A stretch of DNA of 64,000 nucleotides from Gluconacetobacter dulcium (lineage in GTDB: Bacteria > Pseudomonadota > Alphaproteobacteria > Acetobacterales > Acetobacteraceae): contig NZ_JABEQN010000009.1 of assembly GCF_014174165.1 (NCBI RefSeq), positions 1 through 64,000 of the forward strand, given 5' to 3'. The notes under the pieces were generated by a model that was not told the origin of the DNA, made no database searches, and saw only the letters and a program-made list of their open reading frames with translations. The first letter of the stretch is position 1, and every line of letters begins with the position of its first letter. Of the stretch, positions 1 through 64,000 are shown piece after piece. A program made the position numbers and the translations under genes.

Positions 1-78
1 ACCTGCACGGTGAGTGTCGGCCCGCAATCGCGCAGCCAGAAGGGGCATCTGACCACCTGGCTGCAAGACCATCTGTAA
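1..78 (+). CDS. 3' end of an unidentified coding sequence
   Basis: The first 25 codons are open in frame 1 and end in TAA, 16 nt before the efflux lipoprotein gene. The visible tail (ending TTWLQDHL) shows no motif that identifies it. The short gap and shared strand suggest one operon with the outer-membrane efflux gene, so an inner-membrane or adaptor component of the same pump is a reasonable guess and nothing more. Confidence 0.45.
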   Translation, partial: TCTVSVGPQSRSQKGHLTTWLQDHL

Positions 79-94
79 GGCCCCCGGCGCGAGC

Positions 95-1612
95 ATGACC
101 ATGATGACGAAAACCCGACGGGCCGGCCTGGTCCTGACCTCGGCGCTGGTGATGGCGGGGTGCACGGTCGGCCCGCGCTACCAGCCGGACCGGATGAAAG
201 TGCCCGAGCACTTTACCGAAGACGAGCATCCGGCGACCGATGCCGAGATCGCACGCACCAATGCCGAACTGAAGGATTGGTGGCATCGCTTCAACGATGC
301 GGAACTCGACCGGCTGGTGGATCGGGCGATCGGCGGCAATTACGATCTGCAGATCGCCGGCCAGCGCATCCTCGCCGAACGGGCGCTGCGCGACAGCCAG
401 GCCTCTGCCTGGTATCCGCAGATCGACGCCAATACCACCAATGGTGATTCGCGCTTCTCGATCAACGTGGATAACTGGCCGATCCGGCCGGGGAACCCGA
501 TCAACCGGCCCGGTGCGTCGTATCTGTCCTATGGGGTGAGCGCGAGCTGGCAGCTCGACGTGTTCGGCCGCATCCGCCGCAGCGTGGAAGCGCAGGAGCG
601 CGCGGTCGAGGAGACGGTCGAGGACCGGCGCGCGGTGCTGATGACGATGCTCTCGGCGCTGGTCGGCGACTATATGGTGCTGCGCGACACCCAGTTGCGG
701 CTGGAGATCTCGAACCGCAATATCCGCGTGGCGCAGGAAGCCTATGACCTGACGCAGCGCCTGTATCTGGAAGGCGTGGGCAACACGTTGCAGATCGCGC
801 AGGCAAAGGCGGAACTGGACAGCCAGCTTGCGGCGCGCGAGCCGCTGCGCACGCATATCGCCCAGATCACGCACGCGCTCGACGTGCTGATGGGCCAGAT
901 GCCCGGCACGACGGAAGCGGAACTGAAGATCGCCCGTCCGTTGCCCACGGTGCCGGCGTTCCCCGCGACGATGCCCTCGATCGTGCTGGCCAACCGGCCG
1001 GATATCCGTCGGGCCGAACGTGCCTATGCCGAGGCGACGGCGCGGATCGGGGTCGCGGTGGCCCAGATGTATCCGAATTTCAGCATTCCGCTGAACTTCA
1101 ACCCCAATGCCTCGGCGATGTACCAGCTTTTCCAGGCGGGGGCGCTGAGCTGGCAGTTCTTCATGCTCGCCTCGCTGCCGCTGGCGCATGGCGGCAAGCT
1201 GACGGCGCAGGTGCGCGGGATGCAGGCGGCGGCGGAAGCCAGCCGCCTGACCTACCGTCAGACGGTGCTGACGGCGTTCCGCGAGGTCGAGGACGCGATG
1301 GCGGCCTGGCATGACGACGTGGAACATACCGAGCTACTGCACAAGGCGGCCGAGGACAGCCGGCTGGCCAGCGACCGGGCGCGCAAGCTCTACAGCGCCG
1401 GCCTGGTGGGCTTCCTGGAGGTGCTGACGACCGAGCGCACCGCGCTGGCGGCCGAAAACGCCGAGGCCGAGGCGCGGCTGGAGCGGTTGCAGGATGCGGT
1501 CAATCTCTACACCGCCATGGGGGCGGGCTGGCAGGGCGCGGCCGTGACCGCCACCGCGCTGCCCGTCTCGCTGGAAAAGCAGAACAGTCTTGCCCGCGCT
1601 TTCAAGGAATAG
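95..1612 (+). CDS. RND-type efflux outer-membrane lipoprotein, NodT/OprM family
   Basis: This is an outer-membrane channel of a tripartite efflux pump, giving the exit duct for substrates handed over by an inner-membrane transporter and a periplasmic adaptor. The N-terminus is a lipoprotein signal with lipobox VMAGC, followed by the family opening VGPRYQPD. Two outer-membrane-efflux repeats follow, with typical segments such as WQLDVFGRIRRSVEAQ and, near the C-terminus, FREVEDAM and YSAGLVGFLEVL. The length of 505 aa is usual for the family. ATG at 95 is used; in-frame ATGs at 101 and 104 are equally possible. The pumped substrate cannot be read from this gene. The next gene is convergent. 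Confidence 0.93.
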   Translation: MTMMTKTRRAGLVLTSALVMAGCTVGPRYQPDRMKVPEHFTEDEHPATDAEIARTNAELKDWWHRFNDAELDRLVDRAIGGNYDLQIAGQRILAERALRDSQASAWYPQIDANTTNGDSRFSINVDNWPIRPGNPINRPGASYLSYGVSASWQLDVFGRIRRSVEAQERAVEETVEDRRAVLMTMLSALVGDYMVLRDTQLRLEISNRNIRVAQEAYDLTQRLYLEGVGNTLQIAQAKAELDSQLAAREPLRTHIAQITHALDVLMGQMPGTTEAELKIARPLPTVPAFPATMPSIVLANRPDIRRAERAYAEATARIGVAVAQMYPNFSIPLNFNPNASAMYQLFQAGALSWQFFMLASLPLAHGGKLTAQVRGMQAAAEASRLTYRQTVLTAFREVEDAMAAWHDDVEHTELLHKAAEDSRLASDRARKLYSAGLVGFLEVLTTERTALAAENAEAEARLERLQDAVNLYTAMGAGWQGAAVTATALPVSLEKQNSLARAFKE

Positions 1613-1630
1613 CACTGGGCTGTGCTTTCC

Positions 1631-2323
1631 TCATGATTCCGGGGTTGCGATCAGGGATTTCCAGATAAAGGCGCCGAGCAGGGCACCGATGAGCGGAGCT
1701 GTCCAGAACAGCCAGAGCTGCCCGAGCGCCGCCGTCTGCGCGAAGAACGCGACCGCCGTGGACCGGGCCGGATTGACCGAGGTGTTTGTGACGGGGATCG
1801 AGACAAGATGGATCAGGGTCAGGGCGAGCCCGATCGGGAGCGGCCCGAACCCGGCCGGTGCGGTTCGGGAGGTTGCGCCCAGGATGACGACCAGGAACCC
1901 CGCCGTCAGGATCGTCTCGATCAGGAAGCCGGAGAGAAGCCCGTAATGTCCGGGGGAGAGGGCGCCATAGCCGTTGGAGGCGAAGCCACCGGCCACGAAA
2001 TCCGGTTTGCCGGAAGCGATGAGGTATAACAGGCTGGCAGCCAGAAGACCGCCGAGCACATGGGCGGCCCAATAGGGACCGAGCGCGTTCCACGGCAGGC
2101 GGCCGGCGGCGGCGACGCCGAGCGAAACGGCCGGGTTGAAATGGCCGCCGGAGATGCCGCCGACGGCGAAGGCCATGGTGAGGACGGTGAGGCCGAAGGC
2201 AAGTGCGACGCCTCCGAAACCGATCCCGAGTTGCGGGAAGGCCGCATCGAGGACGGCGGCGCCGCAGCCGCCGAAGACGAGCCAGAATGTGCCGAAGAAT
2301 TCTGCGCCGAGCTTTTTTATCAT
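1631..2323 (-). CDS. aqpZ: Aquaporin (MIP family, AqpZ-like)
   Basis: A water channel of the inner membrane. Both hallmark half-helix motifs are present, [10 protein letters not shown] near residue 60-70 and [13 protein letters not shown] near residue 180-190, in the usual six-helix arrangement of a 230-aa aquaporin. The absence of the long insert and Asp of glycerol facilitators favours AqpZ over GlpF. The start at 2323 gives the standard [16 protein letters not shown] opening. It faces the efflux gene tail to tail with 18 nt between stops. The 281 nt between its start and the ABC ATPase end hold nothing I recognise beyond promoter sequence. Confidence 0.92.
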
Positions 2324-2604
2324 TTTTCGAGCGTCCTTCGTCTGCGGCGTAGGCCCGCCGCGCGCGACCCGGTGTCGCAGGCGAAATTATCGCTTCATCG
2401 GGTGCGGAAAGGGCGTGAAATCATCCGGATATTACAGTCATCTTCCAGAGGGATGGTGTTGCCGGAGGGCGGTTGCGCTCGGTCCGGGCAATACGCGCAT
2501 GGTGCGAGATATGGGAAACGCGCGATGGACCGTTGCCGGTGCCTGACTGGCGTTGCGGCACGGTTTGTGGCCGAGCCCGCCGCCAGTTGGACTTGTCCAG
2601 CTTT

Positions 2605-3381
2605 TTACCAGTCTGCGCTATGGCCGAGCTGGGTCAGGATGTTCTTGCGCAGATCGAGCAGGCGGGGGTCGTCGCGGTGGCGGTGAGGCGGCAGGTCGAT
2701 CGGCAGGTCGGCGATGATGCGGGCGGGGCGGGGGCTGAAGACGACGATCCGCGTGGCCAGCAGCAGGGCTTCCTCGACATCGTGGGTGACCATGATGGCT
2801 GTGAAGCCGCGGTCGCGCCACAGGCGGTGCAGTTCGGTCTGCATCGTCAGGCGTGTCAGACTGTCCAGCTTGCCCAGCGGTTCGTCCAGGATCAGCACGC
2901 GCGGGTCGTTGACCAAGGCGCGGGCGAGGGCCGCGCGCTGGGCCATGCCGCCGGACAATTGGTGTGGCCACGCGCGTTCGAAACCCTTCAGCCCCACCAG
3001 TTCGATGGCGGCATCGACCGATGCCGGGTCCTTGCGGCCGGCGATGTCGTGGCCAAGGGCGACGTTGCCGCGCACGGTGCGCCAGGGATAGAGCGTCGGG
3101 TCCTGGAACATCACGATCCGGTCGGGACCCGGGCCGCTGATGGGGATGTCTTCGGCCAGGATCGTGCCGCCATGCGGGGGCTCCAGCCCTGCGATCAGGC
3201 GCAGCAGGGTGGATTTGCCGCAGCCCGATGGGCCGAGCAGGGCGACGAATTCTCCCGGCGCGATGCTGAGGCTGATATCGTCGAGAACCGGCGTGAACAC
3301 GCCGCCGATCATGTAGCCGTGGTCGATATGGTCGAGTTCCAGCCCCAGAGGATGTGCGATGCGGGTGGGCGTGGTTACCAT
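2605..3381 (-). CDS. ABC importer ATP-binding protein (SsuB/TauB/NrtD type)
   Basis: The ATPase that drives the neighbouring importer. It has Walker A GPSGCGKST at residues 50-58, Q-loop MFQDPTLYPW, signature LSGGMAQRAALARAL, Walker B VLILDEP and H-loop MVTHD, all intact in 258 aa. The ATG at 3381 overlaps the permease stop by 7 nt. A much longer open frame continues upstream, but only because it reads through the permease gene in another frame, so this start is preferred. The family serves sulfonate, taurine, nitrate or bicarbonate importers; the substrate cannot be fixed from the sequence. Confidence 0.93.
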   Translation of the reverse strand: MVTTPTRIAHPLGLELDHIDHGYMIGGVFTPVLDDISLSIAPGEFVALLGPSGCGKSTLLRLIAGLEPPHGGTILAEDIPISGPGPDRIVMFQDPTLYPWRTVRGNVALGHDIAGRKDPASVDAAIELVGLKGFERAWPHQLSGGMAQRAALARALVNDPRVLILDEPLGKLDSLTRLTMQTELHRLWRDRGFTAIMVTHDVEEALLLATRIVVFSPRPARIIADLPIDLPPHRHRDDPRLLDLRKNILTQLGHSADW

Positions 3382-4376
3382 TTCAGGCCGTCCTTCTGCC
3401 AGGAGAGGACGCGGTCGCGCACCTTGAACAGCAGCGTGACCAGCCCCGTGCACATCAGCGACATGACCAGCAGCGCCGCATACATATTGGGATAGGCCGC
3501 CCAGCCCTGGGCCCATTGCATGTAGAAGCCCAGGCCGGATTTCACGCCCAGCATCTCGGCCACCACCAGGGTTGCGAACGAGACGCCCAGTCCCATGAAC
3601 AGGCCGACGAAGATCTGCGGCATCGCGGCCGGCAGGGCGACGCGCAGGACCAGGAAGCGGTTGCGCGCGCCCATGGTGCGGGCGACGTCGTAATAGGCCG
3701 GATCGACGGCGGCGACGCCGGACCATGTCAGGATGGTGGTGGGAAAGCCGGCTGCCAGTGCCAGCAGCGCCTCGCTGGCCAGACGGCTGGAGGGGATGAT
3801 GATGAAGGCCAGCGGCAGCAATGCGACGGGGGGCAGGGGGCCGATCAGGCGGATCAGCGGGCGCACCCAGTAGCGGAACCGCAGCGAACGGCCCAGCCCG
3901 ATACCGATGGCGACGCCAAGTGCTGCGCCGATGCCGTAGCCGACCGCCAGCAGGCCGAGCGAATGCAGCAGGCTGTCGCCCAGCCGCCTCCAGTCGGTCA
4001 GAAACACATCCAGAAGGTCCTGCGGCGTGCCGAAGAAGGGGCGGGGCAGCCAGAGCAATTTGGCCTGTATGATTTCCCATGCCGTGAAGCCCAGGCCCAG
4101 TGCGATGGCCCATGGCGCGCGCGCGGACAGGCGGCGCAGGGCCGCCGTCACCGTCAGCGCGAGGCCGATGGTGCAGAACAGGGCCGCGAGCTGGTTGGTG
4201 TCGGGGAAATCGTCGGCGTCCGGCCAGCGCCAGGTGACTAGGGCCGCCAGGAACCATGCGGGCCCGGCGACCCAGGGCAGCAGGGGGCGACGGGAGGACG
4301 TGCCGGATTTTGTCGCTGTCTGCCCTGATGGGGTGTGCGCGGTCTGGTTCGGTGACGGCGTATTCGGTGAACTCAT
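3375..4376 (-). CDS. ABC importer permease (SsuC/TauC-like, BPD_transp_1)
   Basis: The membrane subunit of the importer. Several hydrophobic helices surround a typical inner-membrane coupling segment, ASEALLALAAGFPTTILT, followed by the EAA-like region DVARTMGARNRFLVLRVALPAAMPQIFVG, matching the binding-protein-dependent permease fold. At 333 aa it is longer than usual SsuC (about 260 aa) because of a hydrophilic N-terminal tail rich in Thr and Pro and an extra pair of helices. Its ATG overlaps the stop of the binding-protein gene (ATGA) and its stop overlaps the ATPase start, so the three are translationally coupled. Confidence 0.92.
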   Translation of the reverse strand: MSSPNTPSPNQTAHTPSGQTATKSGTSSRRPLLPWVAGPAWFLAALVTWRWPDADDFPDTNQLAALFCTIGLALTVTAALRRLSARAPWAIALGLGFTAWEIIQAKLLWLPRPFFGTPQDLLDVFLTDWRRLGDSLLHSLGLLAVGYGIGAALGVAIGIGLGRSLRFRYWVRPLIRLIGPLPPVALLPLAFIIIPSSRLASEALLALAAGFPTTILTWSGVAAVDPAYYDVARTMGARNRFLVLRVALPAAMPQIFVGLFMGLGVSFATLVVAEMLGVKSGLGFYMQWAQGWAAYPNMYAALLVMSLMCTGLVTLLFKVRDRVLSWQKDGLKW

Positions 4377-5410
4377 GTGGCGAACAGATCCTGCGTCACC
4401 TTGCCGGCATAGCGGGCGGAATCGAGCGAGGGACGGAAGACGCCGATCTGTTTCAGGGCATCGGCGTAGCGCACGACCTCGTCATGCAGCGACGGACCGA
4501 GGACCTGGTGATGGTGGCCCTGGAGGCGCAGCATGTCCGCGATGTCCTCGGCGCTGGCACGGGCGGCGAAGGGTTTGAAGATGCGACCGGCTTCGTCGGG
4601 GTTGCAGGCGACCCAGGCGCCGGCTTCCAGGATCGCGCGCGTGACGGCCGCTGCCACGGCGGGGTCGTTGCGGATCAGGCTGCCGCGCAGGCCGATGACG
4701 CAGCAGGCGATCTGCGCCCAACTGCCGTTCATGTTGCTGTCGATTTCCACCAGGTCGAACTGGCGCTTGTAGAGATAGGAGAACGGATCGGTGCCGGTGA
4801 TGGCCTGCACGTCGCCGCGTTTCAGGGCCACCGACAGCAGGTCGGCCGGGTATTGGCGCCATTGGACGTCGGATTCCGGGTCGATTCCGACTTCTTTGAG
4901 ACGAATACTGAAGAAGTTTTTGTCGGGGCCGCCGATATCGGTTACGCCGATGGTCTTGCCGCGCATGTCTTCCAGCTTCGCCGGGCCGCCCTTGGGGGCA
5001 AGCATGTGCATGCAGCCAGCGTGCAGACCCGCGACGAGCTTGACGTCGAACCCCTGCTGGAGCGGCTTCAGCCAGCGTAGGGCCATGCCGGGGGCGCCGT
5101 CGGCCTTGCCGGTGGCCAGGGCTTCCAGCAACTGGTCGGTGGAGCCGGCGAAATTGACGTAATCGACGTCGAGATTATAGTGCGCGAAGAAGCCTTTCTC
5201 TTTGGCGACCGGAATCGCGGCGGTGCACGTGGAATTCTGGTTCCACGCGATGGTCAGCTTGCGGGTGGGGCCGGGTACGGGGGCGACGCTGGCCGTGCCG
5301 GCCGGGCTGCAATGGGCGGCTTCGTCCGCCATGGCGTCGAGCGGTGCAAAGGGGAGCGCCGTGGCGCCGGCCAGCAATGCGCGGCGGGAGAGGCTGGTCG
5401 TGTCGGGCAT
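4373..5410 (-). CDS. ABC importer periplasmic substrate-binding protein (NMT1/SsuA-like)
   Basis: The first gene of the importer operon. It has an N-terminal export signal with a twin-arginine-like stretch (SLSRRALLAGATALPFAP), then a mature NMT1-type fold: KLTIAWNQNSTCTAAIPVAKE, GFFAHYNLDVDYVNF and AGSTDQLLEALATGKADG. It captures the substrate in the periplasm. The start at 5410 places the signal at the very N-terminus. An ATG 90 nt upstream (5500) is also in frame but adds a Pro/Arg-rich leader that would bury the signal. Two Cys pairs (STC and ACC) are unusual for the family. The ligand is unknown. Confidence 0.88.
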   Translation of the reverse strand: MPDTTSLSRRALLAGATALPFAPLDAMADEAAHCSPAGTASVAPVPGPTRKLTIAWNQNSTCTAAIPVAKEKGFFAHYNLDVDYVNFAGSTDQLLEALATGKADGAPGMALRWLKPLQQGFDVKLVAGLHAGCMHMLAPKGGPAKLEDMRGKTIGVTDIGGPDKNFFSIRLKEVGIDPESDVQWRQYPADLLSVALKRGDVQAITGTDPFSYLYKRQFDLVEIDSNMNGSWAQIACCVIGLRGSLIRNDPAVAAAVTRAILEAGAWVACNPDEAGRIFKPFAARASAEDIADMLRLQGHHHQVLGPSLHDEVVRYADALKQIGVFRPSLDSARYAGKVTQDLFAT

Positions 5411-5693
5411 GGGCGTGGCCTTGGAGGATTCGGGCGGCGGGTCGGTTTGGATGTCCCCGGTCGGTCTGTATCGCGGGCGGCCCGCAAGGGGGTGGGACAT
5501 GGCGGGGGTCTGCGCTCCGACAGGCTGCGGTCGATTTATATTAACGATATAAAATCGTTGTTGAGCATTCTTGTCTCACGATTCGGGAGAGTGCAAGCGT
5601 AAAACGGCGGGCTTGTGGTGGGGAATGAGGGAATGCCACCGAGGCCGCGGGAGCGTGTGGAATGTCTCGGCCCATGTTTTGGGAGGAAGATTG

Positions 5694-5811
5694 GTTCTTT
5701 TTGAAAAAAGAACTAAAAAATCTTGATCCGTTCAGGAGCCTTGTGCTTGCGGCTTAGGATTGTTCTGAACGGATCAAAGTCTCTGTGCTTCTTTTTACTT
5801 GGAAAAAGAAG
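5694..5811. repeat. Intergenic cluster of three inverted repeats
   Basis: The roughly 420-nt gap between the Ser-rich gene and the importer operon contains three perfect hairpins. GTTCTTTTT pairs with AAAAAGAAC at 5694-5713. TTGATCCGTTCAG (5723-5735) pairs with CTGAACGGATCAA (5765-5777), 13 bp. CTTCTTTTT pairs with AAAAAGAAG at 5788-5811. The last lies 20 nt past the stop of the leftward Ser-rich gene and may end its transcript. The A/T-rich outer hairpins resemble intergenic repeats I associate with acetic acid bacteria, but this was not checked. Confidence 0.7.
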
Positions 5812-5831
5812 ACTTCAATATTTGAGTTTTA

Positions 5832-6092
5832 TCAGGCGTAGAGATCGACACTATCTGAATCGGCTGAGGCGTTCTGGCTGCCGGTGGTGGTTTCGGAGAT
5901 GATATTGCCCTGCGCGTCCTTGGTCACGATGGTGATGGAGCCGTCGCTATTGGCGATTTCGCTCGTCGTGGTGGTGGAAGACGAAGAGGACGATGACGAC
6001 GAGGAAGACGTGTCGCTGCTGCTGCTCGTGCTGCTGGTGCCATACAGGCTGTCGAGCGCGCTGCCGCCGAGGCTGGAGATGGATGAAGACAT
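5832..6092 (-). CDS. Small Ser-rich protein of unknown function
   Basis: An 86-residue protein not recognised. The N-terminal half is nearly all Ser/Thr with a run of 11 Ser, followed by a short folded-looking stretch, DGSITIVTKDAQGNIISETT, that resembles a beta-hairpin, and an acidic tail. There is no signal peptide or membrane segment. The ATG at 6092 is chosen; an in-frame TTG at 6161 would add 23 residues and is less likely. The Ser run uses varied Ser codons rather than one triplet, so it is not a simple triplet expansion. It sits between two leftward operons with its own hairpin downstream. Confidence 0.6.
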   Translation of the reverse strand: MSSSISSLGGSALDSLYGTSSTSSSSDTSSSSSSSSSSSTTTTSEIANSDGSITIVTKDAQGNIISETTTGSQNASADSDSVDLYA

Positions 6093-6264
6093 GTGGCGAT
6101 TCCCGTAACTCGTGGCGAAGGGTGAGAACCCCTTGCGCGGTGGACCAATTGACCCGGCCAAGAGTCCGCGACCGTATCGCTGGCAGAGTAGGGCGGGGCT
6201 AACTTAGCGCGAAGTCAGCTTTTTCTTTCAATTTGCAACAGAACATTGCAGCTCGGGTGGCCTT

Positions 6265-7128
6265 CTACCGTACGTCGGCGCGCAGGTGAGGGCGGCTGCG
6301 GTCCCACAGGCGCATGCCGCGCAGGGCGAGGTCGGCCATGGCGGGCAGCAGGCGGGGCTGCATCAGGTCGGGGTCGAATTCCTGCATCCGGCGGGCGTTC
6401 TCGCGGTAGCAATCCTCGACGAACTGGCGGAACGAGAAGCGGTCGAGGAAGACGTTGGCCTGGGTGACCGCGAAATCGCGCCCGTCATTGGGTTGGTGGC
6501 CGCGCCGGACCATGGCCAGCAGGCGTTTCAGCGCGCGGCCGTAATAGCGGGTGGATTTCAGGGCGCGGCGCATCGAGCCCAGGCCGCGCCGGTGCTCGCG
6601 CCAGGCCATGTAGTTGATGAAGAAGACGATGTGCCGCGTTTCCTCGAACATCAGCAGGTCGAAGATCTCGAACAGCTTTTCGGGCAGGAACTGCGACTGG
6701 CGGGCGTTCTTGAAGGCCCCGAAGCCCAGGAAGGCGTCGAGGCATTCGCCGAAGCCGAAATCGATGAACGCGGTTTCGAGGTCGGCGGGAAATTGCTCCA
6801 GGGGCTGTTCGGTCGCGTCGATGCCGTAGCGGTCGATCATCGTGCGGATCAGCTTTGCGTGACGTGCTTCCTCCAAGCCCTGGAGGACCACCGCCTCGCG
6901 CACCACCGGGTCGGTGATCTGGGGGGCGAAGGCATCCACGATCGCGCCCGCCCGGCGTTCGGTGTGGTAGACCTCCTGCCAGAACGGGATGGTGCGCAGA
7001 CGGTCCAGTTCTTCCGCCGTCAGTTCCGGCCATGGCAGGGTCTCGGGGTCGAAGACCTGGTGCGTGGCGATGAACTGGCGGCAGAAGAGGGACTTGTGGG
7101 TTTCCGATCCGGCTTCGATTCGGCTCAA
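6265..7128 (-). CDS. Ferritin-like diiron-domain protein (second of tandem pair)
   Basis: A 287-residue helical protein with the ligand pattern of a ferritin-like diiron site: a Glu in the first helix (YHTERRAG), ExxH in GLEEARHAKLI, a Glu in FGECLDAF, and a second ExxH in MFEETRHIVFF. The start is the TTG at 7128, overlapping the preceding stop as TTGA with GGAGAAG 6 nt upstream. A GTG at 7266 would overlap the neighbour by 140 nt. It is a paralogue of the gene just upstream, so the two may form a hetero-oligomer. The reaction (oxygenase, oxidase or iron handling) cannot be told from the motif. Confidence 0.8.
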   Translation of the reverse strand: MSRIEAGSETHKSLFCRQFIATHQVFDPETLPWPELTAEELDRLRTIPFWQEVYHTERRAGAIVDAFAPQITDPVVREAVVLQGLEEARHAKLIRTMIDRYGIDATEQPLEQFPADLETAFIDFGFGECLDAFLGFGAFKNARQSQFLPEKLFEIFDLLMFEETRHIVFFINYMAWREHRRGLGSMRRALKSTRYYGRALKRLLAMVRRGHQPNDGRDFAVTQANVFLDRFSFRQFVEDCYRENARRMQEFDPDLMQPRLLPAMADLALRGMRLWDRSRPHLRADVR

Positions 7129-8117
7129 GCAGTCTTCTCCAGCGCCCTGGCGCCGGAAGGACGGCGGAGGAACAGACGCAGGAAACGCGCGAGGTTCGGC
7201 GCCAGTTTCGGACGCAGCAGGCGCGGATCGTAGCCGGAGAAGCGGCGTTCGTTCTCTTCCAGGCACAGATCGATCATGTCGCGCAGGCTGACATCCATGT
7301 TCGTCATGTCCTTGGCGCCGCTGACGGTGAAATTGTTATCCTGTTCCTGCACGTTGCCGTCGGCGTCGATGCTGGTGGCCAGGCCGATCCGCTCGTAGAC
7401 CAGGAACACCCAGACCGCGAGAACGCGCAGCTCGAACCACGGGCGATGCCACAGGGGCATGGTCGCGCGGTGCCAGGCCAGCCAGTTGGCGAACAGCAGG
7501 ATGTGACGGCATTCCTCCTGCATCACCGGCTCGAACGTCTCGGTCAGCTCGGCGGGGAAGAAACCGGAGCGCTGGGCGAGGGCGAACAGGCCGAAGGCGA
7601 AGAAGCTGTCCACGCATTCCGAGAAGCCGGTGACGAGATAGGCCCATTCGGTGTCGCGCGGCTCGATATAGGGCGGCTCGGGCGCCATCTTGATGTCGTA
7701 GGCTTCGACCAGCTTCGACAGGACTTCCTTGTGGCGGTTTTCCTCCCACGCATTGCGTGACAGGGCGTCCTTCATGTCCGGGTCGTCGATCATGCGGGCG
7801 TAGGCGGCCATGCGCAGGCGGGCCTTGCCCTCGGTCTGCACCGCGATGTCCCAGATTGGCAGGGAGGTGACGCGCCGCAGCGTTTCCGGGTCCAGCTTCG
7901 GCCATGCGATGACCGAGGGCTTGTACGGGTTGAACGTGTCGCGGAACATTTCCGCCACCGCGCGCTTGTGCTCAGGCGAGCCTGGTTTGAGCGGGCCGGG
8001 GACCGGGCTGGACCAGTGACGGGCGTTGAAATCGGCCTCGGCGACCGTTTTCGTGTCGGCGCCCTTGGGGTCGATCGCCTCGGGGAGGGAGGAATAGATA
8101 TCGGAGAGAGAGGTCAT
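7125..8117 (-). CDS. Ferritin-like diiron-domain protein (first of tandem pair)
   Basis: A 330-residue paralogue of the following gene with the same ligand layout: TEGKARLR, ExxH in AWEENRHKEVL, the Glu of GFSECVDSF, and ExxH in MQEECRHILLFANW. The shared phrases (ECxDxFxxFG and a W after the second ExxH) show duplication of one ancestor. The ATG at 8117 is chosen; a TTG 9 nt upstream is also open. It lacks a signal peptide, though weakly hydrophobic helices near FELRVLAVWVFLVYERIG may touch the membrane. Transcribed with and translationally coupled to the second copy. Substrate unknown. Confidence 0.8.
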   Translation of the reverse strand: MTSLSDIYSSLPEAIDPKGADTKTVAEADFNARHWSSPVPGPLKPGSPEHKRAVAEMFRDTFNPYKPSVIAWPKLDPETLRRVTSLPIWDIAVQTEGKARLRMAAYARMIDDPDMKDALSRNAWEENRHKEVLSKLVEAYDIKMAPEPPYIEPRDTEWAYLVTGFSECVDSFFAFGLFALAQRSGFFPAELTETFEPVMQEECRHILLFANWLAWHRATMPLWHRPWFELRVLAVWVFLVYERIGLATSIDADGNVQEQDNNFTVSGAKDMTNMDVSLRDMIDLCLEENERRFSGYDPRLLRPKLAPNLARFLRLFLRRPSGARALEKTA

Positions 8118-8228
8118 GCTTCGCAAGCTCGCACAATGAGTACAGACGTCGGTCCGGCCTGGATCAGGCCGGACCGAACGTCACCTTGCGGCCCCCCCTG
8201 CGATGGGGGGGATGAGGGGGGCCAGCGA

Positions 8229-8942
8229 TCAGTGGATGTCGGAGATCGTGGAAATGATCCGTGTCACCAGGCCGTAGGCGATCGCCTCTTCGGCCGACAT
8301 CCAGTAATTCCGGTCGGTATCGCGGCAGATCTTTTCGTATTCCTGCCCGGTTTCGCGCGCGAACAGGCGGTTCAGCCGCTCGCGCATCTTCACGATTTCC
8401 CGCGCCTCGATGTCGATATCGGTGGCGGGGCCGCGCACGCCGCCCATCGGCTGGTGCAGCAGGAAGCGGGTGTTGGGCAGGCAGTAGCGGCGCTGGGGGT
8501 TGCCGGCGGCGAAGATCAGCGCGCCGGCCGAGGCGACCCAGCCGGTGCCGATCACGTTCACCGGGGCGACCGAATCGACGAAGCGGATCATGTCGTGGAT
8601 CGTGTCGCCGCTTTCGACGTGGCCGCCGGGCGAGTTGACATACACGTCGATCGGCTTGTCGGACGCGCCGGCCAGCGCCAGCAGGCGGCCGGTGACGTCG
8701 CGCGCCAGCTTGTCGTTGATCGCGCCGAACACCAGCACCTTGCGCTGGTCGAACAGGCGGCTTTCAAGCTCGTTGACCGGGGAGGACAGGGTCTTGTTGT
8801 CGTCGGGCTCTTTCGGCTCGGGACCCTGGGGCTCGGGGATGTCGGGACCGTTGGGGTCTTCGTCATCCATCCGGATACGGTGGTTCGGCTGCATGCCGTT
8901 CAGCATCATAATCTCCCTGTATCCAGGACTGGTCTTCGTCAT
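8229..8942 (-). CDS. ClpP-family protease subunit with Ser-His-Asn triad
   Basis: The fold is that of the Clp protease barrel subunit, which degrades unfolded substrates fed by an AAA+ partner. The nucleophile Ser138 lies in VASAGALIF and the His163 in FLLHQPMGG. In E. coli ClpP the third residue is the second Asp of RDTERD; here the aligned motif is RDTDRNYWMS, giving Asn. Listeria ClpP1 is a known case of Asn at this position. The N-terminal 50 residues are Pro/Glu/Asp-rich and unlike a ClpP propeptide. ATG 8942 has AGGA 7 nt upstream; ATG 8909 with AGGGAG is an alternative start. Confidence 0.88.
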   Translation of the reverse strand: MTKTSPGYREIMMLNGMQPNHRIRMDDEDPNGPDIPEPQGPEPKEPDDNKTLSSPVNELESRLFDQRKVLVFGAINDKLARDVTGRLLALAGASDKPIDVYVNSPGGHVESGDTIHDMIRFVDSVAPVNVIGTGWVASAGALIFAAGNPQRRYCLPNTRFLLHQPMGGVRGPATDIDIEAREIVKMRERLNRLFARETGQEYEKICRDTDRNYWMSAEEAIAYGLVTRIISTISDIH

Positions 8943-9095
8943 CGTTCTATCCTGCGCCGCCTTCGGCCCGGTGCCAAGACCCGTCCTTGTCCGCCTCTCT
9001 CGCTAAAGGTTCGGGGGCGGGTTAGTAAGGGGGTGGGTAGTCGTGCCCCGAATGGAATACGGCCGCCAGACGCTGGTCATGGAGAGAAGATGGGT

Positions 9096-10100
9096 ATGAA
9101 AGCGCCGCTGCCAAGAGACCGCGTGGCTTTGGCCGGCCCGGCGGGCCGCCGGGGGGCGGCCGTGGGCGCGGCGCTGGCGGGGATGCTGGCCGGCCTGTTG
9201 CCCCTGGGCGGCTGCGCCCATCGCGATGCCGTGGATACCACGCTGGACTGGTGGCATCAGTATCAGGGCGGGGTGATCGCCCAGCAGCGGCCGCCGCCGC
9301 CGGGGGCGCATGATCCCTATCCCGCCGTGGGCCTGACCCCGACCACGCCGCCTGTGTTGCCCTCGGCCGAGCGGCGGCAGGATGTGACCGAAGCCCTGAT
9401 CGAACAGCGCAATCTGGCGCACCGGATGGCGGCGGAGGTCGGGCCGCTGACGAATACGGTCGTTCCGGCACCGGCACCGGCACCGGCGCGGCCGACCGTG
9501 CCGGCGGTGGCCGCTGCCGCGTCTTCGGCGACGCTGGAGGCGGCGGAGGCGCCGCCGGCCGCGCCGGTCGTTGCGCCAAAGCCGGTCGGAAAGGCGTCTT
9601 CGGCCCCTGCTGACGACAGCGCTGGACCGCTGGTGGCGATGCCCGAGGTCGGGGAGGATGTCGGCGGGGTGGGGGGCAAGGCGCCGGCCGTGGCGGCGCC
9701 TCTGCCCGCGATTCCGGCCGCGCCGCCGACGGCGCCGCAATTTCCCGGCTTCGCCGTGCCGGCCGATGCCGCCGTCGCGGTGAGCCGTCCGGATTATGCG
9801 CTCTCCGACCCTGGCGGCACGCGCATTCTCTTTCCTGTCGGCAACGACCATCCTGTGGCAGGGCAGGAGAAGGAGATCGATAACGTGGCGCGCCATACTC
9901 CCGGCGGCCCGTTGTTCGTTCATGGCTATGGCGAGGCCGCGTCGACCGATTCGGCGGAACAGGCGCGGGCGATGGCGCTCGCGCTGCTGCGGGCTCGTGT
10001 GGTGGCCGATCGCCTGGTGGCCGATGGCGTGCCGGCGAAGGCGATCCATCTGCGTGCCCACCCCTTCGGCGATGGCGTGCGCATTCGCACGGCGGAGTAG
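9096..10100 (+). CDS. Outer-membrane lipoprotein with C-terminal OmpA-like domain
   Basis: A 334-residue envelope protein. The N-terminus is a lipoprotein signal ending in the lipobox LGGCAH. A long low-complexity linker rich in Ala and Pro (roughly residues 110-230) follows, then a divergent OmpA-type peptidoglycan-binding domain: FPVGNDHPVAGQEKEID, LFVHGYGE, then RARVVADRLVADGVPAKAIH. ATG 9096 is chosen because GGAGAGA lies 8 nt upstream; the ATG at 9090 is too close to it. Likely role is tethering the outer membrane to the wall. It is divergent from the ClpP-like gene across 153 nt. Confidence 0.72.
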   Translation: MKAPLPRDRVALAGPAGRRGAAVGAALAGMLAGLLPLGGCAHRDAVDTTLDWWHQYQGGVIAQQRPPPPGAHDPYPAVGLTPTTPPVLPSAERRQDVTEALIEQRNLAHRMAAEVGPLTNTVVPAPAPAPARPTVPAVAAAASSATLEAAEAPPAAPVVAPKPVGKASSAPADDSAGPLVAMPEVGEDVGGVGGKAPAVAAPLPAIPAAPPTAPQFPGFAVPADAAVAVSRPDYALSDPGGTRILFPVGNDHPVAGQEKEIDNVARHTPGGPLFVHGYGEAASTDSAEQARAMALALLRARVVADRLVADGVPAKAIHLRAHPFGDGVRIRTAE

Positions 10101-10266
10101 AGCGCGGCGCGGTTGCCTGCCGGGCCTGGGCGTCGCTAATATCCGCGATTGGTGGGGAACCAGCCCGCCAGTCGCGACATGCCGCCGGAAGAGCGGCGCG
10201 AAACGGCCATCCTGAACCTTGTCGGGGGCGCTGGGTCCCCGGCAGACAGTCTCAACGAGCCAACCC

Positions 10267-11529
10267 ATGACCGAAGAATTCCATCGCATCCGCCGCCTGC
10301 CGCCCTATGTGTTCGCCGAGGTGAACAAGGCCAAGGCCGCGGCCCGAGCCAGGGGCGAGGACATCATCGATCTGGGCATGGGCAATCCCGACAGCCCCAC
10401 GCCGCCGCACATCGTGCAGAAGCTGGTGGAGACCGTTTCCAACCCACGTGCGCATGGCTATTCGGTGAGCAAGGGGATTCCCGGTCTGCGCCGGGCGCTG
10501 GCGGCTTATTACGAGCGCCGTTTCGAGGTGAAGCTGGACCCTGAGACGGAGGTGATCGCCACCCTTGGGTCGAAGGAGGGGCTGGCCAATCTGGCCGCCG
10601 CGATCACCAGCCCCGGTGACACCATTCTGGTGCCGAATCCGTCTTATCCGATCCATCAGTTCGGCTTCATCATTGCCGGGGCCTCGGTGCGCTCGATTCC
10701 CGCGACGCCGGATGAAGAGATGCTGCGGGCGCTGGACCGCGCGGTGCGCCATTCGGTGCCGAAACCGACGGCGTTGATCGTGAACTTTCCCTCCAACCCC
10801 ACGGCTTATGTCGCGGACCTGGATTTCTATCGCGAACTGGTGGCCTTTGCCCGCCGGCATGAAATCTGGATCATGTCCGACCTAGCCTATGCCGAGATCT
10901 ATTTCGGCGACAGGGTGCCGCCTTCGATCCTGCAGGTGCCGGGGGCGAAGGAGATCGCGGTGGAGTTCACCTCGTTGTCCAAGACCTATTCCATGGCCGG
11001 TTGGCGCATGGGATTCGCGGCCGGCAATCCGCGGCTGATCAATGCGCTGACGCGGATCAAATCCTATCTGGATTATGGCGCGTTTACGCCGATTCAGGTG
11101 GCGGCGGTCGCGGCGTTGAGCGGCCCGCAGGATTGCGTGGCCGAGATGCGCACGCTGTATCGCGACCGGCGTGACGTGCTGATCCGTGGCCTGCATGCGG
11201 CGGGGTGGGATGTGCCGTCTCCCGAGGGGTCGATGTTTGCCTGGGCGCCGCTGCCGCCGGCATTCCGCGAAATGGGGAGCGTCGATTTCTCCAAGCTGCT
11301 GCTGAAGGAAGCCGGGGTGGCGGTGGCGCCGGGGCTGGGCTTCGGCGAGTATGGCGAGGGCTTCGTGCGGATCGGGCTGGTGGAGAACACGCAGCGCCTG
11401 CGTCAGGCGACGCGCGCGATCCGGCAGTTCATGGGCCGGCATGGCGTCAATCTGCCGGACCTGGCGGGGAGTGGCCGCCGGGTGGGGAAGGAGGCGGAGC
11501 AGGCGGCCGACGCGGCGTCGGTGATCTGA
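10267..11529 (+). CDS. alaC: Alanine/LL-diaminopimelate-type aminotransferase (class I/II, AlaC-like)
   Basis: A PLP-dependent aminotransferase of fold type I. The PLP lysine is in FTSLSKTYSMAGWRMGF, the phosphate-binding and Asn/Asp residues in NFPSNPTAY and IMSDLAYAEIYF, and the N-terminal helix reads RLPPYVFAEVNKAKAAAR, as in AlaC and related enzymes. It would make alanine from pyruvate and glutamate. The ATG at 10267 gives 420 aa, the family length. Directly downstream is a terminator and then the homoserine dehydrogenase gene, an arrangement common near hom in alphaproteobacteria. Confidence 0.85.
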   Translation: MTEEFHRIRRLPPYVFAEVNKAKAAARARGEDIIDLGMGNPDSPTPPHIVQKLVETVSNPRAHGYSVSKGIPGLRRALAAYYERRFEVKLDPETEVIATLGSKEGLANLAAAITSPGDTILVPNPSYPIHQFGFIIAGASVRSIPATPDEEMLRALDRAVRHSVPKPTALIVNFPSNPTAYVADLDFYRELVAFARRHEIWIMSDLAYAEIYFGDRVPPSILQVPGAKEIAVEFTSLSKTYSMAGWRMGFAAGNPRLINALTRIKSYLDYGAFTPIQVAAVAALSGPQDCVAEMRTLYRDRRDVLIRGLHAAGWDVPSPEGSMFAWAPLPPAFREMGSVDFSKLLLKEAGVAVAPGLGFGEYGEGFVRIGLVENTQRLRQATRAIRQFMGRHGVNLPDLAGSGRRVGKEAEQAADAASVI

Positions 11530-11538
11530 TCCGTCTAG

Positions 11539-11560
11539 GCCGGCGAGCCGGCTGTTTTTT
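11539..11560 (+). terminator. Rho-independent terminator after the aminotransferase gene
   Basis: GCCGG, loop CGAG, CCGGC, then TGTTTTTT, starting 10 nt after the stop codon. Stem and T-run together make a standard intrinsic terminator, so hom probably has its own promoter in the following 70 nt. Confidence 0.75.
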
Positions 11561-11631
11561 GACCCGGACGTGGCGCGGTGGGCGCTGCGTCCGGCTGTTT
11601 GCTGAATTCAGGAACGACGACAGGATATCAG

Positions 11632-12999
11632 GTGACCGGACGGATGATGGCTACGGGTGGTGCGGGCGGACAGGCGGACGGAACGGGGCCGGCGCCATTG
11701 CGGATCGGCATCGCGGGGCTGGGGACGGTGGGGGCCGGGCTGGTCAAGCTGCTGCGGGGCAACGCGGCGATCGTCAGTGCCCGGGCCGGGCGGCCGGTGG
11801 TGGTGACGTCCGTGGCCGCGCGCGACCGCACCCGTGACCGGGGCATCGATCTGGACGGCGTGACCTGGCATGACGATGCGGCGGCGCTGGCGCACGACCC
11901 GGACGTGGATGTGGTGGTCGAACTGATCGGCGGGGCCGAAGGCATTGCCCGCCGGCTGGTGACTGAGGCGTTGCGGGCCGGCCGGCCGGTGGTGACGGCC
12001 AACAAGGCGCTGATCGCGGTGCATGGGGCCGAACTGGCGGCGCTGGCCGAGCAGGCGGGCGTACCGCTGATGTTCGAGGCTGCGGTGGCCGGTGGAATCC
12101 CCGCCATCAAGACCGTACGCGAAGGGCTGGCCGCCGACCGGTTGAACCGGGTGGGTGGCATTCTGAACGGCACCTGCAACTATATCATGACCGCGATGCG
12201 CGAGAGCGGCCGGGCTTTTGCCGATGTGCTGGCCGAGGCGCAGGCGCTGGGTTATGCCGAGGCCGATCCCTCGACCGACGTGGACGGCATCGACGCGGCG
12301 CACAAGCTGGCGATTCTGGCCGGGCTGGCGTTCGGGCGGCCGGTGGCGTTCTCCTCGGTCCATGTCGAGGGGATTCGCGGCATCGATGCGCTGGACCTGA
12401 CCTTCGCCCAGGCGCTGGGCTATCGCATCAAGCTGCTGGGGCTGGCCCGTCGGCGCGAGGATGGGGTGGAGGCGCGCGTGCATCCCTGCCTGGTGCCGGA
12501 GAAGATGCCGATCGCGCAGGTGGATGGCGTGTTCAATGCCGTGCTGGTGGAGGGGGCGTTCGTCGGTCGGCTGATGCTGGAGGGGCGTGGCGCGGGCGAG
12601 GGGCCGACGGCTACCGCCGTGGCCGCTGATCTGATCGACATTGCGCGTGGCAATGCGGTGCCGGTCTGGGGCCGCAGCACCGATGGGCTGACGCAGGTGG
12701 AGGCGCTGCCGCGCACGGCCTTCCACGAGGAATATTATCTGCGTCTGCAGGTGCAGGACCGGCCCGGCGTGATCGCCGATGTGACGGCCGTTCTGCGCGA
12801 TCATGGCGTGTCTTTGCGCAGCATGCTGCAACATGGGCGCGCCGCCGACGATATTGGTGGAGCGGACGAACCGTCCGTGCCGCTGGTGCTGGTCACACAT
12901 CGGACACAGGAATCCGCCATGATGGCGGCATTGGCACGGATCGGGGCGTTGCCGGCCGTGATCGGCGAGCCGGCGATGATCCGTATCGAAGCCGGCTGA
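11632..12999 (+). CDS. hom: Homoserine dehydrogenase with ACT domain
   Basis: Reduces aspartate semialdehyde to homoserine in threonine and methionine synthesis. The Rossmann motif IGIAGLGTVGAGLVK lies near residue 20-35, the catalytic block GGIPAIKTVREGLAADR and GILNGTCNYIMTAM follow, and SVHVEGIRGI is present. The C-terminal ACT domain (LRLQVQDRPGVIADVTAVL) suggests threonine feedback control, as is known for the family. The start is the GTG at 11632 with AGGA upstream; the ATG at 11644 is an alternative. It is followed on the same strand by glpX and recJ, the usual alphaproteobacterial order. Confidence 0.93.
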   Translation: MTGRMMATGGAGGQADGTGPAPLRIGIAGLGTVGAGLVKLLRGNAAIVSARAGRPVVVTSVAARDRTRDRGIDLDGVTWHDDAAALAHDPDVDVVVELIGGAEGIARRLVTEALRAGRPVVTANKALIAVHGAELAALAEQAGVPLMFEAAVAGGIPAIKTVREGLAADRLNRVGGILNGTCNYIMTAMRESGRAFADVLAEAQALGYAEADPSTDVDGIDAAHKLAILAGLAFGRPVAFSSVHVEGIRGIDALDLTFAQALGYRIKLLGLARRREDGVEARVHPCLVPEKMPIAQVDGVFNAVLVEGAFVGRLMLEGRGAGEGPTATAVAADLIDIARGNAVPVWGRSTDGLTQVEALPRTAFHEEYYLRLQVQDRPGVIADVTAVLRDHGVSLRSMLQHGRAADDIGGADEPSVPLVLVTHRTQESAMMAALARIGALPAVIGEPAMIRIEAG

Positions 13000-13066
13000 C
13001 CACGCCTGCGGGCCCGCTCATCAGGCCGGCGGTGAGAACCGGCCCAGACAGTCAAGGAACAGAGTG

Positions 13067-14062
13067 ATGACGTCCAGACCCACTACCGCCTATCAGGTTA
13101 CCGACCGCAATCTTGCCCTGGAACTGGTCCGTGTGACCGAGGCGGCGGCGATGGCGGCATCGCACTGGACCGGTCGCGGCCAGAAGAACGATGCCGATGG
13201 TGCCGCCGTGGAGGCGATGCGTCTGGCGTTCGATACCGTGGCGATCGACGGCACGGTGGTGATCGGCGAGGGCGAGATGGACGAGGCGCCGATGCTGTTC
13301 ATCGGCGAAAAGGTCGGTGCCGGCGGCCCGGCAATGGATATCGCCGTGGACCCGCTGGAAGGCACCAACCTGTGTGCCAAGAACATGCCTAATGCCCTGA
13401 CGGTGGTGGCGCTGGCCGAGGCCGGCAATTTTTTGCATGCGCCCGACGTGTATATGGACAAGATCGTGGTCGGGCCTGACCTGCCGGAAGGTGTGGTGGA
13501 TCTGGATGCCAGCATTGGTGCCAATCTGCGTGAACTGGCGCGGGCCAAACGCAAGGATATCACCGAACTGACGTTGTGCGCGCTGGAGCGCGAGCGCCAT
13601 GAGGAACTCATTGCCAAGACCCGCGAGGCCGGGGCGCGGGTGATGCTGTTGAGCGACGGCGACGTGGCTGCCGCCATCGCCGCCTGTCTGCCGGATGGGC
13701 AAGTGGATATCTACGCGGGTTCGGGGGGGGCGCCGGAAGGCGTGCTGGCTGCCGCTGCCGTGCGTTGCGTGCGTGGCCAGATGCAGGGCCGGCTGCTGTT
13801 CGAGGATGATGAGCAGATCCGTCGTGCGCGGGAGATGGATCCGGGTAAGGACCCGTCGCGCAAGTTGAGCCTGTTCGACATGGCCAAGGGTGATGTTCTG
13901 TTCTCGGCCACCGGTGTGACGACCGGTCCACTGCTGCGTGGCATCCGTCGCGATGGCCGTCGTGCCGTCACGCATTCGATCGTCATGCGTTCGAAATCCG
14001 GTACGGTGCGTTTTGTCGAGGGGCATCACGATTTCAGCACCAAGACCTGGCCGGCCTACTGA
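13067..14062 (+). CDS. glpX: Class II fructose-1,6-bisphosphatase
   Basis: Dephosphorylates fructose 1,6-bisphosphate in gluconeogenesis; in this family it may also act on sedoheptulose bisphosphate. The metal and phosphate sites are visible: GEGEMDEAP, MDIAVDPLEGTNLCA, IYAGSGGAPEGVL and GVTTGPLLRG. It encodes 331 aa, the standard length. AAGGAAC lies just upstream; the start could also be the GTG 3 nt earlier. It is 67 nt past hom and 6 nt before recJ. Confidence 0.94.
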   Translation: MTSRPTTAYQVTDRNLALELVRVTEAAAMAASHWTGRGQKNDADGAAVEAMRLAFDTVAIDGTVVIGEGEMDEAPMLFIGEKVGAGGPAMDIAVDPLEGTNLCAKNMPNALTVVALAEAGNFLHAPDVYMDKIVVGPDLPEGVVDLDASIGANLRELARAKRKDITELTLCALERERHEELIAKTREAGARVMLLSDGDVAAAIAACLPDGQVDIYAGSGGAPEGVLAAAAVRCVRGQMQGRLLFEDDEQIRRAREMDPGKDPSRKLSLFDMAKGDVLFSATGVTTGPLLRGIRRDGRRAVTHSIVMRSKSGTVRFVEGHHDFSTKTWPAY

Positions 14063-14068
14063 CGGCCG

Positions 14069-15919
14069 ATGTCGCTTTTGACCATAGCGGACGGGACCCT
14101 GATGGACGCGGCACCTTCCGATCCGGCTGAGGGGGCGGTCGTGCTGGGGGTGCGGTCCAGCCTTGGCGGCCGGCGTTGGCTCTGGCGGGATTCCCGTCTG
14201 GCCGATGCCGGCGGGCGGATCGGGCTGATGATCGCGCAACAGGCAGGGGTGTCCGAATTGGTCGGGCAGATGCTGGCGGCGCGCGGGCTGGATGGGAACA
14301 CCGCCGCGACCTTCCTGGACCCGACCCTGCGGGCGCTGATGCCTGATCCTTCCGCGTTGCAGGACATGGACGTAGCGGCTGATCGGCTGGCCGAGGCGGT
14401 GCGCCAGGGCGAGACGGTGGCCGTGTTCGGCGATTATGACGTGGATGGGGCCTGTGCCGCCGCGCTGGTGACCGGGTTGCTCCGCCAGTTGGGCTGCCCG
14501 GTGATGACCCATGTGCCGGACCGGATGACCGAGGGCTATGGCCCCAATGCTCCGGCGCTTGACGCGCTGGTGGCGCGGGGGGCGACGCTGGTGGTCTGTG
14601 TCGATTGCGGCACGGCGGCGGGCGATGTGCTGGCGACGCTGGCGGGGCGGGCTGATATCGTGGTGCTGGATCACCACAAGGCCGAGGGGCCTCCGCCCTC
14701 GGTGCTGGCGACCGTCAATCCCAACCGTCCCGACTGTGTGTCTGGCCAGCGCGGGCTGTGTGCGGCGGGCGTGGCGTTTCTGACGGCGGTGGCGACGATA
14801 CGGGCGTTGCGGCGGGCTGGATGGTTTGCCGGACGGCCGGAGCCGGACCTGATGGCGTTTCTCGATATCGTGGCGCTGGCGACGGTGTGCGACGTGATGC
14901 CGCTGACCGGGCTGAACCGCGCGCTGGTGACGCAGGGACTGAAGATTCTGGCGCGGCGGCGGCGGCTTGGGCTGGATGCGCTGATGGAGGTGGCGGGCGC
15001 GCGCGATCCGCTCTCGGCCTTTACCTGCGGTTTTGCGCTGGGGCCGCGCATCAATGCCGGCGGGCGGATTGCCGAATCCGGGTTGGGGCTGGAACTGCTG
15101 CTGTGTGATGACGCGGCCGAGGCCCGGCGTCTGGCCGAGCGGCTGGATGCGGTGAACCGGCGTCGCCAGACGGTGGAGAGCACGATCCTGGACCGGGCGA
15201 TGGAAGAGGCGGCGGCACAGCGTGCGGCCGGGCATGCGGTGCTGGTATTGTCGGGGCGGGACTGGCACCCTGGCGTGGTGGGCATCGTTGCCGGGCGGAT
15301 CAAGGAGCGGTTCAATCGCCCGGTGCTGGTGGGCGCGGAACTGGAGGACGGCACCGTCAAGGGATCGGGCCGGTCGGTTGCCGATATCGATCTGGGGGCG
15401 GCGATCATCGCGGCACGGCAGATGGGGCTGCTGACGACGGGGGGCGGCCATGCCATGGCTGCCGGGTTCTCGCTGCCGGGCTATGGTGTGTCGGCGCTGC
15501 ATGATTTCCTGAACGAGCGGTTGCGCGATGCGGCGGCGCTGCCGGATGCGGTGGATGTGCTGATTGAGGGCGTGGTGCATGTGGCCGGTGCGACGGTGGC
15601 TCTGGCGACCGATATCGGCCGGATGGCGCCCTTTGGGGCGGGTAATGACGAACCAGTGCTAGCCATTCCGCGCGTGCGGGTGGTGAGGGCCGATCGGATC
15701 GGCCGCGAGGGCGGCACGTTGCGGGTGCTGGTGGAAGGCGAGGGTGGCGGGCCGCGGCTGAAGGCGTTGCTGTTCCGTGCCGATGACCATCCTGCCGCTG
15801 CGATGCTGGAAGACCGCAACGCCCCGCCGCTGCATCTGGCAGGCTGGCTGCGCGCGGAGAACTGGAATGGCCGCACCGACGCCAGTTTCTTCATCCGCGA
15901 CGCGGCCGTGGCGACCTGA
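14069..15919 (+). CDS. recJ: Single-stranded-DNA-specific 5'-3' exonuclease RecJ
   Basis: Degrades single-stranded DNA from the 5' end in recombination, mismatch and base-excision repair. The DHH phosphoesterase motifs are complete: VFGDYDVDGACAAAL, VVCVDCGT, VLDHHKAEG and VATVCDVMPL, then the DHHA1 motif GGGHAMAAGF and a C-terminal OB-like region. The 616 aa match RecJ. The start is 6 nt after the glpX stop and the ribosome site is weak, so coupling to glpX is likely. It is the last gene before the tRNA. Confidence 0.94.
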   Translation: MSLLTIADGTLMDAAPSDPAEGAVVLGVRSSLGGRRWLWRDSRLADAGGRIGLMIAQQAGVSELVGQMLAARGLDGNTAATFLDPTLRALMPDPSALQDMDVAADRLAEAVRQGETVAVFGDYDVDGACAAALVTGLLRQLGCPVMTHVPDRMTEGYGPNAPALDALVARGATLVVCVDCGTAAGDVLATLAGRADIVVLDHHKAEGPPPSVLATVNPNRPDCVSGQRGLCAAGVAFLTAVATIRALRRAGWFAGRPEPDLMAFLDIVALATVCDVMPLTGLNRALVTQGLKILARRRRLGLDALMEVAGARDPLSAFTCGFALGPRINAGGRIAESGLGLELLLCDDAAEARRLAERLDAVNRRRQTVESTILDRAMEEAAAQRAAGHAVLVLSGRDWHPGVVGIVAGRIKERFNRPVLVGAELEDGTVKGSGRSVADIDLGAAIIAARQMGLLTTGGGHAMAAGFSLPGYGVSALHDFLNERLRDAAALPDAVDVLIEGVVHVAGATVALATDIGRMAPFGAGNDEPVLAIPRVRVVRADRIGREGGTLRVLVEGEGGGPRLKALLFRADDHPAAAMLEDRNAPPLHLAGWLRAENWNGRTDASFFIRDAAVAT

Positions 15920-16009
15920 GGGGTCGCTTTCGCAAAGAAAATGTCATCATCTGCCATGGGGGGCTTGACCGCCCCGCATCATCGGGATACGAACCCGGCC
16001 AAGCCAGAT

Positions 16010-16085
16010 GTCCCATTCGTCTAGAGGCCTAGGACGCCGCCCTCTCACGGCGGCAACAGGGGTTCGAATCCCCTATGGGACGCCA
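16010..16085 (+). tRNA. tRNA-Glu (anticodon CUC)
   Basis: Acceptor stem GTCCCAT pairs with ATGGGAC, the anticodon stem CCGCC/GGCGG holds the loop CTCTCAC with anticodon CTC at its centre, and the T-arm is AGGGG-TTCGAAT-CCCCT. The 3' CCA is encoded. The integrase gene starts 95 nt downstream, so the 3' half of this tRNA is the probable chromosomal attachment site. Confidence 0.95.
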
Positions 16086-16096
16086 TTGATTTTATT

Positions 16097-16115
16097 GGGT
16101 TTTTCGGAAAAACCC
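16097..16115 (+). terminator. Hairpin just after tRNA-Glu
   Basis: GGGTTTTT, loop CGG, AAAAACCC, an 8-bp perfect stem 12 nt past the tRNA CCA. It can end the tRNA transcript on either strand and may also lie inside the left attachment site. Confidence 0.6.
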
Positions 16116-16131
16116 TCCCATAAATTCCCGG

Positions 16132-16153
16132 TTTTTGCACCATTTTTGCACCA
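16132..16153 (+). repeat. Two abutting 11-bp direct repeats next to the integrase gene
   Basis: TTTTTGCACCA occurs twice in tandem with no spacer, between the tRNA and the integrase start. Short repeats in this position are often arm-type binding sites of tyrosine integrases; that role is inferred here. Confidence 0.5.
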
Positions 16154-16180
16154 CCGCGAGGAACGTGACATCCTGTCTCC

Positions 16181-17368
16181 ATGGCGGGTGAGGCTACGGT
16201 TCCAGGCGGGCAAACGGTGAGCGGGCGCATTGACCCGGCTACGGGGAAGCCTCTGCCCAAAGGGGTCTCGTATCGCGGCCCCAAGCAGTACATGGCGCGC
16301 AAGGTGGTCAATGACCGCCGAGTCCAGCAGACGTTCAGCACCGCCGCACTCGCTCGACGCTGGCTCGCGGAAACTGCCGCGAAGGCCGAGCTTGGCCAGT
16401 TCGTGGATACCAGCGCGCTCGACAAGACGACCGTGGGCGAAGTCGTGCAGAAATACGCCGACGAATGCATGGCTGACCGTGATGCCGACCGGACAGGGCA
16501 TATTCCGGCGATTCTGAGGGACAAGGAACTGCCTGGGGTGGCCATGTCCAAATTCTGCCCGGCTGACGTTCGCGGCTTCCGGGACAGGATGCTCGCCGCT
16601 GGCTATTCCCCGGCAACGGTGGTCAAGCGCATGAATCTGCTGGCGTCGGCGATGCAGCATGCGATTTCGGAATGGGACTTGCCCATCGTCAATCACGCCT
16701 CCGGACGGGTCGTGAAGAGGCCGGAAGGTGCGGATAAGAAGCGCAACAGACGACTCGACGAGGATGAGGACAAGGACGGGAAGACGGAGTTCGACAGGCT
16801 GATCGTGGCCGTCTCGGATTCCGTCTATCCCGACGATGTGTGGCTGGTTCGCTGGTCGATCGAGCAGGGCACCCGGCGAGGGGAAGCGATCGGTCTGCGA
16901 TGGTGCGATGTCGATATCGAACGCCGACTGATCAAGCTGGGCGGTGAGGCTGGCAAGACCAAGACACACAAGCATCAGGAAGAACATGGCCCCGAAATCC
17001 GCCCCCTCACACCAGGGGCAAGACGGCTTCTGCGCGAGAAATTGGCCACATACCCCAAGCCTCCAAAGTCGGGCGACAAGGTGTTCAGCGTAGGCGCCGA
17101 GGCGGCTTTCAGCGTGCGTTACGGGCGGATGGTCAAGCGCGCCGGACTCCATAACCTGACATTCCACGACCTGCGTCATGAAGCGACCAGCCGGCTTGCC
17201 AGGCTGTTGCCAAACCCGTTGGACCTCAAGAGGGTCACGGGACATCGTGACCTGAAGAGCCTGGACAGGTATTATCAACCAGTCCCTGAGAGTATCAGCA
17301 AGCAGATCGAAGAGGCCGAACGGCTGGCTGGCATCATCGCCGACGAGGAAGACGACGATGGCGAGTAA
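16181..17368 (+). CDS. int: Tyrosine site-specific integrase
   Basis: Catalyses integration and excision of the element. The catalytic residues are present: Arg232 in EQGTRRGEAIGL, His329 and Arg332 in FHDLRHEA, His355 in VTGHRDLKS, and the Tyr nucleophile at 364/365 in LDRYYQP. An N-terminal arm-binding region and a SAM-like core-binding region (KYADECMADRDADRTGHIPAILRDKEL) precede the catalytic domain. The length is 395 aa. It points away from the tRNA, as expected for integrases that use a tRNA gene, and overlaps the next gene by 11 nt. The acidic tail (DEEDDDGE) is not part of the core fold. Confidence 0.94.
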   Translation: MAGEATVPGGQTVSGRIDPATGKPLPKGVSYRGPKQYMARKVVNDRRVQQTFSTAALARRWLAETAAKAELGQFVDTSALDKTTVGEVVQKYADECMADRDADRTGHIPAILRDKELPGVAMSKFCPADVRGFRDRMLAAGYSPATVVKRMNLLASAMQHAISEWDLPIVNHASGRVVKRPEGADKKRNRRLDEDEDKDGKTEFDRLIVAVSDSVYPDDVWLVRWSIEQGTRRGEAIGLRWCDVDIERRLIKLGGEAGKTKTHKHQEEHGPEIRPLTPGARRLLREKLATYPKPPKSGDKVFSVGAEAAFSVRYGRMVKRAGLHNLTFHDLRHEATSRLARLLPNPLDLKRVTGHRDLKSLDRYYQPVPESISKQIEEAERLAGIIADEEDDDGE

Positions 17369-17702
17369 AGAAGAACACTCACGCCGCCTGCCGGCCGTGA
17401 TGGATAGCAAGCAGGCCGCAGAGTATCTGGGGTTGTCCTACGGGCGCCTGCGGAATCTTCTTTGGCTCGGCCTCGGACCCAAGTCGTTCAGCTTCGGCAA
17501 GCGTGACCGCCGCTTCCGTGTCTCTGACCTGGATGCGTTCATCGCCGCCAAGGTTGGAGACGTGGCGCCTGCGACGGCGGTCAAGCGCAGTCCAGGGAGG
17601 CCACGCAAAGGGCGTACGAGCATTGCGGCGGTAATAGCCGTGAGCGTCCTGGCTGTAGCGCTTGTGGTCGCTTGGATAATCATCGCCGCATCCATGCACT
17701 GA
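17358..17702 (+). CDS. AlpA/excisionase-like HTH protein with AT-hook and C-terminal membrane anchor
   Basis: A 114-residue protein overlapping the integrase gene by 11 nt. Residues 12-62 form a winged-helix HTH of the AlpA/excisionase type (MDSKQAAEYLGLSYGRLRNLLWLGLGP..., ending in RFRVSDLDAFI). A basic patch, SPGRPRKGRTS, matches the AT-hook core GRPRK. The last 30 residues are one hydrophobic helix (AAVIAVSVLAVALVVAWIII). Excisionases bend DNA to steer the integrase outward, and this place next to int supports that role. The membrane helix is not usual for the family. Confidence 0.75.
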   Translation: MASKEEHSRRLPAVMDSKQAAEYLGLSYGRLRNLLWLGLGPKSFSFGKRDRRFRVSDLDAFIAAKVGDVAPATAVKRSPGRPRKGRTSIAAVIAVSVLAVALVVAWIIIAASMH

Positions 17703-17841
17703 TGGCTGGACCTGCTGCATCGCGATTGTTTCGAACTGGCCAAGGCTGATTGCTTGGCACTTACGGCATTTTGGATTGTCGATACAGGAAGTGGGGGATC
17801 ATACTACACGTTATTCAACTACAATACGAGCAGGAAGCGAT

Positions 17842-18609
17842 ATGACAGATATCAAAAAAACCATTTCCTTTACGCCAATGACGCTCGGTGAAATCATTGG
17901 AGAGAAAGAGGCGGAACAAATATACAATGAAAATCCATCGAATAGCGATATAATTGAAAATATGTCTTTTTATGACGTGTCAATTATCGTTGACGGCTAC
18001 CATATAAGAGAACCATTTCTTAATAGATATAAAGGTAATAAATATAGTGGATCGGCGATGCACAAACTTGTCGAGTCATGGGTCCGCTGCGTCGAGAATT
18101 GGGTATTCCACGAATATATGCATATTGCCGAGAAAGACCACGATGGGCTGAGCATGCACACTATCGGATATGACGCCATGCTCGATGAAGATAAAAACGA
18201 TGAAGAAAAATTCTCCAACGAAGCAACGCTGAAGAATTTCCAGGATTCTCGGTTCAATGTTCACGGAAAAATAAGAACATTGGATGTATCTGCGATATGG
18301 AATATTTGCACTCTGAAAGTTCGAGAAGGTGGGGTGGCCTTTCAATCCGGTGTGGATGCCAGGATCGCAACCCAGTTGTTTATAGAAGCTGACAAAGGAG
18401 CCGATTTAATTTGCTTAGTGACAGCAGATGGCGATTTTGGACCTGCCATTTCGTATATTAAGACACGATATAAAAATGTAAAAATTTGCGTCCTTTCCTA
18501 CAATAATCTGGACCGTAAGAAAGAACTCGTATCAAGTTCGGACGCCTTTTATAGAATGAACAGAGACGCGAAACTTGAGGATATAAGAGATTTTATTTTC
18601 AAGGGGTAA
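17842..18609 (+). CDS. NYN-domain (PIN-like) putative nuclease
   Basis: A 255-residue protein with the signatures of an NYN/DUF88 (LabA-like) nuclease: an early acidic residue in SIIVDGYHI, the motif QSGVDARIATQLFIEA and the metal site LVTADGDFGPAISYIK. NYN proteins usually cleave RNA. The start has AGGAAG upstream. The region 17750-18610 is clearly A/T-richer than its neighbours and uses codons such as ATA and AAA freely, a sign of recent transfer. It abuts a broken SRAP gene on the opposite strand with an 11-nt overlap. A defence role is possible but not shown. Confidence 0.75.
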   Translation: MTDIKKTISFTPMTLGEIIGEKEAEQIYNENPSNSDIIENMSFYDVSIIVDGYHIREPFLNRYKGNKYSGSAMHKLVESWVRCVENWVFHEYMHIAEKDHDGLSMHTIGYDAMLDEDKNDEEKFSNEATLKNFQDSRFNVHGKIRTLDVSAIWNICTLKVREGGVAFQSGVDARIATQLFIEADKGADLICLVTADGDFGPAISYIKTRYKNVKICVLSYNNLDRKKELVSSSDAFYRMNRDAKLEDIRDFIFKG

Positions 18610-18937
18610 TATATGTCCGCATCAGGGCGCCTTCGATGGTGCTTCCCACCAACCCCCCATCCGCCAACGGCCGCTGAAGCCTTAACGCCTCGTCCGCCGG
18701 TGCCGTCATCCACAAATCCATATCCTCCTGCCGCGTCAGGATGACAGACATGGCCTTGGGATGAACGGTGCCGACCTCCTGGTTGGCTTCAGTGGTCAGG
18801 AATCCATACAGGTCGTCTGTCGTCTCGCCATCGGCCAGCTTCCTGACTGATGTCCACCGGCACCAGAGCCCGGCGAAAAAGGCCAGCGGCTCACCATCGG
18901 CCCCGGCGAACCAGACCTGGCGGCTTCCTTTGTTCAT
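18599..18937 (-). pseudogene. SRAP (HMCES/YedK-like) fragment, C-terminal part only
   Basis: The 112 residues match the C-terminal half of SOS-response-associated peptidase proteins: a GEPLAFFAGLWCRW segment, FLTTEAN, and HPKAMSVIL, corresponding to the family's AGLW, TTxAN and HxRMPVIL motifs. The N-terminus, which carries the catalytic Cys2 and the DNA-binding pocket that crosslinks abasic sites, is missing. It therefore looks like a remnant cut by the insertion of the neighbouring AlbA_2 gene. SRAP genes often sit beside imuAB-dnaE2, which lies 2.6 kb away. Confidence 0.75.
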
Positions 18938-18957
18938 GTCAGACGAACATGTTCTGG

Positions 18958-20976
18958 CTATGAATCTTTAGCTGAATGGCTTTCATTTAAGTCCTTTAAT
19001 GCTCTTGAGAATCGTTCTTCGTGCGGGTCACACTCAACGGCTCGCTCGAAGGCGTGGCGTGTTTCTGCCAGGGGGGCTTTGCGCCAACGCAGCACGCGCC
19101 CCAAATCGTACCAGGCCCAAGCATGACGTGTTTGGGGGGCTGCCATCTGCACAACACGCTGCAACATTTCCTTCGCGTCGTCCAATAGGCGCGTATATGC
19201 GATTCTACTGCTTTGCCGATTTCGCGGCCTGCTTTTGCTGGCGAGCTTTATTTTTACTTGAGCATACTCATGGAGTGCTTTTACATCACGTAAAATAGCA
19301 TCTCCGGCCAGCCCGAAGTATCGGTGGGCTCTTTCGAGCCGTCCGGCGCGCTTCTCTTGTATTGCAGCGTCAAATGCTTCGTCTACCGCTTCCAGTAACG
19401 GCAGTTGATCAAGCCAAGAAATAGCTTGTGGCTTACTCCCTGCATCGAGGTATGCTGACGCAATGGGGGTAATCAACGGTGCTGGATTGACTTCCGGATT
19501 TCGACTTCTGAATTCCAGACATATTTCTTCGGCACCTCGAATATTGCTCCGCGATATCAGTTCTTTTGCCAACTCTACGGCAAAACTAAGTGTGGCAGAG
19601 TTACTTCTATATGCTTCTTGTAGGCGTTCTAATACTCCTTGTGCATCACCAATCATCCGCAAATGTGCCACATCCTGAAGGACGAGAATAGCTTTGTACT
19701 CTGGATGTACTGGCAAGGTTGCGCGAAAATATGACCTTGCTTCATCGAAATCAAAGCGAGGCGGTGGGGAGCCATTCTGCTCCATCGTGCGTCGGACTTT
19801 AGGTATACCCGTTCCTCGCCCTTCGGCTAGCCTCAGTTCTTTTAGAAGATCTCCAATGCGGCGATTACGAGCGGGCACGGGCGGCAACGGCACAGAGCCG
19901 TCCAGATGCTTGATTTCAATGCCCGGCACGGGACCCGGATAGCTAATGATTTCCATGCGGTCTGGAAAGAGATAAATCTTAATCGGCTCCGGCTCGCCCT
20001 CATACGAACGGTGGTAGACAGCATTCACCAAAGTTTCTCGCAGGGCAGGTGAGGGATAGCTAACTGAATGAATAGCTTGCGTGCGTCCAGGTAGTTTTTG
20101 AATCATACGTACAGACAGGCTTTCCAGATAAGAAAGACATTCTCGAAGCTGCTCATGAATGGGGCGCTTGCTGAACACTTTTTCTTCCAGAACGTCGCCT
20201 GTATTATCTGCCGTGAATTGAACAACTTCTATCCTCGCTCCGGGAAACCACTGTTCCGGGTCTTGGCTGAAAAAAAGAAGCCCTACATTACGCGGAGCAT
20301 CATGCCCGTTAACCGGGTCCGCAATCCGTAGCATCCGATAGAGTGTTTTGGTGTCGGTCTCGTCCACTAGGCCACTATGAACATCGTTCAGAAACTCGCG
20401 CACCTTGGTTTCGCGAATGTCCAGTACGCTGGCATGTAATGCGCGCCGATCATCGAACGGTACGCGCGCAGTCATTTGTATGAGTTGGCGCTTCAGTTCC
20501 GGCTTGCTATCGGAGTCTACGGATTCAGACCCCAGCCTAATATAAAATTTGCGGCGTGTGCCTTTTTCTGTAGATTCAGGCGCTTGGTGAGGACGTGCGT
20601 CGCTACCTGGAGCCCAAATTACCAGAATTCGTTGTCCTTTGTAGACTTCTGGTGAAAGGACAGGTTGATATAATGGGTCAATGGTGTTGCAGTGTCCTCG
20701 TATCCATATTTGGGCATCTTCGATCTCTTTGGCAGTCAGCCCCTTAGCCGGCAGAATGGCGGCACCATCTTGCTCAGCAACGCCAACGACGATGTAGCCA
20801 CCATTTAGGTTCTGAAAGTCATTCGCAAAGGCGCAAATCGTTCGAATACATTGAGCGCCGGTGGTCTTCTCGTCCCAAGATGCCTTGAACTCAACACGGG
20901 CAGATTCGACGCCTTGTAGGTGTAGCAAATCATCGACGTTGATGGGAATAATGGAAGACAAAACTTGGACTTTCAT
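18958..20976 (-). CDS. AlbA_2 (Schlafen-like)/ATPase protein with TPR-like C-terminus
   Basis: A 672-residue multidomain protein. Residues about 10-130 are an AlbA_2 domain (ESARVEFKASWDEKT, ICAFANDFQNLNGGYIVVGV). Residues about 310-440 resemble a GHKL-type ATP-binding module found in this family (PSPALRETLVNAVYHRSY, GRGTGIPKVRRTMEQNG). The last 230 residues are helical repeats of TPR type (RAGRLERAHRYFGLAGDAI, HAWAWYDLGRVLRW). Family members are annotated as transcriptional regulators or ATP-binding proteins, and some sit in defence islands. Being next to an NYN gene and an integrase makes defence plausible. It lies between two SOS remnants and is probably an insertion. Confidence 0.75.
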   Translation of the reverse strand: MKVQVLSSIIPINVDDLLHLQGVESARVEFKASWDEKTTGAQCIRTICAFANDFQNLNGGYIVVGVAEQDGAAILPAKGLTAKEIEDAQIWIRGHCNTIDPLYQPVLSPEVYKGQRILVIWAPGSDARPHQAPESTEKGTRRKFYIRLGSESVDSDSKPELKRQLIQMTARVPFDDRRALHASVLDIRETKVREFLNDVHSGLVDETDTKTLYRMLRIADPVNGHDAPRNVGLLFFSQDPEQWFPGARIEVVQFTADNTGDVLEEKVFSKRPIHEQLRECLSYLESLSVRMIQKLPGRTQAIHSVSYPSPALRETLVNAVYHRSYEGEPEPIKIYLFPDRMEIISYPGPVPGIEIKHLDGSVPLPPVPARNRRIGDLLKELRLAEGRGTGIPKVRRTMEQNGSPPPRFDFDEARSYFRATLPVHPEYKAILVLQDVAHLRMIGDAQGVLERLQEAYRSNSATLSFAVELAKELISRSNIRGAEEICLEFRSRNPEVNPAPLITPIASAYLDAGSKPQAISWLDQLPLLEAVDEAFDAAIQEKRAGRLERAHRYFGLAGDAILRDVKALHEYAQVKIKLASKSRPRNRQSSRIAYTRLLDDAKEMLQRVVQMAAPQTRHAWAWYDLGRVLRWRKAPLAETRHAFERAVECDPHEERFSRALKDLNESHSAKDS

Positions 20977-21103
20977 GGAAGATGTTGATGGAATCTGTTA
21001 GTATAAATGTGGCGGTTGCATCGGTTTATCCTAGTGCCCGATGTTATATACTCTCGCTATTATCGTGCTATCTATTTTCCTAGCTTGCCTGTCGGTCGAT
21101 TTA

Positions 21104-21250
21104 TGAAGCATCGTAACAGAAGGCGACATAAGTGGCGAGAGATATCCCGGCTTTCCGCAAGGGGCTCATGCTGATTACTTTTCCGCCATTCTCCAACGCA
21201 CCCTTGAGCGGACTTAGCTCGGGATCGAGGGCTGCCGCGATCAATTGAAA
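21104..21250 (-). other. Coding-like remnant in a 523-nt gap
   Basis: The gap between the AlbA_2 gene and the imuA operator has no convincing gene. One leftward frame of about 49 codons reads QLIAAALDPELSPLKGALE and on to a stop near 21104. It has no good start or ribosome site and is probably the tail of a lost gene. The rest of the gap is featureless apart from the operator at its right end. Confidence 0.3.
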
Positions 21251-21499
21251 AAAAGACCCCGAGTACTGTGTTTCTGCATTTCTGGATGGCCTACTCTTCG
21301 TCGTAATCGTTCGTATCGTCTGCTGGGTTTGTCATCACGGAATACAGGTTGCACATCGCTGCCTGCCTTCCACCGTCGGCCAGAGAAAACGCCCGTGAGT
21401 CAAAGCCTTGCAGATATCAGAAACATAGCCGGGCCTCAGCCGTTCCCCGCACTGTGCCACATCTCCGGAGATCGTGCCTTGACTCTCGTCGCATTTAAG

Positions 21500-21514
21500 G
21501 AACAAATCATGAAC
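21500..21514 (+). promoter_or_regulatory. LexA operator (SOS box) upstream of imuA
   Basis: GAAC, seven bases (AAATCAT), GAAC: the exact alphaproteobacterial LexA consensus GAAC-N7-GAAC, 38 nt before the imuA start. It implies that the imuA-imuB-dnaE2 operon is induced by DNA damage. Confidence 0.85.
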
Positions 21515-21552
21515 TCTTATCACTGACGCCCGCCAGCATCGGACGGATCGAG

Positions 21553-22335
21553 ATGACCACGAAGGGGAGCCAAGCCCAGAAGAAGCCTGCCCTGGAAGCG
21601 CTCCAGGCGACCATTGCCCGCATCGAGGGACACAAGAACCGCAAGCGTGCCGTCCTGCCGTTCGGGGTGAAGGCGATCGATACGAGACTGCCGGGTGGCG
21701 GCCTGGCCCTCGGGGCGCTCCACGAAGTGGCCGGGGGCGGGAATGACGCCCTGAACGCGACGGCAGCGGCCCTGTTCGCCGCAGGGATTGCCGCCCGGAC
21801 CAAGGGCAAGGTGCTGTGGATTGTCACCCGGCAGGACATCTTTGCGCCGGCTCTCGATCAGGCTGGCCTTGCTGCCCGCCGGGTCATCCATGTCGAAGCA
21901 TCCTCGGACAACGACGCCCTGGCCTGCTTCGAGGAAGGGCTGCGCCATGGCGGGCTGGGTTCCGTGGTCGCCGAGGTCGGGCGGCTGACGATGACGGCCT
22001 CGCGGCGCTTGCAGATCGCCGCCGAAGGGACCGGGACCATCGGCCTGGCTGTCCGGAGATGGCGCCGCCAGACGGAAGCCGCCGATTTCGGACAGCCGAC
22101 AGCCAGCACCACACGCTGGCGGGTCTCGGTCCTGCCATCTGCGCCGCTTCCCGTGCCCGGCGTGGAACGGCCCCGGTGGATGCTGGAATTGCTGCGCGCG
22201 CGATCGGGGGAATGCGCGGATTTCGAGGTGGAGGGGTGCGATGCCAACGGGAGGATCGAATCGTGTGGTGTCGCTCTACCTGCCTCTGTGGCCGACGGAG
22301 CGCATCAGGAAGAAGCTGAGCAACGCCGCGCCTGA
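21553..22335 (+). CDS. imuA: ImuA, SOS mutagenesis cassette protein
   Basis: A RecA/SulA-related protein that works with ImuB and DnaE2 in translesion synthesis. The family opening is present (LPFGVKAIDTRLPGGGLALGALHEVAG), then VLWIVTRQDIFAPAL, HVEASSDNDALACFEEGL and a polymerase-partner tail. The length of 260 aa is typical. It is the first gene after the LexA box and overlaps imuB by 95 nt in another frame, as is common for this pair. Confidence 0.92.
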   Translation: MTTKGSQAQKKPALEALQATIARIEGHKNRKRAVLPFGVKAIDTRLPGGGLALGALHEVAGGGNDALNATAAALFAAGIAARTKGKVLWIVTRQDIFAPALDQAGLAARRVIHVEASSDNDALACFEEGLRHGGLGSVVAEVGRLTMTASRRLQIAAEGTGTIGLAVRRWRRQTEAADFGQPTASTTRWRVSVLPSAPLPVPGVERPRWMLELLRARSGECADFEVEGCDANGRIESCGVALPASVADGAHQEEAEQRRA

Positions 22336-23785
22336 GACACCGCTGGCCCTTGTCGGCCGGGAAGGCAGCCGTCGCGTCGTCATGTCCGCCGACCTCGCCG
22401 CCCGCAAGATCGGGGTGACGCCCGGCATTCCGGTTGCCAAGGCCCAGGCGCTCTATCCCGATCTGACCATCATGGATGCCGACCCCGACGGCGACCGGGC
22501 CGGGCTGGAGGCTCTGGCTCTCTGGTTCCAGCGGCGGATCGCGCCGATCGTGGCGGTGGACGCATCCGGCGGCCTGCCCGATGGCATCGTAATGGATACG
22601 ACCGGCACGGATCATCTGCATGGTGGCGAGCCGGCGATGCTGGAAACCGTGGTCCGTCGCCTGGCTGATTCAGGCTTTACCGCCAAGGCCACGATCGCCG
22701 GAACCTGGGGTGCCGCCCATGCAGTGACCAGATATGGACGCGGCCGGATCGTCATCGTGCCCGATGGAGGCGTCCCCGACGCGCTCTGCAACCTGCCGAT
22801 CGAGGCATTGCGGCTTCCGGCTGCCGTCATCGAGGGCTTGCGGACGCTGGGTATCTCCCGGATCGGCAAGCTGGCCGCCATGCCGCGCGCGCCGCTGACC
22901 TTGCGGTTCGGGCCGGAACTGGAACGCCGTCTGGACCAGGCTTATGGGCGCGTCGCCGAACCGATTCTGGCCGTGCGTCCGGTCGATCCGGTTTCTGTCG
23001 CGCGCAACTTCGCCGAACCCATCGGCGCGGCCGAGACCATCGCCCGTTATATCGGCAAGCTGGTTCCTGTCCTGTGCGAGGGGCTGGATGCGAGGGGCGA
23101 CGGCATCCGCCTGCTCGACCTCCTGTTGCACCGGGTGGACAGCCAGACCCAGACCATCCGGATCGCCACGGCCCGGCCGGCAAGGGACGCGAAGCATCTG
23201 ACACGCCTGCTGTGCGAGAAGATCGAGACGATCGATCCGGGCTATGGCATCGAGCGCATGGAACTGGTCGCCGTCCTCGCCGAACCGATGGAGGTCAGGC
23301 AGCGGGTTTCCTCGCTGATCGAAGAGGAAGAAGCTGACATTTCCGGCCTGATCGACACGCTGGCCAATCGTGTCGGCGGGGAATCGCTCTACCGGTTTGC
23401 CCCTGTGGAGAGCGACATCCCCGAGCGGTCGGTCTGCCGGGTGCCGGCACTGGCTCCGGATGACGGCACCACCTGGCCGGCCGGATGGCCACGACCGACC
23501 CGGCTGCTCTCCCGGCCGGAACCTGTCCAGGCCATGGCCGAACTGCCGGACCAGCCGCCGATCTTCTTTATCTGGCGCGGCATCCGGCATCGCGTGCGCT
23601 GCGCCGACGGGCCTGAGCGCGTCTTCGGAGAATGGTGGCAGGGCGATGCGGAACTGACGATCGCGCGGGATTATTTCCGGATCGAGGACACGGCCGGCGA
23701 CCGGTTCTGGGTCTTCCGCGAGGGCGACGGCGAGCATGGAGAAACCGGCTCGCAGAGATGGTTCATGCACGGGCTGTTCGCATGA
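22241..23785 (+). CDS. imuB: ImuB, Y-family polymerase-like protein
   Basis: A non-catalytic Y-family polymerase homologue that links DnaE2 to the sliding clamp. The first acidic metal ligand of DinB (DMDAF) is replaced here by YLPLWP, and the later SxDE motif reads [13 protein letters not shown], so the active site is lost, as known for ImuB. The middle has the fingers/thumb pattern ([22 protein letters not shown]). 514 aa. Its stop overlaps the dnaE2 start as ATGA. Confidence 0.92.
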
Positions 23786-26700
23786 CCCGATACGCCGAAC
23801 TCCAGGTCACCAGTTATTTCTCGTTCCTGCGCGGGGTGTCGTCGCCTGCCGAACTGTTTGCCCAGGCCAAGCGCCTCGGACTCCCCGCCATCGGGATCAC
23901 GGATCGCAACACGCTCGCCGGCATCGTCCAGGCTCATATCGCGGCGAAAGATACCGGCATACGGCTGGTGGTCGGATGCCGGCTCGACCTCGCCGACTTT
24001 CCGCCGGTCCTGGTCTATCCGATGGATCGTTCGGCGTACGGCCGGTTATGTCGGCTGCTGTCGATCGGCAAGGCGCGCGCCGGCAAGGGCAAATGCCTGC
24101 TGAACTGGGCCGATCTGGCCGAGTGGGGTGACGGACTGCTGGCCGTGCTGGTGCCGGATGTCGCCGGCGAGGACTGCGCCCTGCATCTGCGGAAGCTGCG
24201 GGATGCCTTCGGGGATCGGGCCTATATGGCCCTTACCCTGCGCCGCCGGCCGAACGACCAGATGCGGCTCTATGAATTGGCGAACCTGGCCCATGCGCGC
24301 CGGGTGAAGACCGTCGTCACCAATGACATCCTGTTCGATATCCATGACCGTCGCATCCTCCAGGATGTCGTCACCTGCGTCCGGCATAATACGACCATCG
24401 ACCGGGCCGGCTTCGTCCGTGAGCGTCATGCCGATCGCTATCTCAAGCCGCCCCAGGAGATCGCGCGCCTGTTCTCACGATATCCCGAAGCGATCGACCG
24501 GAGCATGGAGATCGTCGATCGCTGCCGGTTCAGCCTCGACGACCTGGCCTATCAATATCCGGACGAAATCACGACGCCAGGCCAGACACCCCAGGAGGCA
24601 CTGGAGGCCCTGACATGGGAAGGTGCCCGAGCCTTCTACACGGATGGCATCCCCGAGGACGTGGCCGAAATTCTGCGTCATGAACTGGCGCTGATCGGGC
24701 GGATGGCCTACGCGCCCTACTTCCTGACGGTGAACAGCATCGTCCGCGAGGCAAGGCGGCGGGGTATCCTGTGCCAGGGTCGCGGATCGGCGGCCAATAG
24801 CGCCGTCTGTTTCGTGCTGGGCATCACGGCGATTGACCCGTCGCGGACGACGTTGCTGTTCGAACGGTTCATCTCGGAAGAGCGGGGCGAGCCGCCGGAC
24901 ATCGACGTGGATTTCGAGCATGCCCGTCGCGAGGAAATCATCCAGTGGATTTATGACCATTACGGTCGCACCCGCGCGGCACTGACCGCCGTGGTCACCC
25001 GGTATCGGGCCAAGGGGGCTCTCCGTGATGTTGGCAAGGTGATGGGGCTGCCGGAAGACCTGATCTCCCTGCTGTCGAAACAGATATGGGGCTGGTCGCG
25101 CGAGGTCGATGCGGAGAAATTCGCCGAGACCGGAATCGACCTGACCGACCGGCGTATCCGTCTGACGCTCGATCTGGCGCGTGCCCTGATCGGCGTGCCG
25201 CGTCATCTGTCCCAACATCCGGGTGGCTTCGTGCTGACCCACGACCGGCTGGACGAACTGGTGCCGATCGAACCGGCGGCGATGGATAACCGTCAGACCA
25301 TCGAATGGGACAAGGACGATATCGACGCGCTGAAATTCATGAAGGTGGATGTGCTGGCGCTCGGCATGCTGACCTGCATGAAGAAAAGCCTCGACCTGCT
25401 GGCCGAGCATAAGGGGCAGGCGCTAACCCTGGCCACCATCCCGGCCGAAGACCCGCGAACCTATGCCATGATCCGCAAGGCGGACACGATCGGCGTGTTC
25501 CAGATCGAGTCCCGCGCCCAGATGTCGATGCTGCCGCGCCTGAAGCCCCGGACCTATTATGACCTGGTGATCGAGGTCGCCATCGTCAGACCCGGACCGA
25601 TCCAGGGTGATATGGTTCATCCGTATCTGCGCCGGCGGGAGGGATTGGAGCATCCGGACTATCCGACGCCGGAACTGGAAGAGGTGCTGAAGCGGACCCT
25701 CGGCGTGCCGCTCTTCCAGGAACAGGTGATGCAGGTGGCCATGGTCTGCGCCGGGTTCACGGCAGCCGAGGCGGACGGCCTGCGCCGGGCCATGGCGACC
25801 TTCAAGAACACCGGCACGGTATCGAAATTCCAGACCCGCCTGCTCGAAGGCATGAGGGAGAACGGATATCCGGAGGAATTCGCCGAGCGCATCTACCAGC
25901 AGCTTGAGGGCTTCGGCTCCTACGGCTTCCCGGAAAGCCATGCCGCGTCGTTCGCCATCCTGGCCTATTCGTCGTCGTGGATGAAATGCCGCCATCCGGA
26001 CGTGTTCCTGGCCTCATTACTGAACAGCCAGCCGATGGGCTTCTACGCGCCGTCCCAGCTTGTCCGCGACGCCCAGGCTCATGGGGTGGAAGTCCGGCCG
26101 ATCTGCGTGAACCGGTCCCGGTGGGATGCCACGCTGGAAGGGCCGGAACGGGCGAACGGCCTGTTCGCGGTGCGGCTCGGGATGAACCTGGTGAAGGGGC
26201 TGGCCAACGAGGATGCCGCGCGGATCGTGGCGGCTCGTGGGAATCGGCCCTTTTCCTCGATCGACGATCTGTGGCGGCGATCCGGCGTGAAGGCCGCTGC
26301 CCTGACCCATCTGGCCGAGGCTGATGCGTTCCGTCCGGGGTTCGGGCTGGCCCGGCGCGAGGCATTGTGGGCCATCAAGGCGCTACGGGATGAACCGTTG
26401 CCCTTGTTCGCGGCTGCGGCCATCACGCGGGAGGCCGAGGAACCCGATGTCCTGCTCCAGCCCATGCGGGCCGGCGCCGAGGTGGCAAGGGACTATAACC
26501 GTGTCGGCCTGACCCTACGGGATCATCCGGTTGCCTTCCTGCGGGATGATCTGCGCCGGGAAGGCATCCTGTCATGCCGGGACGCAATCGGGGCCAAGGA
26601 CGGCAAGCGGATGACGGCAGCCGGAATCGTCCTGGTGCGCCAACGGCCGGGCTCGTCCAAGGGGGTGGTCTTCATGACGCTGGAGGATGAGACGGCGACG

Positions 26701-26952
26701 CTGAATGTCATCGTGTGGGCGGACGTGTTCGAGAAGTTCCGGCCGGTGGTCCTGTCCGCGAGCATGGTGGCTGTGAAGGGACGGCTTCAGAAGGAGGGGG
26801 AAGTGATCCATCTGATCGCCCTGGAGATTACGGACCGGTCGGCGCTGCTGGCGGATGTCGGGAACCGGGCGGGTCGTGGGGATGGGGTCGGGATGGGGGT
26901 GGATGAGATCGATGGTGACCTGATCGCTGTTAGGTCGCGGAATTTCCACTGA
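23782..26952 (+). CDS. dnaE2: Error-prone DNA polymerase III alpha subunit DnaE2
   Basis: The catalytic polymerase of the SOS mutagenesis cassette, 1056 aa. It opens with the degenerate PHP domain of DnaE2 ([19 protein letters not shown]), with the metal ligands of the replicative DnaE altered. The polymerase core has [34 protein letters not shown] and QHPGGFVLT. Next come the HhH region and an OB fold ([18 protein letters not shown]), ending in VRSRNFH as usual. ATG 23782 overlaps the imuB stop; an upstream frame reads through imuB and is not used. Confidence 0.95.
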
Positions 26953-27011
26953 ATCTGGGGCTGGCCGTGTTCCTCCGGAGGGGCGGACGGCGATGCCTCT
27001 CTGGGGGATTG

Positions 27012-27156
27012 TCCGGCTGCCGCCGGATGTGGCGGTTACGGGGCTGCGCCTGCGGGCCAAGGGTCGATGAATGGCACCGTGACGCGGATAGGGACGTGAC
27101 CACGATCTCCCGGCGGAGCCGGGCATGCCGTCCTGCCTCCTTCGAGGCCCCCTTCA
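27012..27156. repeat. GC-rich palindromic element, copy 1 (after dnaE2)
   Basis: Starts 60 nt past the dnaE2 stop. It consists of hairpin TCCGGC-TGCC-GCCGGA, the box GGCGGTTACG (27031-27040), about 70 variable bases, hairpin CCCGGC-GGA-GCCGGG (27109-27123) and hairpin GCCTC-CTTC-GAGGC, followed by CCCCTTCAG. The same order recurs at 40.9 and 53.8 kb, and part of it at 63.1 kb. No gene is supported in the 305-nt gap, although short frames run through the repeat. Confidence 0.75.
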
Positions 27157-27257
27157 GCCATCCGCATAAGCGCCATGACCTATGACATCGCCGAGTCAAA
27201 AACGGTGGTTTCCGGGTTCCGGTCAAGCACTCATCTTTTATTCGCAACGGATCGTGT

Positions 27258-27842
27258 TCAAAAAGCGGCCTTTTGGTGAGCATTTGGGGCTGTGAGGCGC
27301 TGAATCGTAGAGATCGAGACGCCCAGGACACCGGCGATCTGCCCGTTCGTGCTGCCAGTCGCCGCCATCTCCATGGCATGCTCTTTTTGCCTGACCGTCA
27401 GCTTCGGCCGCCTTCCCAGCCTCTTCCCTGCGGCCCGAGCGGCCTCCAGTCCGGCCAGTGTCCGCTCTTTGATGATTTCCCTCTCAAACTCTGCGAATGC
27501 CGCCAAGATGGTCAGGAAGAGGCGCCCGTTCGGCGTGTTCGTCTCGACGCCGATATTCAAAATCCTCAAGTTGATCGCGCGATCATTCAGAATCCTGATT
27601 AGGCCGATAACGTCCACGGTGTCCCGGCCCAGCCTGTCCAGCTTCGCCGCCACCAGACTGTCGCCGGACTTCAGAATCCGCAACAGAGAGGACATGCCGG
27701 GACGCGACAGAGCCGGAACTCCGCCAGAGATAATGTCCTGAATGATCATGTCGTCAGACAGTCCCTCCCGTCGTAACGACAATATCTGCGGGTCATTTGT
27801 CTGGCCCTCTGTTGACACCCGCGCGTAACCGAAACGTCTCAT
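27258..27842 (-). CDS. Serine recombinase (resolvase/invertase family)
   Basis: A 194-residue small serine recombinase. The catalytic Ser is in FGYARVSTEGQ, and the helper residues lie in VAAKLDRLGRDTVDVIGLI, then LFLTILAAFAEFEREIIKERT. The C-terminal HTH reads EMAATGSTNGQIAGVLGVSISTIQRL. The start at 27842 gives the standard MRRFGYARVS opening. It may resolve cointegrates or dimers of a transposon now lost. The motif TGTTCAAAAA appears on both sides of the gene (near 27253 and 27901), a possible border. Confidence 0.9.
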   Translation of the reverse strand: MRRFGYARVSTEGQTNDPQILSLRREGLSDDMIIQDIISGGVPALSRPGMSSLLRILKSGDSLVAAKLDRLGRDTVDVIGLIRILNDRAINLRILNIGVETNTPNGRLFLTILAAFAEFEREIIKERTLAGLEAARAAGKRLGRRPKLTVRQKEHAMEMAATGSTNGQIAGVLGVSISTIQRLTAPNAHQKAAF

Positions 27843-27939
27843 GCTCAAAAACCTCGTTTTCAATCTGTGGTTCTGGGCGCGCCTGAATACGACGCGGGCA
27901 TGTTCAAAAACCACGGATTCTGGTCACTGCAATCAGTGT

Positions 27940-27978
27940 AGTGTGGCCAGAAATGCATTTCATATTTCTGGCCACACT
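27940..27978. promoter_or_regulatory. 15-bp perfect inverted repeat between resolvase and secreted-protein genes
   Basis: AGTGTGGCCAGAAAT and its exact complement, separated by 9 nt, in the 173-nt divergent gap upstream of the resolvase. It could be a recombination subsite, an operator for either gene, or a hairpin. The length and perfection make chance unlikely. Confidence 0.65.
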
Positions 27979-28015
27979 GCGTTCGGGCTTTGGCTACGGG
28001 GATGATGGGCGGCAG

Positions 28016-28561
28016 ATGAAAAGTCATCAAAAGAAAATGTTTCGTATCAAGGGGGCGGTGATTGCCGCCCTCTCCATTTATGCATCAGGGGCCATTTTAT
28101 TTTCCTCGGCGCAGGCTGAATCGCCCCGTGAAGACCAGACCCGCTATGGGGTGGCGTCTGGAAGCGGGCCGCTCAATACGCTGCTCATCAATGGCCACCC
28201 CACGACCCCCAGGATCGCCGGGAACGGTGCCCTGTTCGTCTCCAAGGTCGCCGAGGCCGGGAATGCCGACATCCTGCTGCTGACCTCCGTTGGTGGGCAG
28301 GCTTGTGACGCGCAGTATTCCATCGTCCAGGTCACGCCGACCGGAATCAAGCCTCCGACGGCATTTTTCGGAAATTGCATCTCCGTCCGGCCAATGATCT
28401 CCGGGCAGACTATTACGATGAAATTCCCCCGGAACGTGGGACGCTACGCCACCATCCCGGCTGAGATCGACGCATACGACATCGCGACCGGCCAGATGAC
28501 GAAAAACGGGAAGCCGGTCAGCGCGGTGTGCAGGCTCGATAACGGCGTTTGCCAGGGATGA
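28016..28561 (+). CDS. Secreted protein of unknown function
   Basis: 181 residues, not recognised. A clear signal peptide (MFRIKGAVIAALSIYASGAILFSSAQA, cleaved after AQA) is followed by a mature domain with four Cys (QACDAQY, GNCISVRP, AVCRLDNGVCQG), probably two disulfides. The mature part looks beta-rich. The start is the ATG at 28016; a short upstream extension in the frame crosses the inverted repeat and is not credible. It leads a rightward run of cargo genes. Confidence 0.65.
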   Translation: MKSHQKKMFRIKGAVIAALSIYASGAILFSSAQAESPREDQTRYGVASGSGPLNTLLINGHPTTPRIAGNGALFVSKVAEAGNADILLLTSVGGQACDAQYSIVQVTPTGIKPPTAFFGNCISVRPMISGQTITMKFPRNVGRYATIPAEIDAYDIATGQMTKNGKPVSAVCRLDNGVCQG

Positions 28562-28628
28562 TCCGCCCGTAATCTGCCGGCAGCGCAAAACAACCCAGTA
28601 ATGCAAACGAACTGTCAGGATTCGTAGA

Positions 28629-29282
28629 ATGAAGATTAGAGACGTGTCGCTGCATTTCGATCGCATGACCGGTGTGATGATGGCCTATATCGGCACATTC
28701 GCCATTTGCGTCATCGTGTGCGCAGTGATGGGGGAATACTCTCTGCTGCTGGGATATTTTCTGGTGACGTGCCTGACTCTGTTTCAAATTCAGGCATGGC
28801 TCGGAAAACTCATTGCGCGGAAGATGTTCGGTGACCCAATGGCCGCGTTTCCAAAAATGTATGGCGAACTGTTTGCCCACCCGCCTGTTCAGATCGATTA
28901 CAGACTCGATTTCGACAATTACCTGACTGCCATCTGCTACGACGGAGAGTTCCTTTATATCGTTGACAAAAACAAGATGGTTACGCTGAAATGGAGTGAT
29001 GTAAGGTCGTGGTCATGGGAAATCATTGATCCTGCCGTGCAGGTAACGACCGCCAACACACCAGGTCTCGCCGTGCAGGGGGCAGTCAACGATGCATGGG
29101 CCAATCTGGGACCGAGGGTAAACGCGATCAAGAGCAGCGGTATCCGGCTGACCGTCAAGGATATCAATCATCCACAATGGTTCTACAACACCGGGAAAGA
29201 CAAGAAGGCCGAAGCGGTCTGCCGGAAATGGGAAGAGATTTTCAGGCAGTTCAGCGACGGATCGCTCAAGATCGCGGCCTGA
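28629..29282 (+). CDS. Membrane protein of unknown function
   Basis: 217 residues. Two hydrophobic helices near the N-terminus (MMAYIGTFAICVIVCAVM and SLLLGYFLVTCLTLFQIQAWLG) are followed by a soluble domain of about 140 residues that resembles a PH-like or DUF4755-like fold (LYIVDKNKMVTLKWSDVRSW, GIRLTVKDINHPQWFYN). AGGA lies 9 nt before the ATG. The protein likely presents a cytoplasmic domain at the membrane. It is in line with the genes on both sides; no function is proposed. Confidence 0.65.
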   Translation: MKIRDVSLHFDRMTGVMMAYIGTFAICVIVCAVMGEYSLLLGYFLVTCLTLFQIQAWLGKLIARKMFGDPMAAFPKMYGELFAHPPVQIDYRLDFDNYLTAICYDGEFLYIVDKNKMVTLKWSDVRSWSWEIIDPAVQVTTANTPGLAVQGAVNDAWANLGPRVNAIKSSGIRLTVKDINHPQWFYNTGKDKKAEAVCRKWEEIFRQFSDGSLKIAA

Positions 29283-29311
29283 TCGGGCGATAGCAACAGG
29301 GGGGCAGGATC

Positions 29312-30298
29312 ATGGGACCGGAAGAGCTTTCGATCATTATGAGTCCGCAATTTATCAACGCGACGTTCCGTGCGGGCGAAGACTGGTATAACAACCTGAT
29401 GGAGCGGAAGCGGGCAGTTGAGCAGCAGGCGCAGGAGGCCGCACGACAAAACCAGCTTCATGCTCTCCGCGCAGCCAACGCGAATCTCTGGCAATTCAAC
29501 TCCGACCTCCTGCGTGAACTGTCTAACAAACGGCTGGAGAATCGGGAGCAGAGCGCAGCACTGAGTGTCGCCGAACGTGATCTATTCCTAGCTAATGCTG
29601 CGAACGCAGGACTCAGTAGCCGACTGGAACAAGTGACGTCGCCACCCAAGCCCGTCGAAGCCGTGCCTGATCTCGCGACGTTCACGGCCGACCTGCAAGC
29701 CAGCGTCCAGCGCGCCATCGCAAACGAACAGAAGCGAAAGGCCGATGAAGCAGCGACGGCGGCGATGGCGAGTGAGCGTCGATCTCAGGAACGCATTCTG
29801 GTGCAAGCACAGGCCCAGGCGCAGGAACTGGCACAGGTCCGGGCCGAGAGAGATGAAGCAAAAACCGGTTTGGAGGCCGCCAGGGCGGACGGCTATCGGC
29901 TCCAGTCGGAGGTTGATCTGGCCACGAGTGCCCTGAAGACGAAGGATATTCTGGTCACCGCTCTCGAAGCCGAACGCCGGGACAACGCGCTGGCGGCTCA
30001 GGCCATCGAGGCGGCGGGCATGACCGTGATGTATGTCACGGCGCAGGCGATGGAGGCGTGGGCCGCCCAGGGCAAGGCGCCGATGCTCGACAACCTGATG
30101 ACCTCGCACGCCAAGGCCGGCGGGAAGCCGATGACGATGCGCGAGTATCTATGGTTTGCGACGTTGATCAGGGAGATGAAGGCGCGCCATGTGCCCGATC
30201 ACCTGATCCGCGCCCGCTGCGCCGTGGACGGGATCGAGGACTTCCTGGCACGGAAGGCGGATGTGTCGGATCGGAGAGTTGCGTTTACCCTGCCCTGA
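29312..30298 (+). CDS. Coiled-coil protein of unknown function
   Basis: 328 residues. Residues about 30-240 are almost entirely predicted coiled coil (repeated heptads rich in Ala, Gln, Glu and Arg, such as ERKRAVEQQAQEAARQNQLHALRAANAN). A short globular C-terminus (MTMREYLWFATLIREMKARHVPDHLIRARCAVDGIEDFL) follows. There is no signal peptide. ATG 29312 has CAGGATC directly upstream. Its position 29 nt after the membrane protein suggests one transcript. It could act as a scaffold. Confidence 0.65.
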   Translation: MGPEELSIIMSPQFINATFRAGEDWYNNLMERKRAVEQQAQEAARQNQLHALRAANANLWQFNSDLLRELSNKRLENREQSAALSVAERDLFLANAANAGLSSRLEQVTSPPKPVEAVPDLATFTADLQASVQRAIANEQKRKADEAATAAMASERRSQERILVQAQAQAQELAQVRAERDEAKTGLEAARADGYRLQSEVDLATSALKTKDILVTALEAERRDNALAAQAIEAAGMTVMYVTAQAMEAWAAQGKAPMLDNLMTSHAKAGGKPMTMREYLWFATLIREMKARHVPDHLIRARCAVDGIEDFLARKADVSDRRVAFTLP

Positions 30299-30375
30299 GA
30301 TGGGGCCGGCGCAGACGGGCGAGAGCCGATCAAGTCAGATTCCGAACGCAACGACCAGTATAACCGGGGGAAGCC

Positions 30376-31020
30376 ATGGCCGAGATCATCAATCTGAATA
30401 GAACGATCCAGCACAGAAGCCGCATGAGCGTCTTTGTGGGCTACCTGACGGTGGACTGGAAATGTCATGCCTTCGCCGCCGAGACCAAACGCGAGTGCAT
30501 GCGTCAGATAGCCCTGTTCATCTGCGAGATGGATGAAATGCATCGAGCGGACGTGCGCGATTACCCGGAGGTCGCGGCGTTGCGGCCATATTATTACTCC
30601 GGTGTTGTTGCATCGAATGACATCTGTCGGATCGCATCGCTTGCCGAGATTAATCCCGATCGCCTCGATGCCATGTTCGTTGATGCGATCGATGCATATC
30701 TCGTCGATCCAGATGTCCGGATCACATCCCACGCGACCCCCGTTGTCGTGCCTGTCCACGGCGTCGATTTCGGGAATGCGCTGCATGCGGCATTTGTCGA
30801 AAGCGAAAGCGGGATCGCCGGACATGTCAGCACGAAGAAGGAAGCGGCGCAGGTCTGGATGACGGATTACGTCCGAGACCAAATGAACATGACCTTGCCC
30901 CAGGCGGAGCGGCAGTTTCGGAACTGGAACGACGGGTTCCTGGATGTTGTGCTGCTCCGATTGTCTCCCAACCTCCAGACCGTCGTCACGCTCGCCTCGC
31001 TGACGCCTACGGCGGGCTAA
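30376..31020 (+). CDS. Hypothetical protein
   Basis: 214 residues, soluble, not recognised. The N-terminal half is mixed alpha/beta (SRMSVFVGYLTVDWKCHAFAAETKRECM), and the C-terminal half is helical (EAAQVWMTDYVRDQMNMTLPQAERQFRNWN). No metal or nucleotide motif is visible. GGGGGAAG sits before the ATG. It continues the rightward cargo run and is followed by a strong hairpin that probably ends the transcript. Confidence 0.6.
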   Translation: MAEIINLNRTIQHRSRMSVFVGYLTVDWKCHAFAAETKRECMRQIALFICEMDEMHRADVRDYPEVAALRPYYYSGVVASNDICRIASLAEINPDRLDAMFVDAIDAYLVDPDVRITSHATPVVVPVHGVDFGNALHAAFVESESGIAGHVSTKKEAAQVWMTDYVRDQMNMTLPQAERQFRNWNDGFLDVVLLRLSPNLQTVVTLASLTPTAG

Positions 31021-31079
31021 TCAGAATCATCGGATTCAACCCGTCCGCTCTTTGATCTGATAGCGTCAATACCCCGGAA

Positions 31080-31108
31080 CCCCGCAGGAAACAGCCATTC
31101 CTGCGGGG
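31080..31108. terminator. 11-bp perfect hairpin
   Basis: CCCCGCAGGAA, loop ACAGCCA, TTCCTGCGGGG, 60 nt after the preceding stop. There is no T-run after it, so its action as a terminator is uncertain. The loop and right arm share AACAGCCATTCCTG with a site at 38797-38810. Confidence 0.6.
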
Positions 31109-31224
31109 TCATCCGTGTGTTTGACGTGGGGGTCGGGATGGTGCTGCCGGGCTGCTGGTCCGGGCATTGTCGGGGCCGACATTACAATCAACTGGAGAGC
31201 CACGAGAGGCCCCAGGAGATTGAT

Positions 31225-32022
31225 ATGCACGACAGAAGCACCCATTTTGACGATGCAGAGTCCGGTTTTATCCGTGACCTGATGCATTTCACACTCGACG
31301 AACCCGACGTTCAGCCGCTCGTCTGCGCGAGCCGTGACTTGGATTTCTACTACGGCGCGGAGGGGCCGGATAGCGTCGGTCCGCTCTGTGGTATGCCCGG
31401 TCGCGAGCGGATACCGTCCACCGCTGCCGATCTCCGCTATGAAGACCGGAAGTGCATTCTGACCGTCCAGGAGGCAAAAATCCTTCGCTGGACGCAGAGG
31501 AATTTCGATCAGTCGGGGCGGAATATCTATCTCGCACTGATCGCGCTCAGGGTGATGATCGGCGCTGAGTCACCGACGATTGCGTGCTATCGCTGTCAAG
31601 TGAGCAATGCCGTCGTGTATCCGGACCTGCCCGTCCGCATGGCGTTGATGCCTGTCCTTGGTGTGCATCGCGATGACGTGCCGGCTTGGGCGGATATCGT
31701 CCATGCGCTTGCTCGGGCGACCGGTCGGGTCAAACAGGATGTCAAACCGCTGAAGCTGCTCCTGTTGCGCCTGTTGAGCGGGATACTGCTGAACATTGTG
31801 GATGCTCGCACGAGCGCCTTGAATACGCCCGGCTTTAATGACCGATCTGGCGAAGTCGAGGATCGCGTGCGAGGCATAATCGAGACGATACCTGAACGTG
31901 ACCGCGCCGAGAGTGGGGCTTATGGCCAGGCCGGACGGGCGTCGGAGGGCGGAAAGAGGCCGACGCCAGCACCACGAGGGCCAAGGCCGCGTCCGCGCTC
32001 GCCTCGGCCGAGGATGTTCTGA
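31225..32022 (+). CDS. Hypothetical protein with Pro/Arg tail
   Basis: 265 residues, not recognised. A folded region (residues 1-200) includes two Cys in IACYRCQ and a Leu-rich helix (VKPLKLLLLRLLSGILLNIV). The last 30 residues are a basic Pro/Arg tail (PTPAPRGPRPRPRSPRPRMF) that could bind nucleic acid. AGGAG lies 9 nt before the ATG at 31225; an in-frame upstream extension reads through the hairpin region and is not used. It ends convergent with the leftward operon, 55 nt apart. Confidence 0.6.
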   Translation: MHDRSTHFDDAESGFIRDLMHFTLDEPDVQPLVCASRDLDFYYGAEGPDSVGPLCGMPGRERIPSTAADLRYEDRKCILTVQEAKILRWTQRNFDQSGRNIYLALIALRVMIGAESPTIACYRCQVSNAVVYPDLPVRMALMPVLGVHRDDVPAWADIVHALARATGRVKQDVKPLKLLLLRLLSGILLNIVDARTSALNTPGFNDRSGEVEDRVRGIIETIPERDRAESGAYGQAGRASEGGKRPTPAPRGPRPRPRSPRPRMF

Positions 32023-32077
32023 GTATGTATTCCCCGTCTCCGCACGCTCGGAGACGGGGGTGGCCGCTGAGACGGCA

Positions 32078-33169
32078 TCAGCGACGTTTATGGACCGACT
32101 CGTCTTCCTTCTGTTGTGTCGCCTGGTGCTGGGCGAACGACTGGTCGGCCTTCTCGATCTGTCGTTCAAGGGCCGTCCTTGGCGCGGACTTCACGTCCTG
32201 AGACGACCCGCCCATCGCCATTTCGGGTTCCAGTTTCTGTTCCTGCCCCCTGTCCTCGTCCGGGTTACGGGACAGCCTCGCGGCGTCACGCTGCCGGTCC
32301 AGTTCGCCCTGTGGCAGGATGTGCGCGGCCTCCCGGCCCAGGAATTCAGCGTCATCCCGCTTCTGCTCACGCTCGTCGGGCTGCTGACCGATGTGGGGGC
32401 CGGGCGGGGTCAGTTCGCGATCACGAGACTGCCCGGCGCGGCGCTCGTGATCTTCGTTGAAAGAATCCTGGGCCTCCCGATCCTGATCACGGGCGTCGCG
32501 CATCTCCGCGAGCCGGTCCTTGAGTTCGTCGGCATTCGGTCGCCGGTCGATTTCCCGCTCGACCTCTCTGACGTTATCGCGCGCGTCCTCGGCGAAATGC
32601 CGTTCCTCGACCGTGCGCCAGTCATCGGTCAGTCCGCGCGCATCGGCGACGGTCCTGGCACGCATCACCGCATCGTCGGCCTCTCGGGCCTCGCCCTGCG
32701 CGTCGTTCTCCAGTTCGAAGGGGGGCTTGTCGGGCGATTTGATCAGCGCATCGATGTAGCGGCTGTTCGATGCATCCAGCCGCTCATTGTATGTTTTCCG
32801 GAGATCGTCGTCGCTCATTCCGATCAGCGACCGCCAGTCCCCCTTCGTCGCAGAATCGTCCGGCAGTTTGTCGGCCATGTCGGCGACATCGCGGATATGC
32901 CGTTCACGCTTGACCTCGGCCTTGTCGATTGCTTCAGCCAGGTAGCCGTCGCAATCCTGAGAGTATTTGTCCCACAGACCGACCTCTGCGAGCAGATCGC
33001 GGTCGGACATTTTCGCGTAGTTCTCATTACGCTCATCAGCCGATGCCGGTGCGGAGTCCGCGCCAGGGAACCGCCGGCCGAGAACAATGTTGTTTCCGGT
33101 CGTCCGCAGGGCGCTCTGTTCCCGTTCCTCAGCAGCAAGTTCTTCAGCAGTGCGTTCCATTTTATTCAT
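32078..33169 (-). CDS. Charged helical protein, paralogue of its upstream neighbour
   Basis: 363 residues, very rich in Asp, Glu, Arg and Gln, mostly helical and partly disordered. Two stretches recur in the next gene: ADARGLTDDWRT (compare GDARGITDTWRQ) and, near the C-terminus, ALERQIEKADQSFAQHQ (compare SLERQIETADRAYVNHQ). The two genes therefore share a domain and a tail. It is the last gene of the leftward operon containing the coupling protein, so an accessory transfer or DNA-processing role is possible. No catalytic motif is seen. Confidence 0.6.
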   Translation of the reverse strand: MNKMERTAEELAAEEREQSALRTTGNNIVLGRRFPGADSAPASADERNENYAKMSDRDLLAEVGLWDKYSQDCDGYLAEAIDKAEVKRERHIRDVADMADKLPDDSATKGDWRSLIGMSDDDLRKTYNERLDASNSRYIDALIKSPDKPPFELENDAQGEAREADDAVMRARTVADARGLTDDWRTVEERHFAEDARDNVREVEREIDRRPNADELKDRLAEMRDARDQDREAQDSFNEDHERRAGQSRDRELTPPGPHIGQQPDEREQKRDDAEFLGREAAHILPQGELDRQRDAARLSRNPDEDRGQEQKLEPEMAMGGSSQDVKSAPRTALERQIEKADQSFAQHQATQQKEDESVHKRR

Positions 33170-33262
33170 CCATTGTCTTTACCGTCAGCATCATCGCCGC
33201 CGGTTACGACGAAGCCCCGTGTCGAGGCCCCCTCGAAACCAGCAGGGAAGTCGCCTCGCCGG

Positions 33263-33886
33263 TTATCGGGTGACTGCTCGCTTCTCGTTTCGCGGGTCAT
33301 TCTGATGGTTGACGTAGGCGCGATCGGCGGTCTCGATCTGACGCTCCAGCGACGTTTTCCGCGCGCCAGCAATGGGCCGATACGGAATCCCTGGCCTCGG
33401 CGGCAGAGCGGACGCCCTCCGTTTCGCTTCCTGTGCCTGCTGTCCGACCGAACCCTGTCGGGCCGGCGCCTGCACATTTGTCGCCGTCTCCGGAATCCGC
33501 GTATCTGAAACAGCCTTGTCCTGGCGCCAGGTGTCCGTGATCCCACGCGCGTCGCCGACCGCTAATGCTCGCAGATGTGCCCGGCTCGGGAATGGCTCGC
33601 CTGGCTTGGCCGAGAACATGCGATCATCGATTTCTTTTTGAAGCCGATCCGCCGGCATTTCGAAAAGTGCCTCGTAGTCTTTGCGGCTCTCCGTTTCGTG
33701 GCCTTTGGTCTTGACCATGAAATGCAGGGAATACCGCTCGTCCGCGCGTTCTTTCTGTGCCTGCTGTGGCGAGAACAGGCCGGCCGAGGCGGTGTCAACA
33801 AAACCAACTTCAGCGTCGTTTACGTTCTGGAAGTGACGCCGATACGTCTGTTTCAGGATGTCGTCTTCGTTGAATGACACGATCAT
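33263..33886 (-). CDS. Hypothetical protein sharing a domain and tail with its neighbour
   Basis: 207 residues. An N-terminal folded region (VSFNEDDILKQTYRRHFQNVNDAEVGFVDT) is unique. The middle has the shared GDARGITDTWRQ motif, and the C-terminus ends in the shared SLERQIETADRAYVNHQ tail. A conserved terminal peptide on two neighbouring proteins of a transfer region can be a secretion or docking signal; that is inference. The gene starts downstream of an 11-bp inverted repeat and a TATAAT box on the same strand (33987-33992). Confidence 0.6.
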   Translation of the reverse strand: MIVSFNEDDILKQTYRRHFQNVNDAEVGFVDTASAGLFSPQQAQKERADERYSLHFMVKTKGHETESRKDYEALFEMPADRLQKEIDDRMFSAKPGEPFPSRAHLRALAVGDARGITDTWRQDKAVSDTRIPETATNVQAPARQGSVGQQAQEAKRRASALPPRPGIPYRPIAGARKTSLERQIETADRAYVNHQNDPRNEKRAVTR

Positions 33887-33921
33887 TCTCCGTATATTTG
33901 CCGGCGTGTTGTTCGCTCGGG

Positions 33922-33961
33922 CATCCAGGCCGTCCGGGAGGGGCGACAGGCGGCCTGGATG
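33922..33961. other. 11-bp inverted repeat in the leftward operon
   Basis: CATCCAGGCCG and its exact complement with an 18-nt spacer, between the small lipoprotein gene and the 207-residue gene. It may be an attenuator or an RNA-stability hairpin. Confidence 0.55.
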
Positions 33962-34001
33962 ACTGAGTGATGAATTGATTGTCTCTATATTATACCGTGG
34001 A

Positions 34002-34058
34002 TTTCAAATTTCCGGGGTGGAGGCCGGGATGGGCAGTCCGGGCCTCCATGTCGATCAG
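34002..34058 (-). repeat. Spacer repeat, copy 1 (a second copy is at 34265-34329)
   Basis: Both copies start with TTTCAAATTTCCG and end with GGGCCTCCATG, two bases, GATCAG, and each contains the stop codon of the gene before it. The first copy holds a 7-bp hairpin, GGAGGCC/GGCCTCC (34019-34047). The small lipoprotein gene lies exactly between the copies, so gene plus spacer probably moved as a cassette. Confidence 0.65.
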
Positions 34059-34255
34059 TTCGCCCAATCGTCGTCGGTGTTGTCGCCGTCGTCCGGCCCG
34101 GTCGGGACGTAGTTGCCAGGGATGATGACCGGCTGCGGAACGCTGACCGGCTGCGGAACGACCGATCCCGTGGCCGGCGGAAGCCTGTGGGGCTGGCCTG
34201 GGGAGCATGCAGCCAAGATCGGGAGACTGGCCGCGAGGATGAATTTCTTTGTCAT
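34055..34255 (-). CDS. Small lipoprotein in transfer operon
   Basis: 66 residues. Signal MTKKFILAASLPILAAC with lipobox LAAC, then a Pro-rich, acidic mature part (VPQPVSVPQPVIIPGNYVPTGPDDGDNTDDD). Small lipoproteins beside type IV coupling proteins are often entry-exclusion or channel-core (VirB7-like) proteins, but there is no sequence match to either that I can see. It is translated right after the coupling protein and is enclosed by two copies of a spacer repeat. Confidence 0.6.
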   Translation of the reverse strand: MTKKFILAASLPILAACSPGQPHRLPPATGSVVPQPVSVPQPVIIPGNYVPTGPDDGDNTDDDWAN

Positions 34256-34325
34256 TTTATTGTCTTTCAAATTTCCGAGGTGCGGTGATGAAGACCCAGA
34301 CTGTCCATCCGGGCCTCCATGCCGA

Positions 34326-37100
34326 TCAGGCGGCGAGGTCGATCACGTCGATGGTGTGACCGCCGGCGCGCTGGACATATGCCAAGGCAAAATTCGAGCC
34401 CTGCTTGATGTCGGTGGCGGTGAAAAGTGGCTTGTTTTCAACGCCATGTCCGCGCATTTCGCGTTCCTTGTCCTCCTGGCGCCAGTAAGCGTCCTTGAGC
34501 GAGCCGGTCACCGCGTCCGCGTTGTCGGTGTGTTTGTTCGAGTAGAATCTCAGAATGAATCGGGGATCGAACCGCTTGAGCGGCCGCATCTGATGGGTTT
34601 CCAAGCCGGGCTGGGCCGGACGGAGGCTGATCTGTTCAGCGCCGGTCAGGAATGGAACCGGCAGGTCCGGGAACTCGATCTCGCGCTGCCCCTGGGTCTC
34701 GAAGTATTCGTCATCGACCACCAGACCACGCAAGGTCTCGCCGGCCATTTTCTGGAAATATTCGAGCGTTTCCTGCTCTTCGATGCGGAGACAGACCTTG
34801 GTGCGCAAGTTGTTCAGGAGGTCCTGAGAATGTTTCTCCCCCAACCGTTTCTGGAGGGATGGAAGGCCCTGCGTCGCCGCGACCATGAAGACGCCGGTCG
34901 AGCGGGCGATATTGAAAAATTCCGCGTCACTTTCGCTGCCGCCCTTAGTGGCCAACATCTGAAATTCGTCAACGATCAAAGCCACAGACTGCCGTTTCGC
35001 GGCCTCCGGATCGGCGATCTGTCGTTTACGAGCGGCAATGAACAGCCTGGTCTTGAGCCACACCGCCACCACCTGGCCGACGGTGCCCCATTCGCTCTCG
35101 CCAATGGCAACCGCAAGAATCCCGCCGTTCAGGGCATAATCGACATCGGTGATCTGATCGGGCGGGAGCAAGCCGGATGCGAAGCGGGCCGCGACCGGTG
35201 GGGCGCCCGAGAATTTTCCGGTGACGCTCGACACGTTTGCGATGATTCCGGACCGGGTGTCCTGGGCCATTTTTTTCCACTCGCCGAGCGCATAATCGCC
35301 GGAGATCGCGACCTCGCGGCTGTTGATGAGGTCGCCCAGTTCCCGGTCCTTGCCGCTGTCCGCAATGAGTTTTCCATGCGCCGCAATGCGTCGGAATGCA
35401 GCATCGAGCGCATCAGGGTTGGTTGCGAGGTGCGCGATGCCCTGAAGGCTCCAGGGGCGGAAGTTTTTCCAAGTCGCGTCGGAGTCATCCGAAGCATCGC
35501 CCTGGTCCGCTCCCTCGGCAGCGGCAGGTTGGGCGGCAGACGGCTCATCGAAATCGCCCGATGACAGTAGGTCCTCCCATGACGCCGACGCATCGGTCAC
35601 TGCGTCGTCAACCTCAGTTGCGTCACGCTCCTTGGGGCTATCGGGGCAGGGCACGATCTGTTCGAGAACGCTCGCGATCACTGCCGAGTGATACACGATG
35701 ATCGATGCCTGCTCCGACCAGAAAACGTCTTCTTTTTCGCCGATGACCTGAGCGCTGACGGTCTTGAGCATCGTTGCGACTTCGAGAGGCGTCATGCCCG
35801 CAACCAGGTTCACGCCGTAATGGCCATCATCGGTTCCCAGCACGCGGACATCGCCCCGATCAGCCAGTTCCGGCAAGGAAATCAGGTCTTTATACAGGAC
35901 CCCCTTGCCATCGGTGATGTATCCGCCGATGCGGCGAGGCGCCCGGCCGTCGGTCGGCTTGTCCCACGTCGCCGAGAAGATGCGCCGGGCCATCGGCTGG
36001 AGAAATGCGCGCGTCTTGCCCTCGCCCGTGCCGCCGAAGGCGATGACGTGCTGGCGGATGGATTCCGCATCGAGCGCAACGGTCTGGCCGACACCGGGGG
36101 AACGCATCGAACCACGGGCGCGCGCGATGCCGGTCGCGACGCCGACCTTGATCACCGGCGCGTCCGGATTCATCAGGGCCAGATCGATCTGGCGAGCGTA
36201 TGCCTCCTGTTCCGTCTGCCGAATGTCGGCGCGGTTCTTGTATGCGACGATCGCGTCCCGCGTGGGTGTCGCCAGCGCCGACGATGCACGGGCGAAATAG
36301 GACTGGAGCCCGCGCACGACGTTGAACAGGGCCAGACCGGGGGCCATGACCGCCGCTGCAAGCAGGGCCAGGCCGAGGGTGCCGGCGGCCGAGACAGCGG
36401 TCGTGATGATGGCGTCTGCATACCACGCGATCTGGGGAATCAGCGCGTGCAGTTCACCCGAGCGCGCCCAATCGGGGTATGGAATGGCCGAATGCAGGCC
36501 GGTCAGGCAGACGGAGAGCAGGGCCGCTGCTGCGAACACGATGGCCATGCCGGCGGAGTAGCGGACGGATTTCTGGATTTGCGTGCGCGCGATTGTCGAG
36601 ATTGCGTCGATCGTCAGATGGCGCCAGGCGAGCCAGGTCACTGGGATACCGCCGGGGAGCCGCCCATCCCAGGTCGGGGGGCGCACGAGATCGTCGGGGA
36701 TGTTGCGATACAGCCAGCGGTAGCGATCCTCCGGCCACGTCGCGTTTGCGGCGGCGCGGATATCGCCGTCCAGGAGAGGATTGCCCGTGCCCGCTGTCCG
36801 GGCTGCGAGCCATTTGTCCAGGCGTGCGGGCTCGCAGAAGGCATCGATGCGGCTCGTGACACCGTGCGGGATCAGGCGATCGATCAGACGGCTCCACAGT
36901 CGGCCTGCGATCCGCCGGGGCGCGCGGGCGGTGCGGACGGTCAGCTTGCCGAGAAGGGGAACGAAACAGGCGACGGCCGCGAACAATGCGCCGCCGACGA
37001 CGATCTCGCCGAAGGTGGACATGCTGGGGAACGACAGCAGTGTTGAGGCCAGCGCCGTCGTGCTGTCGAGGCTCGCGAGGTTCTGCTGAAACAAATCCAT
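34326..37100 (-). CDS. Type IV coupling protein (VirD4/TraD family ATPase)
   Basis: Couples the relaxosome to a mating channel in the inner membrane. The N-terminus has several hydrophobic helices (residues 30-50, 182-202, 228-258). The motor domain has Walker A FGGTGEGKT (residues 355-363) and Walker B SVALIVDEFQML, and the late motif QGLPSLQKRLGEKHSQDLLNN is typical. An acidic insert rich in Asp and Ala (about residues 475-540) interrupts the motor. 924 aa is long for VirD4 and near TraD. It works with the MobF relaxase at 42-45 kb. Confidence 0.85.
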   Translation of the reverse strand: MDLFQQNLASLDSTTALASTLLSFPSMSTFGEIVVGGALFAAVACFVPLLGKLTVRTARAPRRIAGRLWSRLIDRLIPHGVTSRIDAFCEPARLDKWLAARTAGTGNPLLDGDIRAAANATWPEDRYRWLYRNIPDDLVRPPTWDGRLPGGIPVTWLAWRHLTIDAISTIARTQIQKSVRYSAGMAIVFAAAALLSVCLTGLHSAIPYPDWARSGELHALIPQIAWYADAIITTAVSAAGTLGLALLAAAVMAPGLALFNVVRGLQSYFARASSALATPTRDAIVAYKNRADIRQTEQEAYARQIDLALMNPDAPVIKVGVATGIARARGSMRSPGVGQTVALDAESIRQHVIAFGGTGEGKTRAFLQPMARRIFSATWDKPTDGRAPRRIGGYITDGKGVLYKDLISLPELADRGDVRVLGTDDGHYGVNLVAGMTPLEVATMLKTVSAQVIGEKEDVFWSEQASIIVYHSAVIASVLEQIVPCPDSPKERDATEVDDAVTDASASWEDLLSSGDFDEPSAAQPAAAEGADQGDASDDSDATWKNFRPWSLQGIAHLATNPDALDAAFRRIAAHGKLIADSGKDRELGDLINSREVAISGDYALGEWKKMAQDTRSGIIANVSSVTGKFSGAPPVAARFASGLLPPDQITDVDYALNGGILAVAIGESEWGTVGQVVAVWLKTRLFIAARKRQIADPEAAKRQSVALIVDEFQMLATKGGSESDAEFFNIARSTGVFMVAATQGLPSLQKRLGEKHSQDLLNNLRTKVCLRIEEQETLEYFQKMAGETLRGLVVDDEYFETQGQREIEFPDLPVPFLTGAEQISLRPAQPGLETHQMRPLKRFDPRFILRFYSNKHTDNADAVTGSLKDAYWRQEDKEREMRGHGVENKPLFTATDIKQGSNFALAYVQRAGGHTIDVIDLAA

Positions 37101-37110
37101 TGTCGTGTCT

Positions 37111-37122
37111 CTCTATATAGAG
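37111..37122. promoter_or_regulatory. Palindrome upstream of the coupling-protein gene
   Basis: CTCTATATAGAG, a perfect 12-bp palindrome 10 nt before the start codon. It overlaps a possible -10 box and could be an operator. Confidence 0.45.
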
Positions 37123-37176
37123 TGTGCGGTGTCCGGAGCGACCGATGCCGCTCCGGGGTGGACGGGGCGGGTTGGG

Positions 37177-37329
37177 TCAGCCCAGGTTTCCGCTGACCAG
37201 AGCCGCGATGCGGACGCTCGTCGAACGGGCGTCGTATGCCGCGTCGGCGTGACCCCAGGCGACCGTTCCGGCCGACCCAACGGCGCCGGTGATGACGATG
37301 GCGATTGCAGCGGCGATGATGATCTTCAT
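37177..37329 (-). CDS. Small exported or membrane peptide
   Basis: 50 residues. The N-terminal half is one hydrophobic helix (MKIIIAAAIAIVITGAVGSAGTVAWG), either a signal peptide or an anchor, followed by a 24-residue tail. ATG 37329 is chosen; the in-frame upstream codon would put charged residues before the helix. It sits between the lipoprotein and the coupling protein in the leftward operon. Function unknown. Confidence 0.5.
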   Translation of the reverse strand: MKIIIAAAIAIVITGAVGSAGTVAWGHADAAYDARSTSVRIAALVSGNLG

Positions 37330-37382
37330 TGCTCTAATCCCTTGATTTCTTTGCGGCATGCTTGCGGTGTGAGTGGGGTCGA

Positions 37383-37823
37383 TCAGGTCCGCTTCGGACG
37401 AAGGCCGTTGGCGAGGCCCTTGGCGCAGGCTTCGTGACGAAGAGCGGCCAAGCGACGGTCGGGATGGGCCGAGGCGTGAAGGGCTGCTTCCTCACGGCTG
37501 ATGCAGACGTTCAGGCCGGCCCGGATCGCGGATGCATCGCTCGGCTGCATTTCCGCCAGTTCCAGCAAGGCCGCATCGACGGCATCGGCGTTCTGGCGAG
37601 CGCCGACATAGTTCGAGGCGGTGTCGGGAACGGACATGATGCGGTCGTTGATGAACTGATTAAGCAGGTGCGGCTGCGCGGTGGCGCTCACGTCGTCGTT
37701 GAGCGAGACGTGTGGCAGACCATCGACATGCAGGGGGCCGCATGCCGACAGGGCCAGCAGGGTGCCCATGCCGCATACTGCGACGATCAGGCTACGGGTT
37801 GAGCGGTAATGACTTGAGAACAT
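37383..37823 (-). CDS. Lipoprotein in transfer operon
   Basis: 146 residues with signal and lipobox ALSACG. The mature part is helical with two further Cys (NVCISREEAAL, RHEACAKGL), likely a disulfide. Its start lies 4 nt past the stop of the preceding gene, with GGAATAAG as a ribosome site that overlaps that stop, so translation is coupled. No family recognised; lipoproteins here often serve the mating channel or exclusion. Confidence 0.6.
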   Translation of the reverse strand: MFSSHYRSTRSLIVAVCGMGTLLALSACGPLHVDGLPHVSLNDDVSATAQPHLLNQFINDRIMSVPDTASNYVGARQNADAVDAALLELAEMQPSDASAIRAGLNVCISREEAALHASAHPDRRLAALRHEACAKGLANGLRPKRT

Positions 37824-37827
37824 TGTC

Positions 37828-38511
37828 TTATTCCATCTCGGTCATGCCCGCGAGCAGATCGCGGACGCATGTGCGGTTGAAATCGAGCAGATCGAGTTGG
37901 GCGCTGCCGCGAACGATGTGATCGGGGGCTGCTGCGCGCAGGCGGGCCGACATCGCGTCGCGTTGACGGCCACAGGATTCGTAACCGGCGGTCACGCGAC
38001 TGCTGATTTGCGGGTTGGGGTCGTTGACGAGGCCGGTCATGATCTCATCGATCCGGTGCCCCATCACGGCGCCCTGCGTGGGGGTCTCCGGGCGGGTCAT
38101 GCGGCCAATCGCGGCCAGGGCAGCGGCCACCGCCGGAGAGTTCACCGGGACGGCCGGGGCAGCGACGGGCGCTGGAGCGGCGGACTGAGCCGGTGTCGAA
38201 GTCGAGGACGCCTGCGCTGCCGATGCTGCCTGAGCCTGGGCCGCATGTTCCCTGGCCTCGGCGGCGGCGAGGGCGGCCTGGGCGCGGGCGTCGGCTGCAC
38301 GCTGATACACCGACTGGTCAGCCGTGAATGCCCTGTCGAACCATGTCGGCATCGTGAGCGCATGACCGCCGACGCCGCTGACAGCGCAGAGCGCGAGGAT
38401 AGCCCCAGCGCCATACGAGACCAGGGCCGGCGCATAAAATGGTCGCAGCGCCGCCCGCGTCCTGTGCCCGGCGACATGGCCGGGCGTGATCAGTTTTTGG
38501 AATTCCTGCAT
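37828..38511 (-). CDS. Membrane-anchored protein with Ala/Pro linker
   Basis: 227 residues and the first gene of the leftward operon. One membrane helix (SYGAGAILALCAVSGVGGHAL) follows a basic N-terminus, so the rest is probably periplasmic. A long Ala/Gln coiled stretch and a Pro-rich linker lead to a C-terminal helical domain with two Cys (GYESCGRQRDAMS, NRTCVRDLL). The layout resembles bitopic proteins of mating channels (VirB10-like topology), but I see no sequence match. Confidence 0.55.
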   Translation of the reverse strand: MQEFQKLITPGHVAGHRTRAALRPFYAPALVSYGAGAILALCAVSGVGGHALTMPTWFDRAFTADQSVYQRAADARAQAALAAAEAREHAAQAQAASAAQASSTSTPAQSAAPAPVAAPAVPVNSPAVAAALAAIGRMTRPETPTQGAVMGHRIDEIMTGLVNDPNPQISSRVTAGYESCGRQRDAMSARLRAAAPDHIVRGSAQLDLLDFNRTCVRDLLAGMTEME

Positions 38512-38816
38512 AGCAGTTCTCCCGAGTGTGGAAATGCACGATGCATCGCCGTCACTGTTAGATTATCATATTTGTCGCACACTTACCTGTCGTGAGCCGG
38601 TCGCCCCGGAAATCAGCACTCACTTCGATGCGGAAAAGAGATGAAATACAAAGGACAATTGCGATATCTATGGTAAGTGACTGATTGCATTATTGATTTA
38701 TCGCCGCGCTAATCCTTGAAAATATTGCGTCGGGAACTGGTCTGCTTTGAATCGGCGAGTTTCTGGTGCCTGCCTCGATCCGCAGAAATGGCGGAAAACA
38801 GCCATTCCTGAAAATG

Positions 38817-38853
38817 GATTCCGGGAAGATTCCGAATGGATTCCATCCGATTC
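38817..38853 (+). repeat. Four helically phased GATTC direct repeats in a 605-nt divergent gap
   Basis: GATTC begins at 38817, 38828, 38839 and 38849, spaced 11, 11 and 10 bp, i.e. one DNA turn. It lies in the gap (38512-39116) between the leftward transfer operon and tpsB. The rest of the gap is A/T-rich and has no credible gene, but it includes the site AAATGGCGGAAAACAG (38786-38801), which recurs near the relaxase gene. This is probably a regulatory region for both flanking operons. Confidence 0.6.
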
Positions 38854-39116
38854 ATTTTTCTCGAAAAAATATTTGTGACGCCAGAAAATATCGGAATCCT
38901 GGGATCAATCGGGCGGTCGGATTCCCGGCGGATTCAGAGAAGGTGCTATTCGCTGAATGCCATAACCATCTGAAAAGGCTCGACGATTATTGATGGGGTC
39001 TTCGTTGGTGCCTTGCCGAGCTTGACCGAGAACGGAATCCGGCAAGGAAGGCACTTACCATAGTTCCGAAAGCCCTCGTGGAATCCTGCGGTTGTCGCGG
39101 ATCGGCTTCGGAGATT

Positions 39117-40883
39117 ATGACGATGATGCGCCGAAATGTGGTGGTTACTGCGTCCGCGATTGCGATGATTGTCGGATGGAGCGCAAATGTTTACGCGCAA
39201 GCGTATAACCGGGTCGCCCCGCATGCGGCCGATGTGTCCGCGCCGGTCCTGGCGAACGGGCCGGGGGTGACGCCGAATCTGCTGCCGGATACGGAGCAGG
39301 TAGGGACGAAGAGGCTGCTGGGGATATCCATCGTGCCGCCAGGGCTGGACGGATGGCAGGGGGGCGGCGACGGAGTGTTCGTCAGTCGGGAACTGGACGA
39401 TACGCTGAGGGGGACTTCGTTCCAGGCGGCGATGCGGGCCAGGATCGGCAGGCCGCTGACCATGGCCGACATCAACGCTGTGGTTGACACTATATATAAA
39501 GAGTATCGCCGAGCCGGTCGGCCGTTCATGTTTGTTTCCATCCCGCCACAGAAAGTCTCGGGGGGCCACCTCCAGATCGTCGTTGATGAGTATCGCGTCG
39601 GGAAGGTGAGCGTGAGCGGGAACCGCTGGTTCCGGACTGCTGATCTGCTGAACGTCGGCGGGCTGGAGAGCGGGCAACGGCTGACGTTGGGGCGGGAGCA
39701 GGAGGCGCTGGACAGGCTGAACGGCAATCCATTTCGGTCGGCTGTCGCTGTGACGGCGGCTGGGGCGGAGCGGGGGCTGAGTGACGTGACGCTGAAGGTC
39801 TCCGATCACATGCCGCTGCGCGGATACGCCGGGTTCGATACGGGCGGAACACCTATCCTTGGCAGGCAGGAATGGTTCCTGGGTGGCTCTGTGGGCCGGT
39901 TGCCGCTCGACGGGACGCTGAGTTACCAGTTCACCCATGCTGTCTCTGAGTGGTATTCAGCGCATGCCCTGAACTACTCGATGACGCTGCCGTGGCATGA
40001 CCGGATTCAGGTGTTCGGCGACTATGCGTGGGAGCGCCCGCAAATCAGCATGAGCAGCGCGCTAGGGCCGATCCGCATGACGGAGAACGGCCATTCCGGG
40101 CAGGCATCAATTCGGTATCTGCACGATTTCCGGCCATTGTTCCTGGGTGACGTTCTGATCAGGCAGCAGCTTTCTGGCGGATTCGACTACAAGACGACGA
40201 ACAACGCGATCGAATTCGGCGGGGTCAATGTTTACGCGGGCAGTGCCGAGGTCGCGCAGTTTCCTGTGTCTTATCTGCTGTCAGAGACGGATAAGTGGGG
40301 ACAGACGACATTCAGGAACACGCTGACATTTTCGCCGGGTGGACTGACCGGGGGGAACAGTAAGCGGGCCATGCAGACGATCGTGCCGGGGGCTTCGGCG
40401 GGATACGTCTATGACACGATGTCACTGTCACGGCTGACGTATCTGCCGCTCGGGATGTCGTGGTCGCTGGATGCCGTCGGCCAGGTTTCCAGTGGGAACC
40501 TGATGTATAGCAACCAGATCGGGCTCGGCGGGCTCTACACGACGCGGGGGTATTTTACGTCGTCGGCCTATGGGTCCGAGGGTGTGACTGTTCAGAATGA
40601 ACTGCATTCGCCAGCGTGGAGCGTCTGGAAGGGGTGGGACACTGAGCAAGTCGGGGCGTTTGTCGATTACGGACATGTCTCGCAGGTGAAACGGATTCCC
40701 CAGGGAGTGAATAGCCTGGACCTCGCGTCCGTGGGGCTGGATGCCAAGATGAAAGTCAGGGACTACCTGGATGTGACCTTCAATGTCGGATGGCGGCTCG
40801 CGGGGATGCCTGCGGAGAGGCGAGGGGAGGGGTATGGTGACCGGGGCGCCTTCGGGAACGTCGCCGTGACGGTCGGATTCTGA
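39117..40883 (+). CDS. Two-partner secretion porin TpsB (FhaC/ShlB family)
   Basis: Outer-membrane Omp85-type porin that exports one large TpsA protein. Signal peptide ending NVYAQA, then a POTRA region (RPLTMADINAVVDTIYKEYRRAGRPFM, GGHLQIVVDEYRVGKVSVSGNRWF) and a beta barrel with the family motif LPLDGTLSYQFTHAVSEWYS, ending in VTVGF with C-terminal Phe. 588 aa from ATG 39117; ATGs at 39123 and 39126 are also possible. Its likely substrate is the TpsA at 48-54 kb, 7.5 kb away instead of adjacent. Confidence 0.88.
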   Translation: MTMMRRNVVVTASAIAMIVGWSANVYAQAYNRVAPHAADVSAPVLANGPGVTPNLLPDTEQVGTKRLLGISIVPPGLDGWQGGGDGVFVSRELDDTLRGTSFQAAMRARIGRPLTMADINAVVDTIYKEYRRAGRPFMFVSIPPQKVSGGHLQIVVDEYRVGKVSVSGNRWFRTADLLNVGGLESGQRLTLGREQEALDRLNGNPFRSAVAVTAAGAERGLSDVTLKVSDHMPLRGYAGFDTGGTPILGRQEWFLGGSVGRLPLDGTLSYQFTHAVSEWYSAHALNYSMTLPWHDRIQVFGDYAWERPQISMSSALGPIRMTENGHSGQASIRYLHDFRPLFLGDVLIRQQLSGGFDYKTTNNAIEFGGVNVYAGSAEVAQFPVSYLLSETDKWGQTTFRNTLTFSPGGLTGGNSKRAMQTIVPGASAGYVYDTMSLSRLTYLPLGMSWSLDAVGQVSSGNLMYSNQIGLGGLYTTRGYFTSSAYGSEGVTVQNELHSPAWSVWKGWDTEQVGAFVDYGHVSQVKRIPQGVNSLDLASVGLDAKMKVRDYLDVTFNVGWRLAGMPAERRGEGYGDRGAFGNVAVTVGF

Positions 40884-40920
40884 TGGCCGCTGGGGGGCGA
40901 GCGAAGGCTCTTCGGGGGAT

Positions 40921-41078
40921 GCCGGCTCCCGCCGGGGTCGCGGCCGTGACGCAGGGCCATGTTGGCAACATGGCATGGCTCGGCGAGCTTATGGTCTGCA
41001 TCCGGCCACACCGATGAATGCGCCCGGCAGGGCCGGCGGAGCCGGACATCCCCTCGTCGCTCTCAGCGCCCCCTTCAG
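40921..41078. repeat. GC-rich palindromic element, copy 2 (after tpsB)
   Basis: Starts 37 nt past the tpsB stop. Hairpin CCGGC-TCCC-GCCGG, then box CGCGGCCGTGACG, then an extra 19-nt hairpin GCCATGTT-GGC-AACATGGC (40956-40974), hairpin CCGGC-GGA-GCCGG (41033-41045) and the tail GCGCCCCCTTCAG. Same order as copies 1 and 3. Confidence 0.7.
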
Positions 41079-41149
41079 AAGACCTTGTAAACACAACCAG
41101 GGTTACGGAAGGGGGCTGAGACGTCCTCGATTCAGCGGCGTAAATTTTG

Positions 41150-41782
41150 TCAGACGTCACTGATAAACGTATTACGTGCGGTATTACCTACTATGTTTGT
41201 CGTAACCCCGTCGAATGCGCCACCAACGACACCTCCAACGAGAGGAACCATCTTCGTAAGATTTAGAATTCCAGTTGTTCCAGCTTTTGTTACCAGTCGA
41301 AAACCCACGGCCTGGTTTATCTTTACCAGCATTGCCCCGGTAATGTATTTTTGTATTGCGGCGGCGGTGAATTTTGTCCCAAATTGGACTCCCGCAGCCT
41401 TCACGACTTCAGCGGCGCTATTCCCCGTAAGGCACACAAAACAAAGGGTTTTTGTTCTGTCGTCCAGAACATCATGTCCGCCAATGTGGGCAATTCCTGC
41501 AATCATTCTTAACTGTATATACAGTGTGGACGCCATATTTGCTGGTATTGATACCGGCATAGTCACTAGGCCGCCGAGGTTTGTTACGAACCCTCCTGTC
41601 GCAGCTTTCGTATTTTGCCACCTGATTAAGCTATTTGCGGCGTCCTTCTGGTTGTCTTTGTTGGCGCGAAGATATTCTTCACCAAGTGACTGTGCGGTGC
41701 CTAATACACCTGCTCCGGTTACGGCCTTTTCGTAGCTCCATTCCAAGGCTTTTCCGATAACACTTAGTTGGTTTTCTGACAT
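41150..41782 (-). CDS. EcsC-family protein
   Basis: 210 residues. It matches EcsC-family features: an N-terminal WSYEKAVTG, a NLGGLVTMPVSIPANMASTLYIQLRMIAGIAHIGG core, and a Gly-rich end (MVPLVGGVVGGAFDGVTTNIVGNTA). The hydrophobic core suggests membrane association. EcsC functions are poorly known; some EcsC genes sit on mobile elements. Base composition is lower in GC than the neighbours, which suggests separate acquisition. It is transcribed leftward between the repeat and the relaxase gene. Confidence 0.8.
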   Translation of the reverse strand: MSENQLSVIGKALEWSYEKAVTGAGVLGTAQSLGEEYLRANKDNQKDAANSLIRWQNTKAATGGFVTNLGGLVTMPVSIPANMASTLYIQLRMIAGIAHIGGHDVLDDRTKTLCFVCLTGNSAAEVVKAAGVQFGTKFTAAAIQKYITGAMLVKINQAVGFRLVTKAGTTGILNLTKMVPLVGGVVGGAFDGVTTNIVGNTARNTFISDV

Positions 41783-41903
41783 ATCTATTCTCGAATCCGT
41801 GATTACGCTCTGTCCAACGAAATTTCTTGGACACTACCTATCAGAGCGATTTTTCTACTAGGTCGGAAGGCCCTTGGATAGGTGTCCCGATGGGAATTTT
41901 GGT

Positions 41904-44900
41904 TTACCGCCCCCTGACCATCCCCTCCGCCCGATGCCGTGCCGCTTCTGCCTCGGCCCGGCGCCTCGCCTCGGCCGCCGCCTTCTCCGCCTCTGCTGCT
42001 GCCTTGGCTGACTGCCCGTCCGTCACCGCCGCCATCGTTTTTTCCGCCGGAGCCACCCTGTCTGGCGCGGTCACCTTTTCAGCGGCCCAGGATTCTTTGA
42101 TGGTCTCCATGCGTTCCTCGGCCGACTTTGGCGCCTCCTTGATATGCTCCAGAGCCACCCGCCGCATCTCGATGTCGTTCCGAACTGCCTCCTGAGCCGA
42201 CGGCGCGGATGCCCAGGCGTGCCTGTCCATCACGAAATCCGCCGCGTTCCCTTTTGTGTTGCTCTGCTGTCCCTCGTAGATGATCTGCCGGATCGTCGCC
42301 TCGCGATCGACGGCATCCCCGACATCGCCTCGGTCGGCCGCATCCGGGGCCTCCAGGCGGCCCTCATCGCTGATCGTCGCAGTTACTCCGTCTCGCCGGA
42401 TGCGGTTATCCCGAACATTCAGGCCGATGCGCGTGACGTCAGTATAAAGATGACAGTCCTCGCGGTGCCTGGTCATACCGACATAGAGTGACTCCCGGTC
42501 CAGCCCGGCGGCATTGAGAACGTAAGCCCTGTCCACCGAGGCACCCTGGGCGGAATGCACGGTCACCGCATAGGCATGCTGGACGCGAAGCGGCCTCGTA
42601 TCCGGCTGATCCCCTTCCTGCTGTGACAGCCGTTCCAGGTCACTCCATCTCGTCGTCACCTCGAATCCGCGCTCAAACACCAGAGTCACGACAGGCTGTC
42701 CGTCCGCATTGTCCCGGCAGACATCGCGAACAACCGCAACATCGTTGTTCCTTATCATGTCTTGCCCAGCCTTAATGTTTTCGCCGAAAATGATCCGATC
42801 CCCGACTGCCAGCGCTACCATCCCCGTTACCGGCTTGCGTCCCCGACTGAGCGCTTCGATCTCAATATCGTCTCCAGCGATCCGTCCCTCCTGACGCAGC
42901 AGGGCACGCAGATCGGAGTTCAGGTTCCGGACCTCATTATGTGTCCGGGCCAGGACCATGCGCGTTCCGGCCGGGTTCCGCCGAACGTCCTCAAGGTAGT
43001 CCCCGATCAGCCGGGTCCGGAGTTCCTGACCCTCGCCGATGACGATCCGGCCATGGTCATCGTATGCCCGGACGGCTTTCTCGATATCACCCGACGCGAA
43101 GTCCCGGCTGGCCTGTCTCTGCCATTCCTCTTTCTGTCGCCGGATTTCATCGATGCGCTGCGCTCCCAACGTTTCCGCCAGAAGCCGCATTGGCGACCCT
43201 GGCGCGACCGGCTTGAGTTGCCGTGTGTCCCCAGCGAGGATCACCTTTGCACCGACCCTGGCTGTCTCCCGCAACAGTTCTCGCATTTCCATCGTGCCGA
43301 CCATGCCCGCCTCGTCGAGGATCACCACGTCGTTTCTGGTGAGCCGGATTGCCTGTCCATGTTTCTCGTCGGAAATGCGGTTCAGGAATGACCGCAGAAC
43401 CGCCGCTTGCGCCTGATCGGTGTTCGTGTCCTTGGCGATGACCGATACCGCTTGATGGCTCGGCGCAGTCACCCAGACCCTCATTCCTGCATCCCGAGCG
43501 GCCTCGGCGGCGGTCCCCAAGGAGAATGATTTTCCAGTCCCGGCCGAACCTTCGACGACAGATACGCCGGCACGATTCAGCGCATGCCGGACCAGTGCCG
43601 CCTGCTCGTCAGATATTGTCCCCCGGCCGGCAATGGCCCGGTCAACGATATCACGCGATACGAATTCCCGCTCACCACGCCTGGCGAGTGCGATCCGGAC
43701 GATCTCCCGTTCCGCGTCGATCATCTCGGGCGTTGCGTAAAACCGTTCGCTGGTCCTAGCGCTGACGCCGCCAGTCAACTCGATCAGGTGTCCCGATCGG
43801 CGGGCGGCATTGGCCTGCTCGATGGCGTGATCGACGGTGACGCCGCGTCCCTGATGATGCTCCAGGACCGTTCCGATCAGGCGTCGATCCTCGATCACCG
43901 ATTCCGTCGATGTCAGTTCCGTCAGTGCCCGCTGGAATGCCGTCTGCCTGTCCTTCGGTTCGTCCTTGGCGATTGCAGATGCAGCCAGCGCGGATTCCCA
44001 AACCGACTCCCGTGTCCAGCCTTCCTCGCGCATCTCTTTGTCCCACCGCTCACGCAGTTCGGCGCGCGTCGGCATGTCTGCTTTCGATCCCCTTGTCGCC
44101 ATTGAGATGTTAGCCGCCGCTTCGCGATGGATTTCTGTGTCGATTCCCATCTTGGAGGCTGCGGCTTCGATAGCAGCGCGGCGCTTCGAGAATTTCTGTT
44201 CCAGGACCTGCGGAACGCCGAGGACGCGAAAGTTCCGCTTGACCTTAACCGTTGTTACCCCCAGTTCCCGTTCGAGTCCCTGAGCCAATGCCAAGCGATA
44301 CACTGCGCCCATCGCCTGCTGATGCCGAAGCAGTTCGAAATTATCGAGCGTCCCTGTCGTGCCGTCAGCCCGACGACACACGTTCGCTAATACCGCATGA
44401 TCGTGGAGTTGGGGATCGCCAGCGCGGCTATGACCCTGTTTGGGTTTGTGAGTGTCCGTCGGATCGCTAGGGCGGCTGGTTGTGTGCTGGAATACCGCAA
44501 CCACAATCTCGGCCGGCACCTCTTTAATCTCCCCGTTCTTGCCACGGCGAGTTACGATGAGCCCATTCTTGTGTGCATATTCCAGCGCAAAGATAGTTGC
44601 CTGACTCTGCGCCCGCTCGATTTTCTCACGCTGAATGTCAGTCCCGGAGGCCCATAAAATTGATACCGATTTTGGTGCCGCGAATTGCAGATCGTAGCCC
44701 ACCCTGCGGTTCTTGCCATGCTGAACGATCGACCTCTTTGTGAGCGGATCGCGGCCCATCGCGAGGTTCCGAAAATCTTTGGAATCGACCTCCGTGCCAT
44801 TCATCACGAACGGGAGCGGCTGGTCATCTTCGAGACGTGCATTCGTCCACCAGGTGCCCGGACGTTCTCCGGTTCCATTGTCGAGGTAGTAGGCCGCGCG

Positions 44901-45089
44901 GTCCCGGCCAGACCAGTCGCCTCGTTTCCGGCCCGTGGTGGACTTCTGTCCCGATGACGCTGCGGGGCTGTCTCCGGAGCCTGCCGAAATCTGTTCCCCG
45001 GCAGCCGTCACGGCTGCCTCGTCGGTCAAGCTCTCGTCCACGGATTCAATATAGTACTCAACGTCGGACAGTGGCGTGCAGGTGAACAT
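41904..45089 (-). CDS. MobF-family relaxase-helicase (TrwC/TraI-like)
   Basis: Nicks and unwinds the transferred DNA strand. The N-terminal relaxase domain has candidate catalytic Tyr pairs (Tyr12-13 in VEYYIES; Tyr67-68 in AAYYLD), the motif NGTGERPGTWW, and the metal-binding His triad (His202 in QHTTSR; His229 and His231 in DPQLHDHAV). The helicase has Walker A EGSAGTGKS (residues 513-521), DEAGM and TVHSAQG. The end is an Ala/Glu/Arg coil. 1061 aa, the normal size. AGGAA lies upstream of ATG 45089. It diverges from the R388 stb-like operon across an oriT-like spacer. Confidence 0.92.
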   Translation of the reverse strand: MFTCTPLSDVEYYIESVDESLTDEAAVTAAGEQISAGSGDSPAASSGQKSTTGRKRGDWSGRDRAAYYLDNGTGERPGTWWTNARLEDDQPLPFVMNGTEVDSKDFRNLAMGRDPLTKRSIVQHGKNRRVGYDLQFAAPKSVSILWASGTDIQREKIERAQSQATIFALEYAHKNGLIVTRRGKNGEIKEVPAEIVVAVFQHTTSRPSDPTDTHKPKQGHSRAGDPQLHDHAVLANVCRRADGTTGTLDNFELLRHQQAMGAVYRLALAQGLERELGVTTVKVKRNFRVLGVPQVLEQKFSKRRAAIEAAASKMGIDTEIHREAAANISMATRGSKADMPTRAELRERWDKEMREEGWTRESVWESALAASAIAKDEPKDRQTAFQRALTELTSTESVIEDRRLIGTVLEHHQGRGVTVDHAIEQANAARRSGHLIELTGGVSARTSERFYATPEMIDAEREIVRIALARRGEREFVSRDIVDRAIAGRGTISDEQAALVRHALNRAGVSVVEGSAGTGKSFSLGTAAEAARDAGMRVWVTAPSHQAVSVIAKDTNTDQAQAAVLRSFLNRISDEKHGQAIRLTRNDVVILDEAGMVGTMEMRELLRETARVGAKVILAGDTRQLKPVAPGSPMRLLAETLGAQRIDEIRRQKEEWQRQASRDFASGDIEKAVRAYDDHGRIVIGEGQELRTRLIGDYLEDVRRNPAGTRMVLARTHNEVRNLNSDLRALLRQEGRIAGDDIEIEALSRGRKPVTGMVALAVGDRIIFGENIKAGQDMIRNNDVAVVRDVCRDNADGQPVVTLVFERGFEVTTRWSDLERLSQQEGDQPDTRPLRVQHAYAVTVHSAQGASVDRAYVLNAAGLDRESLYVGMTRHREDCHLYTDVTRIGLNVRDNRIRRDGVTATISDEGRLEAPDAADRGDVGDAVDREATIRQIIYEGQQSNTKGNAADFVMDRHAWASAPSAQEAVRNDIEMRRVALEHIKEAPKSAEERMETIKESWAAEKVTAPDRVAPAEKTMAAVTDGQSAKAAAEAEKAAAEARRRAEAEAARHRAEGMVRGR

Positions 45090-45329
45090 GATTCCGGTTC
45101 CTGGAGAGGTGGGTCATCTGCTTGATGATACCTCCGGCAAGCGCATGTTTCCGGTTTCGGAGACGGCAGGACGGGATGTCTCGCGGAATACAGCCATAAA
45201 TGATCGGGGTCAGTTTGAATCGGCGGCTGATCGCGTCCCAGAGTGCCGCGATGGCGGTTGCCGGAACGGGCTCCGTTTCGGCGTGGTTGAATGCGTGGGT
45301 GAGTGTCCAGGACAGGCAGGATGGAGGCT

Positions 45330-45706
45330 CGGGAACTGTCGTGTTCTCAGGGAACGCAGTTCCCGTGTCGCGCAGCGATAAAATGGCGGAAAACAGTCAT
45401 TTTCTGTCCCTACCCAGCATCGAAGGTGCGTGGTGTGTTGAGAAAAAGATTCTATTGTTTTTGGAGTTTCGGGAATGCTGAGGGTGTCTTGTCAATGCTG
45501 AGGTGTAGGTGGAAATTGAGGGGGTGGGGAGGATATGGGATGTGGTGATTCTGAAATGTGTAGCGATTCTGTAACTGAGGATGTGGAAATGAAGAGACGG
45601 AGATGTTGGGAAGGACGAGGTGCTTGATGGTGAGGATTCTGGGCGTGGTGAGAACGGAGTGATCGTGCATGACGAAGGAATGCTGGCGAGAAGGGGGTGG
45701 ATTCTG
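45330..45706. other. Probable oriT region with inverted repeats and G-rich strand
   Basis: The 764-nt spacer between the relaxase and the divergent operon has no credible gene. It holds a 9-bp inverted repeat CGGGAACTG/CAGTTCCCG (45330-45365) and the site AAATGGCGGAAAACAG (45381-45396), shared with 38786. Two AATGCTGAGG repeats follow (45474 and 45494), with five GATTCT motifs (45448, 45547, 45565, 45635, 45700). From about 45480 to 45700 the + strand is strikingly G-rich and C-poor. Position and content fit oriT of a MobF system; the nick site cannot be named. Confidence 0.6.
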
Positions 45707-45802
45707 GCTGATAGAGGCTGCTTCGGATCAGCAGCATGGGATCAAGATCGCTGAGAATGAACATGAGGTCATCGGCGATCTGATCGGATGCGTGATGCGA
45801 TC

Positions 45803-45829
45803 TATAATAGATTTAGACGGTCAACGTCT
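45803..45829 (+). promoter_or_regulatory. Promoter -10 box and operator of the accessory operon
   Basis: TATAAT (45803-45808) is followed by AGACG-GTCAA-CGTCT (45815-45829), a 5-bp palindrome that would overlap the transcription start. The first gene begins 25 nt later and encodes a likely DNA-binding protein, so self-repression is plausible. Confidence 0.55.
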
Positions 45830-45853
45830 GAACGCATCAGGAGACGAAATACC

Positions 45854-46360
45854 ATGTCAACAACAACGAAACGGTCGCGCCACAATTTCGTAGGAACGGT
45901 CGATGATCTGATTCTCGAACTGGAGAACGAGCGCAAGGATTGGGCGGCACGGAAACCAGCAACAACATACGATATGATCCGCGCGATCCATCCAACCCTG
46001 GCCGGCATGAAGGCGGACGGGTGGACTGACGCCAGGGTCTGCAATGTCCTGGGCAAACGCGGCATCGTCATCAGCGCCGGAACCTTCGCGACGTATATGA
46101 AAAGGATCAACAGGGAACAGCGCGAAGGGCGGGCGAAACCGGGCCGCAAGCCGAAGAACGATTCCCGGACACCCGGCTCGTCCAAACCCCCTCGCGCCGC
46201 TGAGGATTCTCCCGTCCACCAGAAAAATGCTGCGGACGATTCCACGGATTCAAACGCGCACAGTTCCTCGCGTCCGCCCGTGGATTCCGGCACGACACGG
46301 CCCGCTGCGCCAACCATGGCGGGCTTCACGTCACGGAAACCGCCATCTCTGGACGCATAA
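45854..46360 (+). CDS. Putative oriT-binding accessory protein (StbA/TraK-like)
   Basis: 168 residues. A helical DNA-binding region (residues 30-85: TTYDMIRAIHPTLAGMKADGWTDARVCNVLGKRGI, FATYMKRINRE) has the same layout as TraK-like accessory proteins. After it comes an AT-hook-like GRKPK and a disordered Ser/Pro tail. Evidence for the role is position: first gene right of the oriT-like spacer, followed by a ParA-like ATPase, as in R388 stbABC and RP4 traKL. AGGAG precedes ATG 45854; the upstream in-frame extension crosses the promoter. Confidence 0.6.
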   Translation: MSTTTKRSRHNFVGTVDDLILELENERKDWAARKPATTYDMIRAIHPTLAGMKADGWTDARVCNVLGKRGIVISAGTFATYMKRINREQREGRAKPGRKPKNDSRTPGSSKPPRAAEDSPVHQKNAADDSTDSNAHSSSRPPVDSGTTRPAAPTMAGFTSRKPPSLDA

Positions 46361-46540
46361 CACCGGACATGGCGGCGCTGGAGAGTGCATCGGGCGGATC
46401 GGGGGATGCCTCGTTCCGCCCGATCTATATGCAGTCGCCGGTGAAAATGCCTGCAACGATCTGAGTTATTCACTCACCTGCACTACAATGACTCCATGGA
46501 ATGCGATCGGGCATTCCAGGAAATTATTGGAGTGTGCAAG

Positions 46541-47308
46541 ATGGCACAGAAGACGAAACGCCTCGTGCTCGTCGTCAGCGGCAAAGGCGGTGTCGGCAAG
46601 ACGACGTTCAGCCGCCTGATGACGGACGTGTATCGGGAACGCAACACGAAGGCCGCGATCTTCGACGCGGACGGCTTGGTTGGCGGGCTGGCTCGCGTCT
46701 ATCATGGCGCGGGCGTCGCCTTCTATGATCTTCGCGACGACGCGGATCGTGTCACGCTTCTCAATTCGATTGCCCTCGATGCCGATGTCATTCTGCACGA
46801 TCTGCCGGGCGGTAGCCTCTTTGAGATCAGCAAGATCGTGGACACCGGCGATGGGAAACAGGTCGGGGGATTCCTCGAAGCCCTGCGCGACAATGGTGTC
46901 CGGCTGACGCTCGCGCATGTCATTGATAGCGAGATCGAAAGCGCTGATAGCGTCGGCAAGCACCTCGACATGTTCGGAACGGACGGTGTCGATCATGTCG
47001 CCGTGCTGAATATGCGCGAGGCCCGTGACCCAAAGGCCGACTTCCCATACTGGTTCGGCTTCGACGACGCGGACGGCAAACGGCGCTATGGCAAGGCTCG
47101 CGATCGACTGATTGCCGCCGGCGGTGTCGAGATCACCATGCCCGCGATGCAGGCCGGGACGCGCGCCAAAATCAACGCGCTGAACCTTCGCTATTCGGAG
47201 TGCGCTCGGCACCCTGAACTGACGATCACGGAGCGATCGATCGCGTCCCAGTTCCTGCGCGGATTCCGGAAGGCCATCGAACCGGCCGGCGACTTCCTCG
47301 GCCTGTGA
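46541..47308 (+). CDS. ParA-family ATPase (StbB/TraL-like)
   Basis: 255 residues with a deviant Walker A of ParA type, VVSGKGGVGKTTFSRLM, a Walker A' region FDADGLVGGLAR and Walker B-like VILHDLPGG. Such ATPases next to relaxases help place plasmid DNA or dock the relaxosome. Start ATG 46541 gives the standard short N-terminus. It lies second in the rightward operon, 180 nt after the DNA-binding gene and 15 nt before a membrane protein gene, the same order as stbABC of R388. Confidence 0.82.
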   Translation: MAQKTKRLVLVVSGKGGVGKTTFSRLMTDVYRERNTKAAIFDADGLVGGLARVYHGAGVAFYDLRDDADRVTLLNSIALDADVILHDLPGGSLFEISKIVDTGDGKQVGGFLEALRDNGVRLTLAHVIDSEIESADSVGKHLDMFGTDGVDHVAVLNMREARDPKADFPYWFGFDDADGKRRYGKARDRLIAAGGVEITMPAMQAGTRAKINALNLRYSECARHPELTITERSIASQFLRGFRKAIEPAGDFLGL

Positions 47309-47323
47309 TCGGAGGACCGTGCG

Positions 47324-47944
47324 ATGACCATTTTCAACGATACGGCCGATGCTCTGGGCGTCGCCCCGGAGGCCCGCAATCGGGCATGGGCTGCCGTGGG
47401 AGCGGCCGGGATCAGTCCTGATGATCCCGAGGTCGTGCGGTTATTGGTCAACGAGCATGTCCGTTCGACGATGGCCGCACTCACGAGCGACCTGGAAACG
47501 GCGGCGGGCAAGGCGATCCGGGAATTCGGGGACGCGCAGGCACAGGGGGAAGCGGCGGCATCGGCACGGCTCGCAACACGCGGGACGGAGTTGGCGCAGA
47601 GCCTGTCGTCTGCAATAGCAGCGAACGTCGAGCGCACGCTGGATCGGCGGGCTGAGGCCAAACTGAACATCTCGATGACGACGCAATGGGCCTGCGGGGC
47701 GATCGTCTTCTCGGTCGGATTCTACCTGGGGTCGCTGAGTATTGGTTACGTTGATGTGCCTGACGACCAGATCACGCGCTGGCTTCAGGCCCGGACGCCT
47801 TGGTTTCTGCTGTCTGCCGGCGCGGTCGGGTTCCTGGCTCTCCGCCTGATCGTCGCTTGGGTCGCTTCGTCACCCCTGATCCGATTCCTGCTGTGCCTGC
47901 CACCGCGCGAGAGCATCCGGGCGTGGACGGGCCGCGACTACTGA
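47324..47944 (+). CDS. Membrane protein of the accessory transfer operon (StbC-like position)
   Basis: 206 residues. The N-terminal half is soluble and helical (Ala/Glu-rich, ALTSDLETAAGKAIREFGDAQ), and the C-terminal half has two membrane helices (TQWACGAIVFSVGFYLGSLSI and WFLLSAGAVGFLALRLIVAWVA). Third gene of the operon, 15 nt after the ParA gene. RP4 TraM and R388 StbC occupy the same place; the similarity is in position and topology only. Confidence 0.65.
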   Translation: MTIFNDTADALGVAPEARNRAWAAVGAAGISPDDPEVVRLLVNEHVRSTMAALTSDLETAAGKAIREFGDAQAQGEAAASARLATRGTELAQSLSSAIAANVERTLDRRAEAKLNISMTTQWACGAIVFSVGFYLGSLSIGYVDVPDDQITRWLQARTPWFLLSAGAVGFLALRLIVAWVASSPLIRFLLCLPPRESIRAWTGRDY

Positions 47945-47970
47945 AACCTGCAAACACAAGGAGAGGACCG

Positions 47971-48225
47971 ATGATCAAAATCGTCAGGACATCACTGAAT
48001 ATCGCGGCGGGGACAATGTTCCTGTCCGCCGCCAGCCCGATCGTGAGCATCGCGAATATGACCGGCACCGGTGCCGCGCTGCCCGCTCCGGTCCAGGCGA
48101 TTGGGCAGACGATCCATCAGATCGCTCAGGCCGCGATCAGCAACGCGGGTCTGCCGACAGCGCCGGCCGACCTCGCCATCGGGCCGAACCTCGAAACGCC
48201 AGGGCGGCTGGAGTTCGGGCAGTGA
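47971..48225 (+). CDS. Small exported protein
   Basis: 84 residues, with an excellent ribosome site (AAGGAGAGG, 4 nt before the ATG). An N-terminal signal or anchor (IVRTSLNIAAGTMFLSAASPIVSIA) precedes a short helical mature part. Its stop overlaps the next start (GTGA). Unknown function; it is a fixed part of the rightward transfer/adhesin operon. Confidence 0.6.
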   Translation: MIKIVRTSLNIAAGTMFLSAASPIVSIANMTGTGAALPAPVQAIGQTIHQIAQAAISNAGLPTAPADLAIGPNLETPGRLEFGQ

Positions 48226-48443
48226 AGGGCGACAGCAAGCTCGGCGCCGGCCGGCGCGGGACCCGCGCAGCAATCACGGCCGCATACAGGGCGCGGCGGA
48301 TCGCAGCCGGCTGGGTTGATTTCCGCCGCTATGTGCCTGGCGAAATCCGGGGCGAGATCGGGAAAACGGTCAGCCGGAAAATTCGGCGCTGGCAACTCAA
48401 ACAGAACAAACCGAACGACAACGACAAGACGGACGGAGAATGA
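48222..48443 (+). CDS. Small basic protein
   Basis: 73 residues, strongly basic in the middle (RRGTRAAITAAYRARRIAAGW, SRKIRRWQLKQNK). Starts with GTG overlapping the previous stop, with GGAG 8 nt upstream. It ends 4 nt before the TpsA start, so it links the transfer genes to the adhesin gene in one transcript. May bind nucleic acid; no family recognised. Confidence 0.55.
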   Translation: MKGDSKLGAGRRGTRAAITAAYRARRIAAGWVDFRRYVPGEIRGEIGKTVSRKIRRWQLKQNKPNDNDKTDGE

Positions 48444-48447
48444 CATC

Positions 48448-51400
48448 ATGTTCCGCAACTCACGCACACGCATCATCGCTGCATTTATGCTCACGACAGC
48501 CCTATCGTCGGTTCGCGCCTCGATCGCGATGGCCGGCGCCCTGCCCACGGGTGGCGCTTTCGTTGCCGGCTCGGGCCAGATCGCCACCAGCGGCTCGGCG
48601 ATGACGATCAACCAGACGTCCGCGCGGGGCGTCATCGACTGGCGTGGATTCTCGATTGGCTCGGGCAACTCTGTGCAGTTCAACAATGGCGCCGGAGCGA
48701 CGATGAACCGGGTGACTGGCGCCCAGATGAGCCAGATCGACGGCAAGCTGGGAGCGGCTGGCTCGGTCTTCCTGATCAACCCGAACGGCGTCGTCGTTGG
48801 CCCCGGCGGGCAGGTGGTCACGAACGGCTCGTTCGTTGCGTCCACGCGCGATATCAGCAACGGTCAGTTCATAGCCGGCGGGTCGATGACCGCCTCGGGG
48901 CAGTCGTCCGGCGCTGTTGTCAACAGGGGCACGATCAGGGCTGCGAACGGCAACGTCGTGTTGATCGGTCAGAGCGTCACAAACGAGGGCGTCATCGTCA
49001 CCGGCCATCGGACTGCGGCGATGATCGCAGCGGATTCCGTCGTTCTTTCTGAGACCGGCGGGCCATCTGGCATTTATGTTGCCGCCGGTTCGACCGGCCG
49101 GGGTGACGTGACCAATGCCGGCCGCATCCAGGCGGCGGCGGTTGAACTGGCATCTGCTCATGGCAACGTCTATGCGCTCGGGGGCAACCACCAGGGGGCC
49201 ATCCAGGCGACCGGGGCTCAGGAGGTCAACGGCGAGGTCTATCTGACGGCCGGCGACGGAACGGTCGATGTTGGTGGCCGCATCACCGCCCACAACACCG
49301 ACGGCTCGGGTGGCCAGATCGTCGCAAACGGCCGTGATGTGGCGCTCGCGTCCCGCGCTGTCATGGATACAGGATCGACGGTTGCCGGCCGGGCCGGGGG
49401 CACCATCCTCGTCGGTACGTCGGGCCACGGCCAGAACCTGGCCCAGACGGTCAAGCTCGCGGACGGCGCCCGGCTGACAGCGGGAGGCAAAGGGGCCGGA
49501 CTGATCGAGACATCCGCAAACAGCGTCTCGACCGGCGCGCTGACCGTCGATGCCGGACGGGGCGGCACATGGCTGACTGACCCTGATGACCTGACGATCG
49601 ACAGCACGGCGGCGGGGACGATTCAGACGGCGCTGAATGCGGGGACGAACGTCACGGAGCAGACGACGGCATCGGGCACGTCCGGGGCAGGCACGGTGTC
49701 TGCCGGGAGTGGCGACATCAACGTCAACTCCGGCATTTCGTGGAGCGGCAAAGCGACGTTGACGCTCGATGCGTATCGGAATCTGAATGTGAACGCGCCG
49801 ATCACCGTGAATGACGCAGGCGCGGTCGTGATCCAGACGAACGGGGATGACATCTTCAACCCCGGCGGGTCGCTGACATATTCCACCCAGAACGCTGGTT
49901 CCCTGAGCGTGAACGGCGCGGCCTATACCCTGCTCTGGGGCCTTAGCGGGCTGAACAGCATCGGCACGGCCGGGTCAATCTCCGGCAATTTCGCTCTTGC
50001 GGGCAATGTCGATGATGCAAGCGCGCTGTTCACGCCTATTGCCCATACCGGCAATTTTGTTGGCGTTTTCGACGGCTTGGGCCACTCCGTCAGCAACCTG
50101 AACGTCAATGATCCCACCCATGCCGCCAGCGGTCTGTTCGGCATTTCGTCGGGGACGATCGCCAACGTCTCGGTGTCCGGCATCATCGACGGGCGCGGTG
50201 GCCCGACAACGTCCTACGTCGGCGGCGTTGTCGGCCAGAACAATGGCCTGGTGCGTGATTCTCATTCATCCGCGACTGTCTATGGTTATTATGTTGGCGG
50301 CCTGAGCGGCGGTTCTGCGACAGGGACTGCGACGATCGAGCGTTCAACATCGTCCGGCAATGTCTATGCCCTGGACGGATCGCCTTACTCGGGCGGTCTG
50401 GCAGGCACGGCTGCTTCAGTCATTGATTCCTCCGCTTCAGGCAATGTGGTCTCGTCCGTTGCCGGCTCCTGGGTTGGCGGGCTGGTCGGTTATATGACTG
50501 GCGATGTCTCCGGCTCTTCCGCATCCGGCAACGTCACCGCATCTGGCAGCGGCGTTAAATCCGGCGGCCTGGTGGGCTTTACGACCGGCGGAATTTCTGA
50601 CTCCATCGCGACCGGCACGGTTACGGCTGGCCAGAACGCCATCGCGGGCGGGCTGGTTGGTCAGGCGTCAGGCACGCTTTCCAGCGTCCGCGCTTCAGGC
50701 AATGTGACCGGCGGTGATAGTGCGACGGTCGGTGGTCTGGCGGGCCGCAATTATGGCCAGGTCACGCAAGCGATTGCGATCGGCGATGCGACCACGGGCG
50801 TCGGGGGCTCGGCCGGCGGGCTGGTCGGGCAGAACGAGGGCGGCATCAGCGTTTCCTATGCGACGGGCAATACCACGGCATCCGGCGCGACCGGCACTCT
50901 CGGCTATGCCGGCGGGCTTGTGGGCGACAATGAGGCTGCGATCTCTCAGGCATATTCGACCGGGTCGGCCACGGGGCTGACCAACACTTACACCGGCGGG
51001 CTGATCGGAAAATGGGGCGCCGGCACGGTTTCGGATACCTATGCGACGGGCCTCGTAACCGGCCAGACCAGCCAGATCGGCGGGTTTGCCGGGCTGCGCG
51101 TGGGGAATCCCGGCGTATCTCACGGTTACTGGGACACCGTGACGACCGGCACGCAGACGGCGATCGGAAAAATCGACCAATACACGTATGTCATCAATAT
51201 CAACGGCCTGACGACAGGGCAGTTCGCGCGAGGCCAGGAAACCCTGGTCGGGGGATGGGTGACCGGAGCGCCCTATGAGGTGCTTTCAGGGCTGCCCTAC
51301 ATCGTCGTGACGGGGGCTGGCTATGCCCACGAAACGTATGGCTCCGCGACCGTGACCGCGCCGAAAACAGTAACGGCCACGGCTTCAGATGGGATCGATA

Positions 51401-53700
51401 CGACGGCCGCCCTTGCCGGAATCGGCCCGTGGCACGGCTATAGCCAGAGTGCGGCGGGTAATGCCTATGCGACATGGGCCGAGGGTGTGACCGCGCCGTG
51501 GCACCAGACCGTTTATCACGCGACTGTCATGATCGATCCGGCGGCGCTGACGATCAAAGCGGGTGATGCGACATCGACGTATGGCCAGACGCCGGACGTT
51601 TCTGGAGCCGGATACACGGTTTCGGGGCTGCTCAATAGCGATTCTGTTTCTGGCCTGAACCTGTCCACGATCGCGACCAAGTCGAGCAATACCGGCACGT
51701 ATGACATCACCGCGTCTGGCGCAACCGGCACGGGGATCAGCAATTATATTGTTGTTTACCAGCCGGGGACACTGACAATCGATCCGGCGGCGCTGACGGT
51801 CATCGCCAATGACAAGACCTCGACCTATGGCCAGACGCCCGCGCTGGGGACAACGGGATTCACGGCGAATGGCCTGGTCAACGGCGACACGATCTCCGGG
51901 GTCAATCTGACGACGACGGCAACTGGCGCGAGCAGTGTCGGGCAGTATGGCATCACGGCCTCGGGCGCGGTGGGTTACGGCTTGGGCAACTATGCGATCA
52001 GCTATCAGCCGGGGACACTGACCATCGATCCGGCGACACTGACTGTAACAGCCGGGAGCGGAACGTCTGTGTATGGCGAGGCTGTGTCCACGCCCGGTTA
52101 CAAGGTCAGCGGGCTGGTCAACGGCGATACCGTGACGGCCGTATCTGTTGACAATACCGCATCGTCCGCGTCCGCCGTTGGGGATTATGCCGTTAATGCC
52201 TCGGGGGCTGCCGGCACGGGCCTGGGCAATTACAATGTGCAGTATGTCGCTGGAGATTGGTCAATCACGCCGCAGACGCTGACAGTAAAAGCGGGGAGTG
52301 GGTCGGTCGAGTATGGTCAGACGGCGGGCGGGTATGGGTTTACCGCAACCGGGCTGGCGAACGGAGACACTGTCAATGATGTCACGTTGTCAACCCCGGC
52401 GACCGCGCAGTCGAGCGTCGGGCAGTATGCGCTCAATGCCAGCGATGCGGTCGGGACGGGTCTGGGAAATTACACGATTGCGTATCAGCCGGGAACGCTG
52501 ACGATCACGCCCGCGCCGCTGACGGTGACCGCAGGGAGTGGTTCGAGCGTTTATGGAACGACGCCATCTGCCGCTGGGTATAGCGTCGCTGGCCTGGTGA
52601 ATGGCGATACTGTCTCCGGGGTCAGCGTCAATCAGCCGGTGACCGGGGCATCCGGGGTCGGGTCGTATGTGACGACGGCTTCAGCGGCGACCGGCAGCGG
52701 CTTGGGCAATTATGTGATCGACTATGAGAACGGATCATGGAACGTCACGCCCGCGACGCTGACGATCGCTGCGAATGATGCTTCGTCGGTCTATGGTCAG
52801 GCCCCGAAAACGGCCGGGTTCACGGCCAGCGGTCTGGTCAATGGCGACGCGGTTTCCAGTGTCGATCTGTCCACGACGGCGACGGCGGCTTCCTCGATTG
52901 GTGACTATGCGATCAATGTCAGTGGAGCGACGGGAACGGGCCTGAGCAATTACACGATCGGCTACCAGAGCAGCACGCTGACGATCGATCCGGCCGCGCT
53001 GACGGTCACGGCTCTGAACCAGAACTCGACGTATGGCCAGAACCCGGCTCTCGGCACGACCGGCTTCTCCGCGAGCGGCCTGGTCAACGGGGATACGATT
53101 TCGGGCGTGCGACTGACGACTGCGGCGACGGGCGCGTCTGGGGTTGGTCAGTATGGGATCGTCGCAAGCAATGCGTCAGGCGTCGGGCTGGGGAATTACG
53201 CGATCAATTATCAGGGTGGCACTCTGACTGTTGATCCTGCCGCGCTGACTGTGATTGCCGGAAACGGAACGAGCGTTTACGGACAGCCGGCCGAACTGCC
53301 GGGCTGGACGGTGAACGGACTGGTCAATGGGGATCGCGTGACATCCGTCACTGTCGATACCGGGCATACCGTTGCAAGCGGCGTCGGGACATATACGACG
53401 ACAGCGTCGGGCGCGACCGGGTCGGGGCTGGGGAATTACACGATCGCATATCAGAACGGGTCGTGGACTGTGACACCTGCTACGGTTGTCGTGAAGCCCG
53501 ACGATCAGACGAGCGTTTATGGACAGACGCCTCTTAGCCAGAATCCGGGGGTCATCGCGGTTGCTGCTGTCACGCCGGCGGCTTCGGGTGACGCGACGAC
53601 GGAGAATGACAAGGTGACGGCCGAGGCGACTGTGTCGTGCAACTCGGGCGGGAACCTGGTCGGGCAGACAGAGATGACCTGTCAGACCAGGGGGAAGTGA
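48448..53700 (+). CDS. TpsA filamentous-haemagglutinin-like adhesin with GLUG and MBG repeats
   Basis: 1,750 residues. Signal peptide (RIIAAFMLTTALSSVRASIAMA), then the TPS secretion domain with the hallmark VFLINPNGVVVGPGG. A central region has many GLUG-type repeats (GGLVGQN.G and similar), followed by eight full MBG domains of about 78 residues and a partial ninth; each has SVYGQTP, GLVNGDTVSGV and GLGNY signatures. It is exported by TpsB and probably forms a long surface fibre. There is no C-terminal toxin module, so contact-dependent inhibition is unlikely. Start ATG 48448; it belongs to the transfer operon. Confidence 0.88.
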   Translation: MFRNSRTRIIAAFMLTTALSSVRASIAMAGALPTGGAFVAGSGQIATSGSAMTINQTSARGVIDWRGFSIGSGNSVQFNNGAGATMNRVTGAQMSQIDGKLGAAGSVFLINPNGVVVGPGGQVVTNGSFVASTRDISNGQFIAGGSMTASGQSSGAVVNRGTIRAANGNVVLIGQSVTNEGVIVTGHRTAAMIAADSVVLSETGGPSGIYVAAGSTGRGDVTNAGRIQAAAVELASAHGNVYALGGNHQGAIQATGAQEVNGEVYLTAGDGTVDVGGRITAHNTDGSGGQIVANGRDVALASRAVMDTGSTVAGRAGGTILVGTSGHGQNLAQTVKLADGARLTAGGKGAGLIETSANSVSTGALTVDAGRGGTWLTDPDDLTIDSTAAGTIQTALNAGTNVTEQTTASGTSGAGTVSAGSGDINVNSGISWSGKATLTLDAYRNLNVNAPITVNDAGAVVIQTNGDDIFNPGGSLTYSTQNAGSLSVNGAAYTLLWGLSGLNSIGTAGSISGNFALAGNVDDASALFTPIAHTGNFVGVFDGLGHSVSNLNVNDPTHAASGLFGISSGTIANVSVSGIIDGRGGPTTSYVGGVVGQNNGLVRDSHSSATVYGYYVGGLSGGSATGTATIERSTSSGNVYALDGSPYSGGLAGTAASVIDSSASGNVVSSVAGSWVGGLVGYMTGDVSGSSASGNVTASGSGVKSGGLVGFTTGGISDSIATGTVTAGQNAIAGGLVGQASGTLSSVRASGNVTGGDSATVGGLAGRNYGQVTQAIAIGDATTGVGGSAGGLVGQNEGGISVSYATGNTTASGATGTLGYAGGLVGDNEAAISQAYSTGSATGLTNTYTGGLIGKWGAGTVSDTYATGLVTGQTSQIGGFAGLRVGNPGVSHGYWDTVTTGTQTAIGKIDQYTYVININGLTTGQFARGQETLVGGWVTGAPYEVLSGLPYIVVTGAGYAHETYGSATVTAPKTVTATASDGIDTTAALAGIGPWHGYSQSAAGNAYATWAEGVTAPWHQTVYHATVMIDPAALTIKAGDATSTYGQTPDVSGAGYTVSGLLNSDSVSGLNLSTIATKSSNTGTYDITASGATGTGISNYIVVYQPGTLTIDPAALTVIANDKTSTYGQTPALGTTGFTANGLVNGDTISGVNLTTTATGASSVGQYGITASGAVGYGLGNYAISYQPGTLTIDPATLTVTAGSGTSVYGEAVSTPGYKVSGLVNGDTVTAVSVDNTASSASAVGDYAVNASGAAGTGLGNYNVQYVAGDWSITPQTLTVKAGSGSVEYGQTAGGYGFTATGLANGDTVNDVTLSTPATAQSSVGQYALNASDAVGTGLGNYTIAYQPGTLTITPAPLTVTAGSGSSVYGTTPSAAGYSVAGLVNGDTVSGVSVNQPVTGASGVGSYVTTASAATGSGLGNYVIDYENGSWNVTPATLTIAANDASSVYGQAPKTAGFTASGLVNGDAVSSVDLSTTATAASSIGDYAINVSGATGTGLSNYTIGYQSSTLTIDPAALTVTALNQNSTYGQNPALGTTGFSASGLVNGDTISGVRLTTAATGASGVGQYGIVASNASGVGLGNYAINYQGGTLTVDPAALTVIAGNGTSVYGQPAELPGWTVNGLVNGDRVTSVTVDTGHTVASGVGTYTTTASGATGSGLGNYTIAYQNGSWTVTPATVVVKPDDQTSVYGQTPLSQNPGVIAVAAVTPAASGDATTENDKVTAEATVSCNSGGNLVGQTEMTCQTRGK

Positions 53701-53818
53701 TCCAAGGCGGGCGCGGCTTCGGGCTGCGGCTGATGGAAGAGGGGGCGCTCCGGTTTCGGGGCGCTCCTTTGTGTTTCGAGGATGCTGAAGGGGGATCGCG
53801 CTGCGACGGTCAGGGATC

Positions 53819-53920
53819 GGCCGGGCTGCCGCCGGCCTGGGCGGTTACGTCCTTTAATGCTTCTCAACACCACCTCGGCGGAGCTGAGGCTGCCCCCATC
53901 GCCATCCGCGCCCCCCCTTG
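53819..53920. repeat. GC-rich palindromic element, copy 3 (after tpsA)
   Basis: Starts 118 nt past the tpsA stop. Hairpin GGCCGG/CCGGCC (53819-53837), box GCGGTTACG (53841-53849), variable middle, hairpin CCTCGGC-GGA-GCTGAGG (53873-53889), tail CGCCCCCCCTTGG. It is the shortest of the three full copies. The 265-nt gap around it has no supported gene. Confidence 0.7.
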
Positions 53921-53965
53921 GACTGCTTCAGCATCAAAGAATATGGGGAAGCAGCGCTGGGGGCA

Positions 53966-55174
53966 TTAGCCCTTCCGTTTGACCAGCGACGCCGTTTTGG
54001 GATCATAAACGTATCCGGTTATTGTCCCATCTTTGATTTTTTCCACGGCTTCATTGATGACAAACAAGGGGACAAGGAACCATTCGCGAGGAATGACAGG
54101 GTTCCCGAACCTATCCTCTATCTGGATGTCCAGCCGTGCCGGATCGAAAATGCGATGGATGATGTTCTCAAGTTTTGTCCGGCTGATATTGAACAGATTG
54201 TAAGTCGCCGCGACCTCGACATCAGCTAACAGGAACGTCGGATCAAGTTTTGCATTGGCTATCCGTTTGGCAACGTCTCCCCCAGTTACGCCAATCTTGT
54301 GGACAAGGTCTCTGTTGGCCGCGATAATGGGATTGTCGGATTCACTTCTCAGAACGTAAATAGTTCCGCTTGCAAGATCGTCTTCGTCGTTGTCTCCGGC
54401 GAATAATGGCCCGGCACTGGGTTCGGACACTCGGCGGCTGGCTTCATCTTTATAAAGCGCACGCTGAAGGGAACGAAGCAGGATGTTGCTTTCGGTTCCA
54501 TTGGAATAAATGACGCGGAGACGGGCATCACTCTCACCATTGGGCGCTCTGAAGGTCTCACCAATCTCGGCAACATATGCTGTCTGACCACCCAGGATAA
54601 AAAATTCTCCCGGTCTGATGTCAGTTTTCAGGAGGCCGGCTTCTTTCCGGATAGGGCGTGTAATGCGCGTTCCGATCTCGATGTCTTTCTGGACTGCCTC
54701 GAATATCGACTTGAAAGTATCGAAATCCTCACAGCGCTCCCGGTTGGCGACTTCCTCGGCTGCCCGCTTTTCTGCTGTGGAGCGGACGTGGCGCAGTTCA
54801 GTGATTGAATTCTGCTCGATGCCGTCCACGCCGAGCATGGAAAGCAGTTCATCGTCGCTTATGTTTTCATCGATCTCTTCAATGACAATAGCATTGGAGA
54901 GAATACCCTGATGATCCATAGGCAGAAGCAATGCCATGCACTCGGGTTGCGAGCGAAGCCGATCGAGGCGGACTGCGTATAGACGCTCGAAAATGTCGTG
55001 ATCTTCCCCATGGCGGGGAGAGCGTCCGTGTTTGTCCACAAACCGCTGGATTTCCTCAAAACCAGCTATGATGCGCTCTTCTTTTGGAGTTCGGGAGGCT
55101 TCTTTCTTTGTCTCGACTTCAACGCCCAGCGCTGACAGGAGCGCATCATCCTCGTCGGTAAAACCTTTAGCCAC
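53966..55174 (-). CDS. GIY-YIG nuclease-domain protein, last gene of putative restriction operon
   Basis: 402 residues. The C-terminal GIY-YIG fold of the T5orf172/MUG113 type is clear: GTIYVLRS (residues 270-277), HKIGVTGGDVAKRI with the conserved Arg304, and the metal Glu336 in TKLENIIH. The second motif reads KIG in place of YIG, as in many members. The N-terminal 250 residues have no family I recognise and may bind DNA or the helicase. The start overlaps the end of the helicase gene by 8 nt. It is the best candidate for the cutting subunit of the four-gene system. Confidence 0.85.
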   Translation of the reverse strand: MAKGFTDEDDALLSALGVEVETKKEASRTPKEERIIAGFEEIQRFVDKHGRSPRHGEDHDIFERLYAVRLDRLRSQPECMALLLPMDHQGILSNAIVIEEIDENISDDELLSMLGVDGIEQNSITELRHVRSTAEKRAAEEVANRERCEDFDTFKSIFEAVQKDIEIGTRITRPIRKEAGLLKTDIRPGEFFILGGQTAYVAEIGETFRAPNGESDARLRVIYSNGTESNILLRSLQRALYKDEASRRVSEPSAGPLFAGDNDEDDLASGTIYVLRSESDNPIIAANRDLVHKIGVTGGDVAKRIANAKLDPTFLLADVEVAATYNLFNISRTKLENIIHRIFDPARLDIQIEDRFGNPVIPREWFLVPLFVINEAVEKIKDGTITGYVYDPKTASLVKRKG

Positions 55175-57221
55175 GAGCCGCCTCCGCCTTCATGCGGGCA
55201 AGGAACGCGACGCCCTCGGCCATGCTTTTCTCCCAGGGGTCGGTCGATGTTATGGAGGGGAGCCGGCCACGTTCCTGCATGAACTTCAGCGCTCGTTTAG
55301 ATAAAACACGCGCTTCTTCCAATGTCATCGTCGCACGTTTGGCACCGATTACGGCCGCAACCTGCTTCAGACTCTCTTCGCTCATTGCTTTAGCCAGGAT
55401 GGAATAAGCCTCCCCAAACGGATTGATGCGATCAATCAGATCAATGTCCAGTTCTCGCACGTCCATTGCGAATTTACGCACGCCATCGATCAGGGCCGTG
55501 TTGGCTCCTGGTTCTCCATCGCCACTCGTCGCAATATGAGCCGCCTGTTGTGTCAGGTTCAGAGCCGCGATGGCGTGCTGTCGAACGGCCTCCTGATCTT
55601 CCTCATCCAGTTCGGGATATTTGTCTTTGATGATTTTTCCCATGCGGGAGATCGTCAATTCCTCCGGAACGAGTTCTTTGTCGAAAAGCCCACGTTCAAG
55701 AGCGGTCTTGTCCTGCACGAAGGCAGTGATGACTTCGTTCAGGTCTTCCTGGCAGATACGGGTTGCCTCTTCGCTCCTGGGTTCGGACAGCCCCTTAATC
55801 TCGATCTGGAACTTTCCTTTCTCTTCGTTGAACCCGACATTGCATTTGTCCTGTTGGTAGCCGTCGTCTCCATAATCGAAGCCGTCAGTCGGCTCGTTGG
55901 TTGACGCTTTCGATCTGAATTCGAAGCGGGGGGCGAGAACCTGTTCCATCAGCAGACTGGCGGCAATGGCTTTAAGGGTATCGTTCACGGCCTCTGTTAC
56001 GGCCTCTTCCGAAGCATCTGGCTCGGCGATCAGGTTGGTAAAGCGAGCGCGGGTTTTCCCAGGCGCATCGCGGGTAGCACGCCCTATGATCTGGATAATC
56101 TCGGTCAGGCTGGATCGATAGCCAACGGTGAGCGCATGTTCGCACCAAATCCAGTCAAAGCCCTCCTTGGCCATGCCCAGCGCAATGATGATGTCCACAT
56201 GGTCGCGGTTGTTCTTCTGGGTTGGGTCTTTCAATGCGGTGGACACGCGGTCACGCTTGCTCTTGTCATCGTCCACCAGATCAGCGATCCGCAACGTCCG
56301 GCCGTCTTCCGTTTTTACCAACTGAAAGCCGGTGACAGGGTCGGCTCCTTGCCAATCGCCAAGCTCCTCGATGATGTGCTCCACTTCCCTCATCTTGTCC
56401 TTCGTGCTTTCGCGCGAATTGACGCTGGGGATGTGAATGATGGTTTTTTGCTGTGGGTCGAGAACCTTCAGGATGTCGTCGGCGTAAGACCCGGAGTAGA
56501 AGAAATAGCCGATGTCGAGATGCTTGAGATACCGATAGCCGTTTAACTGCTCGTAATAGGTATAGGTTACGGTATCAAACTTGGCCTCGTCCTGTGGCGA
56601 TAAGACATCGACCGCGTCGCCCCGGAAATATGAGCCGGTCATGGCGACGATATGCACTTTGTCACGGGCAATGAACGCGCCGAGGTGATGACCCAGTTTG
56701 TTGTCTGAGTCGGATGATACGTGATGGAATTCATCCACAGCAATCAGACGATCGTCGAAAGCCTCAACGCCGAACCTGTCCACGGCGAAGCGGAAGGTGG
56801 CGTGCGTGCAGACAAGCACCTTGTCGTCACTCTTGAGGAACGCTTCGACCGAATTGACCTTGCCCCCATTATCACCGCCGGCTGCATCACACAGGTTTCT
56901 TCTGGGTTCTACGTGCCAGTCTTCCCAGAAGCCGAACTGGGTCAAAGGCTCGTCATGGAAACTTGCGCCAATGCTTCTTTCAGGCACGACGATAATGGCC
57001 TGCTTCAGTCCCTGGTTGGCCAGCTTATCGAGAGCGATAAACATGAGCGCCCGGCTTTTACCCGAAGCCGGAGGAGACTTGATGAGAAGATACTGTTCAC
57101 CGCGCTTTTCATAGGCGCGTTCCTGCATGGGGCGCATCCCCATGGCATTGGCCTTGGTTGAACTCCCATTGGCCGAGTAAGAGACAGAGACGGAAGGGAC
57201 GGATTGGATTTTTTGGGTCAT
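55167..57221 (-). CDS. DEAD/DEAH-type superfamily 2 helicase of putative restriction operon
   Basis: 684 residues. Motif I IKSPPASGKSRAL (residues 48-60), motif II VDEFHH (162-167), motif III VAMTGSYF, and motif VI QIIGRATRDAPGKTRARF are all present, so it should translocate on DNA. The C-terminal 280 residues are a helical extension with no known domain. Start ATG 57221 overlaps the stop of the HEPN-like gene (ATGA); a frame extending 51 nt further upstream is not used. Type I and III restriction enzymes use the same helicase class. Confidence 0.88.
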   Translation of the reverse strand: MTQKIQSVPSVSVSYSANGSSTKANAMGMRPMQERAYEKRGEQYLLIKSPPASGKSRALMFIALDKLANQGLKQAIIVVPERSIGASFHDEPLTQFGFWEDWHVEPRRNLCDAAGGDNGGKVNSVEAFLKSDDKVLVCTHATFRFAVDRFGVEAFDDRLIAVDEFHHVSSDSDNKLGHHLGAFIARDKVHIVAMTGSYFRGDAVDVLSPQDEAKFDTVTYTYYEQLNGYRYLKHLDIGYFFYSGSYADDILKVLDPQQKTIIHIPSVNSRESTKDKMREVEHIIEELGDWQGADPVTGFQLVKTEDGRTLRIADLVDDDKSKRDRVSTALKDPTQKNNRDHVDIIIALGMAKEGFDWIWCEHALTVGYRSSLTEIIQIIGRATRDAPGKTRARFTNLIAEPDASEEAVTEAVNDTLKAIAASLLMEQVLAPRFEFRSKASTNEPTDGFDYGDDGYQQDKCNVGFNEEKGKFQIEIKGLSEPRSEEATRICQEDLNEVITAFVQDKTALERGLFDKELVPEELTISRMGKIIKDKYPELDEEDQEAVRQHAIAALNLTQQAAHIATSGDGEPGANTALIDGVRKFAMDVRELDIDLIDRINPFGEAYSILAKAMSEESLKQVAAVIGAKRATMTLEEARVLSKRALKFMQERGRLPSITSTDPWEKSMAEGVAFLARMKAEAARG

Positions 57222-58051
57222 GCTCTTTCTCCCGCGACACTGGCCAATGCCGCCTTTAATGTTTGGAAGCAAAGTGTCGCAGTGTGTTTATCTGGCGAGA
57301 AGCGGGATAACATTTGCGCGTATGGATGGATGTAATTTCGAAAATCACGAAGACCATGACTGAATTTCTGCACGTCTGGCTTCAGCAATCCTATTTCACA
57401 CGAGACATCTATCAACTGACTGAGCGTCCAGTCATGAAATAGCTTGGGCTTGCCCTCGGTGGTTTTGGGACAGGAAGATGAACGATTAAATCGTGCCGGC
57501 TCTTTCTGCGCTGCACCCAGAAGAACGGCTTCCAGCACGCTACCGCACAAAAAAATTGTGGAAAGATACGCTTTTGCAGACATTGTCGCTTGCGCTTCTT
57601 TTAACCGACTTTCGATGATAGATGCGACCGCTCCTTCAACCGGGAGTTTCTGGAGGTTTGGAATGGAAAATTCACTTTGAAGAAAGACTTCTTCAGCGGT
57701 CATAGTTTTAGTGGCAAGGGGTTTTCCGGTCAGACGTGCGACTACCTTTCGGGATTGTTCGAGAATGACTGCATCAGGTTGATTGCCATTTAGGAGACAA
57801 TTTACCTCATAGACGCCTAACATTTCATCGAGGACTTGGCCGACAATGGCGTCAGACTCTTTCTCCCAGAAGGCCCGCATTTTTCTGGCTTTTGACGAGC
57901 CATACGTCTGATATTTTTGACTATGAATCTCAATCCCGTAACGGGTAAAAAACTCCTGGAATGTTGTGTCTGAATAATCCAGAACGTAACCGCTCTGCAT
58001 CCCAAGAATTTTTTCAAGGTATCTTTTGTCGATCTCTGTAAGAGCGCTCAT
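57218..58051 (-). CDS. HEPN-like protein of putative restriction operon
   Basis: 277 residues, mostly helical. Near residue 235 the segment SHGLRDFRNYIHPYAQM fits the HEPN R-x(4-6)-H signature (Arg, six residues, His). The preceding helix AKAYLSTIFLCGSVLEAVLLGAA is typical of the HEPN four-helix bundle. HEPN proteins are often ribonucleases or toxin partners in defence systems. Start and stop both overlap neighbours by 4 nt (ATGA on each side). The HEPN assignment is by motif and needs a profile search. Confidence 0.65.
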   Translation of the reverse strand: MSALTEIDKRYLEKILGMQSGYVLDYSDTTFQEFFTRYGIEIHSQKYQTYGSSKARKMRAFWEKESDAIVGQVLDEMLGVYEVNCLLNGNQPDAVILEQSRKVVARLTGKPLATKTMTAEEVFLQSEFSIPNLQKLPVEGAVASIIESRLKEAQATMSAKAYLSTIFLCGSVLEAVLLGAAQKEPARFNRSSSCPKTTEGKPKLFHDWTLSQLIDVSCEIGLLKPDVQKFSHGLRDFRNYIHPYAQMLSRFSPDKHTATLCFQTLKAALASVAGERA

Positions 58052-60834
58052 GCCGCGCCTGCCTTTTTCTTATTCTTCGATCCGGGCCTGGCGGTCATTT
58101 TGGTATAGAGATCGAACAGTTTCTCCAGCCTTTCCGTATCATTGCGGAAACGGCGGCCAATGTAGATGCGTTCCAGCACCTCATCATTACGGTCGTGCGC
58201 CTCACGCAAATCAGCGGGCATTTCTTCGGGGTCATACAGTTCCGCAATGGTCGCGGGGAAATGAGCCTCGCGTGCCAACAGGATGTCTTCAGCGCAACGG
58301 GTCAAGTCGGCTTTCATCTTGTCGGTTAATTTGGGGACAGGGAAAGTGTTCCAGCCCAATGTGTTGGAATAAGAATAATCTGTTCTCATTCTTACACAAA
58401 CCGTCCCTATCCACACTATATGCAAGCGCGAAGCTATGAGAGCCATATTCCATAATTGGGCGTCATAAAGAGCAAAATTTCTATCACCGATGATAGTATC
58501 ATGGCCCTCAAGCCCTATGGGTAGATAATAGCGGTTTTCCGAACTCACTCGCGCAACAACGAGGGACGATTTTTGAGCGACTGACTGTATTTGACGAAAG
58601 CGGTGGGGAAAATTCGCCGCAGGACGAGTCTCAAGCGCTTTGCTTTCGGCCCTCATTTTAGAAACAGCCTCGATGCGCTTCCCTATTTCTGGTATTTCTT
58701 CTGCACTGATCCTATCTTTGTCGTTAATCCACAGACAATATCTGCTCTCGCCACGGATAAATTCCTGGGCGCCCAGAAACCGCTTAATGTATTTCTCGGC
58801 CGACGGATATTTATTGAGAAGTTCACGCCGTTCGTCTGACGTGAAGAAGAAGTTACCTCCATCCGTTGGCTTATTCCCCCACTCCATCAAGCCTCTGCCA
58901 TCTTGCGGTTTGGAAAGAGGGCTGATTATGATGTCCGAACCAGGAACTAAATAAGCGTTAATGTTCTCAACCTCCTTAACGATGGAAGTTCCGTCATCGG
59001 AAGGTCTGTAAAGACGCCGCGCTTTGGAAGCGTGATTCGAAAGGCCAATAATCGCTACAGTCACCCCCGCCTTGTTGCTTGCGAGATTAGCCCATTTGAA
59101 CGAAGTGTGAGCAAAAGAAATTTCATGGCCAGTTCTGAAAATTAGCGGCCAAAGAATAGGGACTTGCTGTCCCTGGCAAATTGAATTGGTAGAGACAAAA
59201 GCAGCTCCGGCGTTGGTTTTTGTGCCATAATCGGCCGCTTTCATAAACCAGCCAGCGACATAGTCTAGAGACTTCCAGCTTTTTGTGCGATGGCCGAATA
59301 TAGACTCTAGTTCGCCTTTCTGCGCCTCATCCTGCCATGTAGAACCGAGATAAGGAGGATTTCCGCAGATGTAGGTTTCCCCTCCCTCATTCTCGAAATC
59401 GATATGCGGCTGATCTAGTGGGGAATGAAATAGATCATCTGCGCTGTATTTCACTCCGGTTCCGGTCGGCGGGCAGATGCTCAGCCAGTCCAAACGAAGA
59501 GCGTTACCGCAGGTGATCCAATTTTCCGCGTTTAACGGCAAAAACTCAGCCAGAGCCAATTTCTGCCCCCGATACAAAACGTCACACTGAAATTCAGCAA
59601 TGATCAGAGCAAGACGCGCAATCTCGGCCGGGAAGTCGCGCAGTTCTATTCCACGGAAATTGGTCAGGGGGATTTCTGATGGCCGGTCAGTCTCTCCACG
59701 AAGGCGGTTAATCTCTGCCTCAATGGCTCGCATCTCCTTATAAGCGATGACAAGGAAATTTCCGCTGCCACAGGCCGGATCGAACACCCTGATCCTTGCC
59801 ATACGCTTGCGTAGGTTCAGGAGCATCCTGGCATTGTCGCCAGCCTCATCTAGTCGTGCCCGCAGGTCATCCAGAAAGAGAGGATTGAGCACCTTGAGGA
59901 TGTTGGGAACGCTCGTATAGTGCATACCAAGAGCGCCACGTTCCTCATCATCTGCCACGGCCTGGATCATAGACCCGAAGATGTCCGGGTTGATTTTCGT
60001 CCAGTCGAGAGTGCCGATATGGATAAGATAGGAGCGGGCGATCTTGCTGAACCGAGGCACCTCAGGGCTGCCCGAAAATAGACCGCCATTAACGTAAGGG
60101 AACCTATCAGCGTAACGAGCAATGCCAGCTTTCTTTCGCTCTGCCGTAGGGGTGTTCATTGCACGGAACAGTTCGCCAATCACCTCGTGGGTGTTAGACG
60201 AATCTCGCTCGGTCATTGTATCGACCGTGTTCGTGAAAGAGTGACCATCCTGAAAAATATCCGTGTCTTCGGCAAAGAAGCAGAAGATCAGGCGAGCCAT
60301 GAAATGGTTCATGTCATGTCGGCGGTCGGCAGTTCCCCAGTCGAGATTGTCCTTGAGTAATTCGACATACAGGCGATTCAGCTTGCTGGTCGCGCGAATA
60401 TCGAACGAACTTTCGCGGATTTGTTTGACCGTCGTGATGCCGGCTAAGGGCAGGAACGCGCCGAAATGATTCGGGAAGTCCGTATAGGCACAGGCGACGG
60501 TCTCACCTGTATCCAATTCCTCCGCCTCGAAGGTCTCACCATCCGTCGCCAGGATGAACTTGGCTTTGGCCTTAGACGTGGCTGGGCTATCCCGGAGGGC
60601 GGTCAAAGTCCGCGTCACCTCACCGGGCTGGCAGGTCGCAATATGGATGTTATTCCGCTGGAGAACGGCGCCTGGGATGTCAGAGGCATTGGTCGAGCCT
60701 TTGGCGGCCCGGAGACGCTTGATGGTGGTATCTTTGTTGCCGAAGGCCAGGAGGAAAAGGTAAGGGAACTCTTCCGCATCAAATGGTTGCTCCGCAAGCG
60801 CGGATACGGCTTCTTCAATCTCTACGGCGTTCAT
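58048..60834 (-). CDS. MmeI-like adenine-specific DNA methyltransferase, first gene of putative restriction operon
   Basis: 928 residues. SAM-binding motif I FDPACGSGNF (351-360) and catalytic NPPY (492-495) identify an N6-adenine methyltransferase. The arrangement (helical spacer EERGALGMHYTSVPNILKVLNPLF before motif I, TRD after about 560) follows MmeI-family type IIL enzymes. The usual N-terminal PD-ExK nuclease motif of MmeI is not apparent; this region instead reads FGNKDTTIKRLRAAKGST and FPNHFGAFLPLAGITT. Methylation is therefore probably separated from cleavage, which the helicase and GIY-YIG proteins may supply. Confidence 0.9.
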   Translation of the reverse strand: MNAVEIEEAVSALAEQPFDAEEFPYLFLLAFGNKDTTIKRLRAAKGSTNASDIPGAVLQRNNIHIATCQPGEVTRTLTALRDSPATSKAKAKFILATDGETFEAEELDTGETVACAYTDFPNHFGAFLPLAGITTVKQIRESSFDIRATSKLNRLYVELLKDNLDWGTADRRHDMNHFMARLIFCFFAEDTDIFQDGHSFTNTVDTMTERDSSNTHEVIGELFRAMNTPTAERKKAGIARYADRFPYVNGGLFSGSPEVPRFSKIARSYLIHIGTLDWTKINPDIFGSMIQAVADDEERGALGMHYTSVPNILKVLNPLFLDDLRARLDEAGDNARMLLNLRKRMARIRVFDPACGSGNFLVIAYKEMRAIEAEINRLRGETDRPSEIPLTNFRGIELRDFPAEIARLALIIAEFQCDVLYRGQKLALAEFLPLNAENWITCGNALRLDWLSICPPTGTGVKYSADDLFHSPLDQPHIDFENEGGETYICGNPPYLGSTWQDEAQKGELESIFGHRTKSWKSLDYVAGWFMKAADYGTKTNAGAAFVSTNSICQGQQVPILWPLIFRTGHEISFAHTSFKWANLASNKAGVTVAIIGLSNHASKARRLYRPSDDGTSIVKEVENINAYLVPGSDIIISPLSKPQDGRGLMEWGNKPTDGGNFFFTSDERRELLNKYPSAEKYIKRFLGAQEFIRGESRYCLWINDKDRISAEEIPEIGKRIEAVSKMRAESKALETRPAANFPHRFRQIQSVAQKSSLVVARVSSENRYYLPIGLEGHDTIIGDRNFALYDAQLWNMALIASRLHIVWIGTVCVRMRTDYSYSNTLGWNTFPVPKLTDKMKADLTRCAEDILLAREAHFPATIAELYDPEEMPADLREAHDRNDEVLERIYIGRRFRNDTERLEKLFDLYTKMTARPGSKNKKKAGAA

Positions 60835-60988
60835 CGCCTACCCAATCCCATTTCTATCTCGACAGTCACCATATGATCGGCTGACCTTACATCGGATCAG
60901 GACGCCGGGCTATGGGACGTAATCGTGTTCTGGGTTGCGGTCTGGCAGACTAATTTGCACGGGGAAGACGTAAGATCGAACGAGAAAC

Positions 60989-61006
60989 GGCGGCTCAGAG
61001 GCCGCC
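60989..61006 (-). terminator. Hairpin after the HTH genes
   Basis: GGCGGC, loop of 6, GCCGCC, 28 nt past the stop of the leftward HTH gene. It separates that unit from the methyltransferase operon. The remaining 150 nt of the gap should hold the operon promoter; no clear -10/-35 pair is seen. Confidence 0.5.
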
Positions 61007-61033
61007 TTCTGGGATGGTTGTCACATGTTGCGG

Positions 61034-61240
61034 TTACGAGAAGGCAGGCACAGACTCTTTCGTCAGGATCAGATACATCTCGAAGCGGCCGGGAGACATC
61101 TCCCGCTTCCCATACTCCCATCTCTGCCACGACCTGAGATGGACGCCCATCATGTCGGCGGACCCCTGTTGGGTCAGGCCCGCATCCTTCCGCGCAGCCT
61201 TGATTTCAGCAGGCGTCGGGAACGATGACTCTGCGGTCAT
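61034..61240 (-). CDS. XRE-like HTH regulator (second of tandem pair)
   Basis: 68 residues. The HTH reads IKAARKDAGLTQQGSADMMGVHLRSWQRWEYGKREM, followed by a short helix ending in ILTKESVPAFS. Its ATG overlaps the previous stop (ATGA), which fixes the start at 61240. It is a paralogue of the gene before it, sharing WQ.WEYG and the MP/MS motif. Such regulators often guard restriction or toxin operons; this one sits just upstream of the methyltransferase operon. Confidence 0.75.
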   Translation of the reverse strand: MTAESSFPTPAEIKAARKDAGLTQQGSADMMGVHLRSWQRWEYGKREMSPGRFEMYLILTKESVPAFS

Positions 61241-61431
61241 GTCGTTCTCTTCTTCGTCTTGATGATGAACAGATCGTAGAGCGCCCTGGGCATGGGGTGC
61301 CGTCCGTATTCCCATTTCTGCCACGTCGAAAGCGTTACTGCGACCAGGGCGCCGGCCTGCTTCTGGGTCAGGTCGGCAGCCAAGCGAGACGCCCGGATTT
61401 CGCCGGGCGTCGGGGGTGTGGGGGCGAGCAT
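61237..61431 (-). CDS. XRE-like HTH regulator (first of tandem pair)
   Basis: 64 residues with HTH EIRASRLAADLTQKQAGALVAVTLSTWQKWEYGRHPM and C-terminal LFIIKTKKRTT. It begins directly after the stop of the 393-residue gene (no gap) and overlaps the next HTH gene by 4 nt. The three genes are therefore one unit. The close similarity to its partner shows a local duplication; the pair may form a heterodimer. Confidence 0.75.
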   Translation of the reverse strand: MLAPTPPTPGEIRASRLAADLTQKQAGALVAVTLSTWQKWEYGRHPMPRALYDLFIIKTKKRTT

Positions 61432-62613
61432 CTAATAATCACACATCTCTGTGACGGGGCCGAGAAGGTCGCAATCAAGAAGAAACGGCGCGATAATCTC
61501 CTTCTCGATGATGTTATCAAGTACAAAATCCGCAACGCTCAGAAGTTCTGGTTCGGCACCATCCTTGCCCCCTGGAGACCACCGCATAGTGGGAGTTTCA
61601 ATTTTGCAATCATTCCTCCGTCCTTTCAGGCTATGGAGTATTTCCGTCCACAAATCTTCGCCGCAAACCGCGTGAGGAATTACGCAGTGCAACGGTATTT
61701 TGTAAGTCCATTTCAGATCGACACCCACACGCATATTCTTCGCATTAATCTCAATTATATTCGTGGGCGTCCAGAACACCGCCTGCGATACCGTCCATTC
61801 TTCAGCGTCCGATAAAGCGTGCATGGCTTTATCCAGCGGCATCAGCATCTGGAGTTTCTTAGCCCGAACAGCAGCGGTTTCTCTTTTTGTCTCCGCCTCT
61901 TTTATTGACTTGATGATGTCGGCGTTTCTCTCCGCGAAGCAAATGTCATCGCCACCGTATTCTTGAACGAGCCAATCATAGATAGCCTCGACCTCCTGGT
62001 GCGGGCATGAGTTATTAAAGTCATCCTCCGTTGTGCCAGTGATTAAGTAGTCCAAAATGTTCAGAATTACTCCCGCATCGAGCAGGCGACGCAGGTCGCC
62101 GAGACTGTCGAACGCTGTGCTTCCGATTGTGTAATTCTCACAAAGTTTCTTACGCTCGTGATATGTCATGTCTGACAAGGACATCCAGCCCTGACTGAAA
62201 TCACGATCAACGAGTCCCGTCCAGACGATGGACGCTCCAGCATCCTTGTTTTCGGCAAGTATCGTTATACGTTTTCCGCTCCAGCACAAATCCTTATCGC
62301 TATCGAACGTCACGCTTGCAAGTTTCCATCGCAGCGCATCTCTGACGACGACGGAGATGTCATCGTCGGGATCGTAGTAATCGTAGTCCTCAGGACGCCC
62401 CCCGCCGAGATTGTTGATTCTTGATTTACTCCAGTCGGACGGACGCCTTCCCTTTTTCGTCAACCACGCGCCGTAAGCGCTGGAGAAGGGGATTGCGTCG
62501 AACTGCTCGTCTGTCAGGGGGGCGAATAACCTCCTGACTTGAGCCTTCACCTCTTCACGATCTGATTTCGCAGTCACGTTCCATTCGGCGGCCTTGTCCA
62601 CTGAATTTGTCAT
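61432..62613 (-). CDS. Hypothetical protein upstream of the HTH pair
   Basis: 393 residues, not recognised. It is acidic and soluble, with Trp-rich motifs (FSSAYGAWLTKKGRRPSDWSKS, TVSQAVFWTPTNII) and a helical middle (NADIIKSIKEAETKRETAAVRAKKLQ). No nucleotide-binding or nuclease motif is apparent. Its codon use is A/T-richer than the chromosome part of the window. Coupling to two HTH regulators next to a restriction operon makes a defence or regulatory role possible, without direct evidence. Confidence 0.6.
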   Translation of the reverse strand: MTNSVDKAAEWNVTAKSDREEVKAQVRRLFAPLTDEQFDAIPFSSAYGAWLTKKGRRPSDWSKSRINNLGGGRPEDYDYYDPDDDISVVVRDALRWKLASVTFDSDKDLCWSGKRITILAENKDAGASIVWTGLVDRDFSQGWMSLSDMTYHERKKLCENYTIGSTAFDSLGDLRRLLDAGVILNILDYLITGTTEDDFNNSCPHQEVEAIYDWLVQEYGGDDICFAERNADIIKSIKEAETKRETAAVRAKKLQMLMPLDKAMHALSDAEEWTVSQAVFWTPTNIIEINAKNMRVGVDLKWTYKIPLHCVIPHAVCGEDLWTEILHSLKGRRNDCKIETPTMRWSPGGKDGAEPELLSVADFVLDNIIEKEIIAPFLLDCDLLGPVTEMCDY

Positions 62614-63075
62614 TTGTTTAGAACCTTACTTGATCCATTCAGTATGAGAGAAATTCCCATACCGCTGACATCTTAGTGTTCAGCCGCCTTTTCGGCGGGC
62701 ATTGTCGGGATGGCTTCTCGCTTCCGACACTACTTATATACATCGCATGGCTACAAAATGCAAGTAGATTTGGAGTTTATTTTCAAAAAATAGCGTGTAT
62801 CCAGGATAAAATCTCTAAACGATGCCAACACTCAGCAGGTAAACATGTTTACCTCATGGCGATATTGCCTGGGTATTCGGATTCCAGCGGTGATGACATG
62901 CTGCGACCTGTCCATGACATGACGTTGACGGGGTGTGTCATGGGGATGACTTGGCCCCAGTGCGTCGCTCCAGGCTGCACCATCCTGGAGTGGTTTGCTG
63001 TCCCCGACATCGCCAATCGACATTTAGTGCGCCCAGAATGCGTCGGCCTTACGTGAATATTATGTTGTTATCGAG
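62614..63075. other. Gene-poor 462-nt interval
   Basis: An A/T-rich stretch with one open rightward frame (62676-63056) that has no ribosome site and an unlikely composition (many Cys, His and Trp). Short near-palindromes around CATGACA at 62900-62950 are the only structure seen. I find no RNA gene. Confidence 0.4.
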
Positions 63076-63369
63076 ATGAATGCCGACTTCAGCATGATGG
63101 CGGCGCGGTCCGGGACGACGAATGCTCCGGAGCCACGCGCCCGGCGGCAGCCGGGCGATCCCATCGCCTCCTTCGAGGCCCCCTTCGCCTACCGCGTAAC
63201 CGCCAGCCCCCCCCCAGAGACGATTCCCACGATCTCCGGATTCCTCCAGGAGATGCTGAGGGACCTGCGAACCGAGATGCGGCAATGGATTCTCGACGAT
63301 TCCGCCGAGCCATCGCAGAAAGTCGCCATGGATCAGACGGACGACGGGAAATCGGTGCGCGATTTATGA
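63076..63369 (+). CDS. Doubtful small protein overlapping repeat copy 4
   Basis: 97 codons. The middle is the repeat read as protein (RRQPGDPIASFEAPFAYR), but the last 50 residues (TIPTISGFLQEMLRDLRTEMRQWILDD) look like a genuine amphipathic helix and acidic tail. No clear ribosome site precedes the ATG. It may be a real gene that absorbed the repeat, or an accidental frame. Confidence 0.35.
   Translation: MNADFSMMAARSGTTNAPEPRARRQPGDPIASFEAPFAYRVTASPPPETIPTISGFLQEMLRDLRTEMRQWILDDSAEPSQKVAMDQTDDGKSVRDL
63140..63204. repeat. GC-rich palindromic element, copy 4 (partial)
   Basis: Hairpin CCCGGC-GGCA-GCCGGG (63140-63155) and GCCTC-CTTC-GAGGC plus CCCCTTCG, which match copy 1 base for base over the last 20 nt. 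The GGTTAC box appears on the opposite strand (CGCGTAACCGCC) and after the hairpins rather than before them, so this copy is rearranged. Confidence 0.7.
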
Positions 63370-63419
63370 AATCGGCGGAGACATCAGGTATAGAATAGGG
63401 CTTGTGCAATCGCACCGGT

Positions 63420-63445
63420 GCCCCGACCGCATGACCGGCCGGGGC
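63420..63445. other. Hairpin upstream of the BRO-N gene
   Basis: GCCCCG pairs with CGGGGC around a 14-nt loop, 27 nt before the start codon. Upstream, TATAGAAT (63390-63397) is a possible -10 box. The hairpin lies in the probable 5' leader and may affect translation. Confidence 0.4.
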
Positions 63446-63471
63446 TCACTTGCAACGATGAGAGAAGCATC

Positions 63472-64000
63472 ATGCAAGCCGACCTTTTTAACACGCCTGA
63501 TCGCAACCCCTCAAATTCCGGGCTGACCGCTTTCGATTTCGAGGGGGTTCCCGTCCGCGTCACCGATATCCATGGAGAGGCATGGTGGCTGCTGACGGAT
63601 GTGTGCCGGGTCCTGGAGATCAGCAACACAGGGAACGCCTCCGCGCGGCTTGATGGCGACCAGAAGTCCACTATCCGTATCGCGGATAGTGGCAATCTCA
63701 ACGCCGATCGCGTCATCGTCAACGAATCTGGCCTCTATTCACTCGTGTTTGCCAGCCGCAAGCCGGCGGCCCAGCGGTTCAGGAAATGGGTCGCGTCGGA
63801 CGTGTTGCCGGCGATCCGGAGGACCGGCTCATACCACCTCCGTCCGGCCCCAGAACCTGCACCGGCCCGCCAGATGACCATGGCCGAGATGACCCTGGCC
63901 GTGATCGGCAACCTGCAAGGCCAGGTCGCAGAACAGGCGGCCACGATCCACGCCCAGAACGCCCTGCTCGATACCAGCATGCCCAAAGCGGCGGTCTATG
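63472..64000 (+). CDS. BRO-N domain protein, phage antirepressor-like (cut by window end)
   Basis: 176 codons are visible and still open at 64000. Residues 18-110 form a BRO-N/Bro_N domain: TAFDFEGVPVRVTDIHGEAWWLLTDVC, VLEISNTGNASARLDGDQK, VNESGLYSLVFASRKPAAQRFRKWV and VLPAIRRTGSY. The region after it is the start of a coiled or DNA-binding part, as in phage antirepressors. AGAGAAG precedes the ATG. Such genes control phage induction or act in mobile elements, which agrees with the rest of the island. Confidence 0.85.
   Translation, partial: MQADLFNTPDRNPSNSGLTAFDFEGVPVRVTDIHGEAWWLLTDVCRVLEISNTGNASARLDGDQKSTIRIADSGNLNADRVIVNESGLYSLVFASRKPAAQRFRKWVASDVLPAIRRTGSYHLRPAPEPAPARQMTMAEMTLAVIGNLQGQVAEQAATIHAQNALLDTSMPKAAVY

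What the first reader, a model, noticed from the sequence alone, without database searches (positions are those of the whole stretch)
53966..60834. Four-gene coupled operon: MmeI-like methyltransferase, HEPN-like protein, SF2 helicase, GIY-YIG nuclease
Seen: all four genes are leftward and joined by 4-8 nt overlaps. The methyltransferase has motif I and NPPY but no recognisable PD-ExK. The helicase has motifs I, II and VI, and the GIY-YIG protein has its Arg and Glu. Known: MmeI family enzymes normally cut by themselves. Inferred: cleavage has been moved to helicase-guided GIY-YIG, with a HEPN protein as a possible RNase or abortive arm. I cannot assign the set to BREX, DISARM or type I/III R-M by gene content.
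Basis: partly seen in the sequence, partly recalled or inferred. Interest (0 to 1): 0.85.

Follow-up and report, generated by a model that had tools for sequence, protein, structure and literature searches.

The report
Restriction operon with embedded HEPN gene
These four genes are a known kind of bacterial DNA-restriction operon with an extra, probably RNA-cutting, gene slipped in at a fixed slot that other operons of this kind fill with different defence or toxin genes; close relatives of the same extra gene sit at the matching spot of a different kind of restriction system, which makes it look like a portable back-up defence.

Summary
In detail: four leftward genes with 4-8 nt overlaps. Methyltransferase (MT), helicase (HEL) and GIY-YIG gene are the known dnmA-yeeB-yeeC set, already proposed in print as a Type I-like R-M system; the core is not new. 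The fourth gene is an embedded two-domain protein: Abi-type N-terminus plus HEPN-like C-terminus.

In 35 helicase loci sampled without regard to this gene, 16 carry an insert at MT|HEL and none at HEL|GIY; occupants include RhuM, YhcG, PD-DExK and zeta-toxin genes, and this HEPN once. Of 69 genomic HEPN relatives, 40 lie between MT and HEL, 14 between HsdM/S and HsdR of Type I R-M, 15 next to neither.

In three near relatives MT's recognition part is exchanged (30-65% identity) while partner genes stay 93-99% identical where contigs are complete, suggesting a live system.

Best reading: Type I-like R-M with a portable HEPN back-up effector, perhaps released when restriction fails (PrrC logic). 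The coupling is inferred; an independent embedded defence gene is almost as likely. HEPN catalysis is unproven. New variant of a known kind.

The parts
58048..60834 (-). MmeI-type (Type IIL-like) DNA methyltransferase, DnmA/YeeA-like; Pfam MmeI N, helical spacer, MTase, TRD and C domains; no PD-ExK pattern found in the N-terminus
57218..58051 (-). embedded two-domain protein: N-terminal ~113 aa shared with Abi_C-type and Mrr-type proteins, C-terminal HEPN-like domain with invariant R238-N-x-I-H242-P
55167..57221 (-). SF2 helicase, YeeB-like (motifs I, II, III, VI); putative translocase
53966..55174 (-). GIY-YIG / MUG113-T5orf172 nuclease, YeeC-like; Arg304 and Glu336 invariant; putative cutting subunit
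58495..59394 (-). approximate exchanged region of the methyltransferase (residues 481-780, rear of the MTase domain plus most of the TRD), divergent in L131, L132 and L133

Best explanation
The operon is a DnmA-YeeB-YeeC-type, Type I-like restriction-modification system. The MmeI-type protein reads the site and methylates it. On unmethylated DNA it calls the YeeB motor, and the YeeC GIY-YIG subunit cuts. In the slot between methyltransferase and helicase it carries a portable, probably RNA-cutting HEPN effector that is normally latent and stops growth when restriction fails or is blocked, as PrrC does beside Type I EcoprrI. Shown: domains, gene order, slot, recurrence in two R-M types, TRD exchange, purifying selection. 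Inferred: division of labour, RNase activity, latency and trigger. Confidence: core is of the DnmA-YeeBC type 0.95; HEPN is an embedded defence effector 0.75; PrrC-like coupling 0.4. The figure below is for the whole statement.
For: Core family: Pfam/PADLOC and literature passages. Slot: inserts over 180 nt at MT|HEL in 16 of 35 sampled loci and at HEL|GIY in 0 of 35 (0 of 80 measured when 13 plasmid and 32 HEPN-scan loci are added). HEPN placement: 40 of 69 in MT|HEL and 14 of 69 in HsdM/S|HsdR; in 27 of the 37 MT|HEL loci with both sides present the aligned MT end lies within 15 nt of the HEPN start. TRD exchange with conserved partners. dN/dS of HEPN 0.09-0.14 in three comparisons. The N-terminal domain also precedes Abi_C and Mrr effectors. 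HEPN proteins recur among weak Foldseek hits. HEPN/R-M coupling by PrrC analogy is in print (PMC3710099, PMC3506569; passages).
Against: 15 of 69 HEPN relatives have neither R-M type beside them (at least 3 of these are fragments). HEPN is rare among core loci (1 of 35). No Pfam, NCBIfam or PADLOC family reaches its cutoff for this protein. No Foldseek hit has E <= 0.001. The invariant motif is Rx3H; R235, which would give Rx6H, is Lys in two of 11 relatives. B. subtilis dnmA-yeeB-yeeC showed no restriction of DNA uptake or of three phages. The HEPN domain also occurs with another N-terminus beside terminase-like genes.
Confidence: 0.5

Rival explanations
1. Embedded but independent: the HEPN protein is a self-contained abortive-infection gene, with its own N-terminal sensor, that uses the R-M operon only as a safe, co-transcribed landing site, like TgvAB in a V. 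cholerae Type I R-M locus.
For: 15 of 69 relatives lie outside both R-M types. Slot neighbours are mechanistically unrelated genes: Mrr, GmrSD, Shedu C-domain, RhuM, YhcG, zeta toxin and an annotated RelE/ParE pair. The HEPN domain with another N-terminal domain sits beside a terminase-like gene in six IMG/VR contigs (by eye). TgvAB protection did not depend on HsdR nuclease activity (PMC11411939 passages).
Against: Does not by itself explain why 54 of 69 sit at the junction between modification/specificity and motor genes in two R-M types.
Confidence: 0.38
2. Relic: only the methyltransferase is active, as an epigenetic regulator; helicase, nuclease and HEPN are decaying.
For: Conclusion of the B. 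subtilis studies (PMC7261158, PMC9973331; passages).
Against: All four frames intact; HEPN, HEL and GIY dN/dS 0.04-0.10 against L131 and L132; TRD exchange with constant partner genes; the V. crassostreae deletion result as cited in PMC9973331.
Confidence: 0.07
3. Integral subunit: HEPN is a fixed fourth subunit needed for restriction in this branch, a true four-part system.
For: Tight 4-nt overlaps and DNA similarity to L131 and L132 that spans just the four genes.
Against: Three-gene cores without it are common (plasmid examples L038, L040, L202, L206), and the same protein family sits in a different R-M type.
Confidence: 0.05

Closest known systems
B. subtilis DnmA(YeeA)-YeeB-YeeC and homologues ('Type I-like' R-M)
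   Same: MmeI-type MTase without nuclease motif, SF2 helicase, GIY-YIG/T5orf172 protein, same order
   Different: the window's operon has an extra HEPN-like gene in the MT|helicase slot; the B. subtilis genes are called a non-functional relic, these look under selection
PrrC-EcoprrI (the order hsdM-S-prrC-R is recalled)
   Same: HEPN-class protein gene between specificity/modification genes and the motor gene of an R-M system
   Different: PrrC has an ABC-ATPase N-terminus; this protein has a ~113-aa Abi-type N-terminus; coupling unproven here
TgvAB and RloF in Type I R-M; GmrSD-like HEC genes in Hma (all as told in PMC11411939)
   Same: defence genes embedded inside another defence operon
   Different: other protein families and host operons; here the host operon is of DnmA-YeeBC type
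MmeI / Type IIL enzymes
   Same: same five Pfam domains, MTase and TRD
   Different: no PD-ExK pattern found; cutting presumably by separate genes
AbiJ / Abi_C and DUF4145 HEPN proteins
   Same: N-terminal sensor-like domain plus C-terminal HEPN-like domain, R-M association
   Different: the window's protein is below the Pfam cutoff; Rx3H motif invariant

Membership tests
DnmA-YeeB-YeeC type R-M | MmeI-type MTase lacking PD-ExK | tested here: met
   (0 of 20 N-termini match D-x8-20-[DE]xK); the MmeI alignment starts only at MmeI residue 108 or 103
DnmA-YeeB-YeeC type R-M | adjacent SF2 helicase then GIY-YIG/T5orf172 gene, same strand | tested here: met
DnmA-YeeB-YeeC type R-M | m6A methylation at a non-palindromic site | not testable with these tools
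   needs long-read methylation data
MmeI / Type IIL single-chain restriction enzyme | N-terminal PD-ExK nuclease in the same chain | tested here: not met
   pattern search only; the place of the MmeI catalytic residues is recalled
Type I R-M | separate HsdM, HsdS and HsdR | tested here: not met
   MT carries MTase and TRD in one chain; motor and GIY-YIG nuclease are separate genes
HEPN superfamily | Rx4-6H motif | tested here: inconclusive
   R238 and H242 (Rx3H) invariant in 62 of 62; R235 (Rx6H) at least 90%, Lys in L026 and L027
HEPN superfamily | HEPN helical-bundle fold / profile match | tested here: inconclusive
   DUF4145 12.3 bits against cutoff 23.1 for the window's protein, E <= 0.1 in 10 of 62 members, best 0.0013; HEPN structures only among Foldseek hits with E > 1 for the better model
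PrrC-type guard of R-M | gene between M/S and R genes | tested here: met
   40 + 14 of 69 relatives, 15 not
PrrC-type guard of R-M | latent RNase held by the R-M complex and released on its inhibition | not testable with these tools
   experiment needed
DISARM / BREX | DrmA/DrmB or PglZ/BrxC partners | tested here: not met
   MT matches DrmMI (104 bits, partial) and PglX far below REase_MTase_IIG (969 bits); no such partner among the six genes scanned; genes further away were not scanned

The most novel reading that the evidence does not exclude
The HEPN protein is a portable guard that plugs into two mechanistically different R-M kinds at the junction between the modification/specificity gene and the motor gene, sensing a state both share (for example a stalled or inhibited DNA-bound MTase-motor complex) through its Abi-type N-terminal domain. 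It would be a general fail-safe rather than a PrrC-style, one-system partner.
Probability: 0.27. Interest if true: 0.72.

Novelty: new variant of a known kind. Interest (0 to 1): 0.5.

Why it matters
The junction between methyltransferase and helicase in DnmA-YeeBC loci acts as a hot spot for defence and toxin genes, and the same HEPN family occupies the matching junction of Type I loci. That makes the old 'immunity coupled to suicide' idea directly testable by moving one effector between two R-M chassis. It also argues that the DnmA-YeeB-YeeC family, judged a relic in B. subtilis, is a live R-M family elsewhere. The slot can be read as a list of uncharacterised defence genes: occupants with no Pfam match at E <= 0.1 include proteins in L037, L087, L090, L101 and L151.

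Tried and rejected
Rejected: BREX/DISARM membership; an obligate four-gene system; phage origin of the full protein (no tblastn match at E <= 1e-5 in 50,697 phage records; of 14 viral-contig loci only L213 matches the full length, and it carries MT and HEL pieces). In plasmids 0 of 71 matching records cover 80% of the protein.

Led nowhere: PDB sequence searches with the helicase and the GIY-YIG protein (no hit) and with the HEPN profile (two hits, best E 0.6, unrelated by name). The first structure model, from an 11-row alignment, left most of the motif region below pLDDT 50; the 62-row model reached mean pLDDT 88.5. The VIA-align library was absent. dN/dS of the MT 5' part failed because my coordinates were misaligned. 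For L133 the HEL figures (92%, dN/dS 0.263) include sequence past its contig end and are not trustworthy. Promoter/terminator scan: 7 promoter-like sites against 5.0 expected and 3 terminator-like against 8.2. Search for a published MmeI-HEPN link: 1 paper, on archaeal S-layers by its title, listing only. Other literature searches. Payne et al. 2024 was seen only as cited in PMC11411939; Morgan 2009 and the V. crassostreae study only as cited in PMC7261158/PMC9973331 (Morgan 2009 is not held). Of 264 plasmid records with a helicase match 13 were read.
Full report
1. What is there. The four genes are as described: MT 58048-60834, HEPN-like 57218-58051, helicase 55167-57221 and GIY-YIG 53966-55174, all leftward, overlapping by 4, 4 and 8 nt. 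MT has all five MmeI Pfam domains and matches a PADLOC IIG model over residues 5-916. It aligns to solved MmeI (5hr4) only from residue 91, or from profile position 83, and the first 115 residues hold no D-x8-20-[DE]xK in 20 of 20 aligned N-termini. The helicase has motif I, II, III and VI patterns. The last protein matches MUG113/T5orf172, with Arg304 and Glu336 invariant in 19 of 19.

2. The core is known. A B. subtilis operon, dnmA(yeeA)-yeeB-yeeC, has the same three genes. PMC7261158 and PMC9973331 (passages read) report m6A at GACGAG, cite Morgan 2009 for a Type I-like R-M proposal and for homologues lacking the endonuclease motif, found no effect on DNA uptake (the first) or on three phages (the second), and the second cites a V. 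crassostreae study where deletions raised sensitivity to some phages. PMC9973331 also says that an uncharacterised protein family near dnmA could be another member of the locus in some bacteria. The helicase family occurs in 17 of 385 class and 22 of 398 phylum genomes at E <= 1e-60, own genome counted in both. A DNA search with the Klebsiella helicase gene matched 99 of 5,426 E. coli genomes, 90 of them over at least 80% of the query.

3. The slot. All 35 non-own helicase matches were fetched with flanks. An insert over 180 nt lies between MT and HEL in 16 of 35 (15 of 25 with helicase identity 60% or more, 1 of 10 more distant), and between HEL and GIY in 0 of 35. Of 12 measurable plasmid loci 4 have an insert at MT|HEL. 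HEL|GIY inserts number 0 of 80 over all loci measured (35 + 13 plasmid + 32 HEPN-scan). Two of the 16 are doubtful as genes (L096, 83 aa of low complexity; L111), by eye. Occupants by Pfam/PADLOC: RhuM (L086; L095 by cluster), PDDEXK_4/PDC-S26 (L085; L103 by cluster), YhcG/DUF1016 (L089; L099 fragment by cluster), Xre-M78 (L099; L100 by cluster), zeta toxin (L084), a reverse-transcriptase-like gene (L100), proteins with no family (L087, L090, L101; L082 only a weak DUF4411 match) and this HEPN (L100). L083 holds a 94-aa ORF that was not scanned. On plasmids: Schlafen AlbA_2 (L039) and an annotated RelE/ParE pair (L204). Second genes beside HEPN: Mrr (L154), GmrSD (L155), Shedu C-domain and NucS/PDC-S11 (L164).

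4. The HEPN gene. In 299 genomes of the order 19 have a match at E <= 1e-3 and 8 at E <= 1e-100 (own included). Of these 8, 6 are in the MT|HEL slot and 2 (L026, L027) lie between hsdS and hsdR of a Type I locus with an hsdM and a Fic-like gene (hsd and Fic names by eye). A class sample (11 of 385 at E <= 1e-3) gave another Type I case, L122 (hsdM-hsdS-HEPN-M78-hsdR), and a lone copy, L123. A scan of genomes of 84,980 species returned 69 loci. Classified by tblastn: 40 MT|HEL (37 with both sides, 3 cut by contig ends; MT within 2.5 kb, HEL at any distance, in L136 6.3 kb), 14 HsdM/S|HsdR (13 + 1; L188 is degraded), 15 neither. Of the 15, L193, L195 and L196 are fragments, L171 begins 450 bp from a contig end, and L182 keeps the HEPN-M78-PIN-like order seen in Type I loci. 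Hosts include Alpha-, Beta- and Gammaproteobacteria, Mariprofundus, Acidobacteriota, Chloroflexota, Rhodothermota and Myxococcota. On the protein tree the least number of switches between the two R-M contexts is 4, but support is weak: counting the unlinked rows too, starred branches force 2 changes for the MT|HEL label and 1 for the Type I label. Repeated transfer is likely, not shown.

5. Protein architecture. Residues 1-113 are shared with plasmid 'abortive infection family' proteins. Of four proteins scanned that share this N-terminus, one matches Abi_C (L209), two Mrr_cat (L128, L129) and one nothing (L130). The C-terminal part recurs at 44-51% identity in 12 of 14 viral-contig loci (27% in L226; L213 is the full protein) with a different N-terminus; in L219, L220 and L222-L225 it follows a large terminase-like gene (by eye). 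R238, N239, I241, H242 and P243 are invariant in 62 of 62. That spacing is Rx3H; R235 gives Rx6H but is Lys in L026 and L027. The published motif is Rx4-6H (PMC3710099 passages). DUF4145 scores 12.3 bits against a cutoff of 23.1 for the window's protein and reaches E <= 0.1 in 10 of 62 members, best 0.0013. The 62-row model has mean pLDDT 88.5 and pTM 0.56. Foldseek gives no E <= 0.001; HEPN structures (Csm6, AbiA, a HEPN toxin, 2hsb; 1ufb with TMt 0.62, whose HEPN fold I recall) recur among many unrelated helical proteins. The HEPN call is probable, not proven.

6. Is it live? Against L131, L132 and L133 (Gluconacetobacter sacchari, Acetobacter lambici, Komagataeibacter rhaeticus), MT is 93-100% identical per 60-residue block up to residue 480, 30-65% from 481 to 780, 55-82% in the next block and 86-98% after 840. 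HEPN is 94-97%; HEL 98-99% and GIY 93-95% in L131 and L132, while the L133 contig ends inside HEL. The DNA match to L131 and L132 starts 18-35 bp before the MT start and ends 6-34 bp inside the GIY end: the four genes seem to have moved as a unit, with exchange of the recognition part. dN/dS against L131 and L132: HEPN 0.10 and 0.09, HEL 0.04 and 0.05, GIY 0.09 and 0.08; HEPN against L133 0.14.

7. Mechanism. Most likely MT recognises and methylates, YeeB moves on DNA and YeeC cuts (inferred from domains and the printed proposal). The HEPN protein is a back-up effector embedded where R-M loci take up such genes. PrrC beside EcoprrI and RloF/TgvAB in other Type I loci are precedents, and the printed hypothesis that R-M-linked HEPN proteins act when restriction fails covers this case in principle (PMC3710099, PMC3506569, PMC11411939; passages). 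Whether the HEPN is held by the R-M complex or acts alone cannot be settled from sequence. TgvAB, whose protection did not need HsdR nuclease activity, and the 15 of 69 unlinked copies argue for caution.

8. Verdict. The core is an already described R-M kind. The HEPN-bearing form, its recurrence at the same junction of two R-M kinds, and a census of the slot in DnmA-YeeBC loci were not found in print in my searches (the main text of PMC3710099 holds neither 'GIY-YIG' nor 'T5orf172'). The library lacks most subscription papers and bioRxiv, so absence is not shown. I rate it a new variant of a known kind.

Noticed in passing
window 34326-37100, 41904-45089, 46496-47308: TraG/TraD-like, MobF-relaxase-like and ParA-like reading frames (by eye) left of the operon suggest a conjugative or integrated element; GC is 50-55% over 54-62 kb against 63% at 52-54 kb, and a tRNA-Glu lies at 16010-16085.
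   Followed up: no
window 39078-40883 and 48316-53700: A two-partner-secretion-like pair (transporter and large repeat-rich filamentous haemagglutinin-like protein), by eye.
   Followed up: no
L100 248-7345 and the same contig L136: MT|HEL slot swollen to about 7 kb holding HEPN, a DUF1828 protein, a reverse-transcriptase-like protein (PADLOC RT matches) and an Xre-M78 gene, all inside one R-M operon.
   Followed up: partly
L219, L220, L222-L225: In IMG/VR contigs the same HEPN C-terminal domain with a different N-terminus sits right after a large terminase-like gene (by eye), possibly a prophage-borne defence gene.
   Followed up: partly
L122, L126, L163, L167, L182, L195, L197, L198: The HEPN gene, or a fragment of it, is followed by an M78 (ImmA/IrrE-like) gene and in some (L126, L167, L182, L197) by a PIN/DUF4411-like gene; in L122, L126, L163, L167, L197 and L198 hsdR comes next or soon after. 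A second conserved embedded module of Type I loci.
   Followed up: partly
L178 7240-8004 and L100 3544-4320: DUF1828-family proteins occupy both a Type I slot and a DnmA-type slot, a second family shared between the two R-M kinds besides HEPN.
   Followed up: partly
L037 8222-9004, L169 8834-9604, L183 8828-9580: Unnamed ~255-aa family: a slot gene in L037 and L183 and, by eye, directly after a lone HEPN gene in L169; no Pfam match for L037 or L169.
   Followed up: partly
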